From: Flavipsychrobacter stenotrophus
GTDB taxonomy: Bacteria; Bacteroidota; Bacteroidia; Chitinophagales; Chitinophagaceae
Direction of reading: 5' to 3'
Length of the DNA stretch: 64,000 nucleotides
NCBI RefSeq assembly: GCF_002954265.1
Contig: NZ_PPSL01000003.1
Coordinates: 186,001 to 250,000 of the forward strand
This document shows positions 1 to 64,000 of this stretch, piece by piece. The notes beneath the pieces are model-generated. The model saw only the letters and a list, made by a program, of their open reading frames with translations, did no database searches and was not told the DNA's origin. The number at the start of each line of letters is the position of its first letter. Within the stretch, counting starts at the first letter, position 1. The translations under genes and the position numbers were made by a program.

Positions 1-2805
1 CAGCGAATGAATATATCCGTCTTCTAGCCTTATGTCTGCACTACTGTGCATTACTTGCAGATGTCCACTTACAGTCTCCGTTCCACTACCAACTGAACAA
101 GCTCCAAAATCACGCTCCAAGACTGTAGGGTTTCTCAGTGAGTATTCAAGAGTGAGGGTTACTGAGGGAGTTAGTGTAGCAGATGGCGTTAACGTACTGG
201 AAAGTGTACCACATTCTATTGTACCTATCAATGTCGAACCTATACCATCACCGGGATCATGGTCATTATATGTTAAACCATCGAAACCAGTTCCCCATTC
301 ATGCACATTGGCGCATCCGAAAGGCTGAATACAATAACCGACTGTATCAATATGCTGATGATACATCGTCACGTGCATAGAATCATTAAGGCAATTTATC
401 GGCGAAAAAATAGAATTATCTGTACCTTTTAATTTTGAACCCTTATAATAATACTGGCCATATACTGCACCTGGAAATAGTTGCTGCATCATATCCCACT
501 TCATTTTAGTACATGGTGTACTATCTGTGTTGTTTACGCCGGTGCATGGGAAGTTTGTGCCGGTAACACTGCTCCTTATAAAGTCCTCCTTGGTTCTGAA
601 GCAATTGCCATATTTCATAAAAGAGTCGACAGCATCACTGATATCAGACGGATAGTAGGACAACTTTTTCTGTACATGGTATGGTGCAATATCAGCGCTA
701 AAACTGCCTGCAACCACAGAGTAATTTATCGGGGCCGCAGCCACCATACCGTTATCACCAAAGTCTGTAACATGATCAAAAAGTAAGTTGCCGCACTTGT
801 CGGAAATGTAAGACCTTAGGTGTGCTTTTACTGCAATGTTCTGGCTTGCACAAACAGGATAAGGGATTAGGCTGTAATCATACAACAACGAATCATCACC
901 TTGCGCCTCATTAAAATAGTCTGCATCAGCAATTCTTGTGCCATTAGTGGTATCTATTGCCTGATTAGGGGTTGCGGGCAGTAGCAGGTCACGGTTAAAT
1001 CTCTGGCTGGCAGGAAGATTATCCGTAATGATAGCATGATCTGATGAATCCGGACCTTGACCTATGAGTGCAGAGGCAACCATATGCCCCTCATAATCTT
1101 TAATGGACATGCTCAATTGCTTATTAGCATCGCGAGATACAGTCATATTGTAAAAACTGCTCCATCCTATATTTGGCCCGAAAAGTGAATTAAGTTTTTT
1201 CTGCCCTGGCCCGACATAATAGTTAGCCAGGTAATTACTATCCCCCACCTGCAAGGTCGGCCCGGCCCCACCCTGGGCTTTCACCCTGTCTGCATACCCT
1301 GGTTCGTAAACTGTTTGTATAAAAGGATAACCCTCAGCATCAGGCACATATTTCTGCCACGGATGTACCAAAGAATCCGGATCAAGATTGAGGGGAGAAT
1401 AATAATGGCTGGCTAGTGCGGAAGACGCCAGAGGAGGGATAAGCAAATTAGAACAAACTGCAAGCCCCGAATCAAAATCCTGCGCTTTATATGGTTGTGT
1501 TGTCAATGAATTAAGATCAACATTGTGCAGGTATGAAAAAGAAGGAGACAAGGTAGGTGCAGGCCAGGTCTGGATAGAAGAACGGCCTTCGTAATCATAG
1601 ATATTGTTGGTAACTATTAACTTATTCAGATCACTATTAAACCTTGTGATACTCTGCCTGTTTTTAAGCAACCCATCAAAGAAGCTACCCACGTGTTTAA
1701 ATCGACCGCCTTCGGAAAAGCTGATCGTATATTGCCAGTTCAGGCTATCGTGCATATAGGCATCTGCAAGGTAATAAACTCCTGATAAGCCACAGCCCCA
1801 ATAAGCGCCGCCAATGTCATCGTTATCAGCCATTGAGCAAGACCAATCACCATATACCGGGTATTTGAATAGCAAAGAATCCGGTCTTACCGGTCTTACT
1901 CGATAAACAACATAACCACGTGGATATGTAAGTGGTATCCTGTAGTTATTAGTATCAAGCCATACTCTTGTGCCATTTTTTTTAAAGTTGTATTGTAGAG
2001 AAGCCATCGGCATTGGAGACAGAGTGCCTGCTGGTAGAGAAACGTTATAATCATCTGCGAACGCCCATTCCAGCTCGTATCCTATGGGACTTACAGGACT
2101 TGATGAAAGCAGCCACGACACGTCTAGGTAACGTGCTGCTATATTCGGAACGACCGATACTACAGGCGGAGTTGCTGTTCCTCCTGATCCATATTGGTCT
2201 TTATCATAAACTTGAGTAACAATCTGGCCTTCAATTTCGAAATTGCGATATAAGGGATCGGTAAAATCAGCAATTATTAATCCTCCAACGCCATCATCTT
2301 TATATATCTGATTAACCGTCAACACCATTTTGTAGAAGCCAGAGTATTTCTTCAAGTTAATGTTTTGATAGGGCTGGTTTGAAGATGAACTATTGTAGCT
2401 TATTGTAAGTGTATCTTCATTAACAACCTGAAAGGCTGCAGACACGGTATCATCGGGATTCGTAAATCCAACCAACCTATATGTTAACCTGTAGGTATAT
2501 TCCACCAGTGCAGAATGACTGGAGTGCATATCCATCTCGTTAACTTTAAACACAACATTGTTAGTGCAACTTTTGTATTTGTGATGTTGCCGCCAGTCGC
2601 TAAACGATGGCGAAGAGAAAAAGCCCCAGTCTTTACAGCGCACAGTTATGGGTGCTAATGGCAGCGAGCCTGCCATAGCAATTTGGTTCCCGTTTAATAT
2701 TACAGACTCCTCCGAAGTCGGGAACTTGTACGTTTGCCCATACGATATCATCCCTGATAAAAGAAACAGAAATGTTGTAAGTAAAAGAATCGCGTATTTT
2801 TTCAT
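1..2805 (-). CDS. Giant secreted RHS-associated surface protein, C-terminus cut off by window edge
   Basis: The minus-strand frame is open for 935 codons from the ATG at 2803-2805 to base 1 with no stop, so the gene continues beyond the window. Residues 1-24 form a classic signal peptide (KK, hydrophobic core, ending SYGQ). Around residue 400 the segment YDYEGRSSIQTWPAPT resembles the 'YDxxGRxxxxxLPAP' motif of large Bacteroidota proteins that accompany RHS/YD-repeat giants. The visible part is rich in aromatic and polar residues and contains no membrane segments after the signal. It lies 27 bp downstream of the LolA-like gene and is the last visible gene of the operon. My inference is that it is the partner of the 2,170-residue RHS-like giant; the C-terminal domain that would decide its function is not visible. 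Start and secretion are fairly sure, the RHS link less so. Confidence 0.75.
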   Translation of the reverse strand, partial: MKKYAILLLTTFLFLLSGMISYGQTYKFPTSEESVILNGNQIAMAGSLPLAPITVRCKDWGFFSSPSFSDWRQHHKYKSCTNNVVFKVNEMDMHSSHSALVEYTYRLTYRLVGFTNPDDTVSAAFQVVNEDTLTISYNSSSSNQPYQNINLKKYSGFYKMVLTVNQIYKDDGVGGLIIADFTDPLYRNFEIEGQIVTQVYDKDQYGSGGTATPPVVSVVPNIAARYLDVSWLLSSSPVSPIGYELEWAFADDYNVSLPAGTLSPMPMASLQYNFKKNGTRVWLDTNNYRIPLTYPRGYVVYRVRPVRPDSLLFKYPVYGDWSCSMADNDDIGGAYWGCGLSGVYYLADAYMHDSLNWQYTISFSEGGRFKHVGSFFDGLLKNRQSITRFNSDLNKLIVTNNIYDYEGRSSIQTWPAPTLSPSFSYLHNVDLNSLTTQPYKAQDFDSGLAVCSNLLIPPLASSALASHYYSPLNLDPDSLVHPWQKYVPDAEGYPFIQTVYEPGYADRVKAQGGAGPTLQVGDSNYLANYYVGPGQKKLNSLFGPNIGWSSFYNMTVSRDANKQLSMSIKDYEGHMVASALIGQGPDSSDHAIITDNLPASQRFNRDLLLPATPNQAIDTTNGTRIADADYFNEAQGDDSLLYDYSLIPYPVCASQNIAVKAHLRSYISDKCGNLLFDHVTDFGDNGMVAAAPINYSVVAGSFSADIAPYHVQKKLSYYPSDISDAVDSFMKYGNCFRTKEDFIRSSVTGTNFPCTGVNNTDSTPCTKMKWDMMQQLFPGAVYGQYYYKGSKLKGTDNSIFSPINCLNDSMHVTMYHQHIDTVGYCIQPFGCANVHEWGTGFDGLTYNDHDPGDGIGSTLIGTIECGTLSSTLTPSATLTPSVTLTLEYSLRNPTVLERDFGACSVGSGTETVSGHLQVMHSSADIRLEDGYIHSL

Positions 2806-2832
2806 AGCGTTTGCTTTGTTCCGTTTAATAAA

Positions 2833-3575
2833 TCACTTTTGTGTGGAGTTGGTTATTGTCCTATACGTGTTATACTTTTTAAGTTCTAGCTTTCCTTGGG
2901 CATAAGTAAAGTATTGATTTGAAACCAACTCCGACTCTTCAATCCTGCTCGTGAAATTGTTGCATTTCATTTTTACGGTAACTCCCTTTATAGGACCATA
3001 TCCTTCCGGCGATGGCTGAAATACTTCAACTGAATATAAAACAGGCATCTTCTTTATCTTATCATAAATAAGATCTAACCGTCTTAATAAACTACCCGCC
3101 GGAAAGGAGAGCACAACAGACAATACTCCTTCGTTGCTGATTTTTATTTCTTTTATAATTGCAGTTCGCAACATTGAGGTATCTGCATATTTCTCAATAG
3201 CCCCTCCATCAAAAATGTCTTGCTCTGTCTTTCTTTTCAATTGCCTATCATAGTTTTTATCTGTATTTACGAACAGGATGGTCTTTTGTCTATGGTCGGC
3301 CTTGTAAAAAAATGTTTTGTAAAAAGCATTGTATAGGCACTGCAATCGTTATAAATGTACTTTTCAGCGTAATTGATATACATTTTACCTTTTATGTAGT
3401 CTCTATTCCCATTTGGGAACACGACATCGCTATTATAGTCATAACCCATACTTTTTGTGCCTTTCAAAGACGCGTATGCGTTTCTTAACTCTCGCATAGT
3501 GTCAATCTTTTGAGCATGTGCGTCAGCTATGATCAATGAAGCAACAACAACAAGGAATAATCTCTTTTGCAGCAT
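2833..3575 (-). CDS. Secreted LolA-like protein, split by a one-base shift at a 7-T tract
   Basis: Two overlapping frames (3575-3267 and 3345-2833) join into one ~247-residue protein if the frame moves by -1 at the run of seven T in the mRNA (plus-strand A tract 3306-3312). The total length plus one base is a multiple of three. The joined product starts with a signal peptide (MLQKRLFLVVVASLIIADAHAQ) and reads MLFTKHFF then YKADHRQKTILF without a break. Features such as a periodic secreted beta-rich body ('GKMYINYAEKYIYND') resemble LolA-like proteins found beside RHS giants in Chitinophagaceae; this is recognition by eye only. It starts 1 bp after the giant upstream gene stops and ends 27 bp before the next giant. 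In the zero frame the tract is T TTT TTT, a canonical slippery heptamer for -1 shifting, so a programmed shift, phase variation or an assembly error are all possible. Confidence 0.7.
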
Positions 3576-3576
3576 A

Positions 3577-6500
3577 TTAATTTTTTGTATTGCCCCTTCT
3601 TGATTCTGATATAGTCATTGTGCCTTTTGTAGTCTCCTTTTTAGTGCGCACCAGTGTTCCCTCTTGGTCATATTCATACATAGTCGCAAAATTATTCTCA
3701 TCCAATGTTGCGACAAGTCTCAGGGTAAACGGCTCATATACAAAAGCCTTCATGTTTCCAGCAAAAGGATATACACGCAAATCATCAATAAACGCGTCGG
3801 CGGGTAGCACTACGGTATTTGAACCTGCGGTGGCTTTGAACTTTACTTCTATCATTTGCCAACCATCTATAACATTAGTTTTTTTCACAGGGGGGCAAAG
3901 CGTTCCGTCAACAGTAACTCCACAATTTGCAGATAGCGGATAGCCGGTCGATGTCGAGTAAGCAAAAGAACTACCTGAACCCTGTTTAATCCAGTAAGAA
4001 AGCACATACTCCTTTCCTGGTACTATCTTAAAGTCCAGGTAGTCATTAGCAGAAGTAAACCTATACGGATTTACCGGATCATTTGTATAATAGATGTTGT
4101 AGTTATTGATCATTCCCAAGTAGTTATTATCATTCACTGGCAGATCGAATGAATAATCCGGTGAAACGGGTGTTCGCATGCTGTGATCACCAGTATGTGC
4201 ATTACTTCCATCAATTACTAACCCTGTTGCGCTGGTATTGTAAGTGCTGTATGCACTACCCGTCGAAAGTGCAGTCAAGGTGAAGTCGTTTATTGGCGAG
4301 ACTCTATATATTGTCAGACAATTATTATACTGCAATAGCTTATAGTCCTCAAATCCCTCTGAGAGAATATCACCTTGCCTCATATTCGCTCCTACAGCTA
4401 CGGGTAATGATTCATTGTATCCAAATAAGGCTGTTGAATAATTACCCACTGCATCAATATTTTCTATCTCTTTCCCTCCGGGAGACCACTTGGTTACAGT
4501 TCTCGTTTTATGCCAGTTTGGATCAGTAATGTTTGGCATCCAATACATAAACGGATTTAGATAACAGGATGTTGGCAAACCTGAAGGAGGAGCAAACATT
4601 CCATTAGCAGTAAACAGACCGGAATTTCTTGCTGTTACGCCGGTATAATTACGTGGAGCCAGATAAGCATACTCATTAAACAACCTCCATTGTCCCCTCT
4701 CCCCAATAGCAAATGGATTTACTGTGTCTGCATTTGCAATATACCTATGAGGAATAGCTGTATTGGAATCACAAAAAGTTCTACCTTTTAAACTTATCAG
4801 GTTCGTAAGGTAGGTATTAAGAGTACCCGCACTACTCACAGGCGAAGACATAGATGAGTAATTTTCTATACTTTCTCCTAGCATATTTTTATGGCCAGAA
4901 CTGATAACCTCTATACTTGCATGAGACAGTGTACTACCTATATCCCATCCTGATGTATTTAAAGGAAAACGAGGGAGGATGTTTACTCCTGTGCAGCTGG
5001 AGTGTGAAAAATGTACATAATGACGGTATGGTGCAGAATATGAGTACGTCGTATCTAGCGTACTGTCAATTGAAGGCACGATCCAACCAGGTACAATTGG
5101 TCCGGAAAATATAAAATCACGAGTTGCAGTTCCCCCACCTGTTAACGACAATGCAACATGACCGGAAACTGTATAAGGACCTCCGCTTACACCGGAAATG
5201 GTAACTGTTATTGGTATGTTACTGCCGGAGTGCAATTCATCATAAGGGACACCGGAACAACAAACATTTGTGCTGGATTCGTGATAAAATCCATCTCCTG
5301 TAAAAAATGCTGAAAGGCTTGGTGGTGTGAAATTGGAATTAAAGCAGGTATCTGCAAGCATTAAATTGGCCGTTGTAAGCTCTGTTCGGAGGTACTTCAT
5401 TACTGGGTTTCCATGAGTAGTTGTGCAACAGAGTATTGAGTCTACGGTAATGCCACCAACAACGTTAAAAGGGTGATGATTGAAACAATACCGCGGAGCA
5501 TATCGCCAATGAGTATGCATAAATGTATCGGACGTGGCTATTGGGTTTAAGAACGAGTCTAAAGTATATTGTGGCACAACCCCCATTACATAAGCTGTAG
5601 CATAACGCTTTCCACCCGTTGGTGGTGTATAAATTACAGATAGTTCATCGCCCGTTGTTAATGGTGCGGTATTGGTCATATTGAGCGTCCCTATATGGTT
5701 AGGACCTACTGTTATAGTACCGGTATCTTTGTAGCCAATATTGTTATACGCACCGCCCATAGCTTTATAAGCCCAATAAGCAGGGATCGAAGTATTGTAT
5801 TCTTTGTCCTGGTATTCATTATTTATAGATGACACGATAACTTCCCCTGTTTTAGGGTCATATATTTCATTCTGAACAGTTGTTACCGCACCTTCGCTAT
5901 AAGAAACCACATTGTCTATAATGCCATACTGCTGCACCACCTTTCCTACTACTGCCGATTGGAATTCGTTCTGGCTCTGGCTTATCCATGGATAAATAAG
6001 AGGTAGTGCTATGGGAATAAAGAGATAAAAACAATTTAGATTGCCATTTACTGTTGTATTGGTAGTTATCTCATTTTTTTGCCTGCTATCCAGTGTAACA
6101 TCTTCCTCCACCCCTAACTGCCTGTTACGTACTACCATATTGGCCCCCACGTTCACCAGACAGGGAACATTGTTATCCAGGTCATTCCCTTTTTGCCTGT
6201 AATTATATATAGTATAGCTTACAGGTCGCGGTGTACTACTATTTGCATTATAAATGTTATGCTCTACCTTTTTAGGCTTGCCATGCATATCGTTTAATAT
6301 CAGCGTATACCCCTGTGTTACCTTATATATGCTCCTTTGGGTAAAAAAGTCGTAGTGGTTATTTGGGTCAGGATCCTTCGGCGATGCCAGTAGCTGGACA
6401 GGAAAATCTTTGGCAGTATAGAACTCATATTTATCTTCTCCTTGCGACGATCGGCCAACGTTAGCATGTATACTTCTTACAGTGACATTGCTATAACCTA

Positions 6501-9500
6501 CAGATGCCGGGGGGAATAACGACTCGCCTATCGGCAATTCCTGGTAAAGGTCCACCGGATCATTTGGAGGGAACGCATTGCCTGCCTGAATTGTATATTT
6601 TACAGGTAGGCGAAAAGGATTCTCGTCGCCACCCACCATTGGTTCATAACTGGCAACGCCACTACTTATTTTACCGTAAACAGGATCGTCTACTGTATAG
6701 TCATATGTTTTGCCATATAAGGCTTCTTCGGAATTACCTCCGCTTAGTTTTTGCCATTGGTCTGAAAATTTCAGTGACTTAACCCTTTGTCCACCACCTT
6801 TTTTCGATAGCCCCGGGCTTTGAAGCCTGATATAACTCTTAGAAAGATCTGCCACTCTTGCGTAACCCTGCTTTGCAAGATTGAGCACAGGGCTTTTAAA
6901 CCTGTTCCGCAATTCGTCAGAAGCACCTTTTAAGCCCATAAGAATATTGAGCAGATCAGATTCGTCAGGATCAGAGCCAGGATATATGACTTGAGGCAGA
7001 TTATATCGGGATGTATTTATAGCAGTATATGTGATCGGATTTAAAGTAGCACCACCTCCTTGTGTTTCCACTGAAGAAATTCTAATGTAGCCATAGGATG
7101 CATCATTGCTACAAATTCCTCCATCCGTAGCGTTAGCATAGCCTTTTATTTGTTCAAAAGTGCCGATATCTCCTGTAAGATTTACATTAAAATTAAAATA
7201 TGTAATGTTTTCTCCACCAGGTGTAAAGTTTCGGCCAAGGTAATTCGCCCTAAAATCAAGCCCGGGAATTTCTTTAGCAGGCTGTCGTTTAAAATACAAA
7301 TAAAGGTTAGGAGCATGAAGGTTTTGATAAAGCGACTTTCCCGCAACATAAGCCGGGCTATTGCCTACCCCCTTAACCATAAACATTTCATTTGCTGGTT
7401 TATCTTGGACAAATGCATAGTCGTCACTTTCGTAAGTTGCAGATATGACTCCTCCTGAAGGAAGAATTATTTTATTTAATGACCACGCACCAGCCAATGA
7501 ATCATTATTGCTTAATTGATTTACATACGGAAACTCATAATTAGTAAATTGATATGTATTAGGCTTAAAATTCCCCCATCTGTCTTTTGCCGCAAGATTA
7601 TAAGCAGGGTTAATTGCATAGCTAAACCGATAGGGGCTGATCATACTTTTTTGAGATGAACCGTTCTTAAAATAGATTTTTTCCAGTGTTAATTTTCCGG
7701 AACTCGAATTAGGAGCACTGTCACATAAAGAATAGCTATACGCAAAATAAATAGTCTTGATCGGTGTTGCGGTTGCTCTATTTATGAACCTATCGTGTTT
7801 ATTATAAAGCTTAATGGAGTCAAGTTGGTATGATTCAGACGCTCCTACTTTTCCTGTATTATACAGGTCGCTTCCTCCTGCGTTCAGTAATGCGACAGAA
7901 ATTCCCTTTGCATCTTGCCGGGGAGAGGTATAAAATTCAGCGAAATAGTTTTTTGTTTCAATTGAATGCAGATACCATTGGTCTCGTGAACCACAAACCA
8001 CACTGGCCTTATCGTCTTTTTTATCGCTCCAAAAACCAGGGTTGTATTGTCCCTTTGTTATTCCGGCAGAGTAAGGAGACACCCACCGATAGTCACTGTC
8101 CGTGCGGCAATAATTGAATTTAGTATAGGACCCTAAGTCATCGTCAGAAATACCGTTTCCGGTCACATCCACATAGTCCGTTGATAAAACGGAGGTTAGA
8201 AGATAACTATGCGTAAATGCTGGTGTTATATTACTACTGTAATAATTATCTCTGCCTTTATGATTTGAGGTGGATAGGTCGCTACTCTCAAAGTCCACAA
8301 TACCCGTAGTCAGATTTACTGTATTAGCCGGATGGGAAGGGTCAACACTAAACGTCACCTCTCGCTGAATACTGTTGATAGCAGGTATTCCATAAATATA
8401 CTTCCGCCCATCTTTTTGAGTTTGTACAATTTCAGATAAGTGGTCTTTTTTTCTTTGATATCGCCCTTTCCCCACTCGCTTTATTTTGGTCACCACAGGA
8501 GTTCCAAAACTGTCAAATGCGTTTTCGTAATTAATAATATCCCTACTATTGCTAACCCCCGCCACCATGTCTTCTTCTGCAGTATGAAAATGGATAAGGT
8601 TGGCTCTGGGATCTCTCTTTGTTTGTGACCCTGCCTTTGTCTGTGGCAGGTTCATCACATCAAAAGGTGTAATCAAATTCTTTTTGCCTATCTGTTCAAA
8701 ATAATTCGAATCAACCTCTGTTAATTCACCAGCCTGTTTGAAATATACATTTTCAAAAATACTCCCGGGCTTTTTCGACGTAAACCCTTTATTCATCGTA
8801 CCAGACCGCTGGTAATTAAGCCATGGGCCAGATGTGATCTGTGTTCCTGAATGTGTAAAATCAAACCCTACTTCAAACGTGTTGCCGTCTGGACCAATTT
8901 CCGCTTGTCCTCCCTCGCTGCTAGTTGAGCTGTAAGTATATGGGTCATAGACATTCCCAAAATCATTCCTGAAAGGGCGAAACATACCACCCGTACCCTG
9001 GCCGCTTACACTGTATATGTCATAGGTCATACTTGGGGTAGGCAGGTATTGCATCGTTTTATTGAAAGAACCATCCTTGTCTCGCGTGAAATCAAGAATT
9101 GAACTGTTATCTTGACGTGCATTCTGAAGATATAAGTATCCGTATGCACTTCTTGATGCATCATTGTTAAAATGTAGCTTGCTACACATAGCACTTATAT
9201 TAGCACTCAAATATCCACCAAGCATTTCGGGACCGATTTTAACTCTCCCGTGAATAGTAGTCATTGTGCTACTATTAGTAATAACAGGCACGTAATTTCT
9301 CATGCCTATGGGAATATTATAGGAAGAACTTAATGAATGTCCTTTATCGTCCGCGACTACAGACAACGATAGCGAAAGATCTTTAATTCCAGATCTTGTA
9401 CTATACCCTCCTCCAACCGCAATATTTGCAGCGCCAACCCCAGCCATTTCCTTGCTCATAAACCGCGAAGTGGAAAAGCTTGCATTATAATCAAGGCTTC

Positions 9501-10089
9501 CTCCTGTTTGCGATCCAATACCTACGTTTACGCCAACTGAGGCGCATTTGTATATATTTACGTTAGCCCCATAGGTGAAATCCATACTCACTCCACGGTA
9601 GTTACTGATATTTAGATCTCCCCCTGCAGTTCCCGTCAAATTCAAAGGAAATGGATCACCCATCCCTGCAAGTTCAATTGTTCCACCAATGCCAACTCTT
9701 AGATTTTTCTCATCCTTTATGTGAAAATTCTTCAGGATACTATCTCCATTAAAATCATCAGAAACTCCCCGAACATTCCGGTTTATGACACCGGGATTAA
9801 TATTCCAACCCAGCCCCACCCAACTGGCCTCCTGCTCCATCGTTACACCACCATGGTAAGAAATATTCATAGGATATCCTTCTACATCCATTAGCGGAAT
9901 ATTGTAAACAAAATCACCGCTGAACATATCTACCATGTCGGTCGTCCCAACTGGCTCAAACCCCTGAACCTCTGGCTGGGAAGGGCCTGTGGTAAGCGCA
10001 AGGGATACATTAGGTGCTAGAAGTTCGATGGTAAAGACAGCAAGAAGTATCCATGCTGTTCTTTTAATTTTATTTGAATAAGATTCCAT
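3577..10089 (-). CDS. 2,170-residue RHS/SpvB-like secreted giant protein
   Basis: A signal-peptide-like hydrophobic stretch (residues 13-32) precedes a conserved head: SGDFVYNIPLM (57-67), YHGGV (78-82), WVGLGWNINPG (90-100) and a GVSDDFNGD-type segment (108-116). The GLGW motif followed by I/R is a hallmark of the RHS/SpvB/TcB head, where it opens the beta-rich shell. Near the C-terminus, 'ENNFATMYEYDQEGTLVRTKKE' type sequence is a YD-repeat-like unit. The family forms large extracellular beta-rich shells, often carrying toxin tips, but no toxin domain is recognisable here: the protein ends about 20 residues after the YD unit. The stop is followed after 1 bp by the LolA-like gene, and the start lies 18 bp after the lipoprotein gene. 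I infer surface display with the second giant as partner. Confident as a secreted RHS-type giant; its activity is unknown. Confidence 0.8.
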   Translation of the reverse strand: MESYSNKIKRTAWILLAVFTIELLAPNVSLALTTGPSQPEVQGFEPVGTTDMVDMFSGDFVYNIPLMDVEGYPMNISYHGGVTMEQEASWVGLGWNINPGVINRNVRGVSDDFNGDSILKNFHIKDEKNLRVGIGGTIELAGMGDPFPLNLTGTAGGDLNISNYRGVSMDFTYGANVNIYKCASVGVNVGIGSQTGGSLDYNASFSTSRFMSKEMAGVGAANIAVGGGYSTRSGIKDLSLSLSVVADDKGHSLSSSYNIPIGMRNYVPVITNSSTMTTIHGRVKIGPEMLGGYLSANISAMCSKLHFNNDASRSAYGYLYLQNARQDNSSILDFTRDKDGSFNKTMQYLPTPSMTYDIYSVSGQGTGGMFRPFRNDFGNVYDPYTYSSTSSEGGQAEIGPDGNTFEVGFDFTHSGTQITSGPWLNYQRSGTMNKGFTSKKPGSIFENVYFKQAGELTEVDSNYFEQIGKKNLITPFDVMNLPQTKAGSQTKRDPRANLIHFHTAEEDMVAGVSNSRDIINYENAFDSFGTPVVTKIKRVGKGRYQRKKDHLSEIVQTQKDGRKYIYGIPAINSIQREVTFSVDPSHPANTVNLTTGIVDFESSDLSTSNHKGRDNYYSSNITPAFTHSYLLTSVLSTDYVDVTGNGISDDDLGSYTKFNYCRTDSDYRWVSPYSAGITKGQYNPGFWSDKKDDKASVVCGSRDQWYLHSIETKNYFAEFYTSPRQDAKGISVALLNAGGSDLYNTGKVGASESYQLDSIKLYNKHDRFINRATATPIKTIYFAYSYSLCDSAPNSSSGKLTLEKIYFKNGSSQKSMISPYRFSYAINPAYNLAAKDRWGNFKPNTYQFTNYEFPYVNQLSNNDSLAGAWSLNKIILPSGGVISATYESDDYAFVQDKPANEMFMVKGVGNSPAYVAGKSLYQNLHAPNLYLYFKRQPAKEIPGLDFRANYLGRNFTPGGENITYFNFNVNLTGDIGTFEQIKGYANATDGGICSNDASYGYIRISSVETQGGGATLNPITYTAINTSRYNLPQVIYPGSDPDESDLLNILMGLKGASDELRNRFKSPVLNLAKQGYARVADLSKSYIRLQSPGLSKKGGGQRVKSLKFSDQWQKLSGGNSEEALYGKTYDYTVDDPVYGKISSGVASYEPMVGGDENPFRLPVKYTIQAGNAFPPNDPVDLYQELPIGESLFPPASVGYSNVTVRSIHANVGRSSQGEDKYEFYTAKDFPVQLLASPKDPDPNNHYDFFTQRSIYKVTQGYTLILNDMHGKPKKVEHNIYNANSSTPRPVSYTIYNYRQKGNDLDNNVPCLVNVGANMVVRNRQLGVEEDVTLDSRQKNEITTNTTVNGNLNCFYLFIPIALPLIYPWISQSQNEFQSAVVGKVVQQYGIIDNVVSYSEGAVTTVQNEIYDPKTGEVIVSSINNEYQDKEYNTSIPAYWAYKAMGGAYNNIGYKDTGTITVGPNHIGTLNMTNTAPLTTGDELSVIYTPPTGGKRYATAYVMGVVPQYTLDSFLNPIATSDTFMHTHWRYAPRYCFNHHPFNVVGGITVDSILCCTTTHGNPVMKYLRTELTTANLMLADTCFNSNFTPPSLSAFFTGDGFYHESSTNVCCSGVPYDELHSGSNIPITVTISGVSGGPYTVSGHVALSLTGGGTATRDFIFSGPIVPGWIVPSIDSTLDTTYSYSAPYRHYVHFSHSSCTGVNILPRFPLNTSGWDIGSTLSHASIEVISSGHKNMLGESIENYSSMSSPVSSAGTLNTYLTNLISLKGRTFCDSNTAIPHRYIANADTVNPFAIGERGQWRLFNEYAYLAPRNYTGVTARNSGLFTANGMFAPPSGLPTSCYLNPFMYWMPNITDPNWHKTRTVTKWSPGGKEIENIDAVGNYSTALFGYNESLPVAVGANMRQGDILSEGFEDYKLLQYNNCLTIYRVSPINDFTLTALSTGSAYSTYNTSATGLVIDGSNAHTGDHSMRTPVSPDYSFDLPVNDNNYLGMINNYNIYYTNDPVNPYRFTSANDYLDFKIVPGKEYVLSYWIKQGSGSSFAYSTSTGYPLSANCGVTVDGTLCPPVKKTNVIDGWQMIEVKFKATAGSNTVVLPADAFIDDLRVYPFAGNMKAFVYEPFTLRLVATLDENNFATMYEYDQEGTLVRTKKETTKGTMTISESRRGNTKN

Positions 10090-10107
10090 AGCTCAATGCT
10101 TAATTTT

Positions 10108-10713
10108 TTAAAGTGCGATTTTGGGAATATTTTCAATCGATTCTTGTGCGATTTTCGCTTTAATAATTCCAGATTTATAAACTTTGTCATCGTAGACGAT
10201 CTGCATATCTTTAGTCGGTGCCTTTTCCCCTATTGGCAACCTAAAACCAACAACTATTGTTTCTTGTGGGGTCAAACTATAATTGTTTTCAAATGCATAT
10301 GCAATAGGTAACAATGTGTCTGACGTACCGTATATTAACTTCACGTCATCAACAGCATGATTAAGAAAATAATCTAATCGCTTGTCATACCCATCTTTTG
10401 ACGTCAATTCATACCTAAGTGCGGAAACTGCACTTTCTCTGTTGTGGAACGAGATATTAAACCATGCTGTTCCTTCTAATTCTTTACCACGTTTCTCTTT
10501 TTCTAAAGATGTCAACTCTTCCAATAAGATTACGTAATCATGAGGCTTGTATTGAAAACAATAGTCCCAAGGCCCAACCTTTACCATTTTATTTAACCCG
10601 TTATTTTTGTCTTTTACATATTGTACATACTCCCCTTTAGCAAGAGTTTTCCTGCAGGATACGTTACTAACTAACAGTATTATCACCATTGTTATTTCAA
10701 TTGCCTTCTTCAT
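10108..10713 (-). CDS. Predicted lipoprotein of the RHS-like operon
   Basis: The chosen start is the ATG at 10711-10713, which has an AGGGAG ribosome-binding site just upstream; an in-frame ATG five codons earlier lacks one. The N-terminus KKAIEITMVIILLVSNVSC is a lipoprotein signal with a plausible lipobox before Cys, so the mature protein should be lipid-anchored. The remaining ~180 residues are soluble, without recognised domain; segments such as GPWDYCFQYKPHDYVILLEEL and a beta-rich C-terminal half suggest a small globular domain. The start overlaps the end of the Skp-like gene by 17 bp, which suggests translational coupling, and the stop lies 18 bp before the RHS-like giant. I do not recognise the family. 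A role in anchoring or guiding the giant is inference from position only. Confidence 0.7.
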   Translation of the reverse strand: MKKAIEITMVIILLVSNVSCRKTLAKGEYVQYVKDKNNGLNKMVKVGPWDYCFQYKPHDYVILLEELTSLEKEKRGKELEGTAWFNISFHNRESAVSALRYELTSKDGYDKRLDYFLNHAVDDVKLIYGTSDTLLPIAYAFENNYSLTPQETIVVGFRLPIGEKAPTKDMQIVYDDKVYKSGIIKAKIAQESIENIPKIAL

Positions 10714-11191
10714 ACTCCCTGTTAACAAATTTTACCGCTTCTGAAGTGAGATCATAATAAGAATCATTGTAGAGAACCGTTCCCATTCCGTTAGCTCCAA
10801 TAATTAGATGCACTCCTTTCTGTTTACCAAATTGCTCAATCGATGTGTTAAGCCGTTTCCATACTTGCTCATTTATTAGCTTGTTACTATTCTCATATTC
10901 TCGTTCAATATCATTTTTCATTTCCGATGCGGAATAACTAAGTTGTTGTATTGCGGTCTCACTATTAATGGTTTTTGCAATTTTGAGCTGATTATTAATG
11001 CTATCCATTTGCTTTGAAATCAATACAAGTATTTTCTTTTCCTTTCCCTCCATTTCTATTTTCATATTATATTCATTAAACAACTTTACAGCATCCACCA
11101 CAGCGATTTTTTTATCCCTGCTATAATACAATGAATATGATAGTGTGATGGAAACACTTGTAATCAAGGAAACAATTAGAATTCTCCACAT
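10697..11191 (-). CDS. Skp/OmpH-like periplasmic chaperone-type protein
   Basis: At 164 residues it matches the length of the Skp/OmpH family. An N-terminal membrane or signal segment (residues 3-23) is followed by IAVVDAVKLFNEYN, the family's conserved 'vD...vf.....' start. A long charged helical middle (roughly 40-115) predicts the coiled-coil arms. The C-terminal VHLIIGANGMGTVLYND...YYDLTSEAVKFVN corresponds to the 'vlY....DiT..V...LN' ending of the family. Skp proteins hold unfolded outer-membrane proteins in the periplasm. Here the gene is embedded in a secreted-protein operon rather than beside bamA, so I infer a dedicated copy for the barrel or the giants nearby. It overlaps the downstream lipoprotein gene by 17 bp. 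Confidence 0.8.
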   Translation of the reverse strand: MWRILIVSLITSVSITLSYSLYYSRDKKIAVVDAVKLFNEYNMKIEMEGKEKKILVLISKQMDSINNQLKIAKTINSETAIQQLSYSASEMKNDIEREYENSNKLINEQVWKRLNTSIEQFGKQKGVHLIIGANGMGTVLYNDSYYDLTSEAVKFVNREYEEGN

Positions 11192-11206
11192 TTTTATGAA
11201 AATTTA

Positions 11207-12343
11207 TTATTTAGTAAACTCAGGATTTATGTATTGAAAAGGAAATTTAAACACTTCTCCTCTCCTGCTTTTCATATATAGAACGTAGTTGTTATTATGC
11301 TTAAGACTGGCATTTTCTCGAAGATCAATGACATACCTATTGTCTCCATACACTGCTTCTAATTCCTGTGTTTTTAAATTAACAGCTGCTCCCGACGCAT
11401 CAACCAAAGACACTGTTAATCGATCTTTTCTAGCAAGATCCAGAACGTACTTTAATTTAAGCACTCCTATTGCATACTGTTTGGTTTGACCATTTTCTCT
11501 TTTAATATCAATATAAGATTGATCACCTGGCGCCGTGTTGCTGATTGTGTCCTCTTTAATAATAAACTGCCAGGTTTCTGCCCCACCAAGAAGTATGCCT
11601 TTATAATAAGCATCCACAGTCCATGCATAGGGTTGGTTCTTAACTAATGGACGTGCATAGATGGGATATATCTTGCTGTTCTGCATGAGATTCTTTTCGT
11701 CGTATACAGGTTGGTTAAGCATCACCGCATTAACGGGATTCTGTCCCTGTTTTATTTCTGCCACTCTCAGCCTGTATGTCAGCTCGTTGGAAAATGAATA
11801 ATTAGCAACCCACGATAACATTGGTGTATACTCATGTATTTTCGCTTTATCCTCAGGCTCTAATAAATTGATCAGGAATACGTCTTCAGACCTATGGTAA
11901 AGACACTCATCAAATGGACTCGCAGACACTTCTCCAAAAGCTGATATTGGTGCTGCCGAAACACAGTATTCGTATGTCCCCTCGGGTAGTGTTCTGTAAT
12001 TGAAAAACAATTCTTTCAGCGCAGGTGATGAGAACTGCCATTGAGGATGCGCCTGCCCAGCATCAATGGTATTCATCCCGGCGTGCAGATCGTACTTAAA
12101 TGAATAGCTGAAATTTTGCGGGGAATTCCGGTACCTGATGGTTCCTGTTATCTGCACCTTACCGACGCTTGTACCCATTGCCTGTAGCCTGAAATTCAGT
12201 ATATTTTCGGGCGTGAGGGTAATACCATCTACTGGCGACAGATCAATAACCAGGTTCTGCTGGGCATTAACTCCTGTTGCCAGCAGCAGCCAGCACAGCA
12301 ATAAAACCAGATGGTGACCCAATGAATTGATTGTTTGTTTCAT
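11207..12343 (-). CDS. Secreted Ig-like protein, possibly TANFOR-domain type
   Basis: The 378-residue product has a clear signal peptide (hydrophobic LVLLLCWLLLATGVNAQ, cleavage after about residue 27). The body is beta-rich, with segments resembling fibronectin/Ig-like strands: FLINLLEPEDKAKIHEYTPMLSW is followed by LTYRLRVAEIKQGQNPVNA, a layout seen in Bacteroidota secreted proteins annotated with a TANFOR domain. I recall the resemblance but cannot confirm it. No sorting domain is seen at the C-terminus, so it is probably periplasmic or held at the outer membrane. It starts 7 bp after the barrel gene stops and ends 15 bp before the Skp-like gene, so it is almost certainly cotranscribed. 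It may be an accessory or scaffold for the RHS-like giants. Confidence 0.65.
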   Translation of the reverse strand: MKQTINSLGHHLVLLLCWLLLATGVNAQQNLVIDLSPVDGITLTPENILNFRLQAMGTSVGKVQITGTIRYRNSPQNFSYSFKYDLHAGMNTIDAGQAHPQWQFSSPALKELFFNYRTLPEGTYEYCVSAAPISAFGEVSASPFDECLYHRSEDVFLINLLEPEDKAKIHEYTPMLSWVANYSFSNELTYRLRVAEIKQGQNPVNAVMLNQPVYDEKNLMQNSKIYPIYARPLVKNQPYAWTVDAYYKGILLGGAETWQFIIKEDTISNTAPGDQSYIDIKRENGQTKQYAIGVLKLKYVLDLARKDRLTVSLVDASGAAVNLKTQELEAVYGDNRYVIDLRENASLKHNNNYVLYMKSRRGEVFKFPFQYINPEFTK

Positions 12344-12350
12344 AGTCCGT

Positions 12351-14581
12351 TTATTTAAAATTGTTTCCTTTCTTTTTTGCTTTGAACCGATATGATACTT
12401 CCATATTGCCGGTATATAACTGTTTCCAGTTTTCTATTTCGTTTAGCTTATAGTTGCTGTATCTGAAATTCATTCTTGCCGTTACAGGGGCCTTTTTGAA
12501 ATTGCACATTATCCCCGCAGACAGGCCGTATTTACATATCCCGAATCTCGCATGTCCTATCTCCTGGCTGCCTGTTATGCTATATTGCTTGCTGATCACA
12601 TAGCTTTCTGTAAGACTGAGAAAACTCATGCGGTCAGGTGTGGTTACAATGGCAGTCGTCGCATTTCCTCCTGTCTGGCTCGTATAACCCATAGTTGTGG
12701 CAAACGACAATTGTTTTTCTGTGTACATACACATCAGTTGCATCAGGGTATTGCCATATGATGTGGTATCAAGAACAGTACTACACTTATTATACAACAG
12801 ATTGAAGCGCCAAACTCTCCCGTGTTCCTTTAACTGGTACGTGGCCTTGCTTGTCCATACGGATCCTAATAACGGCCGTTGTGGGATATTGAGTGTGTCG
12901 GAGTAAGATCTGAATGTTGCATATGGCTTATAGGATACTGACACAGCAGGGTATCTTCTGGAATGAGTCTTGATATCAAAGCCCCACTTTGTGTTTGAAG
13001 CTGTGCCTGAATAACTGCTTTGCAGCAGGTAATTGTATTCAATACCTATACTTAAAAATGAATGAAATAGATCTGTTTTCCCGCCCAGCTTATATTGTTC
13101 GGTTCCGGCCCGGGACAACGGCAACGTATTGTTCTCAAATTGCTTACCTGTTTTATCATAAGATCCCGTCAGGCTCACAGATGTATTGGGAATGTTGCCA
13201 TCGCTGCTGATATGCCAGGCCATATTGCCTCCAGTTTTATCTAACAACTTAGTCTGGCCTTCAACTGGTGCCATTTTCTTAATGCTTATTGCGCTCTCGG
13301 CTTCAATCGTTACGAACTTTGATGCTGTCCCATTATAATTAACCGACAGTATATGCACCGGCCTAAAAAAAATTGGTGTAGCTATATTTATATTTTTGAA
13401 AAAACCATCTCCCGCAAACATGGTTTTATCTATAGTGTAACCATAATAAACAAAACCCACTTTCTGGGTTTCTAAGAAATTGAATATAGCACGACCCGAA
13501 TAGCAGGTGTATTTGTCAGGTGTACCATCACGGCCAATGTATTCCGTTTTACCAATAGTGCCTCCTACCTCACAAAAACCTAAGTCATATCCAAGATCTA
13601 GCCCCTTCATCATTTGGCCAGACATCGTATATTTTGACGAGTACTTAGAGAACATCCCAGCATCCATATTTGTGAGCCCGGTCACAAATTTTTTAGCCGC
13701 ACCATCTGGTAAGATATCACTGCTCTTTTTAACGAGTTGCTTGTAGGATGATAAGCTGCTGTAATCCTGCGTATGTATCTTGCTATAGGCTATCGCCGAA
13801 TCGAAATAATTATTATTCTTATTTTGTTCTAGTAACGTCTTGTATTTTTCTATCTTCCTATTCAGCGTTTCCAGTTCCTGATATTTTTTTTCTATCTCCT
13901 CTTTTTTCTTAAGCGCTGCTGCTTTCTTTTTCGCGGCATTTTCTCCAAGGTGGCTTGCGTTGTTGTTCGAGTCAACTGTATTCATCGTTTGTTGCTTCAA
14001 TGAACTGGTATCAACAATATCGTTAACCCGTATCGTAGCCAGTTCTTTACTTTCTGCTAGGCTACTTTCCGCTTTCAACTCATTCTCCAACCTTGTTTTC
14101 TGGCTTTCCAGCGTACCGATCATCTTTCCGTACACTTGCTCCATACCAATCGCTTTCGACTTCGTCTCTGCAAACTTCTGGTTGTACGAGCTGATGAATT
14201 GTTGCAATTCTTCTTTAACCTTACTCACGTCGTAATGGATTCTGAAGTAGCTTGATTTTACTGAGCGATTTGCATCCTGAGAGGTATACATGCCCTCCAA
14301 TTCGATTGGAAGTCCGGATATCGGAATTTCAAGCATGGCATGCATCTCATAGTAATTATTATCTACTCCCGAGCCAGGATCAGGGTTGTTAGCAACGTTA
14401 GCGGTAGTGGAGACATCGCCTTTAATTTCATTATTGTCGTCCTTTTGTTTCTTAAACGTCTTAAACTGGGAAAACAACGTTGGATGTGAAGTAAGATCGT
14501 TTTGTGTTAACTGGTTAAGATTAAAAGCAACAGATAAGTTGTCCTGGTTTTAAAGTTGATTTTTGAGTGACTTTTTTTCAT
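12351..14581 (-). CDS. Coiled-coil plus outer-membrane beta-barrel protein, frameshifted just after the signal peptide
   Basis: The long frame has no ATG at its head; it runs open from just after the stop of the upstream gene, with only a TTG at 14477. In another frame an ATG at 14579-14581 opens a textbook signal peptide (MKKSHSKINFKTRTTYLLLL, then ILTS) that hits TAA at 14507-14509. One extra base there joins it to LTQNDLTSHPTLFSQFKTF of the long frame, giving ~743 residues. The passenger part has a coiled coil (roughly residues 100-245, KKKEEIEKKYQELETLNRKIEKY). The C-terminal ~400 residues alternate aromatic and polar residues and end SYRFKAKKKGNNFK, like an outer-membrane barrel. The start overlaps the upstream gene by 32 bp. 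It may be the outer-membrane anchor or pore of this operon. If the shift is real, the barrel would lack its export signal. Confidence 0.7.
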
Positions 14582-15380
14582 CTACTTCATATCTCCCCGC
14601 GAACCAACCTTCATAATAATAGTCTATGAAGCGCTTGCCATCTTTATGATAAGTAATTTGCTCAAGCCCTCGTGCTTTTGCTTTATCGTTAATATCTTTC
14701 TCTACTCTTGATAAGGCCCTACCTGACTGGTAGGCCTTGACACTCCCCAGCTTCTTATTGAATGAACCACCGATGATAGACTTATGCTTTGGTCTTACAC
14801 TGCTATTTATATCAGAACGTACTGCCGATGCCGCATGAAGATTACTGTCTATTTCTCCTGAAACACAAATGCTATATTGCTTTTTGGTTTGAATGTTTGT
14901 CAATAGAACATTCGTTTTATAAATACCAGGGGCAAGACCACCAGTTCTCTTTAATATTTCATGGTATTTCGGATAGCGGAACGTTGATGTATCTTCTTTA
15001 CTGTAATTGATAGAGACCTTATTGGCACTCTTCTTAAAAAAATGCTTCTGCCCAATTTTCTGAAAAACAAGCTGACTGTCTGTACCGGAATTGAAATGAT
15101 AACAGGTAACACTTATAACCCCTCTAAATGACGAGTCTGAATGATAATAAATATTCTGAAGTAATTTTTTTGACTTGCCTAGATGGGGATTTTCAATGTA
15201 AACTCGAAAAGAATCAGCATGATCTTTTGCACCACAGAGAGTAGACTGCAACAAAATTGCACAAATCACGATATATGAGATACTGCGATTATTCAATTGT
15301 AACATGGTGGTGGTGAGCGCTTGTTTCATTGCAAAGACATCAACGAAACAAGAAATAATGAGATAAAAATATATCGTCAT
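14550..15380 (-). CDS. Secreted protein of unknown family, first gene of the RHS-like operon
   Basis: An open frame of 276 codons. The first ATG (15380) sits behind an AT-rich leader; later ATGs at 15329 and 15305 are also possible, and the last gives the neatest signal peptide (MLQLNNRSISYIVICAILLQ, then STLCGAKD). The mature part is basic and soluble. It has a beta-rich section up to the segment KKQYSICVSGEID, then a linker and a charged C-terminal domain ending FIDYYYEGWFAGRYEVDE. No family is recognised. Its end overlaps the start of the coiled-coil/barrel gene by 32 bp, so the two are probably coupled, and it lies directly behind the best promoter candidate of the operon. Confidence 0.6.
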   Translation of the reverse strand: MTIYFYLIISCFVDVFAMKQALTTTMLQLNNRSISYIVICAILLQSTLCGAKDHADSFRVYIENPHLGKSKKLLQNIYYHSDSSFRGVISVTCYHFNSGTDSQLVFQKIGQKHFFKKSANKVSINYSKEDTSTFRYPKYHEILKRTGGLAPGIYKTNVLLTNIQTKKQYSICVSGEIDSNLHAASAVRSDINSSVRPKHKSIIGGSFNKKLGSVKAYQSGRALSRVEKDINDKAKARGLEQITYHKDGKRFIDYYYEGWFAGRYEVDEKKSLKNQL

Positions 15381-15424
15381 TTTAAAATATGCAAGTAAAT
15401 AGTTTGCATTTTATTTAATAATTA

Positions 15425-15432
15425 CAAATATA
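15425..15432 (-). promoter_or_regulatory. Candidate -7 box for the RHS-like operon
   Basis: On the minus strand the sequence reads TATATTTG, an exact match to the Bacteroidota -7 consensus TAnnTTTG. It lies about 45 bp upstream of the first possible ATG. A clear -33 TTTG is not seen at the usual spacing, so this rests on one box. Confidence 0.4.
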
Positions 15433-15805
15433 TTTGTCCATATACGCATATTATTGCATGTTAATGTGTTAAGGCGTGCTGAATGGAGCCTAATTTTGTT
15501 GCTATATCGGCTGTTAATGGAAAATATGGTGGGTACGAGTAAGGATGAGATGAGACATTACTCCTGAGATGAGAAAATCCCAATGTAGACAAGGCCTATT
15601 GAAACAAACATGAAAAGGGCTTCAAATAAAGACGCTAAGGGTGCAGTGTATTATAAGAAGTAATATCCGGAATTTCGTGAAACAAGTAGTTATAAACCTA
15701 TCACAGCTCTCCGTCGAAACTTGTAACCTGTAGCATGCCGTCCACTGCCTATCAATAAATAAAGCTGTCTTCATTCACTGCTTAATACAAACAGCCTTAA
15801 AATGC

Positions 15806-15834
15806 AAAAAGCCTCACATTTCTGTGAAGCTTTT
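15806..15834. terminator. Bidirectional intrinsic terminator
   Basis: The stem AAAGCcTCACA / TGTGAaGCTTT around a TTTC loop is preceded by a run of A and followed by TTTT, so it can terminate from either side. No gene ends within 400 bp on either side, so it looks left over from a lost or moved transcription unit. Confidence 0.65.
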
Positions 15835-15849
15835 GCGGACTGGACGGGG
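15835..15849 (-). other. Possible tRNA 3'-end fragment (att-like scar)
   Basis: The plus-strand text gcggactggacggg is, on the minus strand, CCCGTCCAGTCCGC, which resembles the T-arm and acceptor end of a tRNA such as tRNA-Asp. The tRNA does not continue. Placed directly beside a terminator, it could be an attachment-site remnant left by an integrative element. The match is short (14-15 bp), so chance is possible. Confidence 0.3.
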
Positions 15850-16182
15850 GCTTTAGTTATTGTCTAAAATGGACTGATTTATACTCCGGTGTACACTTAT
15901 AGTCACTTTAGAGAGTTACAAAAGAATTTTAGTGTACAGTTTAATCCATAGCAGTACAAAACTGTATAGCGATTCTCTACGGAAGCTCTACGGTCGAAGG
16001 CACTTTTTAGTGCAACTCCACATTTCTTATATTACTCCTGCGCCAACAGTTTACTCTTTAGAAATTATCTTCACAATAGTATACTCCGACGAATACCCCA
16101 TCATTCATAAGTTACATATCAATCGTGGATTCATTCCATTTCTAAAGGTGACAAAAAAAACATGTTGAATTATTTACAATCA

Positions 16183-16208
16183 TTTGTTTTTTTACAACAT
16201 ATAATTTG
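16183..16208 (+). promoter_or_regulatory. Candidate promoter for the NHL-repeat gene
   Basis: A TTTG (16183-16186) and a TAATTTG-like box (16202-16208) lie 25-50 bp before the start codon. Both boxes are similar to the Bacteroidota elements, but the spacing is shorter than usual and the -7 box lacks one base of the consensus. Confidence 0.3.
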
Positions 16209-16233
16209 TAACTTTATCCCATAAACCTGTTAT

Positions 16234-17556
16234 ATGAAAACCATTTGCCTATCTATTGGCATATTAATTGCCATCTCAACGGTCCATGCGCAAATCATCA
16301 TCCCTTTCGCCGGTGGCGGCACTTCTGGCTTAGGGGACTATGGCCCGGCAACTGCCGCCCAAATGGGCCAGCTTTACAATGTTGCTGTTGATGACTCTGG
16401 CAATGTGTATATTTCTGATGACTATCGGGTGCGCCAGGTCAATAGTGCAGGTATCATAACAACTTTCTGCGGCACCGGCGCTCCGGGCTACACTGGTGGA
16501 TTTGGCTCACAGGCATTTTTTGCAACTATAGGCGGATATGTTGATTTCGCTTTCGACAGGCATGGCAATGTATTCATTGCCGATGCAAGTAACCACTGTA
16601 TTAGAAAAATTGATCTAGCAGGTAATATCTACACTACTGTGGGCACAGGGATAGCCGGTTACAACGGAGATAATATACCAGCAATATCAGCTCAGTTATA
16701 TAGTCCATCAGGAATCGTATTCGATAAAAAGGGGAATCTACTTATTTATGATGAGGGTAATTATCGTATCAGAAAAGTCGATACGTTTGGAACCATTACC
16801 ACGATTGCCGGCACAGGTGTGCAAGGATATAGCCCCGATGGCTGCAATGCAGACACTGTTATGCTAAGTGGTGGTTGCAATATTAAAGTAGATAAAAATG
16901 GCAAACTATTTTTTGGTGATAATGGCTACATCAGGTGTATTGATACTTTCGGTATGCTGTCAACAATTGCCGGAAATGGAGTAAGTGCAACTGGTGGAGA
17001 AGGCGTACCTGCTACAAGTACAGGAATTGATGGATGTACAATAGCGATCGACACAACAGGTGCAATATATATTGCCGAGCAAAACGATAATAAAGTTAGA
17101 AAGGTCGATAATTTAGGTATCATAAGGACAATTGCCGGAAATGGAATGCCTGGAACTAGCGGAGATTGGAGCGATCCACTCGCGGCTCATTTGTCCAGCC
17201 CTGGCGGAATAGACGTGGATGGACACGGCAATATTTTTATAGGGAGCGTACTAAGCGGCAGGGTTAGAAAAATTACAACAGATACTCCCACCGCAGTCAA
17301 TTCTGCTCTAAAATTGCAGGAAACCCTAGAGATTTTCCCAAACCCTTGCAATGGCCATTTTGTCGCACGACTTTCCTCTTCTACAGACAAGTTTTTTTCG
17401 ATGACTTTATACAATATCTATGGAGTAGCACTTGAAACTTTTGCCGTCCTCACTAACAAAAACAATAAGATTATCGCAACCGTACCGTCGGGCACATATT
17501 ACCTGAGGGCAGTTCTAGACGACAAGAATTACACTAAAAAACTAGTCATCCAATAA
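16234..17556 (+). CDS. NHL-repeat beta-propeller protein with T9SS sorting domain
   Basis: 440 residues. A signal peptide (MKTICLSIGILIAISTVHAQ) is followed by six NHL-type repeats of about 55 residues, each built on 'VDxxGNVYIxD...RVRKVDxxGxIxTIAGxG' (for example AFDRHGNVFIADASNHCIRK), the layout of a six-bladed beta-propeller. The last ~80 residues, starting EIFPNPCNGHF and ending YYLRAVLDDKNYTKKLVIQ, match the T9SS type A sorting domain, so the protein should cross the outer membrane and be anchored or released at the surface. NHL propellers mediate binding; no catalytic residues are seen. It sits 11 bp before the 1,993-residue gene and is probably cotranscribed with it. Confidence 0.9.
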   Translation: MKTICLSIGILIAISTVHAQIIIPFAGGGTSGLGDYGPATAAQMGQLYNVAVDDSGNVYISDDYRVRQVNSAGIITTFCGTGAPGYTGGFGSQAFFATIGGYVDFAFDRHGNVFIADASNHCIRKIDLAGNIYTTVGTGIAGYNGDNIPAISAQLYSPSGIVFDKKGNLLIYDEGNYRIRKVDTFGTITTIAGTGVQGYSPDGCNADTVMLSGGCNIKVDKNGKLFFGDNGYIRCIDTFGMLSTIAGNGVSATGGEGVPATSTGIDGCTIAIDTTGAIYIAEQNDNKVRKVDNLGIIRTIAGNGMPGTSGDWSDPLAAHLSSPGGIDVDGHGNIFIGSVLSGRVRKITTDTPTAVNSALKLQETLEIFPNPCNGHFVARLSSSTDKFFSMTLYNIYGVALETFAVLTNKNNKIIATVPSGTYYLRAVLDDKNYTKKLVIQ

Positions 17557-17567
17557 ATTATCATTTT

Positions 17568-20500
17568 ATGAAACGGAATCTATTACTATTAGCATTCGTG
17601 CTGTTTATCTCATTTGCCTCAAAGGGCCAGGATACAACGGCGGTGATCAATACAAACTGGCCCAATATTGCCCGCGACACCAGTCTTACGTACGAGCAGA
17701 TCGCCACTATTTGCGACAGCCTGTTTAAGCAGGCCGGATACTCCCTCACAGAAGATATCCCAAGTGAGCAAGAAGAAGAAGAGGAAGGCCGTAAAGAAAA
17801 AGAAGGCGGTGCCTACAACGACTACAAGAGATGGAAACATTTTTTTGCAACGAGAATTGATATAAGCACTGGCAAACCGCATAGTTTTGTTGCTGAAGCG
17901 TTAACTACGTCTGGTTCATCACCATCGAATTGTGCTGGAACATCCCCTTTGCAAAGCAGCATTAGCAGTATCCCTAATGTTTTAGGGTGGCAATTTATAG
18001 GGCCGCGTATCGCTATTCAGCGTATTGGGGAGGTAAATAGTATGGTTGTAAATCCTACCAATATTAATGAAATATATGTCTCGGACAATTTTGGCGGTCT
18101 ATGGAAAACTACCAATGCAAGCCTTGCCCCAAATAATACATGGGAGTGCTTAAGTGATCACCTGGCGAGTATTGCAGGAGTGGGAGTTACATACTTTTAT
18201 GTTGACTTTTCAGCTTCCCCAAGAAAGATTTATTGCGTGGTCGGTATCCCACACTCTCTTTGTGTTGGCAACCAAATTGATGTCTTCGGCATTTATTATT
18301 CCGCTGACGATGGCGCAACTTTCACAAATATAATGTCTCCGTCCACTACCCCCGAGCTATCGACGCTAAACGATGCGAAATTTTGGCCTGGGAACAGCAC
18401 TTCATCGTCGAAGTATCTGTTTGTGACCACACAATTTAAAGTCAGCAGAATCAATATAACCAATCCTGCTGCGCCTTATATAGAGACCTTGGTAGATGCT
18501 GCTCCTTTAATTCCAACCGATCATCAATCTGAGCGATTCCGTGGTTTTACCACTATGACATTCCTTCCAAGCGATCCAACAAGTTTGTACGTATCAACAA
18601 ACTCTAATTGGGGATGGGCCTTTTTAGCAACAGCACACCTATTTAAAATAAGTAGTTGTAATACTTGCACTTCGTGTTCTCTAAACAATATATCCTTTCC
18701 CTTGGGTTTAAACGACATTCTTTTTGGCAAAGGCGACTTTGCTAACGCTTCGGACTGGCCTGGAACCTGGAAACGAGCTTATGACGCAACAACGGCTCTC
18801 GGCTGGAATCGTGTGGCTACTTCATCTGCTCAGTATTTAAAGTGTACCCCATCTTCTTCCCCGTCTGTAGTAAACAGCCTGGAGGCTAATGTAGAGGGCT
18901 CATATTTTACCAACATGACTTATACCATTTCCTTTCAGCTTACATTGCCCCCTAAAACAGAAGTTGACGTTGTGTTGAAAGATGTGAATTCATCAAATAT
19001 TTATAGTTTGGATTGGGGTACTGGAACTACACCTACGCCAAGCACCTCTTATACAACAAATTTTGACGTCGGTCCAGGATCGATACCTCCTGGAGGAACG
19101 CTAGTTCCCGGACATTATAGAAACGACGGAACTACTACGCAAACTGTTACCGTTACCAGTACTGTGGTAAACGCCACACATTTTGTGGGTAGGCTTGAGT
19201 TTGGTGCATATAGCTTAAGTGGGTATACAACCGGAGATATTACATTGGATAATGTAACTATTGTCCAAAATTTTGAGAATTATATCACAAACGGATTTTC
19301 TCCGCTGGCACCTGCAAACCATGTGTTCTGGCAAACCGACCAAGGCACGACAAAAATACAAGACGCTTCGGGAACTATTACGGTTAGCACGTATCCTAGC
19401 TTTGCTCTGAGCACACCCTCTGGCTTTTGCGCATCGCCAACAAATTCTAACATCCTATATAATTATATCCTTTTCGATTATGGGGTACAAGTTCGTAAAA
19501 TTGATTTCAGTACTAGCTCCCCTACAATTACTAATTCACCTGCCCTTTATGGAAATAATTTGCATGTGGATCAACGGTGCATGGTTGCGCTACCTGACGC
19601 AACGGGCACAGACGACATTTTGTATCTTGGAAATGATGGGGGTATCAGTAAAGGAACTTTCTCCATGACAACTTGGCAAAACCTCAATGGCAAAGGACTA
19701 AATATATCGTTACCTTATAGCTTGGGTTCCAATATACATACCGGGGAAGTCGGCATAGCTGCATCCGACAACGGTTTGCTTTATGCCACTAACGCTTCTT
19801 TTAACGCATGGACCTTTCAGCCTGTGGGTGACGGTGGAGAACTGCAGTATGGGAAAAGGTATGCGACGAGAAATTATAAATTCATTGGGTGGAGCAGTAG
19901 TAGTGGATTTGTTTTCCTTTCAGGACAGACAATGGGCTTACCGGAGTGTTCAGCGTTGCCGACAATGCAAGTAGACGTCCCATCGCTTGGAAAATTGGTA
20001 ACTACCTACAAAGGCGAATATTTTGGAACTGGAAGCACTGCGGGAGGAAATATTTATAGTATTGTTCTAGGTTCCGGTTCCGGAACGACCGGCTCCCCGT
20101 ATTCCCTTAGCTATGGGAATTTGACTCCTACAACTGCGGGCAGCCACTACCCAGGAACATTAGTTGACCACAAATCTGTACAAGCTGTTGCGCCCGATAT
20201 GTATGACGAGAATTACATTGCGGCACATATCCACGAAGCTCCGTGGGAAGTCGGTGGTTTCTTATTTTGCCACAATGCTGCATCTTCTTCTCCAACCTGG
20301 AGCTACATTAGCAATAATCCAGGCTTAAACCCAGGCGCAAATAAGACTACTAACTGGACGCCCCTTATTAGCATGGATGTAGATCCAAGGTCAACCATTC
20401 CTAATAAGCGGCTATGGGTTGGTGGAAGCGGCTACGCTGCAACGGCAGGCGTAGGCAGAGTGTTTCAAACCACAGATGAAGGCTTGCATTGGTATGACAT

Positions 20501-23500
20501 GTCTTACGGCCTTCCTACCGGACCTATCAACGCTCTGAAATACGACGAACAGTCACACTACTTATTTGCGGGCACTGATCAAGGTGTCTATGCCTTCAAC
20601 GTAGACAATGGAACCAACAGTTCTTCCAATCCGTGGGTTTGTTTTTCATTAAATCTCCCGAGCAGTTTGGTTACGGCTCTGGATATCAATCGATGCACCA
20701 GCAAGTTGTATGTATCGATGTATGGGAGGGGCGCATTTGAGACAAACCTACCTCCTGATCCAAACCTATATGGCTCGGTTACAACTGGCGGGTCGGCAGG
20801 CGTTAATGACATCTGCGATATAGAGAACATTCTTGGCAGCGCAGCTTCTCCAACGATATGGACGCAGGACATGGATAAAATGAGATCGATATATGTAGGC
20901 GCAGGCAAAAAATTAGTTATTCAGAACTGTACTATCAATATGGGCCGCGACAAAGTTATAATTGTTGACAAGGGTGGCACATTGCTAGTTGATCACGCCG
21001 TGCTTACAAACGGTTGCGGTCCCTATTTCTGGGGCGGGATACGGGTTCTCGGAGACTGGCTTGCCACGCAGACAACCGCAAATCAAGGAAGCGCTACAAT
21101 CCAGAATGGGAGTATTGTAGAACACGCGGAGATTGGTGTCGCTACTGGCAAACCAGGTGCCGGTTACTGGATAACAACTGGCGGCATAGTACAGGCTTAT
21201 AACAGCACCTTCCAGAACAATCACTACGGAGCCTCCTTGAGCGAATATCATAGGTACAATCCTACAACCGGCGCATTGATGCCCAACCTTTCCCACTTTG
21301 ACAAGTGTACTTTCCTGCTTGACAATAACTACAAAGGGACTGCTATAAATTACCCGTTCAAATATCATGTGGGTTTGCAGGAAGTAGAGGGTGTGAAATT
21401 TAGTGGCTGCGTGTTTAAAAATACAAATACCGATCCGATGAATGCCAAACTAGGAGAAGGGATACACGCCAGTGATGCAAGCTTCACCGTAGGTGCGTAC
21501 TGTCCTGTGTTTTCCTTATGCAGTTCTCCAATCAGGTCAACTTTCAACGGTTTTAAGCATGGCATAACCACGCAGCGGGTTAGCGGCTATATACCTACAA
21601 GCACATACATTGACCAGACTGACTTCGACGCAGTTTCTGTTGGAGTGTATGTTTCTGTAATGGAAAACGTAAGCACAACTAACTGTAAATTTACAATAGG
21701 GAATGGCCTGTCTGAAGTTGACGCGAATTCCCTAGCGTTTTCCGGATGCGAGCAAAATATCGGCATCTACACACAAAACACTCAACAATTTAAAATAGAA
21801 AGTAATGTCTTTAACGGAGTTACCACGGCACTGCCATACTGGTACAACATAGGGGTAGCGGTAGTCAACTGCGGCGAAACAAACAAGAAGATATATATAA
21901 ACAAATTTGACAACCTTAGACAAGGTGTATATGCAATTGGCAACAATTACAGGGCTTATAATACAACAGGTGGCATCCCCCCATCGGGCCTCCAAATCAC
22001 ATGTAACGCTTTTAGTAACAACAATACCGATATATTGGTGTCGCCAGACGGAGCGCCTAACTTCCAAGGCATTTGTCCAAAGCAAATACTGGGGCCGGCC
22101 GTAGCAGGAAATACTTTCTACAATTCGCTTTATAATATTACTAACACAGGCATCGGTATTTCATATTATTACAATACTAGTGCAAGCAATGAGCTACCAG
22201 CTGTAGTTTCCAACGTGATTCGTTACGGTTTGGCGTCCACAGCAAATTGCCCTACTGGTGGATTGTCAAATACGACTAAAATGGTTGCGCAGAGTCCACA
22301 GGTATTGCGGTCATATAAACAGGATTTTAATCAGGACAGGAACCTATTGGCGAAAAAAATAGGGTTAATGGACTCCCTTATCGACTTTGGTAACTCTGAT
22401 TCAATTTCAGCCGTTTTGATGGGGTATCAAGACTCGGGTAAGGTGCGGAAGCTTTTGAATAAAATAGCCCCATACCTATCGGAACAGCAAATATCAGTTG
22501 TTATTGATCACAATTTGCTGAACGGAGCTCCTATCATGCCGATTTTACAAAAGAATCTTGATATCGTTGACGATTATGACTTTATCCATTCACTTATGAC
22601 GAATGGCTACATAACAAGCGCGGATGAAAAGAAACTCATCACTTCATACGGTAGCGGCGCGAATGAGACAAGACGCACGCAAATAAGGTCCGCCATAGAA
22701 AATGTTTCCGTTAAAGTTGACTATTTAAGTGATCTCATATTAACTGCTTTAAAAACCGAGGCAGATACTGGAATTGCATTTGATGATACAACGGGAATGG
22801 GCATTTGTATGGACAGCTCAAGTGTCTATTTCACACTCGACAGCAATGTTGCCTATATTTGGCAAGATGATATAAAACCTCACCTTAAGAAGATAGATAG
22901 AATATGGGCGATCTACGCCCTTGCAGGTTACAACCTCCATCTAAAAAAGTACAACTCTGCAACTAATAACATGTTACTTGCCGACAGCCTGGTAACAACT
23001 TTCCATGGAGATTCTGACGAACTTATGGCTTACCACTTATTTTACAATATCATGATTAATGCAGGCTTAGATGGGCGAGATGCATACAGATTGGACAGCG
23101 GGGATATAGCGGGACTCGATACATTTAGCATCCCTATACTGCCTGTAGTTGCCGCCAGACAAATCGTGTTTAATACCACTACTGGTATACTGAGTCCCTT
23201 TGATCCTCCAATAGCGTTGTCCCCTTGCTTTAAGGAGCATAAAGGTACCAACGAAAATGGCAACTCTCCCATCACAAACGTCAATGGCACTATCAACAGT
23301 AAGTTTACAGTGTATCCCAATCCGGCAAATGATTTGGTGACCTTCGCCTATGAAATAGAAGACCCATGCACACCGATCAAAGTTGTTGTTACCAATATTA
23401 TCGGTAAGAAAGTTTATGAAACGTACGTCAATGACTCGAGTGGTTCGGTGAATTGGAATACATCGTCGCTGATACCAGGTGTTTACTTATATCGTGTGAC

Positions 23501-23549
23501 GTGCGAAAAGGGAATTATAGGTACGGGAAAATTAGTGATTCAGAAATGA
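17568..23549 (+). CDS. 1,993-residue secreted BNR-propeller and beta-helix protein, T9SS cargo
   Basis: Signal peptide (LLLLAFVLFISFASKGQ), then a short acidic/basic stretch near residue 65-80 (EQEEEEEGRKEKEGG). Residues ~130-1070 look like sortilin/BNR-type propeller sequence: WQFIGPRIAIQRIGEVNSMV, NFGGLWKTTN, YYSADDGATF, VFQTTDEGLHWYDM. Residues ~1110-1560 have the short-strand rhythm of a right-handed parallel beta-helix (NCTINMGRDKVIIVDKGGTL, GGIRVLGDW and similar). A helical, charged segment (~1580-1900) precedes the C-terminal sorting domain starting FTVYPNPANDL and ending GTGKLVIQK. Such proteins are surface adhesins or polymer-binding cargo; no active site is evident. It follows the NHL gene by 11 bp and is closed by a strong terminator 16 bp after its stop. 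Confidence 0.85.
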   Translation: MKRNLLLLAFVLFISFASKGQDTTAVINTNWPNIARDTSLTYEQIATICDSLFKQAGYSLTEDIPSEQEEEEEGRKEKEGGAYNDYKRWKHFFATRIDISTGKPHSFVAEALTTSGSSPSNCAGTSPLQSSISSIPNVLGWQFIGPRIAIQRIGEVNSMVVNPTNINEIYVSDNFGGLWKTTNASLAPNNTWECLSDHLASIAGVGVTYFYVDFSASPRKIYCVVGIPHSLCVGNQIDVFGIYYSADDGATFTNIMSPSTTPELSTLNDAKFWPGNSTSSSKYLFVTTQFKVSRINITNPAAPYIETLVDAAPLIPTDHQSERFRGFTTMTFLPSDPTSLYVSTNSNWGWAFLATAHLFKISSCNTCTSCSLNNISFPLGLNDILFGKGDFANASDWPGTWKRAYDATTALGWNRVATSSAQYLKCTPSSSPSVVNSLEANVEGSYFTNMTYTISFQLTLPPKTEVDVVLKDVNSSNIYSLDWGTGTTPTPSTSYTTNFDVGPGSIPPGGTLVPGHYRNDGTTTQTVTVTSTVVNATHFVGRLEFGAYSLSGYTTGDITLDNVTIVQNFENYITNGFSPLAPANHVFWQTDQGTTKIQDASGTITVSTYPSFALSTPSGFCASPTNSNILYNYILFDYGVQVRKIDFSTSSPTITNSPALYGNNLHVDQRCMVALPDATGTDDILYLGNDGGISKGTFSMTTWQNLNGKGLNISLPYSLGSNIHTGEVGIAASDNGLLYATNASFNAWTFQPVGDGGELQYGKRYATRNYKFIGWSSSSGFVFLSGQTMGLPECSALPTMQVDVPSLGKLVTTYKGEYFGTGSTAGGNIYSIVLGSGSGTTGSPYSLSYGNLTPTTAGSHYPGTLVDHKSVQAVAPDMYDENYIAAHIHEAPWEVGGFLFCHNAASSSPTWSYISNNPGLNPGANKTTNWTPLISMDVDPRSTIPNKRLWVGGSGYAATAGVGRVFQTTDEGLHWYDMSYGLPTGPINALKYDEQSHYLFAGTDQGVYAFNVDNGTNSSSNPWVCFSLNLPSSLVTALDINRCTSKLYVSMYGRGAFETNLPPDPNLYGSVTTGGSAGVNDICDIENILGSAASPTIWTQDMDKMRSIYVGAGKKLVIQNCTINMGRDKVIIVDKGGTLLVDHAVLTNGCGPYFWGGIRVLGDWLATQTTANQGSATIQNGSIVEHAEIGVATGKPGAGYWITTGGIVQAYNSTFQNNHYGASLSEYHRYNPTTGALMPNLSHFDKCTFLLDNNYKGTAINYPFKYHVGLQEVEGVKFSGCVFKNTNTDPMNAKLGEGIHASDASFTVGAYCPVFSLCSSPIRSTFNGFKHGITTQRVSGYIPTSTYIDQTDFDAVSVGVYVSVMENVSTTNCKFTIGNGLSEVDANSLAFSGCEQNIGIYTQNTQQFKIESNVFNGVTTALPYWYNIGVAVVNCGETNKKIYINKFDNLRQGVYAIGNNYRAYNTTGGIPPSGLQITCNAFSNNNTDILVSPDGAPNFQGICPKQILGPAVAGNTFYNSLYNITNTGIGISYYYNTSASNELPAVVSNVIRYGLASTANCPTGGLSNTTKMVAQSPQVLRSYKQDFNQDRNLLAKKIGLMDSLIDFGNSDSISAVLMGYQDSGKVRKLLNKIAPYLSEQQISVVIDHNLLNGAPIMPILQKNLDIVDDYDFIHSLMTNGYITSADEKKLITSYGSGANETRRTQIRSAIENVSVKVDYLSDLILTALKTEADTGIAFDDTTGMGICMDSSSVYFTLDSNVAYIWQDDIKPHLKKIDRIWAIYALAGYNLHLKKYNSATNNMLLADSLVTTFHGDSDELMAYHLFYNIMINAGLDGRDAYRLDSGDIAGLDTFSIPILPVVAARQIVFNTTTGILSPFDPPIALSPCFKEHKGTNENGNSPITNVNGTINSKFTVYPNPANDLVTFAYEIEDPCTPIKVVVTNIIGKKVYETYVNDSSGSVNWNTSSLIPGVYLYRVTCEKGIIGTGKLVIQK

Positions 23550-23565
23550 TAGTGTTTAGACTACT

Positions 23566-23600
23566 ATGCATGTGCTGCCAATGGCAGCACATGCATTTTT
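23566..23600 (+). terminator. Strong intrinsic terminator after the 1,993-residue gene
   Basis: A perfect 14-bp stem (23566-23579 pairs with 23583-23596) with a 3-nt loop is followed by a T run. It ends the NHL/BNR transcription unit. Confidence 0.9.
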
Positions 23601-23819
23601 ATATCTGTCATAAACATTTTACTCCACCTCATTGTTCCTAAGAAAGTTTCCTAAATTTTGGTTGTAGCGTTTGAAGTCCTATTAATTTTCGGCATCTTAC
23701 AGACAGCCTCAAACTGAATGAAAGAACTGGGCGATCATTGTTTGAAATAATTGCTTTCACTAGTTCTGTAAATGCCAGATATTTTTTTACATTTGGCTCA
23801 TAATAATCCTAATGTCACT

Positions 23820-24101
23820 TTGAAAAAAATAGTCACGATATACTTTTTATTATTGATTACCATCGCCATTATGGGCGGGTATACACTGATCTTATCTTTA
23901 CAGCAGCAGCATATTCAACTTAATATCAGTAGCATAGTATCCTCTGCAGGATCATCCTCTCTCACGCCATTTAGCAACATCAACGACAACAAGGATATTA
24001 CGTGGGTTGACAGCAACAAAGAATTTTATTACAAGGGTACAAGATATGACGTAGTAAGAAAAGACATGGTAAACGGCATACTAGAAAGCCAGCTGTGTTA
24101 G
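23820..24101 (+). CDS. Small single-pass membrane or secreted protein of a Bacteroidota family
   Basis: The frame opens at an ATG (23772), but a TTG at 23820 gives the more natural N-terminus MKKIVTIYFLLLITIAIMGG, a signal or membrane segment. The 93-residue product then has a Ser/Asn-rich linker and the ending VDSNKEFYYKGTRYDVVRKD. 'NKEFxxxGxxYDVV' recalls a small Bacteroidota family in which 'KEFxxNGKMYDIV' is followed by a Cys. Here the protein also ends with Cys, just before the stop, so it may be shortened. The function of that family is not known to me. It is a single gene between two terminators. Confidence 0.5.
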   Translation: MKKIVTIYFLLLITIAIMGGYTLILSLQQQHIQLNISSIVSSAGSSSLTPFSNINDNKDITWVDSNKEFYYKGTRYDVVRKDMVNGILESQLC

Positions 24102-24224
24102 CTAACAGGATAAAGCACACACCTTGGTCGCCATATCACTTCGAATGACTCCATACTCGTCGACATAGAAGGTAAGAAAATGATGAATACAAAGTCTAAT
24201 TAAGTTACTGCTCATTATAAAGAC

Positions 24225-24260
24225 AAAAGCTACCGAATCTCATCGGTAGCTTTTGTTTTA
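24225..24260 (+). terminator. Intrinsic terminator after the small membrane protein gene
   Basis: The stem AAAAGCTACCGA / TCGGTAGCTTTT with a short loop is followed by gttttattt. It separates the small gene from the Ig-like protein gene. Confidence 0.85.
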
Positions 24261-24264
24261 TTTA

Positions 24265-24272
24265 TATCTTTG
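24265..24272 (+). promoter_or_regulatory. Candidate -7 box for the 501-residue Ig-like protein
   Basis: TATCTTTG matches TAnnTTTG exactly and lies 20 bp before the ATG at 24293, just behind the terminator. No good -33 box is seen at normal distance. Confidence 0.45.
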
Positions 24273-24292
24273 ATTAGTTCTATATAGATATT

Positions 24293-25798
24293 ATGAACCG
24301 ACTATTAACTATATTCCTTCTATTACCTTTCTGGGTTTCAGCGCAAACCATTTCTATTGCAGCTTCCGATACTACTGTTTGTTCAGGAACCACCATTACG
24401 TTCACTGCATCAGCCGTCGGATCTTCATTACATTATCAATGGAAAAAAAACAATATTCATGTTGGTGCCGATGCTCCGGTGTATATAAGTAGTGCACTCA
24501 ATAACTCAGATACTATTGCCTGTTCGCTGGTCAATGCAGCGCACGATACAATTTATACAAGTTCTAATCCCATAATAGTAGACGTTCACACATTTCCAAC
24601 GGCAGTTACAATTTCAGGTCTTGATAGTATTTGCCCGGCCGATACCATTCATCTTACTGCGTCAGTTGTCGGTGGTACATGGTTAGCGAGTAACTATCAT
24701 GCATCAGTTGAAAATGGAGTGGTGACGGGTGTTGCCGCTAACTATTTTGAATGTTCGAATTTCGCACAGGATACGGTATTTTATATAGTTGCTGATATCT
24801 GTGGCGCCGATACTGCAGAGAAAGTTGTAACCGTTTTGCCTCAACCTAATGCCTATTTTGAACTTCACAGCATGTGGGGTTCTACCGTGTGTTTAGGTGC
24901 AGGTGTATCGGCTACAAGCGGTACTACAGATTTTTTGTGTGAAGGACAGTTGTTCGCCAGGAATGGAGCTGTAGCCATCGGCGGTGGCGGTTTTATATGG
25001 GGACAAAGGCTCGGACGTGATACCGTAACAAATATCTCTGCAAACATGTGTGGCATTAGTACCTATAGCATGGCTGTACAGGTAGTAGATAAACCGCGTT
25101 TCACAACGGTATTGCCTGGTGAAATGTCTCTATGTGAAGGAAGTTTAGATTCAATTGTTGCCCCTAATAGCGGATTCAATATTCTGAATAATTCGCTATA
25201 CGATACTGTAAGCATATTATGGCACACACCCAATCTAACGGCGGTTGTCCACGCTATATCGGCAGGGGATGATACCATCAAGGTACGTATTGAAAACGAA
25301 TGCGGAGCAACATACTCCTCTTTTAATGTGCATATTTCACCCAAACCAACAGCAATAACAGCTCCCGATAGTATTTGTGTCGGCTATTCAAGCATGTTAG
25401 CTGATAATACACCGGCTGGTACTTGGAGCGCATCCCCGTCGGCTAATATCAAAATTGAAGGAGATGGGCTGGTGACGGGCCTTGAAAATGGCGCAAGTAC
25501 TGTTCGCTACACTATGCCCACTGGCTGTTATGTAGAGAAAAGAATATTGGTCGAAAACTGTGAGGCCGAAGCCGAGGTCACACCGGTACCATCCAACGGT
25601 GCTGTAACAATACACACCTTTGTTGATGTTTACGAATCATATTCAATAATAAATACACTTGGACAGATCGCGTTGTCGTCACCCCTCACCGGTGCCTTTA
25701 CTAATGTCGATATCACAAAACTGCCGCCGGCCATTTATTACATAAGGCTGTCAGGTAAAAACAGGAACAGCGGTGCTATTAAAGTGGTGAAATATTAA
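24293..25798 (+). CDS. Secreted Ig-like repeat protein with T9SS-like C-terminus
   Basis: 501 residues with a signal peptide (MNRLLTIFLLLPFWVSAQ). At least four Ig/PKD-like units follow, each starting with a Cys shortly after a 'DS/DTxC' motif (TTVCSGTTITFTA, LDSICPADTIHLTA, MSLCEGSLDSI, PDSICVGYSSML) and carrying 'GGTWxASxxxxxxxxxGVVTGV' type strands. The last ~75 residues (VTPVPSNGAVTIHTF ... YYIRLSGKNRNSG ... IKVVKY) resemble the type A sorting domain, with VPSNG replacing the usual YPNPxNG. It is likely a T9SS cargo of the cell surface. It shares the Ig-like unit style with the giant genes at 31-43 kb and 59-64 kb. Confidence 0.8.
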   Translation: MNRLLTIFLLLPFWVSAQTISIAASDTTVCSGTTITFTASAVGSSLHYQWKKNNIHVGADAPVYISSALNNSDTIACSLVNAAHDTIYTSSNPIIVDVHTFPTAVTISGLDSICPADTIHLTASVVGGTWLASNYHASVENGVVTGVAANYFECSNFAQDTVFYIVADICGADTAEKVVTVLPQPNAYFELHSMWGSTVCLGAGVSATSGTTDFLCEGQLFARNGAVAIGGGGFIWGQRLGRDTVTNISANMCGISTYSMAVQVVDKPRFTTVLPGEMSLCEGSLDSIVAPNSGFNILNNSLYDTVSILWHTPNLTAVVHAISAGDDTIKVRIENECGATYSSFNVHISPKPTAITAPDSICVGYSSMLADNTPAGTWSASPSANIKIEGDGLVTGLENGASTVRYTMPTGCYVEKRILVENCEAEAEVTPVPSNGAVTIHTFVDVYESYSIINTLGQIALSSPLTGAFTNVDITKLPPAIYYIRLSGKNRNSGAIKVVKY

Positions 25799-26212
25799 TG
25801 CGTTCCCTGGTTCGGCGTAGTTTTTCTGACTAAATTGGAAACCTGCAAGCTCATCTTGATTGGCGCTTAGTGATTTTTGTAGAATGCATCAAATAGTCTC
25901 ATAGAAGGTTAAATTGATCAAATTGAAATCGAGTTATTAAGTGGCGACATAGACGATTTAAACAACCTGAATAAACTCAGGAAAATTGATTTCATTGTAC
26001 TATCAAAGTAAAGAATGCTGTAATTTCTTCGAATACGATTTATTACATCAATAGGATTTGCTTTTCTTGAAGTAGTCGCTACAATAATGTCCGAGTCTAT
26101 ATTAGGGCCGAAATATTCCATCCTGCACCGCGTCGGACGCAGGATGGAAACACTTCATTTTTTGTCCCGTAGAAACGATCGGTGGCGATGGCCGTCTAAG
26201 TCTTTCGAACGA
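25799..26212. other. Intergenic junction between surface genes and integrative element 1
   Basis: 414 bp. It has no convincing gene: a 67-codon minus-strand frame (25918-26121) has no recognisable family. A strong hairpin at 26116-26149 is the main structure. There is no obvious terminator directly behind the Ig-like gene. Confidence 0.5.
26116..26149. repeat. 11-bp perfect inverted repeat with 12-bp spacer at the integrase end of element 1
   Basis: TTCCATCCTGC (26116-26126) pairs with GCAGGATGGAA (26139-26149). The spacer itself can pair CCG/CGG, giving an extended hairpin. It lies 64 bp past the integrase stop, so it could be a terminator (no T tract) or part of an attachment site. Confidence 0.7.
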
Positions 26213-27544
26213 TTAACCAAACATCTTCTCCATTCCTTGTTTCACTGCCTGCCGATCAACACCAATATAAGGGAGCATTTCCTTGTAGCTCGAATGCCCA
26301 CTGATAGATTGGATCTCTATGTCGGTGAACTTATGTTGTTTAAGCAGAGTGATAAAGGTCTTTCTTCCTACATGCGTTGTAAGAAAATGGTATTTGGGTT
26401 GACATATTTCTCGCTTCGCTTTGCCACTGAAATTTACTTTTGTAGTAGCATCTGTAAGGCCTGCAGCCTGTCCTATTTTTTTAAGGTTCCTATTCGTTAC
26501 TACCGGTGACTGTCGCGGGAAAATATAATCGTCGGCACCAGCCCTATCCATATACTTTTCCAGGATTATTCTTGCACTTTCAACTATAGGAATATACACC
26601 GCCCGGCTCTTATTTCCTTTCTCCTGGTATAATTCCCATTCCATTCCAGAACCACTTTTGATCTTTATATGTCTTTTTCGCAATGCTATTATATCGGAAA
26701 TTCTTTGCCCGGTGTAACACAGGAAAAGGAAGATTTCCTTAGATAATAACAGCCCCTTAGATTCCTCTGGATTATATTTTTCCATTAGCCTGACTTCCTC
26801 AATAGTCAGGAAGATTGGCTCAGAATAATCTCCCTCGCACCTAAACCGCTTAAACTCAGTTGACCGGATGTAATGCTCTGAGTGGTCAAAGCACCATTGC
26901 AAAAATGCTTTTATGTTTTGTATACTTTTTGAAATGGTATTGTTGAGATGCTTCAGCACCCCGATTGAATAAACTCTAAAATCAGTGTAGAACTTCATTG
27001 TTGCTATGTTTTCAAAATTGAGCTCATAGTTTGTCTTTTCAAACGCTTTCAATGATTTCATTGTTGAGTTATATTTAGTGATAGTGCTTGATTTTACCAG
27101 CTGTTCCTTTTCGGCCAGAAATTCATTGTAGACTTCCAAAATGCGCCTACTGTCGACAACGTAGCTGTTGAGGGAGGCTTTCACCATCTGCTGCACGCTG
27201 TCTGGGTTGATCGGCAAATCATTTGTTCGCATGTGTAAGTAATTCTTTTCGCAAGCAGACTTAAATTTATTGAGCAATGTGTTGAGCTCCATAAAATATT
27301 TGTGCTTACGTAGCGGGCAACGCTTGTTATAATCCCATTCTGCAGGCTTAATATTGTGACCAATCGCCACTTTGAAATATTTACCATTGATACTCCAAGA
27401 AAGATAAATACCGGTTTCCTTTGGATAATAGTATTCATCGATATTCACACCGGCATTTCGCTGCTCTTTAAGGGAGCGGTAGTCTACACCTTCTTTAAAG
27501 GTAGTATCAAGGGTAAAATAAAAAATGATTTTCTTCACTGACAA
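26213..27544 (-). CDS. Tyrosine recombinase (integrase) of element 1
   Basis: 443 residues. The N-terminal ~70 residues form the Arm-type DNA-binding domain of Bacteroidota integrases (KKIIFYFTLDTTFKEGVD..., GIYLSWSINGKYFKV). A SAM-like core-binding domain (~130-230) includes VYNEFLAEKEQLVKSSTITK. The catalytic domain has the full set: R281 (CYTGQRISDI), K309 (YQEKGNKSRAVYIP), H391 and R394 (THVGRKTF), H417 (ISGHSS), and nucleophile Y426 (MLPYIGV). It is therefore probably active and should integrate or excise the element. It is the last gene of the unit, 52 bp after the zinc-ribbon gene. It is collinear with the integrase at 44.2-45.5 kb, with catalytic residues at nearly the same positions. 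Confidence 0.93.
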   Translation of the reverse strand: MSVKKIIFYFTLDTTFKEGVDYRSLKEQRNAGVNIDEYYYPKETGIYLSWSINGKYFKVAIGHNIKPAEWDYNKRCPLRKHKYFMELNTLLNKFKSACEKNYLHMRTNDLPINPDSVQQMVKASLNSYVVDSRRILEVYNEFLAEKEQLVKSSTITKYNSTMKSLKAFEKTNYELNFENIATMKFYTDFRVYSIGVLKHLNNTISKSIQNIKAFLQWCFDHSEHYIRSTEFKRFRCEGDYSEPIFLTIEEVRLMEKYNPEESKGLLLSKEIFLFLCYTGQRISDIIALRKRHIKIKSGSGMEWELYQEKGNKSRAVYIPIVESARIILEKYMDRAGADDYIFPRQSPVVTNRNLKKIGQAAGLTDATTKVNFSGKAKREICQPKYHFLTTHVGRKTFITLLKQHKFTDIEIQSISGHSSYKEMLPYIGVDRQAVKQGMEKMFG

Positions 27545-27596
27545 CTGGTTTTACTTCTACTGTATTTGTAATTAAGGCTTTAAGTGCAGTCACGTG

Positions 27597-28100
27597 TTAC
27601 CACATTTGTAATTTTTTATTTTTTTCGTCTAGCGCTCTAATTTTGCTTACCTCAATATTAAGCTCCTGCCGCTTCATGAATCTTTCTGCTTGGTTTATGA
27701 AATATTTAATTGCTTTCTCCAAATCCTTAAAGCCCTTGGATTTTGAGAATTGTTCTTTTAATGACTTGCTACGATTAGTTATAAAACAGAACACAGGCAT
27801 TTTATCTCTAAAAGATACCACTCTGTAATTGCTTTTACCCCGTATTGGCGTAGTACTCATTTGATTCACTATTTGTTGCATTTTTTGGTTTGTTTTTATG
27901 TTATTGTCTTTCATCCAGTAATGTTTATGAATGCTATATTGTCGCGGTGTGTAGGAATATCCGCAATTGCACCATCCTACTTTTGCATCTGCATCCACAG
28001 GCTTCCCTGTTTTTACTACGATGAACAATGTCAGCGTCATCCTTCCGCACTTTCCGCAAAGGACTTTTTGTCCGCCAAGCGTATGTTTATATTTTTCCAT
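27597..28100 (-). CDS. Zinc-ribbon protein of element 1 (DUF6371-like N-terminus)
   Basis: 167 residues. The head KYKHTLGGQKVLCGKCGRMTL and the following WCNCGYSYTP carry four Cys (15, 18, 44, 46), an apparent zinc ribbon, resembling the start of DUF6371 or primase-type zinc domains found on Bacteroidota mobile elements. The second CxC is one or more residues tighter than usual. The C-terminal ~70 residues are basic and helical (KGFKDLEKAIKYFINQAERF). It probably binds DNA, but lacks the toprim or primase parts. It lies 64 bp after the replication gene and before the integrase. Confidence 0.55.
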   Translation of the reverse strand: MEKYKHTLGGQKVLCGKCGRMTLTLFIVVKTGKPVDADAKVGWCNCGYSYTPRQYSIHKHYWMKDNNIKTNQKMQQIVNQMSTTPIRGKSNYRVVSFRDKMPVFCFITNRSKSLKEQFSKSKGFKDLEKAIKYFINQAERFMKRQELNIEVSKIRALDEKNKKLQMW

Positions 28101-28164
28101 TTTTTAACCTGTTTTGATGTTTTTCTTACTTTATTTATAATTGTTTTGATTTGGGTTCCGACTG

Positions 28165-29586
28165 CTATTTACCGTGGCGTAGCAAAAGCCTTTTGAGCGT
28201 TATTGCTACCAACCTGAGGGTGGTCTTTAGCCGTTGCATCATTGCCTGCCTACCTTGCTTTTCAAGTGTTGCTGAAACTTGTTCTTGCCTTATAGGAGCA
28301 GCAGTATTGATCGCTTTTGCAGTTAGTTCAATTGGTGCTCGGTTGTCGTGTTCCTGGTTTTCTTGGAGGCATTGTTCTGTTGTCAAGTTTTCGAGCACTT
28401 CCGGCGTATCGATGTCGATTGCTTCTTCGACTTCAATTTTGTCTTGATTGATGTTATCCTTTTCAGCTATTCTCCCTTCATTGCCGCTTATTGGTGTTAT
28501 CGATTTTAGGGGTGTTATAGGTGCTGGTATGGAAGGTTGTTTGAGTATATGATTGAGAACAGACTTACTCTTTATCTTAATGGTAGGAATGTTCTCCCTG
28601 CCATCGTCACTACCTATTTTCGCAACCGGTAAAAATGTTCCATCTAGAAACAAACTATCCCACTCTTCGATAATCAATTTACTGATATTTTGATGTGCAT
28701 TTGTAGCAGAATGCTTCCGGTTCAACTCTTTAAACTTTATTCGTCGCCTATTGAACAGGCTTCTATTACATGCATGAAGTTGCTCCCAGAATCGGCGGTG
28801 GCGACCGTTGACAAGTAACGCCCGGTCTGCGACTGAAAGAGATGGTAAATTGGTATCAACATCTCTATCACTTACCAGCACATTATTCCAAGCCGTTGAG
28901 AGTATACTGACTAATGAACGCATCTTATCCCGATCAGTTAGGTCCGCCAAAGTGAGAATATTATACTTTGATAAGTACTGCATTTTGATACATCTAACTT
29001 CAAAACGCATCAATGGCGAACTCAGGTTGTTTTGTAGCCCTTTGTCATAGCACTTTACGGAATAATGACTGTGCATGGCAACCCGACCTATAATGACTCC
29101 ATTTTTGTCCGGTGTATAACTTCTAAATGGAGATGTACCATGAAATAATACGCAATGGTGAATAAACTTGCTTGCATCCCAGGGCAACGCTATGTTTAAT
29201 CCTATTTCTAGGTTTTGAATAATTAAATTCTCTGCCCGCAATTGAAGGGAGTGACATAGGTGTTGAATTTCTATTTGCAAGTCCCAAAATGTGAACCGCT
29301 GATAGTTCTTGCCTGAGAAATGATTTTTGTGTAGACTACCGGTAATAATCAAAACGTACGTTTTGACTTCTGTTCCATTCTTGAACTCTGCCGTTTCAAT
29401 CACCTTCAAATTATATCTCTCAAAACTCCCAGTATATGCACGAACCTTTGTCATGCCATTATTATACACTCGTTCTATTTGTTCGCCTGTCGCTACGTTA
29501 AACGTGGCGCTGATCTCAATTCCTACTTGGCCCTGCCAATCCACGAAATTGGATAGTATCGCTGTTATTTTACCGCCGTCAATCAT
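28165..29586 (-). CDS. Replication initiator resembling filamentous-phage protein II/X
   Basis: Chosen start is the ATG at 29584-29586 (MIDGGKITAIL), matching the MID start of phage gene II proteins; a TTG at 29622 overlapping the previous stop gives 12 more residues. The ~473-residue product has, near residue 190-215, YSVKCYDKG and LMRFEVRC, the style of the Phage_CRI (gene II/X) family, which nicks the phage or plasmid origin and starts rolling-circle replication. The C-terminal 150 residues are low in recognisable motifs, charged, and end in a basic helix (MQRLKTTLRLVAITLKRLLL). On an integrative element it may drive both replication and single-strand mobilisation. The assignment is by motif only. 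Confidence 0.65.
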   Translation of the reverse strand: MIDGGKITAILSNFVDWQGQVGIEISATFNVATGEQIERVYNNGMTKVRAYTGSFERYNLKVIETAEFKNGTEVKTYVLIITGSLHKNHFSGKNYQRFTFWDLQIEIQHLCHSLQLRAENLIIQNLEIGLNIALPWDASKFIHHCVLFHGTSPFRSYTPDKNGVIIGRVAMHSHYSVKCYDKGLQNNLSSPLMRFEVRCIKMQYLSKYNILTLADLTDRDKMRSLVSILSTAWNNVLVSDRDVDTNLPSLSVADRALLVNGRHRRFWEQLHACNRSLFNRRRIKFKELNRKHSATNAHQNISKLIIEEWDSLFLDGTFLPVAKIGSDDGRENIPTIKIKSKSVLNHILKQPSIPAPITPLKSITPISGNEGRIAEKDNINQDKIEVEEAIDIDTPEVLENLTTEQCLQENQEHDNRAPIELTAKAINTAAPIRQEQVSATLEKQGRQAMMQRLKTTLRLVAITLKRLLLRHGK

Positions 29587-29612
29587 TTCATATGATTTAT
29601 AATTAGGTAAGC

Positions 29613-29999
29613 TTAACCACAAAATTGATCGTTAAGCCCAAAAACTTTTTCTAAAAATTCTACAGCCTTCTCATACAAGCAGAAAACTTCGCAGCAGCTA
29701 TTCAAGTCGCCCTTCATATGACTTTCAGCAGCTTCTAAAGTGCTATAAATTGCAGGACTATTACCTCCGACAGCAACGTAGAATTTGTCTGTCCATAGGA
29801 CCTGTTTCTTTGCTTTAGCCTTGGTCTTGCGCTTTCGTTTGACCTGATCTGCGTTAAATGCTTTTTCAGCATCCTGCCGATTAGCATACCCTTTATAACT
29901 ACTACAAGGATATCTGTGGACAAGAGGTTCGGTTTCTTCCCAGGTCTTAAAGATGCCTGTTTCGCGGCCTTTAAATACCACATAAAAATTCTTTTTCAT
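29613..29999 (-). CDS. Stand-alone viroplasmin (RNase H1 N-terminal type) domain protein
   Basis: Start chosen at the ATG 29997-29999 (MKKNFYVVFKGRETGIF); an ATG 27 bp upstream is in frame. The first ~50 residues match the caulimovirus-viroplasmin/RNase H1 hybrid-binding domain: KFYVVxxGRxxGIFxTWEE followed by YPxxxYKGYxxxxDAEKAF. A basic linker (KRKRKTKAKAKK) leads to a second, weaker copy: KFYVAVGGNSPAIYSTLEAA. In RNase H1 this domain binds RNA-DNA hybrids. There is no RNase H catalytic part here, so I infer a nucleic-acid binding accessory for the element's replication. Its stop lies 26 bp before the replication gene's ATG (or overlaps its alternative TTG start). Confidence 0.75.
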   Translation of the reverse strand: MKKNFYVVFKGRETGIFKTWEETEPLVHRYPCSSYKGYANRQDAEKAFNADQVKRKRKTKAKAKKQVLWTDKFYVAVGGNSPAIYSTLEAAESHMKGDLNSCCEVFCLYEKAVEFLEKVFGLNDQFCG

Positions 30000-30038
30000 A
30001 TTTCTTTTTTTAATTGTAAAAAACATTAGGTTTAGGGA

Positions 30039-30353
30039 TTATTTGGTGGTGGGCTTCTGCTGCTCCTTTTTGTATCTTAATATTTCAGATGCCAAAACAA
30101 ATCTCCGGCCCGAGTAAAGGAAAGAAAGAAGTTCACCGGAATTGATGAGTTTATAGACGGAACTTCGCGTTTTTAAGTGCAATATTTTAGCCGCCTCTGG
30201 AATGGTAAGTTCATTATCAACAAGAGAATGCTTATCACAGTTAGTCAACAATAGTTTCTCAATCCGCTCAAGGTGTGTCGCGAGTATCTCTACTGCATAT
30301 GGTAAATTGTCAAAAGTGATTTTTATATCACTTCCTGAAATAGGTTCTATCAT
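30039..30353 (-). CDS. Excisionase/HTH DNA-binding protein
   Basis: 104 residues. After an N-terminal helical part, LTIPEAAKILHLKTRSSVYKL followed by INSGELLSFLYSGRRFVL is the MerR-like winged HTH of the excisionase (Xis/AlpA-type) family: 'eAAklLgvs...vykli..G.lp....g.r'. It likely directs excision together with the recombinase or regulates the element. It is the first gene of the unit, with a dyad-rich region upstream where it could bind. Confidence 0.85.
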   Translation of the reverse strand: MIEPISGSDIKITFDNLPYAVEILATHLERIEKLLLTNCDKHSLVDNELTIPEAAKILHLKTRSSVYKLINSGELLSFLYSGRRFVLASEILRYKKEQQKPTTK

Positions 30354-30489
30354 TAAGAGTCTTTAAAGTGTTACTAATTTTGTTGCCGAACTGACATTTG
30401 GTAGCGTACTAACGGAGGAGGAAGACCCAGAAATGGTATAATTCTCAGGGTTTTCAAATTTCTTAACTGGTGATTGGGCACACAGTTTC

Positions 30490-30521
30490 TAATGCTAATG
30501 TTGAGGTCCATACTAGCATTA
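30490..30521. repeat. 8-bp inverted repeat TAATGCTA/TAGCATTA
   Basis: Perfect arms at 30490-30497 and 30514-30521 with a 16-bp spacer, 137 bp upstream of the HTH start. Possible operator or hairpin. Confidence 0.5.
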
Positions 30522-30639
30522 TCCCATTACCCCTCTAACGGTTACATTTACTTGGGGGTACACACTTAAAAAATGTCTTTTTTTTGTTAATCTCAGGTGT
30601 AATACACCAAATGATTCATATATAATACCTAGTTTTTTG

Positions 30640-30662
30640 CCATATAAGATTTAATTATATGG
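30640..30662. repeat. 8-bp inverted repeat CCATATAA/TTATATGG
   Basis: Perfect arms with a 7-bp spacer in AT-rich DNA, near the tandem dyads at 30717-30748. Possible recombinase core or operator. Confidence 0.55.
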
Positions 30663-30716
30663 TTAAACTTCGTTATGCGTAGCTGGTTTTTTCGCCATGA
30701 ATTTTGATTAAATAGC

Positions 30717-30748
30717 ACATATATTATGTTAAATTACATATATTATGT
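30717..30748. repeat. Tandem quasi-palindromic direct repeat
   Basis: ACATATATTATGT occurs twice (30717-30729 and 30736-30748), 19 bp apart start to start. Each copy is nearly palindromic (ACATA-n3-TATGT). Spacing close to two helical turns suggests paired protein-binding sites (iterons, operators or recombinase sites). Confidence 0.65.
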
Positions 30749-30754
30749 ACTGCG

Positions 30755-30895
30755 CAGGACTTTACATAGTTGGCCATGGATACAAACTGACGCTGGGTCA
30801 AATAAATGTTTTGCTTTCTATTGCTATAGAAATTTGTTTCTCGCAATATGTCTTCGGAATTTGAAAATATCTGGATGTTCGCCTCTACCCACAAC
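30755..30895. repeat. Degenerate ~140-bp direct repeat, copy A
   Basis: It aligns in the same orientation with 43390-43540 at roughly 70-75% identity by eye; shared blocks include GTTTTGCT, TATTGCTATAG, TGAAAAT and CCACAA. Translations on either strand are also similar between the copies, so a decayed gene pair is possible. Confidence 0.6.
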
Positions 30896-31306
30896 AATTG
30901 CATTTTATGAAATAGCGCTTTCATAAATCTTTCGTATAATTCGCGGAAAATAATAATGACGATCTAGCAATGGTTAAAGAAATGGCAATTCAAGATAAAC
31001 ATCGCGCACACCAATCTTCCCTACGAGGAAAATTACCAAATTTGCTGGCACCGTGTCTAAATGGGCTTTCCACCATATGTTTCGGGCCCTACTTAGGCTA
31101 CAACCTCACTATTTTAACGCCACCGAACAAAGGGTCTTCTGAACAAATATTATGGAGCAACCCGGTAGCAGCGAACTAAACAGATGTAGGAACCTCACAC
31201 AACTGGCATTCATAATTATTGGATAGATTCAAAGTAGTAAAACTTGCAAGCATAAAATATTGATGCTAATTTTAATATACCTATCAATATCCCTAATTGT
31301 TATGTG

Positions 31307-31314
31307 TATATTTG
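31307..31314 (+). promoter_or_regulatory. Candidate -7 box for the giant repeat gene
   Basis: TATATTTG matches TAnnTTTG exactly, 31 bp before the ATG at 31345. A -33 TTTG is not clear. Confidence 0.45.
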
Positions 31315-31344
31315 CGCCTCCCATAAAACGATCTATACCTAACT

Positions 31345-34300
31345 ATGGCCAAGTTCATCTTCAGAACCGTGTTGTTGCTATTTGTGCTTTTGCAATTATG
31401 TATTTGCAGAACTCAGGCAGCTGTCCCTGTATTTGTCAATGGGTCAACGGCCACACTTTCTGTCTGTAAAAATTCGATAGACAATGTCATTGATTCACTT
31501 TTGTCTGTTGCTTACTCTGGCGTTGGAGAAACGATAACTTGGACAATCCAGGCACCTCCAACCCACGGGTCATTGTATAACTTGCCCTTTAGTCTTATTT
31601 CTACCGGCAGCAATTTGGCCACGATTAATATTAAATATACACCCATGCCCAGTTATGTGGGCATGGATACTTTTAGAATAAAAGTGAACAGTCCTATTGA
31701 CTCAGGGGTCCTTATTGTATATACTAACGTTCGTGAAACAGCACCACCTGTCGCTGTGCATAATGTAGAATACTGTCAATATACTGCCGATACTGCTCTT
31801 TTTGCCACAGGGTCTTCACTTCTTTGGTATACTTCTAGCACCAGCGGGTTAGGTTCAACTCTAACGCCAATACCGTCTACTGCAGTTGTAGGTGCCACAC
31901 GCTACTACGTATCACAAACACTAAATGGATGCGAAAGTTTACGGGATTCTGCCTTTGTTGTCATAAGAAATTTGCCCCTTGTTTCCGTTAGCCCTACAAT
32001 GGATACAATTTGCAGTGGACAATCAACAATTTTTCACGCAACAGGCGGCATTACATATAGCTGGTCACCATCATCAGGGTTGAATTTGACTTCCGGAGGA
32101 GTCGTTTCAGCCAGTCCAAACTTATCACAAACATATTATGTAACAGGATCAGACTCATTTGGATGCAGCAACATGACGAGTTCTTTTGTGCTTGTTAACC
32201 CTACCCCGGAGGAAATTGTCATAACAGGGTTACAACAGGTAACTTGCATTGGAGTCCAAACAACTTTAACTGATGGTACAGCCGGGGGTACCTGGTCTGG
32301 TAGCAATGACGCTGTAGCAGCAATAAATAGCATTACTGGGACTGTTATTGGTGTTGATACCGGCGAGGTGACCTTTAGATATACTTTACCTGCTACTGGC
32401 TGCTATAGAACGACAAATATGTCAGTTCATCCGTATGATTATCACCTCCCGCCTGTTTCGACATGTATCGGAACTCCCAAGTACGTAATCGATTCTTACA
32501 CAGGTTATCAATGGGGCCAAGATCTTGGGAATAGTTTAGGGATACACTACTCAAATTATGTGTACTCAACCGGAGGCGGGTGTCAGGTGTCATTTGTTGT
32601 AACGGTATTTCCTTACCCAAGCCGTATTGCGGGAGACTCTATTCTATGTATTGGCGACACGTCAACTCTACACAATGACTCACTAGGTACTTGGATTTCA
32701 AATAACTCATCGGTTGCGACAATTAGCCCTGCTGGACTAGTGACAGGGTTATCGGCCGGAACAGCAATAGTTACTTTTACACCAGTGACAAACTGTCCGC
32801 GCATAATACACATTACCGTTAACCCATTACCGACGATTAATGTTACACCAACAACATCATCGATATGCTTTGGGCAAAGCGCGGGTATGTTTGCCAATAT
32901 TGGGCTAATCTATACATGGTCACCAGCGACAAGCCTAAGTAATTCCACAGGAACTTCCGTAACGGCAACACCGTCGGTAACAACTACCTATACTGTTATT
33001 GGCACTAATACAAGTACAGGGTGCTCAAATTCAACAATTAGAACGATAGGCGTCAATTCATTACCATCAGTTAATGTCACATCTTCTGCGTCTACAGTTT
33101 GCGCTGGCACCAATACGACCTTGTCGGCTACCGGCACATTAAACTACATATGGTCACCGGCAACTGCATTATCCTCAACCATTGGAACAACGGTGCAAGC
33201 TCATCCGAGTGTGACAACTGTATATACTGTAACGGGTTCCGATATTAACGGTTGTTCAAATAAAGCGACAGTTGGCATTACGGCACTCGCGCTCCCAACA
33301 TTATCTATAAGCCCTACCTCAGTAACAATTTGCACTGGCCAAGCAACGACGTTGGCTGCTTTTGGAGCAGACAGCTATAGTTGGTCGCCAAGTGCATCCT
33401 TGTCGTCATCTACAGCGGCAACTATTACAGCCATACCCGCAAGTAGTACAACATATATATTGACTGGCGTAGGGACCAACGGATGCGCGAATACTATTAA
33501 TAGAGTCGTTGTCGTCAATCCTACACCTACAATAAATCCAATAAGCAACATCGTTACATGTAATGGCTCGACGGTATCCTTATCGCCTTTTTCTGGTACA
33601 GCAGCAAGCTATAATTGGGTTAACTCTAACTCTGCTATCGGGATTTCCTCTTCTGGCGTAGGTAATATCCCTACCTTTTCTAGCGTAAATAATGGAACAA
33701 CCGTACTCACCGCAACGATTACAGTAACACCATCATCGGGTGTATGTGTTGGAAGCTCCATCAGTTTTACCATAACGGTCAAACCATCCCCCACAGTTAC
33801 AGCTATTTCAAATCAAAATGTATGCAATGGTGCAGTATCAGTTCCTATATTATTTAGCGGTTCTGCAATTAGTGGAACTCCAACTACTTATAATTGGGTA
33901 AACAGCAATAGTACCATAGGGCTTGCAACAAGCGGATCCGGAGATATCGGCATTTATTCCGCTGTAGACACAAGTAGTGTAGCTATTGTGTCAATGGTTA
34001 CCGTTACTCCGGTTGCAGATGGTTGCAGTGGAGTTTCACAAAACTTTACTATCACAGTACATCCCTCACCAACCGTGTCAGTCCCATCTAACCAGAGTTT
34101 GTGTAATGGAAGTTTGACAACGCTGATTTCTATTTCTGGTACAGTACCTGGCACTGCTTATAGTTGGTCTTGTTCCGATAGCGCAATAGGTGTTGCCGGA
34201 TCAGGAATTGGAAATATCACATCGTTTACCACAATAAATTCGGGAAGTACCCCATAACTTCAATCTTTACAGTCACTCCCAATGCTGATGGGTGTCCAGG

Positions 34301-37300
34301 GACGCAACAATTATTTTCTATTACGGTAAAGCCAACCCCCGTTTTATCGCCAATTTCGAGTCAATCAGCTTGCAAAAACACACTAACAACACCGATAACA
34401 TTCAGCAGTTCTGTCGCGCTAACAACGTATACATGGTCTAATAGTAATAATAATATTGGATTGGCTAATTCCGGTGCAAGTAATATTGATACATTCACAA
34501 CTACTAACAACACTACACTTCCAGTAACAGCCACTATTACAGTTACTCCATTTGCAAATGGTTGCTTAGGTAACCCATTGAATTTCAATTTTACTGTTAA
34601 CCCTTTGCCAACCGTATCACTAATAACCAACCAAACGATCTGCTACAATACATCAACAGCAGTTATTGCCTTTACAGGGTCAGTCGTTGGTACTACCTAT
34701 AACTGGGCAAATAGCAATAGCAGCATAGGTCTGGCATCAACCGGCACAGGTAATATCGCATCATTCACTGGGATCAACAGCAGTAGTGTCACTGTAACAT
34801 CAACCATTACAGTTATACCTACTATAAATGGTTGTAACGGCGCATCACGTAGCTTTGCGATAGCCGTTACTCCTACACCGTCAATTGATCCAATTGTCGA
34901 CCAGGCGATATGTAAAAATACAGCTACTGCGCCTGTTAACTTCACTGGTTCTGTACCCGGCGCGAGTTATACATGGACGAATAGCAATGCCGGAATCGGG
35001 TTGAGTTCAAGCGGAACTGGTAATATTCTGCCGTTTACGAGTTTGAATAGTGGCAGTGTAGCTGCCACAGCCACTATTACCGTCACTCCAGCACTGGGTA
35101 GCTGTAGTGGAATGCCAGGGATATTTACTTTGACTGTCAACCCCGCGCCGACGATTAGTGCCGTTACTAACCAGGTACTGTGCAATACTTTATTAAGTAC
35201 GCCGATCACATTTGGAGGATCACCCATAAGTGGAGTGCCAACAACTTACAATTGGGTGAGTAATAATGGAAGTATCGGTATGCCGACATCAGGATCGGGC
35301 GATATTGGTGTTTTTACAGCGACAAATACAGGAACGGTTGCCATCACATCTACCGTAACTGTTACACCTGCTGCAAATGGATGTAATGGTTCGTCTAGCA
35401 GCTTTAATATAACTGTTAAACCTACGCCGTCTCTTACCCCGGTATCTAACGTAGCAGTATGTAATGGTACAATCGTGTCAATTCCGTTTACAAGCACTGT
35501 AATTGGTACTACTTACAGTTGGGTAAACAACAACAATAGTATTGGATTGGTATCAACCGGTACAGGCAACATTGGGCCGTTCTCCGCGACAAACTCAGGT
35601 AGCACTACAATCACCTCGACAATTACGGTTACACCCGCGGCCAACGGATGTATTGGTTCGTCACAGATCTTTACAATTACTGTTGCGCCAACAACTACTG
35701 TTTCTACAGTTGTAAACCAAGCAGTATGCAATAATGCATCAACTACACCAATTACTTTTACTGGAGGTGTTAGTGGTACTGTGTATAATTGGTCAAATAG
35801 TAACGGCAGCATTGGACTTGCTACATCAGGAACAGGGGATATTACCTCATTTACTGCGCTCAACAATGGGAGTGTTGCAGTAACGGCAACTATAACAGTT
35901 ACACCGATAGCTAACAGTTGTACAGGTGTTCCACAAACATTTACAATTACTGTTAAACCAACACCGACTGTAAATCACTTGCCTGACCAGGTTGTGTGTA
36001 ATAATACATTGACAGCAGCAACTTTCGCAGGTGCGGTTTCTGGTACAGTATACAGCTGGACAAATAGTAGCGGAGCGATTGGGCTTGCAACAACAGGAAC
36101 GGGGAATATTGGATCTTTCACAACAATTAATACTGATACTGTCTTAGCAACAGCAATAGTATCTATTACACCTTCGGCAAACGGCTGTATAGGCATTACT
36201 GACTTTTTTACAATAACGGTAAAGCCCTCGCCAACTTTACTGCCTGTTGCTAATCAAACATTATGTAACACACAATCTAGTACACCTATTTTGTTTAGTG
36301 GGATAGCTATCAATGGTTTTTCGACTACATATAATTGGATTAATAACAACAGCAGCATTGGTTTACCAGGATCAGGAGCTGGAGGCATAAGTACGTTTGT
36401 TGCTGTAAATACTGGTAGTACGCCTCTTGTGTCAACTGTCACGGTGACACCGGTGGCTGACGGATGTAATGGAGCGGCTCAGATTTTTACTATTACTGCT
36501 AAGCCATCCCCAACAGTATTTTCAAATGCGGGGCAGACGGTTTGTAATAGCACTATGTCCTCTAATATACTATTCAATGGTACCCCTGTCTCAGGTTTCC
36601 CAACGACATATAATTGGTCAAATAGCAATGCAAGCATAGGTCTTGCCTCCACAGGTACAGGGAATATTGCACCATTTATTTCTGTAAATACTACTTCGAT
36701 ACCAGTTACTTCAACCATTACTGTAACGCCATCTGCAAATGGATGCAGTGGTTTGCCACAAACAGTTTCGATAGTGGTAAATCCAACTCCGACAGTAGCT
36801 CCTGTTAGTAGCCAGACTGTTTGTAATGGAACATTTGATACTGCAATTGTATTCAGCGGCAATGTAAGCGGCACAACTTACAATTGGTCAAATAGTAATA
36901 GTAGTATAGGGCTTGCTTCAACAGGAACAGGAGGTATTGCTTCATTTATTGTAGTTAATCCTGGTAGCGTGGCAGTAACATCTACAATCACCGTAACACC
37001 AGGTGCAAATACATGTATTGGAACAAGCCAGAATTTTACGATAGCTGTTAAGCCTGCTCCTACAGTTTTGCCTATTTCAAATCAATCCATTTGTAACAGT
37101 AATGTGACATCGTCTGTTATTTTTAATGGAACCTCGGTTAGTGGATCTTCTACCATTTATAATTGGATAAACAACGATACAGGAATCGGACTGTCCATGT
37201 CCGGGAGCGACAGTATCGGGTCATTTACTACCACTAATGTGACAAGTTCGGCAATTACCTCCACAATTACAGTTACTCCTATAGGTAACGGCTGCATAGG

Positions 37301-40300
37301 TGGTTCTCAGCATTTTACTATCACAGTAAAACCAACACCAGCAGTATTGAGTGTGGCAGGACAAACAGTATGCAATAACACTAATGCTTCAACAATAGTA
37401 TTTAATGGGACGGTAAGCGGAACCATCTATAATTGGTCTAACAGCAATAGCAGTATTGGATTAGCTTCATCCGGAACTGGGAATATCGCCTCGTTTACAG
37501 GAATAAACAGCAGTAGTGTAGCCGTAGCATCAACAGTAATTGTAACCCCTGTCGCGAATAGCTGCCAGGGTTTACCCCAGAGTTTCTCCTTAACAATAAA
37601 ACCATCCCCAACTGTTTTTCCAATTACCAGCCAGTCAGTATGTAATGGGGCAACGACTACCTTAATATCATTTAACGGGTCTCCCATAAGTGGATTTCCT
37701 ACTGTTTACAATTGGGCTAATAACAACAATACTACTGGTATTCCAGCAATTGGCTCTGGTGATATATTGGCTTTTAGCGGGTCGAATTCAGGAAATGTTG
37801 CTGCGGTTTCAACTATTACAGTCACTCCAGTAGCAGATCTTTGCAGCGGTAGCCCTCTTAATTTTACGATAACCGTAAATCCCACACCTGATGTGGTGCC
37901 ATTGACAAGCCAATCTATTTGCAATGGAACAACTACGACTCCTATCATATTTGGAGGTGGAGTTACAGGTACGGTCTATAATTGGGTAAGTAGCAACCCA
38001 TCTATCGGGTTGGCGACAACTGGGGCGGGGAACATAGCTGGATTTACTGGTATCAACACCACAAGTGTTATAGCTGTGTCTACGGTTACAGTTACACCTT
38101 TAGCAAATTTATGCAATGGCAGTAGTCAAATCTTTACAATAGCCGTCAAGCCAACCCCAGATGTAAATCCAGTTTCAAATCAGACAATATGCAATGGTGC
38201 TTCGACAACAAATGTCGCTTTCGGTGGTAGTGTTAGTGGCACAGTTTACAATTGGGTAAACAACAATGGTAGCATTGGTCTGTCAACATCAGGTATGGGT
38301 AACATCTTTCCTTTCTCTGGTATAAATGTCGGGACAACAAGTACAATTTCAACAATTACAGTTACTCCATTTGCAAATGGATGTAATGGCCCCGCGCAGA
38401 ATTTTACTATAAGGGTAAACCCAACACCAGGTATTTCCCCAGTTTCAGGTCAGTCTGTATGTAACGGATCCCCGACCACATTAGTGTCATTCAGCAGCAA
38501 TGTTGCAGGCGCATCATATAGCTGGGTAAATAATGATCCGACTATTGGCTTGACTTCAACAGGCTCCGGGTCTATATCGCCATTCTCCGTCGTAAATGGT
38601 GGAAGCGCTATGGTTACGGCTGTCATAACTGTCACACCTACAGCCAATCTCTGCAATGGAAGCTCGACGACTTTTACAATTGCAGTTAAACCCACACCAT
38701 CTGTGTCTCCTGTTTCAGGGCAGATAATTTGCAATGGAGGCACGACAACATTGGTCGCCTTCGGTGGACCGGTAAGCGGTACTGTTTATAACTGGGTCAA
38801 TAACACTTCTGGTATGGGATTGGCAACTTCAGGAACTGGAAATATATCATCTTTTGTAACTAATAATACCGGGACTGTTGCTGTTACTTCGACTATTACG
38901 GTTACTCCTGCTGCGAATGGATGTATGGGCAATTTTCAAAACTTCAATATCACTGTAAATCCAACGCCAATCGTATTTCCTCTAACCAGTCAGACTGTAT
39001 GCAATACCGATCATGTCGCATCTACTTTATTTGGCGGTTCTGTTGCAGGTACAGTTTACAATTGGATCAACAGCGACACTAGTATAGGAATTGGTGCTGC
39101 AAGTGTAGGCAATATACCTGCGTTTACTGCTTCTAATAGTGGAAATGTTGCTGTTGTCGCGACAATAAACACAACCCCATTTGCAAATGGATGTAACGGT
39201 GCATCTAATAGCTTCAATATAACAGTCAACCCTACACCCTCAGTAGCCGCGGTGCCAGACCAAAGTGTTTGTAATCAGCTCAATACCTCAGCAATTATTT
39301 TCGGAGGTTCGTTAGTTAGCGGTACAACGTATAATTGGAATAATAGTAACAACACTATAGGGTTAGCGTCTAATGGCATAGGGAATATAGGGTCGTTTTC
39401 AGCCATTAATAGCAGTTCCGTTGGAGTTACATCAACTATAACTGTAGCTCCATCTGCAAATGGTTGTGTAGGCAGTTCTGCTATTTTTGTAATTACTATT
39501 AATCCAACGCCTGCAACTATAACAGGTGATACTACTGTCTGCTTTGGTTTGACATCTTTACTCTCAGATATTTCAATTGGCGGTAGCTGGAGCACGAGTA
39601 ATAGTTCAATTGCGTCAATTAGTCCTGTTGGTCTTGTATCCGCTTTATCAACTGGGATGGATACGATCACTTATACTTTACCGACAGGTTGTCTTACAAG
39701 AACTACGTTATTAGTAAATCCGTTGCCTAATGCGATTACAGGTACTGACTCTGTATGCGTTGGGGCAAGTGTTGGATGGGCAAATACAACGTCGGGTGGT
39801 ATATGGAGTAGTGCCAATCCCTCTATAGCAACTGTTAGTACTTCAGGATTAGTTTTTGGTGTGCATTCAGGAATTGATACTATTGTTTATACTATTTCAA
39901 ATACCGGTTGCCAGGTCGTTGATCTGATTAAAGTCAATCCGTTGCCAGTGCCTATTTTTGGTAGTTCATCTGCGTGCGTGAATTCACCGGTAGTGCTTAC
40001 TGACTCTTCAGGCGCAGTGATGTATGTCGTTACTCCTGTCACACCCGGAATACTTACAATTACACTTTCTAATTTATCAGCCTGCAGTAGTCATATTTCA
40101 GTTTTGGTTAATCCATTACCTCAATCTATCATAGGCTCAACAGGATTGTGTCTTGGTACTACATCTCAATTGTCAGATAGTGTTTCAGGTGGGTTTTGGA
40201 GCAGCAGTGATACAACTGTGGCAACCATCGGCAGTAATGGTTTAGTATATGCTAGAGCAGTGGGTAATTCAACAATTTCTTATACATTGTCCTCAGGTTG

Positions 40301-43091
40301 TTATCGGACAGCTACGGTTACAGTAAATAACTTGTTTATAATAAGTGGTGTGCAACTGATACATCCGGTAACTTGTAATGGTATAAGCGGGGCTATAAAA
40401 ATAATGGGCGTTGGAAGCTCGATCTCCTACAACGTCAATTACCTTAAAAATGGCATCCCCCATGTAACGGTAAAGACATCAGACGCTTCCGGTGATCTGC
40501 TTCTTGATAGCTTAACAGCAGGTAATTATACAAACATTACTGTCTCTTTAGGTGGATGTACTTCAAACTACGTTTCAGGAATACTCGTAGATCCCCCTAA
40601 TCCAGCGATCCCGCATTTGTCTACAAACTCACCTGTCTGCTTAGGTTCAATATTAAATTTGAGCTCATCAGATACTACCGTGGGCGTATCATTTAATTGG
40701 AGCGGTCCTGGAGGTTACACATCGACGCTTCAAAACACCGCAATAAATCCAGTTTCGTTATCCGACTCGGGATATTATAAAGTTAGGGCCGGACTAAATA
40801 ATTGTTTCTCCTCTGATAGCGTAAGTGTTCACGTGCTTTCTATACCTAATGGTTCGTCTATTACAGGAAGTCAATTGGTATGCCAATTTGCAACAGCGAC
40901 ACTTTTGGATTCTGTATCAGGGGGTACCTGGTCAGTTAAGAATAACCATGCTGCAATTAATAGCTCAGGAGTTTTGACAGGTATTTCTTATGGGTTAGAT
41001 ACAGCAGTTTACATACTCTCCAATATCTGTGGTAGTGACACAAATTCATTAGAGGTCTTTATAGATCGAATACCCGTGATTGACAGCATTACTGGCCCAG
41101 CATTCGTTTGTGTTGGCTCTTCTATCAGTGTGGCAGATATTACTCCTGGTGGAACCTGGCTGATAACCAACACAAATGCTGCAATCAATAGCGCTGGTCT
41201 GGTGAGCGGCACAATGCCAGGAGCAGATACAATTCAGTACTTAATTACAAATACCTGCGGATCAGATACAGTTCACAAATCACTTGCGGTAATTGCTTTG
41301 CCTGTTGCTGGTATTATTACTGGGCCGCCTGATGTATGTATAGGTTCGAGTATATCGTTGAGTGATGCTGCGATTGGTGGTATCTGGAGCATTAGTAATT
41401 TAAGCATTGCAACGATTAATTCCGTTGGTGTCTTGCATGGGCTATCATTTGGGAATATTATAATTCACTACACTGTAACAAACGTATGTGGTGTTGCAGA
41501 TGTAACTGATACCGTCATTGTTAAACAGCTTCCTTATGCTGGATCAATATCTGGTCCAAGTAGCATTTGTGTCGGTGCCTCGGCGATTTTGCATAGTACG
41601 GTCTTAGGTGGAAGCTGGAATATCACATCCAGTGGAGTAATCAATATCAGTACTTCTGGATTGGGCTCGGATAGTGTTAAGGTAGATGGTATCAACGCAG
41701 GCACGTCAATTGTCAGATATGTTGTGTCGAATTCATGCGGATATGATACCGCAACATTTTATGTTACGGTTCATCCTATTCCGTCATTGAGCAGCACGTT
41801 GAACCCTCCCAGTGTTTGTAGCGGTTCACCATTTAATTATTTGCCGACTAGCGGTAACCCAGGTGCCTCTTATTCATGGAATAGATCGACAGCACCACTC
41901 ATCGCGAATGTTGCAGGGTATGGTGTTGATAGTATTAATGAAACACTGGTTCTAAATGGGGCTTTACCTACTACTGTAATATATAACGTGACTGTTACTT
42001 CTTTGGGTTGCAGTAATACCGAGCCTGTTTCAGTAATCGTTAATCCTATACCAGCTTTGAACAGTAGCTTGAACATTACTACATGTTCAGATGTTCCTGT
42101 GAATTACCTTGCAAATAGTGCTACGCCTTTTACTTCTTTCATTTGGTCACGGGCAAGTGTTCTGGGGATATTACCTACAGTAGGGAGTGGTACTAATTAT
42201 ATATCAGAGAGCCAGACAAATACCACAACCGCTGGCATATTTGTAGTGTATACATTTACTCTATCTGCAGCTGGCTGTACTTCAACTCAAAACGTCAATG
42301 TACTAGTAGAAACTCAGGCGCCAGCTCCTCCAAAGATTACTACAATGTCGCCTTCATACTTGTGTACAGGAACAATGTACCAGAATTTTGGTGCAGCTTC
42401 AATTCCTCCATCCGGAATAAAATATACCTGGACAGCAACTGGGGCAGAAGTATGGGCTACCGGTATTGATGATCAATATTGCCTGGTTAACTTTAAGTAT
42501 CCTGGCTTCACTTGGGTTACCCTTTCTTCGTCATATACAGGATATACTTGTAAAACAAGAGATTCATTTGTAGTACTTGTTGGCGATTACACGTCAATGT
42601 CACCTGAAGTGATCTACCATCATCCTGATTTTGTTTGCTTGTTTAATCCGGAATGGACCTATCAGTGGGGTTATGACGATGTGGGTACATTAGACTCGTC
42701 ACTTTTGGCAGGTGAAACAAATCAAAACTATTACAACGATAACCCTGACTTTACAAACAAGTATTACTGGGTTATCACTACATATAAGGACTGCATGCAG
42801 AAGACCTACTTAAGAGTGCCAACATTAGTAAATGATATTAGTTCAGGTAAGGTAGGTAAAATGGTAATATCGCCTAACCCAAGTAACGGTCAGTTTAAAG
42901 TAAAACTGACATCGGACTTTACAGAAAATGGACAGTTAGTAGTCTCTGATCTTTTAGGCCGGGAAGTATTGAAAAGGGAGATTAGGACAAACAGCACAAT
43001 AAGTGTTGACCTTAATGAAACGGGAGTATTTATGCTATCAATTGTAACAGCGCATGGTCGCGCCACGGAAAAAATAATTGTTCAACTATAG
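31345..43091 (+). CDS. Giant T9SS-exported adhesin-like protein (~3,915 residues), split by a one-base frameshift
   Basis: The frame from 31345 stops at TAA 34255-34257, in the middle of a repeat. The next frame is open directly from there to 43091 and continues the same repeat (INSGSTP then ITSIFTVTPNADGC). One extra base in the C4 tract 34250-34253 restores a single frame, and total length plus one is divisible by three. Order: signal peptide; a cadherin-like unit (PTHGSL...GMDTFRIKV); an Ig-like unit; GGxWS-type Ig units; 22 tandem PKD/Ig-like repeats (33523-39506); about a dozen more GGxW Ig-like units; and a type A sorting domain (VISPNPSNGQF...EKIIVQL). It is likely a long surface fibre for adhesion. 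If the shift is genuine, only a secreted 970-residue stub without sorting domain is made. Confidence 0.85.
33523..39506 (+). repeat. Array of 22 tandem ~90-residue PKD/Ig-like repeats inside the giant gene
   Basis: Each unit follows the pattern PTPxVxPVSxQxVCN...F-G-VSGTxYNWxNxN, then SIGLAxxGTGNIxxF, then STITVTPxANGCxG...FTITVKP. Most are 88-90 residues. Units 2, 7, 11, 12, 14 and 16 carry a short insertion (ISGxPTTYNW class). The average is 90.7 residues over 22 units. DNA between units is well diverged, so this is a protein-level repeat. Confidence 0.9.
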
Positions 43092-43108
43092 TATAAAATC
43101 GAATTGAG

Positions 43109-43315
43109 ATGAAAGCTAGGATTGTATTCATATCGCTGCTATTAATGACAAGCACAATGTCCTTTGCTGGTAAATGTTCAGGAGGAAAAAACTGTACTGC
43201 TTGTAAGAACTGTAAATACTGTAAGAACTGCTCGAAGGAAGGTGGTAGTTGCAGCGTGTGTTCTTCAACCATTGAAAAGCCGATGAAAAGTAAATCACAG
43301 AAGAAGAAGCACTAA
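43109..43315 (+). CDS. Small secreted cysteine-rich protein
   Basis: 68 residues: signal peptide (MKARIVFISLLLMTSTMSFA), then GKCSGGKNCTACKNCKYCKNC and SKEGGSCSVC. Eight Cys at regular CxxC spacing (28, 31, 34, 37, 40 in register, then 47 and 50, with 23 ahead) suggest metal binding or disulfides. The tail is Lys-rich (KSKSQKKKH). It starts 18 bp after the stop of the giant adhesin gene on the same strand, so it is probably cotranscribed. I recall similar short secreted proteins in Bacteroidota, but their function is not known to me. Confidence 0.8.
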   Translation: MKARIVFISLLLMTSTMSFAGKCSGGKNCTACKNCKYCKNCSKEGGSCSVCSSTIEKPMKSKSQKKKH

Positions 43316-43748
43316 GCTCTTTCCGTCATTCTCATTGTCTTACAACGCCAATCATGGTTGGGTTATATGTTATAGCAATATATACCCTACAGGTCTTTAC
43401 AAGGTTCATCCTGGATCGAAGCTGATGTTGGATCAAATGAACGTTTTGCTCTTTATTGCTATAGCAGTCTTTTTCTTCTAATAAATTCTTTGGAGACTGA
43501 AAATTATCGGGATTGACAAATGTCTGGCTCTGATCCACAATCATCAACCAGCGAACCCAAGGCTAAGTTAATCGTCAATCACTGCCCGCATGATAGGGGT
43601 GCAATGTAAGGGCCGGAAGGCATGATCAGTAAACAATAAGTGCCGGACATCTTTATAAGTGTATTTTTTAACGGTCGTCAGTTGGATCGTTGGCACTTTG
43701 GGGAGATGGGATTGAAGTATTTTATAATGCACCTATAGTCCATACCAC
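43316..43748. other. Non-coding junction between the giant gene and integrase module 2
   Basis: 433 bp with copy B of the ~140-bp direct repeat and no recognised gene or clear terminator. Confidence 0.5.
43390..43540. repeat. Degenerate ~140-bp direct repeat, copy B
   Basis: Partner of 30755-30895 in the same orientation. Together the two copies bracket the giant gene and the Cys-rich gene and nothing else. Confidence 0.6.
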
Positions 43749-44174
43749 CTATACAGCCATGATATACCAATCTATCCAATGGCCACTCTGGTAAAAGTTG
43801 ATCCAATTATTTGATTCAGATAATTCAAAGTATCTCTTTTCAATTATTTCTTTTCTACAGAGGCTTACCAGTATCTCCCTAAGCAGATATTGCTCACATT
43901 CCCTCATAAGGTGGGCATACATAAAGAGATTGTCCATTATCCCTTTCTTTTTCTCCAGCTGCATTAATTTTACACGCTCATATAGCTTCGCCTCATAGCC
44001 GACTAAGCTATATGAAGAGAAGTCAATGTTGGGCGCTCCTATTTTAAACTTATATCCTGAGTTCTTTAATTCTGTAATAAGCTGCTTGAACTTATAGTAG
44101 TCCTGCTTGGCAGTGGTAGTAATTATGTCGTGGTATCGAGTATTCAGCTCCTCAATTTTCGCTAGTAGGTTCAT
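43749..44174 (-). CDS. Small helical protein downstream of integrase 2, unknown family
   Basis: 141 residues, predicted mostly helical and charged (KQDYYKFKQLITELKNSGYK; GIMDNLFMYAHLMRECEQYL), no signal peptide. Its ATG lies 23 bp inside the end of the integrase gene, so the two are probably translated together. Position suggests a role in integration or a cargo function; no motif supports a specific call. Confidence 0.6.
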   Translation of the reverse strand: MNLLAKIEELNTRYHDIITTTAKQDYYKFKQLITELKNSGYKFKIGAPNIDFSSYSLVGYEAKLYERVKLMQLEKKKGIMDNLFMYAHLMRECEQYLLREILVSLCRKEIIEKRYFELSESNNWINFYQSGHWIDWYIMAV

Positions 44175-45507
44175 TTTTATTCCATTTTGCTTTTAAATCT
44201 TTGGTTAGGTTGGCCTTGTCATTGCCAATGTAAGGGGTCATCTGCTTAACAGACGTGTGGCCGGTGATGGCTTTTAATTGTTCAGGGCGCATACCCCATT
44301 GCAAGCTCAGGGAGATGAATGTTTTTCTTGCGGTGTGGGTACCAATGAAGCTATACTTGGGTTGGGTCAATTGTATGCGCTCCTTGCCGGAGTAGTTGAC
44401 CTTTGTGATAACAGTATCGATCTTAACCTCCTTGGCTATCTTCTTAATATTCCTGTTGACAATTACTGCGCACTGCCCGGCGAACACTATGTCATTATCA
44501 TTTATGTCCTTGCAGTACCTGTCTAATATTCCCTCTGCAATGTCCAGGATGGGAATATAGATAGGGTACTTCTTGTTTCCTTTCTGTTGATACAGCACCC
44601 ATTCTTTTGATGGCCCGTTTTCAATCAGTCTTATGTCCTGCTTCCTTAGGCTTAGTATGTCGCCAATCCTCTGGCCGGTATAGCACTGGAACACAAAAAT
44701 GTCTCTTGATTTTGCTTGTCCTGAACTCGATCCTTTATAACTTTCAAATTTAGCAAGCTCACTTGCATTAAGGTAGATCGGCTCTGGCTCATCCGTCTCG
44801 CATTTGAACCTCTTGTACTCATTATTGGTTACGTATTTCTTAGGGTGGATCTCTGCCCATGCAAGGAATGTCTTTATGTTTCTCAGGTTCTTGCCAATGG
44901 TATTATTCAGGTGTTTCTGTACTTCTATTGAATAAGTCCTATAGTCCAGGTAGAATTTCATAGTCATTTTTTCAAACGACAAGGCATAGTTCTTGCTCTC
45001 AAAACCTTCAAGGGACTTTCTTGTCGAGTTGTACTTGGTGATAGTCGCGCTTTTTGTTCCTTTGGCCTTCTCTTGCATGAACTCTTCAAATACTTTCCAG
45101 AAGTTGATTTTCTCTACCGGCTTTGCTTTCTCTCCAATGAATGCTCCTACCATTATCTTCTTAATCACTTTGGGAGTGATCGGGCTGTCATTGGTCAACA
45201 GTATGAGGTAGTCCCGTTCAATCTTCAATTTCGCCTTCTGCAAGAATGCATTGAACTCTAGCCTGTTCGGATATTTCCTTGATGGTTCTTGCAAGTTGAA
45301 ATCCCAATCTGCAGGCCTTATTTTCAAGCCGGTATTGATCTTTACATATACTGTGTTTACAGTACATCCGATATAGATAGAAGTAGGATTAGGGTTATAA
45401 AAACTGTCGATATTCTTGCCTGCTTTCCGTTTACGTTTTGCTGCAATTATATCAACTCCCTTTTGAAATGTTGAATCCAATAGGAAATAGAAAATTATTT
45501 TTCTCAT
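44152..45507 (-). CDS. Tyrosine recombinase (integrase) of module 2
   Basis: Start chosen at the ATG 45505-45507 (MRKIIFYFLLDSTFQKGVD), which lines up with the start of the integrase at 26-27.5 kb. An in-frame ATG at 45717 would add 70 residues. The 451-residue product has the Arm-type N-terminal domain, core-binding domain and full catalytic set: R280 (CYTGQRIGDI), K309 (YQQKGNKKYPIYIP), H391 and R394 (THTARKTF), H417 (ITGHTS), Y426 (MTPYIGN). It is collinear with the element 1 enzyme but clearly diverged. It overlaps the next gene by 23 bp. Confidence 0.92.
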   Translation of the reverse strand: MRKIIFYFLLDSTFQKGVDIIAAKRKRKAGKNIDSFYNPNPTSIYIGCTVNTVYVKINTGLKIRPADWDFNLQEPSRKYPNRLEFNAFLQKAKLKIERDYLILLTNDSPITPKVIKKIMVGAFIGEKAKPVEKINFWKVFEEFMQEKAKGTKSATITKYNSTRKSLEGFESKNYALSFEKMTMKFYLDYRTYSIEVQKHLNNTIGKNLRNIKTFLAWAEIHPKKYVTNNEYKRFKCETDEPEPIYLNASELAKFESYKGSSSGQAKSRDIFVFQCYTGQRIGDILSLRKQDIRLIENGPSKEWVLYQQKGNKKYPIYIPILDIAEGILDRYCKDINDNDIVFAGQCAVIVNRNIKKIAKEVKIDTVITKVNYSGKERIQLTQPKYSFIGTHTARKTFISLSLQWGMRPEQLKAITGHTSVKQMTPYIGNDKANLTKDLKAKWNKNEPTSEN

Positions 45508-45532
45508 TGTTTGCTGCTGAATTGTGAGGGTC

Positions 45533-45636
45533 GTTTGTCCTTCGGTATTGAGCGTTTGTCTTCCGGTATATCCACCGGTTTTTGTCTTTTGTACACCTGT
45601 TAAATCACCTGCGATTGGCGTTTGTCTTTCGGTATT
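45533..45636. repeat. Three copies of a 17-bp repeat ahead of integrase 2
   Basis: GTTTGTCTTTCGGTATT-like units at 45533-45549, 45554-45570 and 45620-45636. They lie 26-130 bp upstream of the chosen integrase start. Spacings (21 and 66) are multiples of three and the frame stays open to 45717, so they may be recombinase or regulator sites, or may code a repetitive N-terminal extension with (E/G)RQT-type units. Confidence 0.7.
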
Positions 45637-45778
45637 ATATCCCGTTTGGCGAACGTTATGAGGGGAATTAAAATTTCTAATTGCGTAGCCCATATCAAGG
45701 TCATTATTTACCCTCAATTTTAAAAATGAATTATGCTACATACTGCATAGTCTTGCAGCAGCATGTAGCATATTCATA

Positions 45779-46633
45779 TTAGGGGTTCTCTTCCGTATCG
45801 AGGGTGTTTGCCGGTAGCGGCTTCGCTTTAGGGATACCAAGGGTTTTTATTGTAACCCCTTCTGCATTCCCAGCAATTAGCATTACGCGTTCATTGCTTT
45901 TTACAAATTGGTATTTGACCAGGTACTCCCACATAAAGGTTATCAGCTGTTGGTGGTGCGTTTCATTTTTAGCGATGATGTATATTCCCGATTGGATAAC
46001 CTCGTCAACTAGCATTATAACATTTTGTCCTAAATCGGCTACCAGTTCCTTTACCCGGTCTTCATGGGTGTATTGATAGTTTGTAACCTGCTGCTGAACC
46101 ATTACAACACTATCTGCGCTTATCATCTCCAGCACCTGCTTGACCTCGCTTGATTTGATAAATGAAGACCCTTTGCCTGTCGGTAGCTTTTTGCATGATG
46201 GCATCACGCCGGTGTCCGGATCTAAGAAGATGATTTGATTAACAGTGCTGTCGATCAGTGGGGTCAACAGCTCGAAATATGCCGCCCTTTCTTTGTGGTT
46301 GAAATAGTTGATATAACCGGTGCGGAAATGACCAGCTTTTGTATTATTGCGACCGGCCGTAACCTTTGATACAATCCCCTGCGACTTAAACAATTCGCTG
46401 ATATCACTTACTGCGGTATCGTCGCCGTAAAAATTGGACTTCATTAATTCAAGCAGTTCTTCATTCTGGCTACCCAGTCTAAAATTCGTAGCGTTTCGAT
46501 CACCCTTGTTACGCGTCAATGGCTCTGTAACCATGGATACATACCATATGGGAAATTCGAAGTGCAGGGCTGTTTTTATCAGGGCATCATATTTTGTCAG
46601 GCAGGATGCATTGCCAAGAAATCTGTTATTCAT
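45779..46633 (-). CDS. Unknown protein with possible Rossmann/methyltransferase-like core (FLDPDTG)
   Basis: 284 residues, no signal peptide. The head NRFLGNASCLTKYDALIKTAL and the core IIFLDPDTGVMPSC, followed by a Gly/Lys-rich GKGSSFIKSSEV segment and SVVMVQQQ, resemble a widespread uncharacterised bacterial family with 'FLDPDNG...KH.kysEl...VVYQH'. The DPDTG stretch sits where motif IV of class I methyltransferases would be, but no SAM-binding glycine motif is obvious, so this is inference. It may be cargo of the module, for instance a defence-type gene, which cannot be decided here. A dyad lies ~90 bp upstream of its start. Confidence 0.55.
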   Translation of the reverse strand: MNNRFLGNASCLTKYDALIKTALHFEFPIWYVSMVTEPLTRNKGDRNATNFRLGSQNEELLELMKSNFYGDDTAVSDISELFKSQGIVSKVTAGRNNTKAGHFRTGYINYFNHKERAAYFELLTPLIDSTVNQIIFLDPDTGVMPSCKKLPTGKGSSFIKSSEVKQVLEMISADSVVMVQQQVTNYQYTHEDRVKELVADLGQNVIMLVDEVIQSGIYIIAKNETHHQQLITFMWEYLVKYQFVKSNERVMLIAGNAEGVTIKTLGIPKAKPLPANTLDTEENP

Positions 46634-46719
46634 TTTGTTGTTGATTTGGGGATTAATATTTGTTTGCTTTGGGTGTGCTTTGATGGCATAGCAGGAGGGG
46701 GCAAGGCTAATAAAATCAA

Positions 46720-46751
46720 AAACCGTTTGGCGGTTGGCCTACAAACGGTTT
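46720..46751. repeat. 10-bp perfect inverted repeat with 12-bp spacer
   Basis: AAACCGTTTG (46720-46729) and CAAACGGTTT (46742-46751), ~90 bp upstream of the 284-residue gene. It could be its operator. It has the same geometry as the dyad at 26116-26149. Confidence 0.65.
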
Positions 46752-46906
46752 GGTGAGAAATATAGATGGTGCCTGGGCAACATCGGCAATAATAACATTG
46801 GGTAAACATCGATATATTTTGATTGTTTCTTCTACGGTACAAAAAAAATACACGGAGCTTAACCGAACAAGTATTGGCATCCGGTGGGCTGGTTGAGGTA
46901 AATAGT

Positions 46907-47048
46907 GCCGGTTTTAAGAAGCTATTATTCTTTTGGCTAGGGACATCGGAGCGTGCTTTCGCCTTACTCAAATACCTGGAGGACAAGGAAACACCACAGA
47001 AAAGCCAAGAAGGCATATTCGGAGCTTCGTGGATATATTAAAACCGGC
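46907..47048. repeat. Long dyad with 11-bp perfect arms
   Basis: GCCGGTTTTAA (46907-46917) pairs with TTAAAACCGGC (47038-47048). Shorter complementary patches continue inside (GAAGCT/AGCTTC, TTGGCT/AGCCAA). A ~140-nt stem-loop is possible. A 72-codon plus-strand frame here (46823-47041) has no support. Confidence 0.5.
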
Positions 47049-47061
47049 TACAGAGATGGCG

Positions 47062-47087
47062 ATATAATTTCCTGCAGGAAATTATAT
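47062..47087. repeat. 26-bp perfect palindrome
   Basis: The sequence from 47062 to 47087, centred on CCTGCAGG, is its own reverse complement over all 26 bases. It is further enclosed by AACCGG (47042-47047) and CCGGTT (47093-47098). Candidate operator, resolvase or recombinase site. Confidence 0.8.
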
Positions 47088-47200
47088 ATTGTCCGGTTAA
47101 CCAAGGCTTATTATCTTTATAGCGTAACCAAACCACTCAAACTATACGGCTTCGGAAAAATAAACTACATATAAAGAGATAGCGAAATTTACTGTCCCCA

Positions 47201-47312
47201 CCTCGACAAACCACCAAAATTTTAAAAGTACCGGGAATAGTAGGATTCCGCGCCCCCAAGGGCGTGGGCTTCCTGCATTCTGGGTACAAGGGACTTGGTG
47301 GTTCCTTCGAGG
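47201..47312. ncRNA. Candidate structured RNA or structured DNA site with five nested stems
   Basis: Nested pairing by eye: CCTCGA 47201-47206 with 47307-47312; ACCACCAA 47210-47217 with 47295-47302; GTACCGGGAAT 47228-47238 with 47277-47287 (one mismatch, one G-U); AGGA 47242-47245 with 47271-47274; and a CCGCGCCC/GGGCGTGG hairpin around a CCAA loop (47248-47267). No open frame fits. It lies 220 bp before the lipoprotein gene. It may be an RNA, a leader or a recombination site; strand is unknown. Confidence 0.45.
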
Positions 47313-47322
47313 TCAGGTACAG

Positions 47323-47381
47323 AGAGGTTCCACGCTCCTTTATTTACCTAAACACACAAACAACAGCCATTCGGAACCTCT
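47323..47381. repeat. 9-bp perfect inverted repeat next to the structured element
   Basis: AGAGGTTCC (47323-47331) and GGAACCTCT (47373-47381) with a 41-nt A/C-rich loop, immediately after the nested structure. Confidence 0.55.
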
Positions 47382-47531
47382 GGCATCACCACCCACGATG
47401 AGGTATGCATGCTCATTCAAAGAGATAGTTAACCCAGCCAATAATTCCCCACCCTTCACCGGCACTCACTTCCGACAAGTGAATTTATACCCTGTATCAA
47501 ATATCTCGTAAAACCACCAAATAATAAGAAA

Positions 47532-48086
47532 ATGAAGAAAATTTCAATTCTGATAGCCACGGCCATCACACTATCCGCATGCTCTGGAAACAAAGATTCA
47601 AACGGCCAAGATAATGCTCCTGCACCACCTGAGCCAATGCAAACATCTGCACCTGCGCCAGCTACCTCCAGCAGTGACATTGTTATTTCCCATAAGGACA
47701 CCGGTAAAACTGCAAATGTTTTATTTCTGGTAAAGAACATTGTTGAGCCGCCACTCGATCGCAGCAAATCTTTTGGGCATGAAAATGCTAACAACCCGGA
47801 AGACAATGAAAAATACATTGCAGTTCAGGTGTGGGTCAAGAATGTTTCAAATAAGGAAGAAACTATAAGCCAAGATGAATTCAAGATAGTTGACCAATCA
47901 GACGCAGAGTTTGCAGAGCATTCCGGATTTACAGAACATAGGAAAAAGCCAATCCTTTTTAATGAAGCGGCAAATGGGGTAACTCTTAAACCAAACCAGT
48001 CTGCATCAGGTTGGATCACATTCACGACGGATATCAAAGCCAAAGCCAAGAAGATTGTTTATTCAAACGTAACTGTAAACCTCTAA
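47532..48086 (+). CDS. DUF4352-like lipoprotein
   Basis: 184 residues. A lipoprotein signal ends LSAC (Cys17) and is followed by a Pro/Ala/Ser-rich linker (~25-50). The C-terminal domain has KYIAVQVWVKNVSNKEETIS, FKIVDQSDAEF and PNQSASGWITFTTD, the strand pattern of the DUF4352 immunoglobulin-like family found on bacterial lipoproteins. It is likely lipid-anchored and exposed to the periplasm or surface; the binding partner is unknown. It is 11 bp before the MORN-like gene and probably forms an operon with it. Confidence 0.8.
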   Translation: MKKISILIATAITLSACSGNKDSNGQDNAPAPPEPMQTSAPAPATSSSDIVISHKDTGKTANVLFLVKNIVEPPLDRSKSFGHENANNPEDNEKYIAVQVWVKNVSNKEETISQDEFKIVDQSDAEFAEHSGFTEHRKKPILFNEAANGVTLKPNQSASGWITFTTDIKAKAKKIVYSNVTVNL

Positions 48087-48097
48087 AAATTAATTCA

Positions 48098-49636
48098 ATG
48101 AAGAAGTTCTTATTTATAGTGGCTATTGTAGCCACCGGCCATAGTATTGGCTATAGCCAGCAGCACATTACAACATATTACGACCCATACAAGAAGTTTA
48201 AAGAAGAGGATTATTTTCTGGATAATAATGCGCAGATGCACGGGAAATATACCTCCTATTTTAGGGATGGTTCATTCAAACTTGTCTTAACTTATATACA
48301 TGGCAAAGTCAATGGTAAGGGTATCACCTATTACTTCGATGGCGGATCAAGGGGGATTGCGTCAATAGCCAACTATAAAGATGATGAACAAGATGGCCTA
48401 CAACAATATTATTTTGATAATGCTCCAGAGCCATCGGTGGAGGGTCATAAACCGTATGTGGTTGTAGAAGAATTATATCAAGGTGGAAGTATTACGTGGC
48501 GGAAAATGTATGATTTTGAAAATGGCAAACGGTTTCTAGCTAAACACGAGTTAATTGCCCAAGGTATAACAAAAGGGTATCTACCCAATGGCCACCAATA
48601 CTACCAAATTGCCGTAGATGGGGTAAACTTCCAGGATGGAAGTAGTAACACCAACAAAATTTGGTTTATGGCTAAGGACGGGAAGAAAAATGGTTTATAC
48701 AAGGAATGGTTTAGAAATGGTCAGATAGCGGATTCCTGTTACTACCTGAATGATTTACAAGAAGGCGTTGAAACGGGTTGGTATGATAATGGCGGGAAGA
48801 GATTGCGTTGTAGCTATGTCGGCGGGAAGAAAAGTGGAATTGAAACAGCTTGGCATATTAATGGGGCATTAGAATTCTCGGCAAATTATACCAATGGGAA
48901 AATTCAGGGGAGAGTTGATGTCTTGGATCCTAGCGGTGTTTTAATAAGTTCCGAAAACTATATCGAAGGCGATCGACAGTTATCGAACAGTGATGTCCAC
49001 AGAAGTATCGACCTCATTAGAAACAGTGACTATTCTCGAGCTAATAAGATGTTGGCTCTAGTGGAAAATGCCGGTATTCTAGGATATGATTCTGCAGTAG
49101 TGGCACTTGGTCTGTTCATGGACTACTATATAATTGACCATTTTGGCTATTCGGAAAACCTCATATTCTGGATAATGGCTCATCACCCTACGAAGCTAAC
49201 TGCTAATGACTATATCAAGTATAGCAACTATCTTAAACGAAACGACAAATATGACCCAAGTTCAGTGCTAGATTCTGCAATCAAGAATGTCCCAGACGAC
49301 CCGCGAATCCAGTTCCTATATGCTCATAACCGTCACGCATTTAGCATTGCAAACAGATATAACGACGACTCGTACAAATTTTATGAAATATGGATGTCTC
49401 ATTTAGATAATGGAGATGAAAAAGTTGGGCTATTGGAAGCTAAGGGTGTGATTATGGTACACGACTTTAATTTGCTGAAAAATACAAATTGCAACACCGA
49501 AGAGTCAAAACGTGCAACTCAAAAAATAAAAAGTGATCTCCAACCCTTTAATAAACTAAATGTTTATACGGATGATATCATAAAGATTATAAAGGACTAC
49601 GAAGATGGCTGCAAGTTTGAAATAGCACCCCGGTAA
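48098..49636 (+). CDS. Secreted MORN-variant (YwqK-like) repeat protein
   Basis: Start chosen at the ATG 48098, 11 bp after the lipoprotein stop, because it gives a signal peptide (MKKFLFIVAIVATGHSIGYSQ); the longer open frame would overlap the lipoprotein gene. The first ~300 residues contain about six MORN-variant units of the form 'GxYxxWFxNGQIxxxxYYxxGxxxG' (GKYTSYFRDGSFKLVLTY; GLYKEWFRNGQIADSCYY; GVETGWYDNGGKRLRC; GIETAWHINGALEFSANY). The remaining ~200 residues are helical, without a recognised family. Such proteins are often called YwqK-type antitoxins, but with a signal peptide and no toxin neighbour here, that role is doubtful. Confidence 0.8.
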   Translation: MKKFLFIVAIVATGHSIGYSQQHITTYYDPYKKFKEEDYFLDNNAQMHGKYTSYFRDGSFKLVLTYIHGKVNGKGITYYFDGGSRGIASIANYKDDEQDGLQQYYFDNAPEPSVEGHKPYVVVEELYQGGSITWRKMYDFENGKRFLAKHELIAQGITKGYLPNGHQYYQIAVDGVNFQDGSSNTNKIWFMAKDGKKNGLYKEWFRNGQIADSCYYLNDLQEGVETGWYDNGGKRLRCSYVGGKKSGIETAWHINGALEFSANYTNGKIQGRVDVLDPSGVLISSENYIEGDRQLSNSDVHRSIDLIRNSDYSRANKMLALVENAGILGYDSAVVALGLFMDYYIIDHFGYSENLIFWIMAHHPTKLTANDYIKYSNYLKRNDKYDPSSVLDSAIKNVPDDPRIQFLYAHNRHAFSIANRYNDDSYKFYEIWMSHLDNGDEKVGLLEAKGVIMVHDFNLLKNTNCNTEESKRATQKIKSDLQPFNKLNVYTDDIIKIIKDYEDGCKFEIAPR

Positions 49637-49653
49637 TCAGTTTACAATACTCA

Positions 49654-49726
49654 GAGGCCAATATAGCACCAGAAACCTAAGTGTAGTACAAGTACAGGTC
49701 GAAGAGGTTATATTGGCCTCATTTTT
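49654..49726 (+). terminator. Terminator between convergent genes
   Basis: Perfect 12-bp arms GAGGCCAATATA (49654-49665) and TATATTGGCCTC (49709-49720) with a 43-nt loop, followed by ATTTTT on the plus strand. It lies between the stops of the MORN-like gene and the giant minus-strand gene. Confidence 0.7.
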
Positions 49727-49746
49727 CTCTACGGCGATATCCGGTT

Positions 49747-52700
49747 CTATTCTTTCACCAGCCGTTGCACTACTTTTTTGTCACCTGCGGTAAGCTCTAC
49801 CATGTAGATCCCAGGTGCCTGGTTACTCAATGAAATGCTTACCGTACCACTTTGTCTTACACCCAGATCTTTACTGTATATACTCACTCCAGACAGGTTC
49901 ATCACACTTACACTTGTCTGCTCTTTCTGAGCTGTAGTAAAGGTAATGTTCACTTCATCAGTTGCAGGATTAGGTAACATATTTACATGAAGGCCATCGT
50001 CTGCAGTCTTGCCCGTTACGGGTTTCATGCTGAGTTCAAACCTTGCATCACCTTGCGTTGCCTTGTCCCTGCTGACGGCGAAACTGTATTCAGCACCAGC
50101 ATTCATTTCGATATAGCGGTCCAGCAGCTTGTCGTGCAGAAATATGGTGCTGCCTGATGGCATCACTACATTATCAGCCCTGATGATGAACTGCTGATCA
50201 TATGCACTTGAAATACCCAGTGGTATCACCCGCTCATTTCCAAACGGTCGGGCATCTATAGCCAGTTTGCGTTTGTCGGAAGAAAGGCTATAAAATGTGA
50301 AGTCAGTGCCCATTGGTTTCACCGCATCGTACTTGTTTTCCTCAGCCTCAGTTACGTTGTCGTTGAACTGAATACGCAATGCATCCCATAGGTGATAGTT
50401 GCTGTCATAGATAGACAGCGTGAGATAGTCAGAAGGCATTTTGAATAGGTAATTGTCATATACCGCCGCTTTATCGCTTTCCACAAAATTGAGAGAGTCG
50501 CCATCGTGACCTGCACGCACCTGGAAACAAGTGTTGGCAGCTATGTTGTAGGGAATAGGTGACGATGTTCCGATGGGTATTGTTACGAAGTTGCCCCCCG
50601 CTCCCAATGTGGGGTCCCACACGTAAAATGCGGCACCCTGTACATTGCCGGTCTGAGCAGCATAATAAAGAACAGTACCAATATCAACCGGTGACGGGTA
50701 AGGATTACCTATCATGTTAAAAGACTGGTGTAACGGGTTAGCAGCACCTTGTGCCAGGAACACCGTTTGAGGCCCCTGGTTAATGTTACCAGACATTTTA
50801 ACTGTTACCTCCGCCGGGTCGTACATACCGTAGTAACCAAGATACCCAAGGCCTTCGCCTTTTGCACCCCTGAAGAATAAACGGATACCCTGATATCTTT
50901 TTATCTTATTGCTATCGGCAGCTGATGCATTGATCTTTGTAAATGGCTTCCATCCGGGATCATACCCCATGGTATCATTCTCCGTGTAAGGATCGAGCCT
51001 GAATGCCGATGGCGCATTACTTGCTGTTGAGGTAAAGCCACTGCCGGCACCCCCCGGCCCGGTAATATCAATGTATCGTTGTACCTGGCTGAGCGATAAC
51101 GAAGAATTAAACGGATGACTCCAGAAACGGTACCTGCGGTAGTGACCCTGTACATATTGGTCCACCTTCACCTTTCCGGATATTGAACCACCTGATGCAG
51201 GTAAAGCAGCTATTCTTGCAGTGCTCAATGAATCGCCTGACGCCAGTTCTAGGCTATCATTAGTAGTTAGTGTGCCTGCGGTAATGTAAAGGGTATTACT
51301 TATAACAATACGCGACCCCGTATCTATTGTTGCACCGGCACTATTGTTCAGCTCCAGATTGTTTATCGTACCCTTACCTTTAATAGTTTGATAGGAAGTA
51401 TTATTCAACACCACTTTTCCTGCACCTGAAACCGTGCTGTTGTTAGTTAATGTACCTGACACTGCAAGTTCTGCACCACCATTAATATCCAGCGCAGAAC
51501 CCGGGTTCAACTTAATGTTTCTGACAGTACCTGACACCGCAATTGAAGGCCCGAAAGTGGCCGCACCAATTGTTACATCGTCTGATACAGTAGGGACAAA
51601 TCCGCAAGACCAGTTAGCGACATCGTTCCAGTCAGAAGAACCACCCAGCCATGTCATAAGGATAGGGTTAATGGCAATTGTATCTGTGAGCGCGGCAGAG
51701 CATGCCGGATTGTGAGCACCTAACATGTAATAGGTATGCGGTGCTGTGATGACGCCTGTTGACAAAGAATGGACAACCCCGGTGAAAGTAAATGAAACCG
51801 GCGTACCTCCATCAATTGAGTAGTCAACAATTGTGCCCGATGATCCTGAAAAATCTATATTGCCGGCATAACCCGAGCAAGGCTGACTGACACTTGTGAC
51901 CGATGTAGCAGGATCTGTATATACGGAAACACTAACTGGATATACCGCGCTTGCACAAAGCCCGTCAGATACTGTCAGGCTCCCATTGAATGTACCGGGC
52001 GTACCAGCCGAAGGAATAATTAATGTAACAGATGAACCGCTTAAGGTAGCGCCCGCAAAATCAGCAAACCCGGCAGCATTGGCTGGCGCGTCCCAGTCTA
52101 TACCGTAAACCGTCGGGCTTCCGGCAACGCCACTAAAGCTAACAGGAAGCGACGTGGACGGCTGGCATATACTACCAATTGTGCCAAGTGATATAGCCGG
52201 AGATTGATTTAATGTATCTGCACCCTGCATATCTGACTGGCAGCCACCTGGGCCAACGGCCACCACTTTATAAACTCCCGGAACAGAAACTGTTGCAAAT
52301 GAGAATGGTGCTGTGGTACCACCAAATGTTGCAACGGTGGTAGAGGGTAGTCTTTTCAAAAGATAGTTAACAACAGACGACTGAGAACCATCGAGACCAA
52401 CACTAAGACCGGCGGCGCTACAGCCATTGCCACCTGTCACGTTATAAGCCGATGGGTAGTCATTGACTGTTACGGAAGCTGTGGTAGCTGTAACTGTGCC
52501 ACACATATTTGCAGCTGAAAGAGTATAAATGCCTGTATACAATGTCGACACAGTGAGTGATGCCGGATTTAATATAGTTGCGGAATATGCGTCAGGCCCA
52601 CTCCACGAATAGCTTGTTGCTCCCGTAGCGGTTCCTGTTAGTGTCAGCGATGCGCCGGTACATAGTGAGCTTCCCGATGCGGTGGCTGTAACAGCTGACG

Positions 52701-55700
52701 GAGCTACGCTCACCACGGTGGTAACAGTATTGATACCCGTCGCTACACAACTGTTCACATCAGCTACCGTCATTGAATAAACCTGGGTAACCGGAGTTGC
52801 AGGAACTGAAGATACCGTAACGGAGACATTCGTCAGAGAACTGACGGTTGAAGAAGAATAACCCGACGGGCCACTCCAGGTGTACGTATATGGTGCAGTG
52901 CCTGAACTGATAGCAGAAACGAGCGTAAGATTGCTTCCCGCACATATTGCAGTAGCAGCCGACACAGCAGAAACAACGGGCGAAGGATTGACAGTTACGG
53001 TAATACTGCCCGATGCAGTGAATGTGCCCAATGAGGTAACAATACTCACCAGCGAATAGGTAGTAGTTGCAGGCAAGGTATCTACCGTAAAACCAACCCC
53101 GGTACTATTAATGGTTATTGACGCTGCAATTGCATGCCTGGTATAATTGATAACCGATCCAGGATTGCCATAAAAGGTAACGGTGTCCGGATTGCCGGAG
53201 CACAAAGTAGTTGCATTGGTAGTTATCCCGGCTTTTGATGAAGGTGCAGGCACAACACCTTTAAATTTCACCGAGGTGGTGCCGGTGGCAAGAGTTGTGA
53301 CAGATGATCCGGCACCATTGTCCGCAACCTTTATCACTGCGTTTATTGGTGTGGCAGCAGTAGTAGCGTATATGGTATAAGGAACTGTAGTAAAATCAGC
53401 CGTGAGACCACGGCAAGCTGTAGTAGTAACGTTGTACGAAAAATTATAGGTGCTTCCTGTTTGGGTAAACTTCTGAATGCCGGCTACATCATCGGCTACA
53501 TACATTGTTTTACTATCAGGCGAGATCGCAAACGCATAAGGACTACTTCCCCCACCCGATGTGATCAATGTGGACGTAGCTGAAGCAGTGGGTGTACCGG
53601 TACCCACCTGATAAATACCGGGAGAAGACACAACTGAAGATGTGTATAGCTGGCCGTTAAAGACGCCACTTACCCTCGTACTGTTGGGTGTAGACGACAC
53701 CTGGGTATTGGCGGTCGCACCCATTAACTGGGTACCCGCACTTGTAGGCGTACCGGTAGAGCATCCGGCACCATAGTAGACGCTACCCGCAGCAGTGGCT
53801 GAGGAATAGTCATCATAACAAAACAAGGTGGTACCCGGTATGACAGATACTCTTGAATAGGCTTTAGATGGCAATACCGAAAGTATCTCTTTGCGAACAC
53901 CTAAACCCGGAATGGTAGTTACACCTGCTACACCCGCCGTGGTGTCAAAACCAGCAACAATGATGTGTGTGCCTTCCGCATCCAGTGTCATAAAGCCCTG
54001 TTCCTGCACATGCCCAACCGGCGCCTGTGTGAGTTTAACATTGCCCGATGCTGTCGGAAAATTGACTGCGCTAACAGCCGTACCGGCCGTTGTATATTCA
54101 ATAAGCGATACACTCGCAGATGATGTAGAATTTCCATTTTGCTTAAGCACAACGATATTGGCACTTGCAAAGGCATTGCTGACCACAACCGGAAAAGTTG
54201 CTGACACCGAACAACTACCCGTTGACAGGCTATAGCTCACAGTTGTGCTCCCTGCCGAAAGCCCGGTGATAACACCACCTGCACTGACAGAGGCAAAAGT
54301 GGGCGTGCCAACACTCCATGTACCGCCGGCATCTCCTGAAGAGGTCAGCGTGCTTATTTGTCCCGGTATAAGTGATGCAGCGCCTGATATGGTGCCGGCA
54401 TTCGGCGACGGATTGATGGTAGTGGTTACTGTATTGACACCGGTGGCCTCACAACCGTTAGCATCCGTAACTATCAGTGTGTAAACCTGCGTAGTGGGCG
54501 TAGCCGGTACCGATGTAATAGTAAGGGAGTTGGAAAGCAAGGTAGATGTTGCTGAGTTGCTGTAAGACGAAGGCCCGTTCCATGTGTAGGCATAGCTGGG
54601 CGAGGTTGCCGAAATAGACGAGGTCAGATGCAAACCCGTACCTGCACATAGTGTGCTTTCCCCTGAAATGGATAGTATTGCTGGACGAGGTAATATAGTG
54701 ACAGCAGCGGTGCCGGACATGCCAATGCTACAGCCAGACGTGCCGTCGGTTCCTGTAACCGAGTAGGTGGCAGCGGCAGTAACCGCGGCAAAACCAACGG
54801 CACTGCCTGTGCCCGCTACCGGGCTGCCAACCGGAGTTGCGCCATTGTACAATTGATAGTTTGTGCCCGACTGAGAACCGTTAAGCCCTATAACGATGCC
54901 CGTACCGCCCGTACAATAGCCGCCGGTGCCGGTTACCGTATAGATAGTTGGCGAACCAACAGTTGTTGTTACTGTATTTATTCCCGTTGCACTGCATCCG
55001 TTGGCATCAACTACCGACAGCGTGTATACAGGGTTCGCGGGTGCCGCCGGCATTGAAGTTGCATTTGCAGAGTTAGTTGTAGCAGACGATGCGGTTGATG
55101 CAGAAAAACCACCGGGGCCGCTCCAGGTATAAGTATAAGGCGTGATACCCGAGGTAACTGCTGTATTAAGGTGCAAGGTATTCCCTGCACACACTGTGGG
55201 GTCTGCATGTATGGTTGTAATTGCCGGTGCACCACCGGGATTCACGGTTATTGTAGCGCTGCCGGTTGCCAGAAAGGTACCCACCGATGTGGCAATACTG
55301 ACAAGAGAATAAGTTGTGGTGCTTGTGGGTGACACACCGATAACACCCATACCTGTTGCATCAATTGTAACTGATAAGTTACCGGTACCATTGCTGTAAG
55401 TAACAGTAGACCCGGGATTAGCGTAGATAATCACAGAATCCAGGTTGCCGGAACAGATCAACGGGGTAGTTACCTTTATTTTTGCGAATGGAGATGGCGT
55501 AAATGAAACACCCCTGAAATTGTTGGTGCTTATAGCAGTAGCCAGTGCAGTAATAGGGGAGCTTGCGCCATTGTCGGTCATCTTTATAATAGAGTTGGCG
55601 GGCGATGCGGCTGTAGTAGCATAGAGGATGTACGGTGATGTTGTAAAGTCTACCGTGAGGCCACGACAATTAGTCGTAGTAACCTTGTACTGGAAAACGA

Positions 55701-58700
55701 ATGTGCCCGCCACCTTTGAATATTTGAATATTCCCGCAGCATCATCGGCTATATACAGCGTATTACCATCAGGGCTTATAGCAAAGGCGAACGGACTTGC
55801 TCCGGTAAGCCCCGACATGTTGAGTAGCGTAGCTGTGGCCGATGTAGTTGGTATCCCCGAACCGAGAGCAGATATACCAGCGGGTGATTGACCTGAGCAA
55901 TATAACTGCCCGTTGAATATTTGAACATTCCTTAGAAAGTTATTGCTGTAAACAGATGCCGGTGTGTTCATAAACATGATCCCATTGCCACCCAAACCTG
56001 ATGCGTAGTAGTTTGCCCCATTGGCAGTGCCACCATTAATGTCATTAAAAGAATAGACGTCTTGCTTATAGGCAAGTGTGGAAGTTTTTAACGGGTCCAC
56101 TATAAACAGCTCTCTCTTGTATGTCGCACTCGACTGCCCGTGTGGAGACGCTGTACCCGCCGGTGCGTCGTATCCCGGCACAATAAGATTGGTCTGCTCA
56201 GCATCAAGAGACATTTGCCCTTCAGATACGCGACTGGCACCGGCTGTAATTTGCACGGTGCCACTCGATGGAAGCACTACTGTATTAACCGTTGAACCCG
56301 TAGTCGTATACTCCAGCAAAGAAACCGCACCTGCTGCATCCGTGGTGCCGGCAACCTGGAAAACAACAAGATTACGTGGTGTAAATGCCGGCTTTACTGT
56401 TACCCTGGTAGTATAGTTCACGGTTCCACAGCCCGATACCGCAACCGCGTACTGAATTGTAGATGTATCTGTAGTACTGTAAGCTGCAGCAGTTGTTGCC
56501 GCCGTAACAACCCCTGTAGACGCATTTATAGAGGCTACTGAAGAAGAAGTGCTTGACCACACACCTCCGGTGCCGGCTCCGGCTACTGTTACTGTTATTA
56601 TCTGTCCGGGCAAAAGCGTCAGCGGTCCGGAAATAGTACCCGCCTGTGGTGTCACTGTAAGATTCGTGCCATTATCCGTTCCTATAGTTGAGCTATTTAC
56701 GACCCTTATCCTATACCCGCTTCCACCAGTCGCAGAGGCAGGAATATTTGCCATAATAGTACCTGATGTGGTACTGGTAAGTGTGCCAATGTTCAGCGGA
56801 CTAGCAAAAGAACCGGCCGCATCTGATAGCTGCGCCGTGAAAATATTGCCCGCCGCAAATGTGCCGGTTGCAGTAAACGGCACATTAATGGACGCACCAC
56901 TTGCACACAACGAACCCGAAACGGTGCCGGTTGCAATTGTTGTTGCAGCCGTTGCTGAGCCATCAGATATTTTAGACAAAAATTGGTCTAAAACCCCGCC
57001 AAACGTGCCCTGGAAGGCAGTTGCTGTAGCTATTCCTGAAGTGCTCTGGGTAAAACCCCCGACAAATATTGTATCAGTACTGCTTACAGCTATGGCATTT
57101 GCTGCGTCGGCCGATGGCCCTCCGAGGTAACTACCCCATTGCAGTGCTCCCGCCGAATTGAATTTAACAATTAACGCATCTGTAGACCCTCCATTTACGT
57201 TCTGGAAACCACCTGTAGCCACAGCTGACGTGGATGCTGTGCTGCCCGATATATAGACACTGCCATCAGAAGCAGTAGCACACGCATTGGCATTATCTGC
57301 CAGCGATCCGCCATAATAAGTGCTCCATAACAATATGCCGCCCGTTGCAAATTTGGCCAGGAATGCATCTGCTGTGCCTCCGCCATAAGTATTTTGCGCT
57401 ACAGTTGCACTGCTGGCAATACCTGTAAGAGATGCTGTTGATCCCGAAAGATATACGTTCCCTGTATTATCAACAGTACAATTCACGGTACTTTCAGCCA
57501 GTTCACCGCCAAAATATTTACACCACAACAATGATGCTGACCCACTTAGAGATGTATTAAACTTGGCAAGGAAGCCATCCATAGTTCCTCCTCCGTATGT
57601 GCCTGTTGTGGCAACACCCAATGTTGAAGGTGTTGAGCCGCACAGGTATACATTTCCGCTATTATCTACAGCACAAGAGTGATAGCTTATTACTTCATTA
57701 CCGGTACCACCAAAGTAGGTGCCCCATTGCCGTGCGCCGGAAGAATTAAATTTGGCTATGAAAAGATCATTCCCGGTTGTTCCTGATGGTGTAGTCCGGT
57801 ATCCGCCCGATGATGCTATATTAGTTGTTGGTGTCCCTGTTACATTTGTTGTGCCGGATAAATATACATTGTCCGAAGCGTCAACAGCGCAGGTAGGTGT
57901 CCCTTCAGCATTATTGGCACCATAGTAGGTTGACCAGAGGCGGGCACCCGAAGCATCAAACTTTGCTAAAAACACATCGCTTGTACCGCTGATGGCAGTC
58001 TGAAATGCACCTGCTGTAGCAATGCTGGCACTAACTGTAGTTGTTGTACCTCCGCACAAATACACATTACCTGAATTGTCAGCAGCGCACAATGGCGTTG
58101 TTTCGTTGCCTGTGCCGCCATAATAAGTTGCCCATGCTCTTGTGCCATCCGGCCTGAATTTGACAAGAAACGCATCAGACGTACCGCCACCGTATATTAA
58201 CTGGTATCCTCCCGATGCCAGCGAGGAGGCATTAGTAGCTATAGTGCCGGATAGGTATACATTACCCGATGCATCGGTTACACAGCCATATGCCTGTTCA
58301 TTACCTGATCCGCCATAGTAAGTAGTCCAGCTTACAGACGGGTCAATGGTTAATGTGGCATTTGCCGGATATGCAGCCATGTCAAAGCCAATAATATTAC
58401 TGCCATACAGCCTGAATTTTGTCGGAATACTTTTCCCGTCAGCAAAACTCACCGGAGGGGCCTCATTTACTTCACCCAGGCGCGTTTTCATCAGCAACTC
58501 GCCGCCATTGGTGATGCTTACCTTATCTGCATCTTTTATTTTTAACCGTATCTGGTCCGGGTTACCGCCGGGCCTTACCACAAAATCATATTTTATATGG
58601 CCTTCCGCACTATACACCACCCAGTCAATGTTAGGATATACTTCCTTATACACCACTTTTTCATAACTGGCAACGCCCGTAATACCGCCGGTGTTCATCC

Positions 58701-59091
58701 CGTTGAAAAAGTTTTCGGTATAGTTGCTCTTCTCCAGCTTAATTATTGATGCTGTTTTGCTGGCCCCGACCAATTCAAGAGAAAAACGATGGGTCTTAAC
58801 ACGCACATTTTCTCCTGTGTTTTTGTCATTGACCGCCTTTGTAAACTGGTAGTCTATACCTGCCGTTGTCAGGCAAAAGCTCATAACTCCTTTATGGCCG
58901 GTGAATAATACATCATTCCTCAGCCTGCCGCTGTGGTCGTATACCTGCCCCTTGTTTTCAGTAAAAAGCAATGGTTGCTGTCGTAGTTTTTGTGCGTAGT
59001 TTTCCAGTAGCCGATCATTGACCTTTGCAGTACATAAAAAAGAAAGCAGTACCGACCAAACGGTTATTATAGATAAAGAAAGTGTTTTCAT
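49747..59091 (-). CDS. 3,114-residue T9SS-exported SBBP/Ig/propeller giant
   Basis: After a signal peptide (MKTLSLSIITVWSVLLSFLC...), residues ~35-260 form the globular head typically found before SBBP repeats (LLFTENKGQVYD, YPNIDWVVYS, YDFVVRPGGNPDQI). I recall public records calling this DUF7948. Seven SBBP repeats follow (~260-700; WTTYYGGSGNE, WATYYGGTGNE and so on), fitting a seven-bladed propeller. Then come two large similar blocks, each an 'IVVF/VL..LLEYTT' propeller-like section (from ~900 and ~1640) followed by Ig-like units. Next are further Ig-like units, a segment with 'DWNDVANWSCGFVPTVSDDV' style beta-helix start (~2480), a domain with GNPYPSPVDIG, and a type A sorting domain (LPNPATDEV...VVQRLVKE). 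Likely a surface structural or adhesion protein. Its base composition looks more GC-rich than the region to the left. Confidence 0.88.
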   Translation of the reverse strand: MKTLSLSIITVWSVLLSFLCTAKVNDRLLENYAQKLRQQPLLFTENKGQVYDHSGRLRNDVLFTGHKGVMSFCLTTAGIDYQFTKAVNDKNTGENVRVKTHRFSLELVGASKTASIIKLEKSNYTENFFNGMNTGGITGVASYEKVVYKEVYPNIDWVVYSAEGHIKYDFVVRPGGNPDQIRLKIKDADKVSITNGGELLMKTRLGEVNEAPPVSFADGKSIPTKFRLYGSNIIGFDMAAYPANATLTIDPSVSWTTYYGGSGNEQAYGCVTDASGNVYLSGTIATNASSLASGGYQLIYGGGTSDAFLVKFRPDGTRAWATYYGGTGNETTPLCAADNSGNVYLCGGTTTTVSASIATAGAFQTAISGTSDVFLAKFDASGARLWSTYYGANNAEGTPTCAVDASDNVYLSGTTNVTGTPTTNIASSGGYRTTPSGTTGNDLFIAKFNSSGARQWGTYFGGTGNEVISYHSCAVDNSGNVYLCGSTPSTLGVATTGTYGGGTMDGFLAKFNTSLSGSASLLWCKYFGGELAESTVNCTVDNTGNVYLSGSTASLTGIASSATVAQNTYGGGTADAFLAKFATGGILLWSTYYGGSLADNANACATASDGSVYISGSTASTSAVATGGFQNVNGGSTDALIVKFNSAGALQWGSYLGGPSADAANAIAVSSTDTIFVGGFTQSTSGIATATAFQGTFGGVLDQFLSKISDGSATAATTIATGTVSGSLCASGASINVPFTATGTFAAGNIFTAQLSDAAGSFASPLNIGTLTSTTSGTIMANIPASATGGSGYRIRVVNSSTIGTDNGTNLTVTPQAGTISGPLTLLPGQIITVTVAGAGTGGVWSSTSSSVASINASTGVVTAATTAAAYSTTDTSTIQYAVAVSGCGTVNYTTRVTVKPAFTPRNLVVFQVAGTTDAAGAVSLLEYTTTGSTVNTVVLPSSGTVQITAGASRVSEGQMSLDAEQTNLIVPGYDAPAGTASPHGQSSATYKRELFIVDPLKTSTLAYKQDVYSFNDINGGTANGANYYASGLGGNGIMFMNTPASVYSNNFLRNVQIFNGQLYCSGQSPAGISALGSGIPTTSATATLLNMSGLTGASPFAFAISPDGNTLYIADDAAGIFKYSKVAGTFVFQYKVTTTNCRGLTVDFTTSPYILYATTAASPANSIIKMTDNGASSPITALATAISTNNFRGVSFTPSPFAKIKVTTPLICSGNLDSVIIYANPGSTVTYSNGTGNLSVTIDATGMGVIGVSPTSTTTYSLVSIATSVGTFLATGSATITVNPGGAPAITTIHADPTVCAGNTLHLNTAVTSGITPYTYTWSGPGGFSASTASSATTNSANATSMPAAPANPVYTLSVVDANGCSATGINTVTTTVGSPTIYTVTGTGGYCTGGTGIVIGLNGSQSGTNYQLYNGATPVGSPVAGTGSAVGFAAVTAAATYSVTGTDGTSGCSIGMSGTAAVTILPRPAILSISGESTLCAGTGLHLTSSISATSPSYAYTWNGPSSYSNSATSTLLSNSLTITSVPATPTTQVYTLIVTDANGCEATGVNTVTTTINPSPNAGTISGAASLIPGQISTLTSSGDAGGTWSVGTPTFASVSAGGVITGLSAGSTTVSYSLSTGSCSVSATFPVVVSNAFASANIVVLKQNGNSTSSASVSLIEYTTAGTAVSAVNFPTASGNVKLTQAPVGHVQEQGFMTLDAEGTHIIVAGFDTTAGVAGVTTIPGLGVRKEILSVLPSKAYSRVSVIPGTTLFCYDDYSSATAAGSVYYGAGCSTGTPTSAGTQLMGATANTQVSSTPNSTRVSGVFNGQLYTSSVVSSPGIYQVGTGTPTASATSTLITSGGGSSPYAFAISPDSKTMYVADDVAGIQKFTQTGSTYNFSYNVTTTACRGLTADFTTVPYTIYATTAATPINAVIKVADNGAGSSVTTLATGTTSVKFKGVVPAPSSKAGITTNATTLCSGNPDTVTFYGNPGSVINYTRHAIAASITINSTGVGFTVDTLPATTTYSLVSIVTSLGTFTASGSITVTVNPSPVVSAVSAATAICAGSNLTLVSAISSGTAPYTYTWSGPSGYSSSTVSSLTNVSVTVSSVPATPVTQVYSMTVADVNSCVATGINTVTTVVSVAPSAVTATASGSSLCTGASLTLTGTATGATSYSWSGPDAYSATILNPASLTVSTLYTGIYTLSAANMCGTVTATTASVTVNDYPSAYNVTGGNGCSAAGLSVGLDGSQSSVVNYLLKRLPSTTVATFGGTTAPFSFATVSVPGVYKVVAVGPGGCQSDMQGADTLNQSPAISLGTIGSICQPSTSLPVSFSGVAGSPTVYGIDWDAPANAAGFADFAGATLSGSSVTLIIPSAGTPGTFNGSLTVSDGLCASAVYPVSVSVYTDPATSVTSVSQPCSGYAGNIDFSGSSGTIVDYSIDGGTPVSFTFTGVVHSLSTGVITAPHTYYMLGAHNPACSAALTDTIAINPILMTWLGGSSDWNDVANWSCGFVPTVSDDVTIGAATFGPSIAVSGTVRNIKLNPGSALDINGGAELAVSGTLTNNSTVSGAGKVVLNNTSYQTIKGKGTINNLELNNSAGATIDTGSRIVISNTLYITAGTLTTNDSLELASGDSLSTARIAALPASGGSISGKVKVDQYVQGHYRRYRFWSHPFNSSLSLSQVQRYIDITGPGGAGSGFTSTASNAPSAFRLDPYTENDTMGYDPGWKPFTKINASAADSNKIKRYQGIRLFFRGAKGEGLGYLGYYGMYDPAEVTVKMSGNINQGPQTVFLAQGAANPLHQSFNMIGNPYPSPVDIGTVLYYAAQTGNVQGAAFYVWDPTLGAGGNFVTIPIGTSSPIPYNIAANTCFQVRAGHDGDSLNFVESDKAAVYDNYLFKMPSDYLTLSIYDSNYHLWDALRIQFNDNVTEAEENKYDAVKPMGTDFTFYSLSSDKRKLAIDARPFGNERVIPLGISSAYDQQFIIRADNVVMPSGSTIFLHDKLLDRYIEMNAGAEYSFAVSRDKATQGDARFELSMKPVTGKTADDGLHVNMLPNPATDEVNITFTTAQKEQTSVSVMNLSGVSIYSKDLGVRQSGTVSISLSNQAPGIYMVELTAGDKKVVQRLVKE

Positions 59092-59237
59092 GAGAAACTT
59101 ATTAACCAGAATGTAATTGTATGTTAATTATTTATTATATATAAGGGCCCAGCAAATCGCCGGAAAGAAAATTTAAAATGAACGTAACATCGCAATAGCA
59201 ATTATACTGGTTAGTATCGTTGCCAGCATTCGCTAAC

Positions 59238-62200
59238 CTATCGCTTGACCAGCTTCTCTCTCAGGGTTGTTTTAGCTGATGTTATAGTAACGAAATAAGT
59301 GCTTGCTGCATAGTCAGACAGGTCTATCCTGATGTTCCTGTCAGCATTACTGCCGGCAGTTTGCTTCAAGACTGTCCTGCCATACATATCAGTTACCATC
59401 AGGGTAGCAGGCTCATTCATTTCAGGCAGTGATACAATGAATAAACCTGTTGTAGGATTAGGGTAAAGAGCAATAGCTGGTTGATTTGTGCCAACATTAT
59501 TTACCGCCACTATAGAATCACATATCGCCGGGGTATACACCGTTATTTGCCTTATGGCTGTATCGGTATTGCAGGCATTAGTGATCGTATAAGTCACTGT
59601 AGCAATTCCCGACGCCAAACCGGTGAGCGCACCGCCTGTTGTAACCGAGGCGTAAGTTGTATCTGAACTCCATGTACCAGGAAAGGATGATGACCCGAGC
59701 ATAATGGTTGAGCCTATACACACACCTGCCGGAACTGTAACACTATCGGCAATTGCAGGCGCCATAACATTAATACTCACTGAGTCGGTAGCAGTACCGC
59801 AACTATTGGTTACCGAATAATAAACTGTTGCTATCCCAGGCGAGAGACCTGTGGCAAGTCCACCACTGCTGATAATTAATGTGGCTGACGGCGAACTTGT
59901 CCATGCTCCGCTCAGTACCGAGCTTGTCAATGTGATAGCACTACCATCGCATACTACAGACGGACCGCTTATAGTGCCGGCATTTGGTGCGGGGGATACT
60001 GCCACAACTGTTATGGCAGACGCTGTTCCGCAACTGTTGGTAACAGTATATGATATAATTGTTGAGCCGGTTGTTATGCCCAGCACAACGCCGCCGCTGC
60101 TCACCGTAGCCACCAATGGTGCATAACTGCTCCACACCCCTCCGGTAACCGATTCGCTAAGTGTTAGGTGTGCGCCAACGCAAACAATAGAACTGCCAGA
60201 GATAATACCGGCAGCCGGTGCAGGCCCTACAGTTACTGTTCTTGTAGCTGCAACCGATCCGCAGCTATTGGTTATGGTATAAGAGATAGTAGTAGTGCCG
60301 CCCGATACGCCCGTGACTATGCCTAATGCATTTACCGTTGCTATGGCGGTCGATACACTACTCCACACACCACCGGTAGTAACATCAAAAAGCAATGTAG
60401 TAGCACCAGCACACACTGCTGCTGTTCCTGTAATTGGTGCTACTGAACCTATTCCGGTAACGGTAACTGCCATTGTATCCACAGCTGTGCCGCATGCGTT
60501 TGTTACAGTGTAAGAGATAATAGCAGCACCACCTGCCGATAGTCCTCCTGTTATTACCCCGCTGCTGTTTACAGATACTGTGCCCGGCGCGCTACTACTC
60601 CATGAGCCACCGGTAACAGAGGCGGCCAGGGAAGCGGTACTACCTGAACAAACAAATCCTGAGCCGGTTATTGATCCCGCAGAAGGTGTTGAAATAATTG
60701 TCATCAATGCAGATGAAGTATCTGTACCACAGGTATTTGTTACTACATATAAAATTGTATCCACGCCGGTTGCAACGCCGGTTACTACTCCGGTGCTGTT
60801 TATTGTTGCAATAGCAGGTGTGGTATTCATCCATATACCCCCTGCAGGTGTAGCAGTCAATGCAGAGGTTGCACCTATACATACGTTTGTAGTACCGGTT
60901 ATTGCACCCGCCCCCGGCAATGCATTTACTACAATTGCCACAGACGCTGTATCTGCACCACAGCCATTGGTGACAATATATAAAATAGTATTAGCACCGG
61001 CCGAAACAGGTGTCACCATTCCACTGCTGTTTATCGTAGCTATCGCCGTCAGCAAGCTTATCCAGGCTCCTCCGGCAACGGTGTCAGCAAGTGCTCCTCC
61101 GGTACCCATACAAAATGTAGTAGTCCCGGTTATACCGCCTGCAAAAGGAGCAGGATTAACAGTCAGAACAGCGGTATCAGAAATCGTACCGCAGCTATTG
61201 GTGATCGTGTAAGATATCAATGTCATCCCAGCAAGTACCCCCGTTACCTGTCCACCGGAGTTAACTGTTGCGATACTCAGAGCGCTGCTTACCCACGTGC
61301 CACCCGGCGTTCCGGCGCTAAGCGTCACGGTCGTTCCGGCACATACAGAGGTAGCGCCTGATATCACACCTGGCACAGGTAAAGGATTTATGGTAAGGTC
61401 AATGCCATTATTTGTACCTGTTACATTGGGTATCGAACCGGTTACCCTGATACGGTAGTTACCCCCGGGCAATGTACCCACAGGTATGACCGCAGAAATA
61501 GTATCAGAGACGACGCCTGTAAGGCTTCCTATAGCTACCGGCAAGGCAAAAGAGCCTGAAGCATCTGAAAGTTCAGCAGTAAAAATATTTCCGGCATGAA
61601 AGGTACCTGCCGCAGTGAAGGGAACATCTATTGTATCTCCCTGGCAAAAAGTGGTAATAGCAAATGTATCGGTGGTTATCGACAGATCTGATATTTTAAC
61701 AAGAAATGCATCGGAAGAACCGCCGAAGGCTGTCTGGAAGGCGCCCGTAGTTGCTACTCCTGTGGACGACTGTGTAAAACCAGACATATACACACTGCCG
61801 GAACCATCGTATGCACACCCGAAGGCAGTTTCAGTAGCGTTGCCGCCAAAATAACTACCCCACTGTCTTGCGCCCGTGGAGTCGAACTTGGCAATAAATG
61901 CATCTGAAGTGCCGGTCAGGGCTGTCTGGAAACCATCAGGTGTGGCCACGTTAGCGGCAGATTGCGAATTGCCTGCAACGTAAATATTAGCTGTATAATT
62001 GTCAATTGTGCAGCCTGCTACACCATCGGTCCCGCTACCCCCATAGTAGGTTGACCATGCAATGTTGCCTGCTGAATCGAACTTGGCAATAAATCCGTCC
62101 GTGCCACCTCCATTCGATATCTGAAAAGCTCCCGGGGTAGCTATACCCGTGGTAGAAGTGGTTATTCCCGCCAGGTAAACATTTCGTCGGCTATCAGTTG

Positions 62201-63830
62201 TGCAGCTATAGCCTCCTGCCTCATTTCCTCCTCCCCCAAAGTAGGTGCCCCAGAGTGGAACACCGGCAGGATCGAACTTAATCAGGCAGGCATCAGATGT
62301 GCCACCACCAAATGCAGTTTGATGAGCGCCGGCTGTGCTTATTCCGGTAGTCGACGTTGTATAAAAGGTGATATATAATTTATCAGACGCATCAACTGAA
62401 CACATATTTCCATAGTTGCCCGTTTCGGTGCCTGCACCGCCGTAATAGGTAGCCCAGAGGATCGATCCGGAAGGGCTGAATTTAGCCACATACGCATCAG
62501 TAAGTCCGTTCAGTATTGTCTGGTAAGCACCGGTTGTTGCAACTCCCGTTGTGGAGTTGGTGGTGCCGGAAATATAAACATTTCCTGTTGCATCAGAAGC
62601 GCAGCCCCATAAATATTCTGCACCGGAGCCACCAAAATAAGTTGCCCATAATCGGGTACCCGATGAGCTGAATTTCACCAGGCAGGCATCCGAGGCAGTT
62701 CCTGAAAGAGCAGTCTGATATGCACCGGGTGTTGACATACCGGAGGCCGAATTTGTTAGGCAAGCCAAAAATATATTGCCGCTCATATCAACCGCGCAAG
62801 AGCCTGCAGTTTCCTGTCCGGCTCCTCCGTAATAGGTTACCCAAAGCGGGTTGCCCAACGCATCGAATTTGGCAAGGACCGCATCGCCTGTTCCCCCTCC
62901 AAAAGTGGTCTGAAACCCGCCCGTGGTCGCAATACCTGCAACCGAAGCAGATAGGCCTGACACATAAACATTACCAGACAGATCAACCCTCGTGCTGTTG
63001 AATAAGTCTAAAGCAGAGTTTCCGTAGTAAGTAGACCATGTAACTGCCGGGTCTATCGTAAGCGTTGCTTTTTTTTCAAATGCAGCTATGATAAAACCTA
63101 TAGTACCGTCAGTATTCTTATGGAAGCGGGTTGTGATGGGTTGGCCATCCGCAAAGCTTACCGGTGCCTGCTCCTTAATTGCTCCCAACCTCGTGTGCAT
63201 CAGTAATTCACCGTTCGCCGATATTTCCACGTCATCAGCATCTTTTATTGCGAGCTTTATTTGGTCAGTGTTGCCACCCGGCCTTACTACAAAATCGTAC
63301 TTAAGGCTGTTGCCTTTAGAATATATTACCCAGTCAATATTAGGATAAACATTTTCATAAACAAGCTTTCTGTATGTGCTTACATTGGTTATCCCGTCGG
63401 GGCAATTGGACAGATAAAAATTGTCTTTTCTGCCGGCAATCATTTCCTTACGCACCATCGCATGCGGGTTAGCACCTATTAACTGAACGGTGAGCAGAAA
63501 TGTTTGTGTCTCTGTCTGCACACCGTTGTTATTTATATCACTGACTAAAGGGTCGTACCCTTCAGGGTATTTCGTTTTTGAGAACTGGTAAGCTATCCCG
63601 GTAGCTGTAAGATATACATTGGTGCTCGCGCTATGGGCTGTAAATAATATATCAGGTCTCGGCGCGCCCGCCATATCTGCTACCTGGCCAAGATTTGGGG
63701 TAAATAATAATTCAAATTTGAATTTATCCGTCGCAGCATCGCCCTTTGCATGAGCAGGGACTAAAGTAGAGATAAGGCAAATTCCAACTACACAGATCAC
63801 TTTTGTAAAAAGATAAAAGACTTTGTTCAT
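59238..63830 (-). CDS. 1,530-residue T9SS-exported SBBP/Ig-like protein, paralogue of the downstream giant
   Basis: Signal peptide (VICVVGICLISTLVPAHA), the same head domain as the 3,114-residue neighbour (LLFTPNLGQVADM, YPNIDWVIYS, YDFVVRPGGNTDQI), and seven SBBP repeats (~270-760; WSTYYGNSALD to WGSYFGGNATE). One Ig-like unit with 'VPFTAAGTFHAGNIFTAELS' also occurs in the neighbour. It then has eight tandem ~85-residue BIG2-like units ('ITGTTNVCIGATSALTATP', 'GGIWMNTTPAIATINSTGVV', 'VTNTCGTDT') and ends with a type A sorting domain (LYPNPTTGLF...TLREKLVKR). It is 146 bp upstream of the neighbour on the same strand. The two look like a tandem duplication with different middle parts. Likely a surface adhesin or scaffold. 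Confidence 0.9.
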   Translation of the reverse strand: MNKVFYLFTKVICVVGICLISTLVPAHAKGDAATDKFKFELLFTPNLGQVADMAGAPRPDILFTAHSASTNVYLTATGIAYQFSKTKYPEGYDPLVSDINNNGVQTETQTFLLTVQLIGANPHAMVRKEMIAGRKDNFYLSNCPDGITNVSTYRKLVYENVYPNIDWVIYSKGNSLKYDFVVRPGGNTDQIKLAIKDADDVEISANGELLMHTRLGAIKEQAPVSFADGQPITTRFHKNTDGTIGFIIAAFEKKATLTIDPAVTWSTYYGNSALDLFNSTRVDLSGNVYVSGLSASVAGIATTGGFQTTFGGGTGDAVLAKFDALGNPLWVTYYGGAGQETAGSCAVDMSGNIFLACLTNSASGMSTPGAYQTALSGTASDACLVKFSSSGTRLWATYFGGSGAEYLWGCASDATGNVYISGTTNSTTGVATTGAYQTILNGLTDAYVAKFSPSGSILWATYYGGAGTETGNYGNMCSVDASDKLYITFYTTSTTGISTAGAHQTAFGGGTSDACLIKFDPAGVPLWGTYFGGGGNEAGGYSCTTDSRRNVYLAGITTSTTGIATPGAFQISNGGGTDGFIAKFDSAGNIAWSTYYGGSGTDGVAGCTIDNYTANIYVAGNSQSAANVATPDGFQTALTGTSDAFIAKFDSTGARQWGSYFGGNATETAFGCAYDGSGSVYMSGFTQSSTGVATTGAFQTAFGGSSDAFLVKISDLSITTDTFAITTFCQGDTIDVPFTAAGTFHAGNIFTAELSDASGSFALPVAIGSLTGVVSDTISAVIPVGTLPGGNYRIRVTGSIPNVTGTNNGIDLTINPLPVPGVISGATSVCAGTTVTLSAGTPGGTWVSSALSIATVNSGGQVTGVLAGMTLISYTITNSCGTISDTAVLTVNPAPFAGGITGTTTFCMGTGGALADTVAGGAWISLLTAIATINSSGMVTPVSAGANTILYIVTNGCGADTASVAIVVNALPGAGAITGTTNVCIGATSALTATPAGGIWMNTTPAIATINSTGVVTGVATGVDTILYVVTNTCGTDTSSALMTIISTPSAGSITGSGFVCSGSTASLAASVTGGSWSSSAPGTVSVNSSGVITGGLSAGGAAIISYTVTNACGTAVDTMAVTVTGIGSVAPITGTAAVCAGATTLLFDVTTGGVWSSVSTAIATVNALGIVTGVSGGTTTISYTITNSCGSVAATRTVTVGPAPAAGIISGSSIVCVGAHLTLSESVTGGVWSSYAPLVATVSSGGVVLGITTGSTIISYTVTNSCGTASAITVVAVSPAPNAGTISGPSVVCDGSAITLTSSVLSGAWTSSPSATLIISSGGLATGLSPGIATVYYSVTNSCGTATDSVSINVMAPAIADSVTVPAGVCIGSTIMLGSSSFPGTWSSDTTYASVTTGGALTGLASGIATVTYTITNACNTDTAIRQITVYTPAICDSIVAVNNVGTNQPAIALYPNPTTGLFIVSLPEMNEPATLMVTDMYGRTVLKQTAGSNADRNIRIDLSDYAASTYFVTITSAKTTLREKLVKR

Positions 63831-64000
63831 GATAACACACTTTAGGTTTTAATTATGCAATATTAAATAGCAAAATATTGCTGCATGTCGGTTTACCCGT
63901 TATCACCACGCTAAGAAATTGTTTACTCGCGCAGACCGGGCTGAAGAAATAGTATAAACATAACATGCAAACTCTTCACTATTGGCACGGCAGGCTGGGC

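Follow-up and report, generated by a model that had tools for sequence, protein, structure and literature searches.

Genes for bacterial surface proteins can be switched on and off by slippage in simple sequence repeats, and a survey of phase-variable genes in meningococci counted homopolymers from 6 repeats upwards and noted one variable C5/C6 tract shorter than this limit (PMC5084427). Slippage of RNA polymerase grows exponentially with the length of the run (PMC5574713). For frameshifts that are validated by homology and occur as singletons, the authors of GeneTack expect that most are sequencing errors (PMC3711429). Here, we compare with these systems a giant repeat gene of Flavipsychrobacter stenotrophus whose reading frame is broken at a short C run. 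The window is the whole stretch of DNA analysed, 64,000 nucleotides in length (contig NZ_PPSL01000003.1, positions 186,001 to 250,000 of the forward strand), and all coordinates refer to it unless another contig is named. The features of the gene are as follows:

31345..34257 (+): 5' frame with the signal peptide, the N-terminal region and the first Ig/PKD-like repeats, ended after 970 aa by a premature TAA
31345..31422 (+): apparent Sec signal peptide MAKFIFRTVLLLFVLLQLCICRTQAA, assigned by eye from the sequence rather than with a predictor
34249..34257 (+): lesion with the codons ACC CCA TAA, lacking one base in comparison with the paralogue
34254..43091 (+): 3' frame (-1) with the remaining PKD-like repeats and the C-terminal part (2,945 codons)
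42867..43082 (+): type A T9SS sorting domain (PF18962 match at residues 2872-2943 of P0002, the second-frame protein; TIGR04183)

One giant repeat gene in two frames

The first frame starts with the ATG at 31345 and is closed in the middle of a repeat by the TAA at 34255-34257, shortly after a run of four C at 34250-34253 (codons AGT ACC CCA TAA). The second open frame, displaced by -1, comprises 2,945 codons with zero internal stops. A -1 step at the site gives a joined product of 3,915 aa whose sole stop is terminal, and after addition of one base the frame measures 11,748 nt. The second frame has coding character right from its first codons, with a hexamer log-likelihood of +103 to +120 ahead of its first ATG (120 in a first survey and 103 in a larger one), which far exceeds that of the other adjacent different-frame pairs in the survey.

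The same genome contains a paralogue (G000:C18:6552-18305, minus strand) that encodes 3,917 aa in a single frame. The joined protein aligns to it across the join, collinear from end to end, and because this collinearity extends over the full length of an unbroken protein the split does not reflect a chance neighbourhood of two frames. Both genes have the same architecture, length, collinear repeats and T9SS tail; the paralogue differs in being unbroken, in the sequence directly upstream and in its N-terminal part, with an identity to the joined protein of just 39-49% over the first ~790 residues and of 62-95% beyond. In a same-genus homologue (G010:C175) the frame is open through the break site and runs off the contig end. 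The C-terminal 193 residues, used as a query, returned eleven matches within the same genome and further ones elsewhere in the family, and none of these tail matches contained a stop codon.

Ig-like Pfam matches were found in the first frame, and PKD_5 (PF19406) scored above the cut-off in the second (170.6 bits in P0002, compared with 167.4 bits in the paralogue); the repeats are spaced by ~90 residues. Por_Secre_tail (PF18962, 29.7 bits, cut-off 27) matched in the -1 frame only, as did TIGR04183 (33.5 bits, cut-off 23), which confirms a type A T9SS tail. With regard to the features of a T9SS substrate, the C-terminal sorting domain is present and a Sec signal peptide in the same frame is absent, the TAA at 34255 separating the two; in the paralogue, signal peptide and T9SS tail share one frame. 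Judged from its sequence, the joined gene is predicted to encode one 3,915-residue Bacteroidota surface protein in which a Sec signal is followed by PKD/Ig-like repeats of ~90 residues in tandem and then by a type A T9SS tail.

The preliminary description had proposed a repeat gene split by a one-base shift, which addition of one base would turn into a single frame of this length from signal peptide to T9SS sorting domain, and the frames, the joined length and the unbroken collinear paralogue bear this out. Its view that the first frame halts within a repeat which the second resumes agrees with the alignment and the hexamer signal, and its reading of the first product as a 970-residue stub devoid of a sorting domain is supported by the confinement of the tail matches to the -1 frame. 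The first ATG of the second frame had been placed at 34461, which is in fact a TTG; the first ATG lies at 35112.

Upstream region, flanking integrases and divergence of the paralogue

About 1 kb of non-coding DNA (30353-31345) precedes the giant gene and contains TATATTTG at 31307-31314, which agrees with the Bacteroidota -7 motif TAnnTTTG. Over the 120 bases ahead of the gene's start there is no evident resemblance to the upstream region of the paralogue. Tyrosine recombinases (Phage_integrase, Arm-DNA-bind_5) are encoded on both sides of the gene, at 26213-27544 (-) and 44152-45717 (-), and genes with HTH_17 and Cauli_VI/RNase H1 N-terminal domains (29613-30353) lie beside one of them. The region may thus be a site of repeated mobile-element insertion. 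Searches for inverted repeats and, between the integrases on either side of the gene, for att-like direct repeats returned short, chance-like matches only, none of them convincing, and an invertible promoter was rejected on the shortness of the inverted repeats; no tRNA that could serve as integration target was found within the window.

The divergence between the two giant genes (31345-43091 versus G000:C18:6552-18305) is very uneven: synonymous change is saturated over the first ~1,300 codons, and dS amounts to 0.3-0.9 thereafter. This pattern suggests that the C-terminal two thirds have undergone gene conversion or recombination.

The break site, its age and other disrupted genes

By homology the missing base is placed within 34249-34254, where '...NSGST' pairs with '...NSGVT' of the paralogue before the break and 'ITSIFTVTPN' with 'VTSTITVTPN' after it. 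The C run is absent from the site in both homologues (ACA GTT GTT and GCA GTT GTT). In the sister repeats the damaged codon is mostly Ala (GCN) and never CCC, so lengthening the C4 by one base captures the loss in only one of several possible ways: the lost base need not have been a C, and the C4 may have arisen through the deletion instead of causing it. The tract is nothing special, since the gene contains 15 C4, 4 C5, 14 G4 and 2 G5 runs, i.e. 19 C runs of 4-5 bases.

Downstream of the site, comparison with the paralogue gave a dS of 0.70 and a dN/dS of 0.13 over 2,945 codons with zero stops, from which it follows that purifying selection acted on both copies during most of the time since they separated. 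According to our calculation a random substitution in this stretch would generate a stop codon in ~3.2% of cases, and the complete absence of stops limits neutral substitutions since the break to at most ~93, or ~1% (95% level), a bound that is valid only if selection ceased at the break. Hence the break either happened very recently, is not real or has no effect; its recency follows if the gene is no longer in use. As in a recent pseudogene, a disabling lesion is combined with intact homologues and zero further decay.

Disrupted genes were surveyed in 1.14 Mb, corresponding to 21% of the genome. The survey returned the present gene, a dynamin-like GTPase gene with a frameshift, a giant gene with SprB repeats and a TAG, and an RHS-like out-of-frame join; four other rows were translated and proved to be ordinary neighbouring genes, and most of the remaining ones are low-scoring same-frame pairs that we took to be antisense shadows of repeat genes, not each of them checked. 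The load of disrupted genes in the sampled 21% is low and ordinary. The SprB-repeat T9SS gene (L138:6355-13530, minus strand; G000:C13, about 44355-51530) carries a single in-frame TAG (L138 9681-9679) where its sister repeats have Trp; apart from this stop both halves are open, and a Por_Secre_tail closes the second. In the dynamin-like GTPase gene, which has a DUF4365 N-terminus (L126:4896-7194, minus strand; G000:C14, about 1004896-1007194), the apparent frameshift is located near L126:6306. The out-of-frame join in the large RHS/YD-repeat-like gene, recognised by eye without a family search (L037:about 11745, minus strand; G000:C15, about 181744), lies 4 kb left of the window, and its 3' frame resumes immediately.

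Explanations for the break and comparison with known systems

We consider it probable that an ordinary frameshift recently hit one of two paralogous giant surface-protein genes. In its favour, singleton lesions of a similar kind occur elsewhere in the genome, in the SprB-repeat T9SS gene (TAG) and in the dynamin-like GTPase gene (frameshift). Translation would end after 970 residues owing to a net loss of one base that occurred recently within 34249-34254. The stub would enter the periplasm and, because the sorting domain is missing, would not be displayed on the surface. The downstream 2,945 codons, having neither a signal peptide nor a properly placed start, would not be expected to be made. 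On this account the lesion would exist in the living strain, the stub would presumably be inert and the intact G000:C18 gene may cover the function. An objection comes from PMC3711429, a study of genomes published to about 2013, by which homology-validated singleton frameshifts are expected to be mostly sequencing errors. Because of this expectation, a consensus or assembly error, with the strain carrying an intact 3,915-residue gene, keeps a substantial though clearly smaller share of our confidence; the lesion is a singleton, and the zero decay downstream at a dN/dS of 0.13 would likewise be explained. Several observations speak against an error. The only SSU rRNA match lies on a 5.9-kb contig, the mark of a short-read assembly that collapses rRNA operons, and indels in C4 are rare in short-read data. 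The longest exact repeat inside the gene measures 26 bp, and the site is unique in the sampled genome, where no stretch of it above 14 bp recurs. A misjoin at a repeat is therefore unlikely, and the 26-bp maximum also led us to reject a collapse of repeats during assembly. Finally, just one other clear single-site frameshift was seen in the 1.14 Mb.

The remaining explanations all retain far less probability. Slippage in the C tract that toggles the full-length protein, the on/off phase switch considered in the preliminary description, would suit a surface-protein gene with a preserved downstream frame; the C4 is below the 6-repeat homopolymer cut-off (PMC5084427), counts among the gene's 19 C runs of 4-5 bases and is missing from the site in both homologues, and the sister repeats suggest that the original codon was not CCC. 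We regard such a switch as highly improbable, and give equally little credence to a full protein that is still made from this allele through some unrecognised recoding at CCA_TAA or through flipping at a high rate despite the short run. A shade less plausible again is recoding by -1 ribosomal frameshifting at CCA_TAA or by transcription slippage. The downstream frame is conserved, and a Pro-tRNA on CCA could slip back by one base and pair with CCC while the stop occupies the A site. Yet ACC CCA TAA makes no slippery heptamer of the type X XXY YYZ, a tract of 4 bases offers little room for slippage of RNA polymerase, and in both the paralogue and the G010 homologue the frame continues across the site with other codons. 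A stimulatory RNA structure was rejected, as the RNA downstream folds less stably than shuffled sequences (z +1.7). Programmed -1 frameshifting thus lacks its heptamer and stimulatory structure here, as well as conservation of the site in homologues. Equally remote is an old pseudogene or a pair of separate genes: two open frames would fit either, whereas the collinear single-frame paralogue, the coding signal that precedes any start in the second frame and 8.8 kb free of other lesions contradict both.

The two halves should be annotated as one disrupted gene. Under the favoured recent frameshift, the locus would be a clean case of a freshly disabled giant T9SS surface protein beside an intact collinear twin, and it cautions against taking short C runs for phase switches. 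It resembles the homopolymer phase-variable surface genes of Neisseria (PMC5084427) in that the frame of a surface gene is broken at a C run, whereas it differs in the length of the run at the break, 4 as opposed to the 6 or more repeats of a simple-sequence-repeat phase-variable gene, and in that the run is unconserved in homologues. With the GeneTack singletons (PMC3711429) it shares a homology-validated frameshift and homologues that are not shifted at the same place; nothing separates the present case from that class, whose members are expected in the paper to be either errors or recent indels.

Follow-up and report, generated by a model that had tools for sequence, protein, structure and literature searches.

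Sequence comparison makes it close to certain that an element in the window, by which we mean the whole 64,000-nt stretch of Flavipsychrobacter stenotrophus DNA analysed here, represents a conserved plus-strand RNA. On balance, the comparison of its copies favours the reading that the element belongs to a family of structured 5' leader RNAs, about 190 nt long and uncatalogued, in the Bacteroidota, which would act as a switch. Placed at the head of many operons for accessory and surface proteins throughout the phylum, these RNAs probably govern expression of the operons.

The MFE fold of 47201-47312 on the plus strand has an energy of -61.1 kcal/mol, whereas dinucleotide shuffles average -33.3 kcal/mol (sd 3.7; z -7.56) and none of 200 does as well, so that the fold withstands the comparison with shuffled sequence. 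The minus strand of the same interval is weaker (-50.0 kcal/mol, z -5.3), and of 31 homologous rods, 30 are more stable as the plus strand. A preliminary description of the region had proposed nested stems with most bases paired over 112 nt, including a GC-rich hairpin with a CCAA loop. The MFE fold confirms both, and resolves the hairpin into a 9-bp stem (47247-47255/47260-47268) closed by the loop at 47256-47259. The same description took 47201-47312 as the whole element; the element is real, but these limits are too short, because an identity of 95.4% with a congener (G004) spans 47171-47342 and then drops on either side, to 79.5% in the downstream coding sequence and 71.0% just upstream. 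The interval is the core of a larger unit at about 47176-47350, where covariance model R2 matches over its full length (positions 1-174 of 174; 117.7 bits, E 3.8e-20), although the window sequence itself helped to build R2. The features of the unit and its surroundings are as follows.

47176-47350, plus strand: whole conserved RNA unit, with 5' leader strand, long interrupted rod and CCACGC tail (model R2 match)
47200-47313, plus strand: rod, made of outer stem, stem 2, stem 3 and inner stem (MFE fold and pairing in 78 sequences)
About 47200-47206/47307-47313, plus strand: outer stem, 6 bp within 47201-47312 (MFE fold)
About 47209-47217/47295-47303, plus strand: stem 2, 9 bp (MFE fold), with 47210-47216/47296-47302 as its part in the rod defined over 78 sequences
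Within the rod, plus strand: the other stems, namely a weak 3-bp stem, stem 3 (GUACC/GGUAC) and two inner stems (MFE fold)
47247-47268, plus strand: GC-rich hairpin at the apex, closed by a CCAA loop, with GCGUGG in its 3' strand and a wobble in the stem (MFE fold and 78 sequences)
47196-47198, plus strand: leader strand CCC, which can pair with the GGG of a rod bulge (helix 27-32 x 83-86 of alignment A7)
47233-47235, plus strand: bulge GGG, partner of the leader strand CCC (same helix of A7)
47330-47335, plus strand: tail CCACGC, complement of the apical GCGUGG, followed by TCCTTTATTT (pairing in 78 sequences; T-rich tract of the family)
47323-47381, plus strand: P2 hairpin, AGAGGTTCC at 47323-47331 pairing with GGAACCTCT at 47373-47381, the loop opening with the remaining CACGC of the tail (helix score)
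47112-47119, plus strand: weak promoter-like candidate TATCTTTA, one base off TAnnTTTG and shared with the congener
47532-48086, plus strand: downstream gene for a lipoprotein-like DUF4352 protein of 184 aa (ORF; Pfam PF11611, E 1.3e-9)
48101-49636, plus strand: second downstream gene, exported-looking product with a weak MORN_2 match (ORF; PF07661, E 2.4e-4, below the curated cut-off)
44152-45717, minus strand: tyrosine recombinase (Pfam Phage_int_SAM_5, 2.9e-10; Phage_integrase, 5e-10; Arm-DNA-bind_5, 3.1e-7)

Two further sequence features lie near the RNA. At 47062-47087 there is a perfect 26-bp palindrome (arms ATATAATTTCCTG/CAGGAAATTATAT), at which the homology with the congener starts (47081) and which is a possible boundary of a mobile insertion. 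Just before the start codon of the lipoprotein gene, 47505-47521 is a near-copy (15 of 17 positions) of the 5' strand of the rod at 47202-47218. Near-copies of the rod 5' strand with a score of at least 12 were found 11 times in 77 loci against 4.8 expected, one of the 11 (L081) being an artefact of a short locus and an offset error; the strong cases (L047, L038, L017, the window and L055) all belong to a window-like subgroup. The 17-nt near-copy had suggested a design with a guide target or strand exchange, which was set aside; the excess over loci is small.

Covariation was assessed in 78 loci, over which R2 gave exactly 78 matches at E <= 1e-4; 31 of them, the window included, had contributed to R2. 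In an early set of seven sequences, 18 of 36 predicted pairs had already shown a double change. The 35 pairs tested in the larger set comprise the outer stem, stem 2, the inner stem, the apical stem, a 5' hairpin and the leader:bulge helix. Alignment A7 was fitted to R2, so that its counts for nested pairs lean towards the R2 structure; read in this light, 90.9% of 2703 cells are paired, compared with 74.5% in shuffled alignments and 34.8-42.2% when the strands are slid. Both sides changed in 28 of the 35 pairs (466 cells), and the covariation score of 0.512 exceeds that of all 500 shuffles (0.198 ± 0.006) and of the slid versions (0.078-0.117). The prediction of a structured element is thus upheld among homologues. 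The outer stem and stem 2 are paired in 97.5% and 92.4% of cells, respectively, with double changes in every pair, and the apical stem in 89.6%. Three helices lay outside R2, namely leader:bulge, tail and P2; of these, the leader:bulge helix is paired in 88.1% of cells, with double changes in all four of its pairs. A candidate closing stem P0 (columns 17-21 x 194-198; 63.9% paired) and a candidate hairpin on the 3' side (162-164 x 173-175; 78.1%) are not relied on here. An intrinsic terminator or a simple palindrome was rejected as an account of the element, given six or more conserved helices, non-nested ones included.

At the DNA level only one copy of the element was found in its own genome, and two further, diverged copies were detected by the covariance model only; a genomic repeat or MITE was rejected on these grounds. 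The third copy in the genome, a diverged one at G000:C4:23550-23724, lies 82 nt past the end of an ORF reading as a tyrosine recombinase and is followed by an exported-looking protein. The copy of the congener is 96% identical over 136 bases, and a search of 294 genomes of the family followed by realignment added five genomes with clear relatives. R1, a covariance model built on the rod, matched 63 of the 294 family genomes and 39 of 101 genera at E <= 0.01, the weakest of these matches being possibly due to chance. With R2 at E <= 0.001, matches were obtained in 112 of 396 genomes of the order and 68 of 395 of the phylum, the family, order and phylum sets overlapping; these counts are more likely low than high, because few candidates per genome were scored and the filters were strict. 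E-values of the covariance models reach 7e-23, and a strict DNA pattern recovered at least 120 stretches in named genomes. Among the 80 matches listed, most are from Flavobacterium, Chryseobacterium and other Flavobacteriia, and others are from Pedobacter, Mucilaginibacter, Chitinophagaceae and Dysgonomonas. The copies are dispersed, with up to seven per genome, and the match positions revealed no arrays in the genomes searched. A phage or plasmid feature was rejected as well, phage and plasmid collections yielding no match and viral contigs a single one. That copy (L263, 4473-4562), whose 42-kb viral contig also carries an integrase close by, is followed by no co-directional ORF of 100 aa or more in the next 1.2 kb or so, which makes it an exception to the leader arrangement described below.

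The sigma-A -7 box of Flavobacterium psychrophilum has the consensus TAnnTTTG in the account of PMC9723704. This motif occurs between -110 and +8 at 51 of the 78 loci, compared with 6.4 ± 2.5 in shuffled sequence (maximum 14 in 200) and 8 on the opposite strand, and most occurrences cluster at -19 to -32 and -42 to -63. It is found upstream of the RNA in 16 of 34 close and 30 of 37 distant loci, and between the RNA and the ATG in none of the close and one of the distant ones (1 of 71 in total). In 74 of 76 loci the closest ORF downstream points the same way as the RNA, with the first co-directional ATG at most 54 nt from the model end in 31 of the 76; upstream, the closest ORF is divergent in 56 of the 76, most often at a distance of 100-160 nt. 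Since a co-directional ORF follows, and the -7 box stands before the RNA and hardly ever behind it, the RNA very probably begins the transcript of the downstream gene. A cis leader is the likely assignment from this arrangement, and the earlier suggestion of a leader of the lipoprotein operon gains support from orientation, distance and promoter position across loci, the DUF4352 gene starting at 47532. Two points count against a leader switch: the 110 nt before the window copy contain no exact TAnnTTTG, and the copy on the viral contig lacks a close co-directional ORF.

The same motif, together with the T-rich tract and the extreme structure, could also belong to a stand-alone, trans-acting sRNA with its own promoter that ends at the T-rich tract, the downstream gene being a neighbour or reached by incidental read-through. 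Several dispersed copies per genome followed by unrelated genes would suit such an sRNA, and Rfp18 of F. psychrophilum, likened here by its description in PMC9723704, offers a precedent. However, a trans-acting sRNA needs neither the co-directional gene, often within 54 nt, nor the nearly motif-free gap between RNA and gene, and we regard this alternative as unlikely while leaving it some weight.

The genes that follow the RNA are diverse. Among 74 downstream ORFs scanned from the 78 loci, Pfam identified a TonB receptor plug in 21, DNA methylases matching type III models in three, sigma factors in two and DUF4352 in two, and the families listed share no pathway; this lack of a common pathway, unlike the situation in classical metabolite riboswitches, is a further point against a leader switch. 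Upstream, a small divergent ORF lies within 200 nt in 53 of 80 loci (in named genomes, among the matches listed). HTH_3 was found in 37 of these 53 divergent ORFs. It matches at most one of 60 control ORFs, sampled from 117 at these loci, since it is absent from the 25 families listed out of 30 for the controls. In a less biased set, 18 of 54 ORFs in divergent orientation have it.

Loci closest to the window have a mobile context. Tyrosine recombinases lie near the copies in the window (by Pfam) and at L063, L064, L074 and L255 (by reading), five loci have tRNA genes upstream on the same strand, and IS1595-type transposases occur in several loci by ORF reading (2 of 54 by Pfam). In the window, 45779-46633 encodes a 284-aa protein without a significant Pfam family, of which a homologue stands beside a homologous tyrosine recombinase near the L063 copy (by reading); the protein and the recombinase may travel together. 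Near the copy of the congener (L015, 2763-5198), two genes that read as CD-NTase-like, together with one for a membrane protein that reads as SLATT-like, give the look of a defence island.

Recombinases near several copies and tRNA genes upstream of others bring to mind a recombination or transposition site acting as folded single-stranded DNA, either attC-like or a mobile-element end, and the preliminary description had also considered a recombination site folding in this way; stem 2, almost free of G-U pairs (2 of 546 cells), would agree with a DNA fold. Yet G-U pairs are many in the apical and tail helices (95 and 49 cells), the plus strand is nearly always the stabler one, the promoter motif in front and the T-tract fit a transcript, the copies are few and dispersed, without arrays, and the downstream ORF is almost invariably co-directional. 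A single-stranded DNA site is therefore disfavoured, and we hold it to be very improbable.

The tail CCACGC and the apical GCGUGG are complementary in 98.7% of 468 cells (78 sequences), more than the 89.6% reached by the apical stem; double changes affect four of the six pairs, but only four cells. At one pair the apical stem has a U-G wobble in 53 of 78 sequences, where the tail pairing puts G-C in 59 of 78. Beyond the tail, the T fraction averaged by position is 0.68-0.83 at positions 3-7 past CACGC, compared with a background of 0.31 (72 of 78 loci with the motif), the tract being weak in the window copy (TCCTTTATTT). A P2 helix with a score of at least 6 is present in 37 of 78 loci against 12.7 expected from shuffles, and one with a score of at least 8 in seven against 0.7; the window scores 9. 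The P2 partners co-vary, as in AGGTTCC/GGAACCT, GTCCC/GGGAC and TGAAAC/GTTTCA.

A leader switch is proposed because the conserved tail pairing competes with the apical hairpin and precedes the T-rich tract. Transcription would start at a sigma-A promoter just upstream and yield a long rod, its interior cross-linked by the leader strand:bulge, tail:apical strand and P2 pairings, before continuing into the downstream gene. The rod with its apical hairpin would most likely be the read-through state, and the GCGUGG:CCACGC pairing directly before the T-rich tract would be a terminator-like or otherwise repressive one. The balance might be tipped by a ligand, by a protein such as the often-adjacent HTH regulator, or by the speed of transcription, and the window copy would in this way control the DUF4352 lipoprotein gene and the next gene. 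That the alternation of apical and tail pairing is a regulatory switch, perhaps by attenuation, has close to an even chance in our estimation. Termination is not energetically obvious: about 60 nt are looped out by the terminator-like helix, which would have to form at the expense of a rod that is itself very stable. Alternatively, the tail pairing could represent a contact within the tertiary structure or one between two molecules.

Processive antitermination leaders are exemplified by the put RNA of phage HK022 and EAR of Bacillus, and a leader of this type, or one protecting the transcript, might assist the polymerase, or the mRNA itself, along horizontally acquired operons without any signal. 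By analogy, it would account for accessory, functionally unrelated genes downstream, for an RNA at the very 5' end and for a structure kept while its targets differ; on the other hand, some of the units downstream seem to consist of one short gene, and it leaves unexplained the competing pairing and T-tract, which suggest a switch. We consider it rather improbable, less so than a DNA site and more so than a trans-acting sRNA.

One group of loci raised a more specific function. At L155 the RNA is immediately followed by a sigma-like gene and by a gene whose product matches PDB 9n9c, "Nuclease-deactivated Cas12f", from one end to the other (E 8e-162). This structure we take to be of the dCas12f-sigmaE RNA-guided transcription system. 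At L155 (relative positions 229-2140), and likewise at L172, the sigma-like and dCas12f genes lie right behind the RNA and a divergent HTH gene precedes it, and coordinates indicate linkage of RNA and dCas12f in G685, G693 and G911 too. The RNA could then be the guide-RNA scaffold of this system, for which its place at the head of the L155 operon, the linkage in these genomes and the frequency of SusC-type receptors among downstream genes might speak. However, a dCas12f homologue is present in only six of 64 RNA-bearing genomes, linked to the RNA in three and unlinked in three, and none was found in this genome. Because 58 of the 64 genomes are without a homologue, the RNA is not a dCas12f guide in general; as a general function the scaffold is largely refuted, and we give it almost no weight.

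Returning to the leader switch, large, intricate bacterial RNAs common to a whole phylum are rare and usually have a defined biochemical job. The copies compared here might, as a tentative proposal with somewhat less than even odds, represent a phylum-wide new class of RNA switch with a compact fold formed through long-range pairings, unrelated accessory genes under one signal and a divergent HTH partner. If so, surface receptors, exported proteins, restriction methylases, sigma/dCas12f operons and the cargo of integrative elements would all come under it. Because the RNA precedes SusC-type receptors, exported proteins, methylases and RNA-guided transcription operons, one signal may control both the display of surface proteins and the use of mobile cargo.

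Among catalogued RNAs, none of the 4227 models of Rfam 15 matched the 64-kb window at gathering thresholds, a search of 46600-47600 gave matches at chance level only, and at permissive E-values 40 homologous loci gave only tRNAs and plastid UTR models overlapping those tRNAs. A known Rfam family was thus rejected, and with covariation across the phylum the earlier suggestion of an unannotated structured RNA is borne out. We recognised no paper describing the family in the open-licence PMC literature, an earlier description elsewhere being possible.

Several known systems invite comparison. Integron attC sites are long imperfect inverted repeats used by tyrosine recombinases in cassette arrays, and the RNA resembles them in this form and, at some loci, in having tyrosine recombinases nearby; it differs in the lack of arrays, the promoter motif in front, the co-directional downstream gene and the plus-strand bias with G-U pairs. 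With the dCas12f-sigmaE system it shares the phylum, some operons that it leads and many SusC-type genes, whereas most RNA-bearing genomes, as noted above, lack dCas12f. HMP2_1032, as described in PMC8040213, is a palindromic candidate RNA of 106 bp that lies near TonB in Bacteroidetes; by that description alone, phylum, palindromic form and proximity to TonB are common to both, the difference being that HMP2_1032 is itself predicted there as a Rho-independent terminator. Rfp18, a strongly folded RNA of the same phylum that is conserved in its genus, is likewise comparable by description in its strong structure, but it is trans-acting and, as PMC9723704 presents it, without a tie to a downstream gene. 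The closest likeness in arrangement is to riboswitches and attenuators, with which the RNA shares a structured 5' leader, an upstream promoter motif, a gene in cis, competing conserved pairings and a T-rich tract; it differs in the absence of an Rfam match, in a terminator-like helix with a very long loop and in the absence of a shared downstream pathway, the 74 downstream ORFs not being tied to one metabolite as those of a metabolite riboswitch are. By its sequence features, the RNA would be a new family of a known kind, the structured leader RNA, but unusual in how widely it occurs and in the genes around it.
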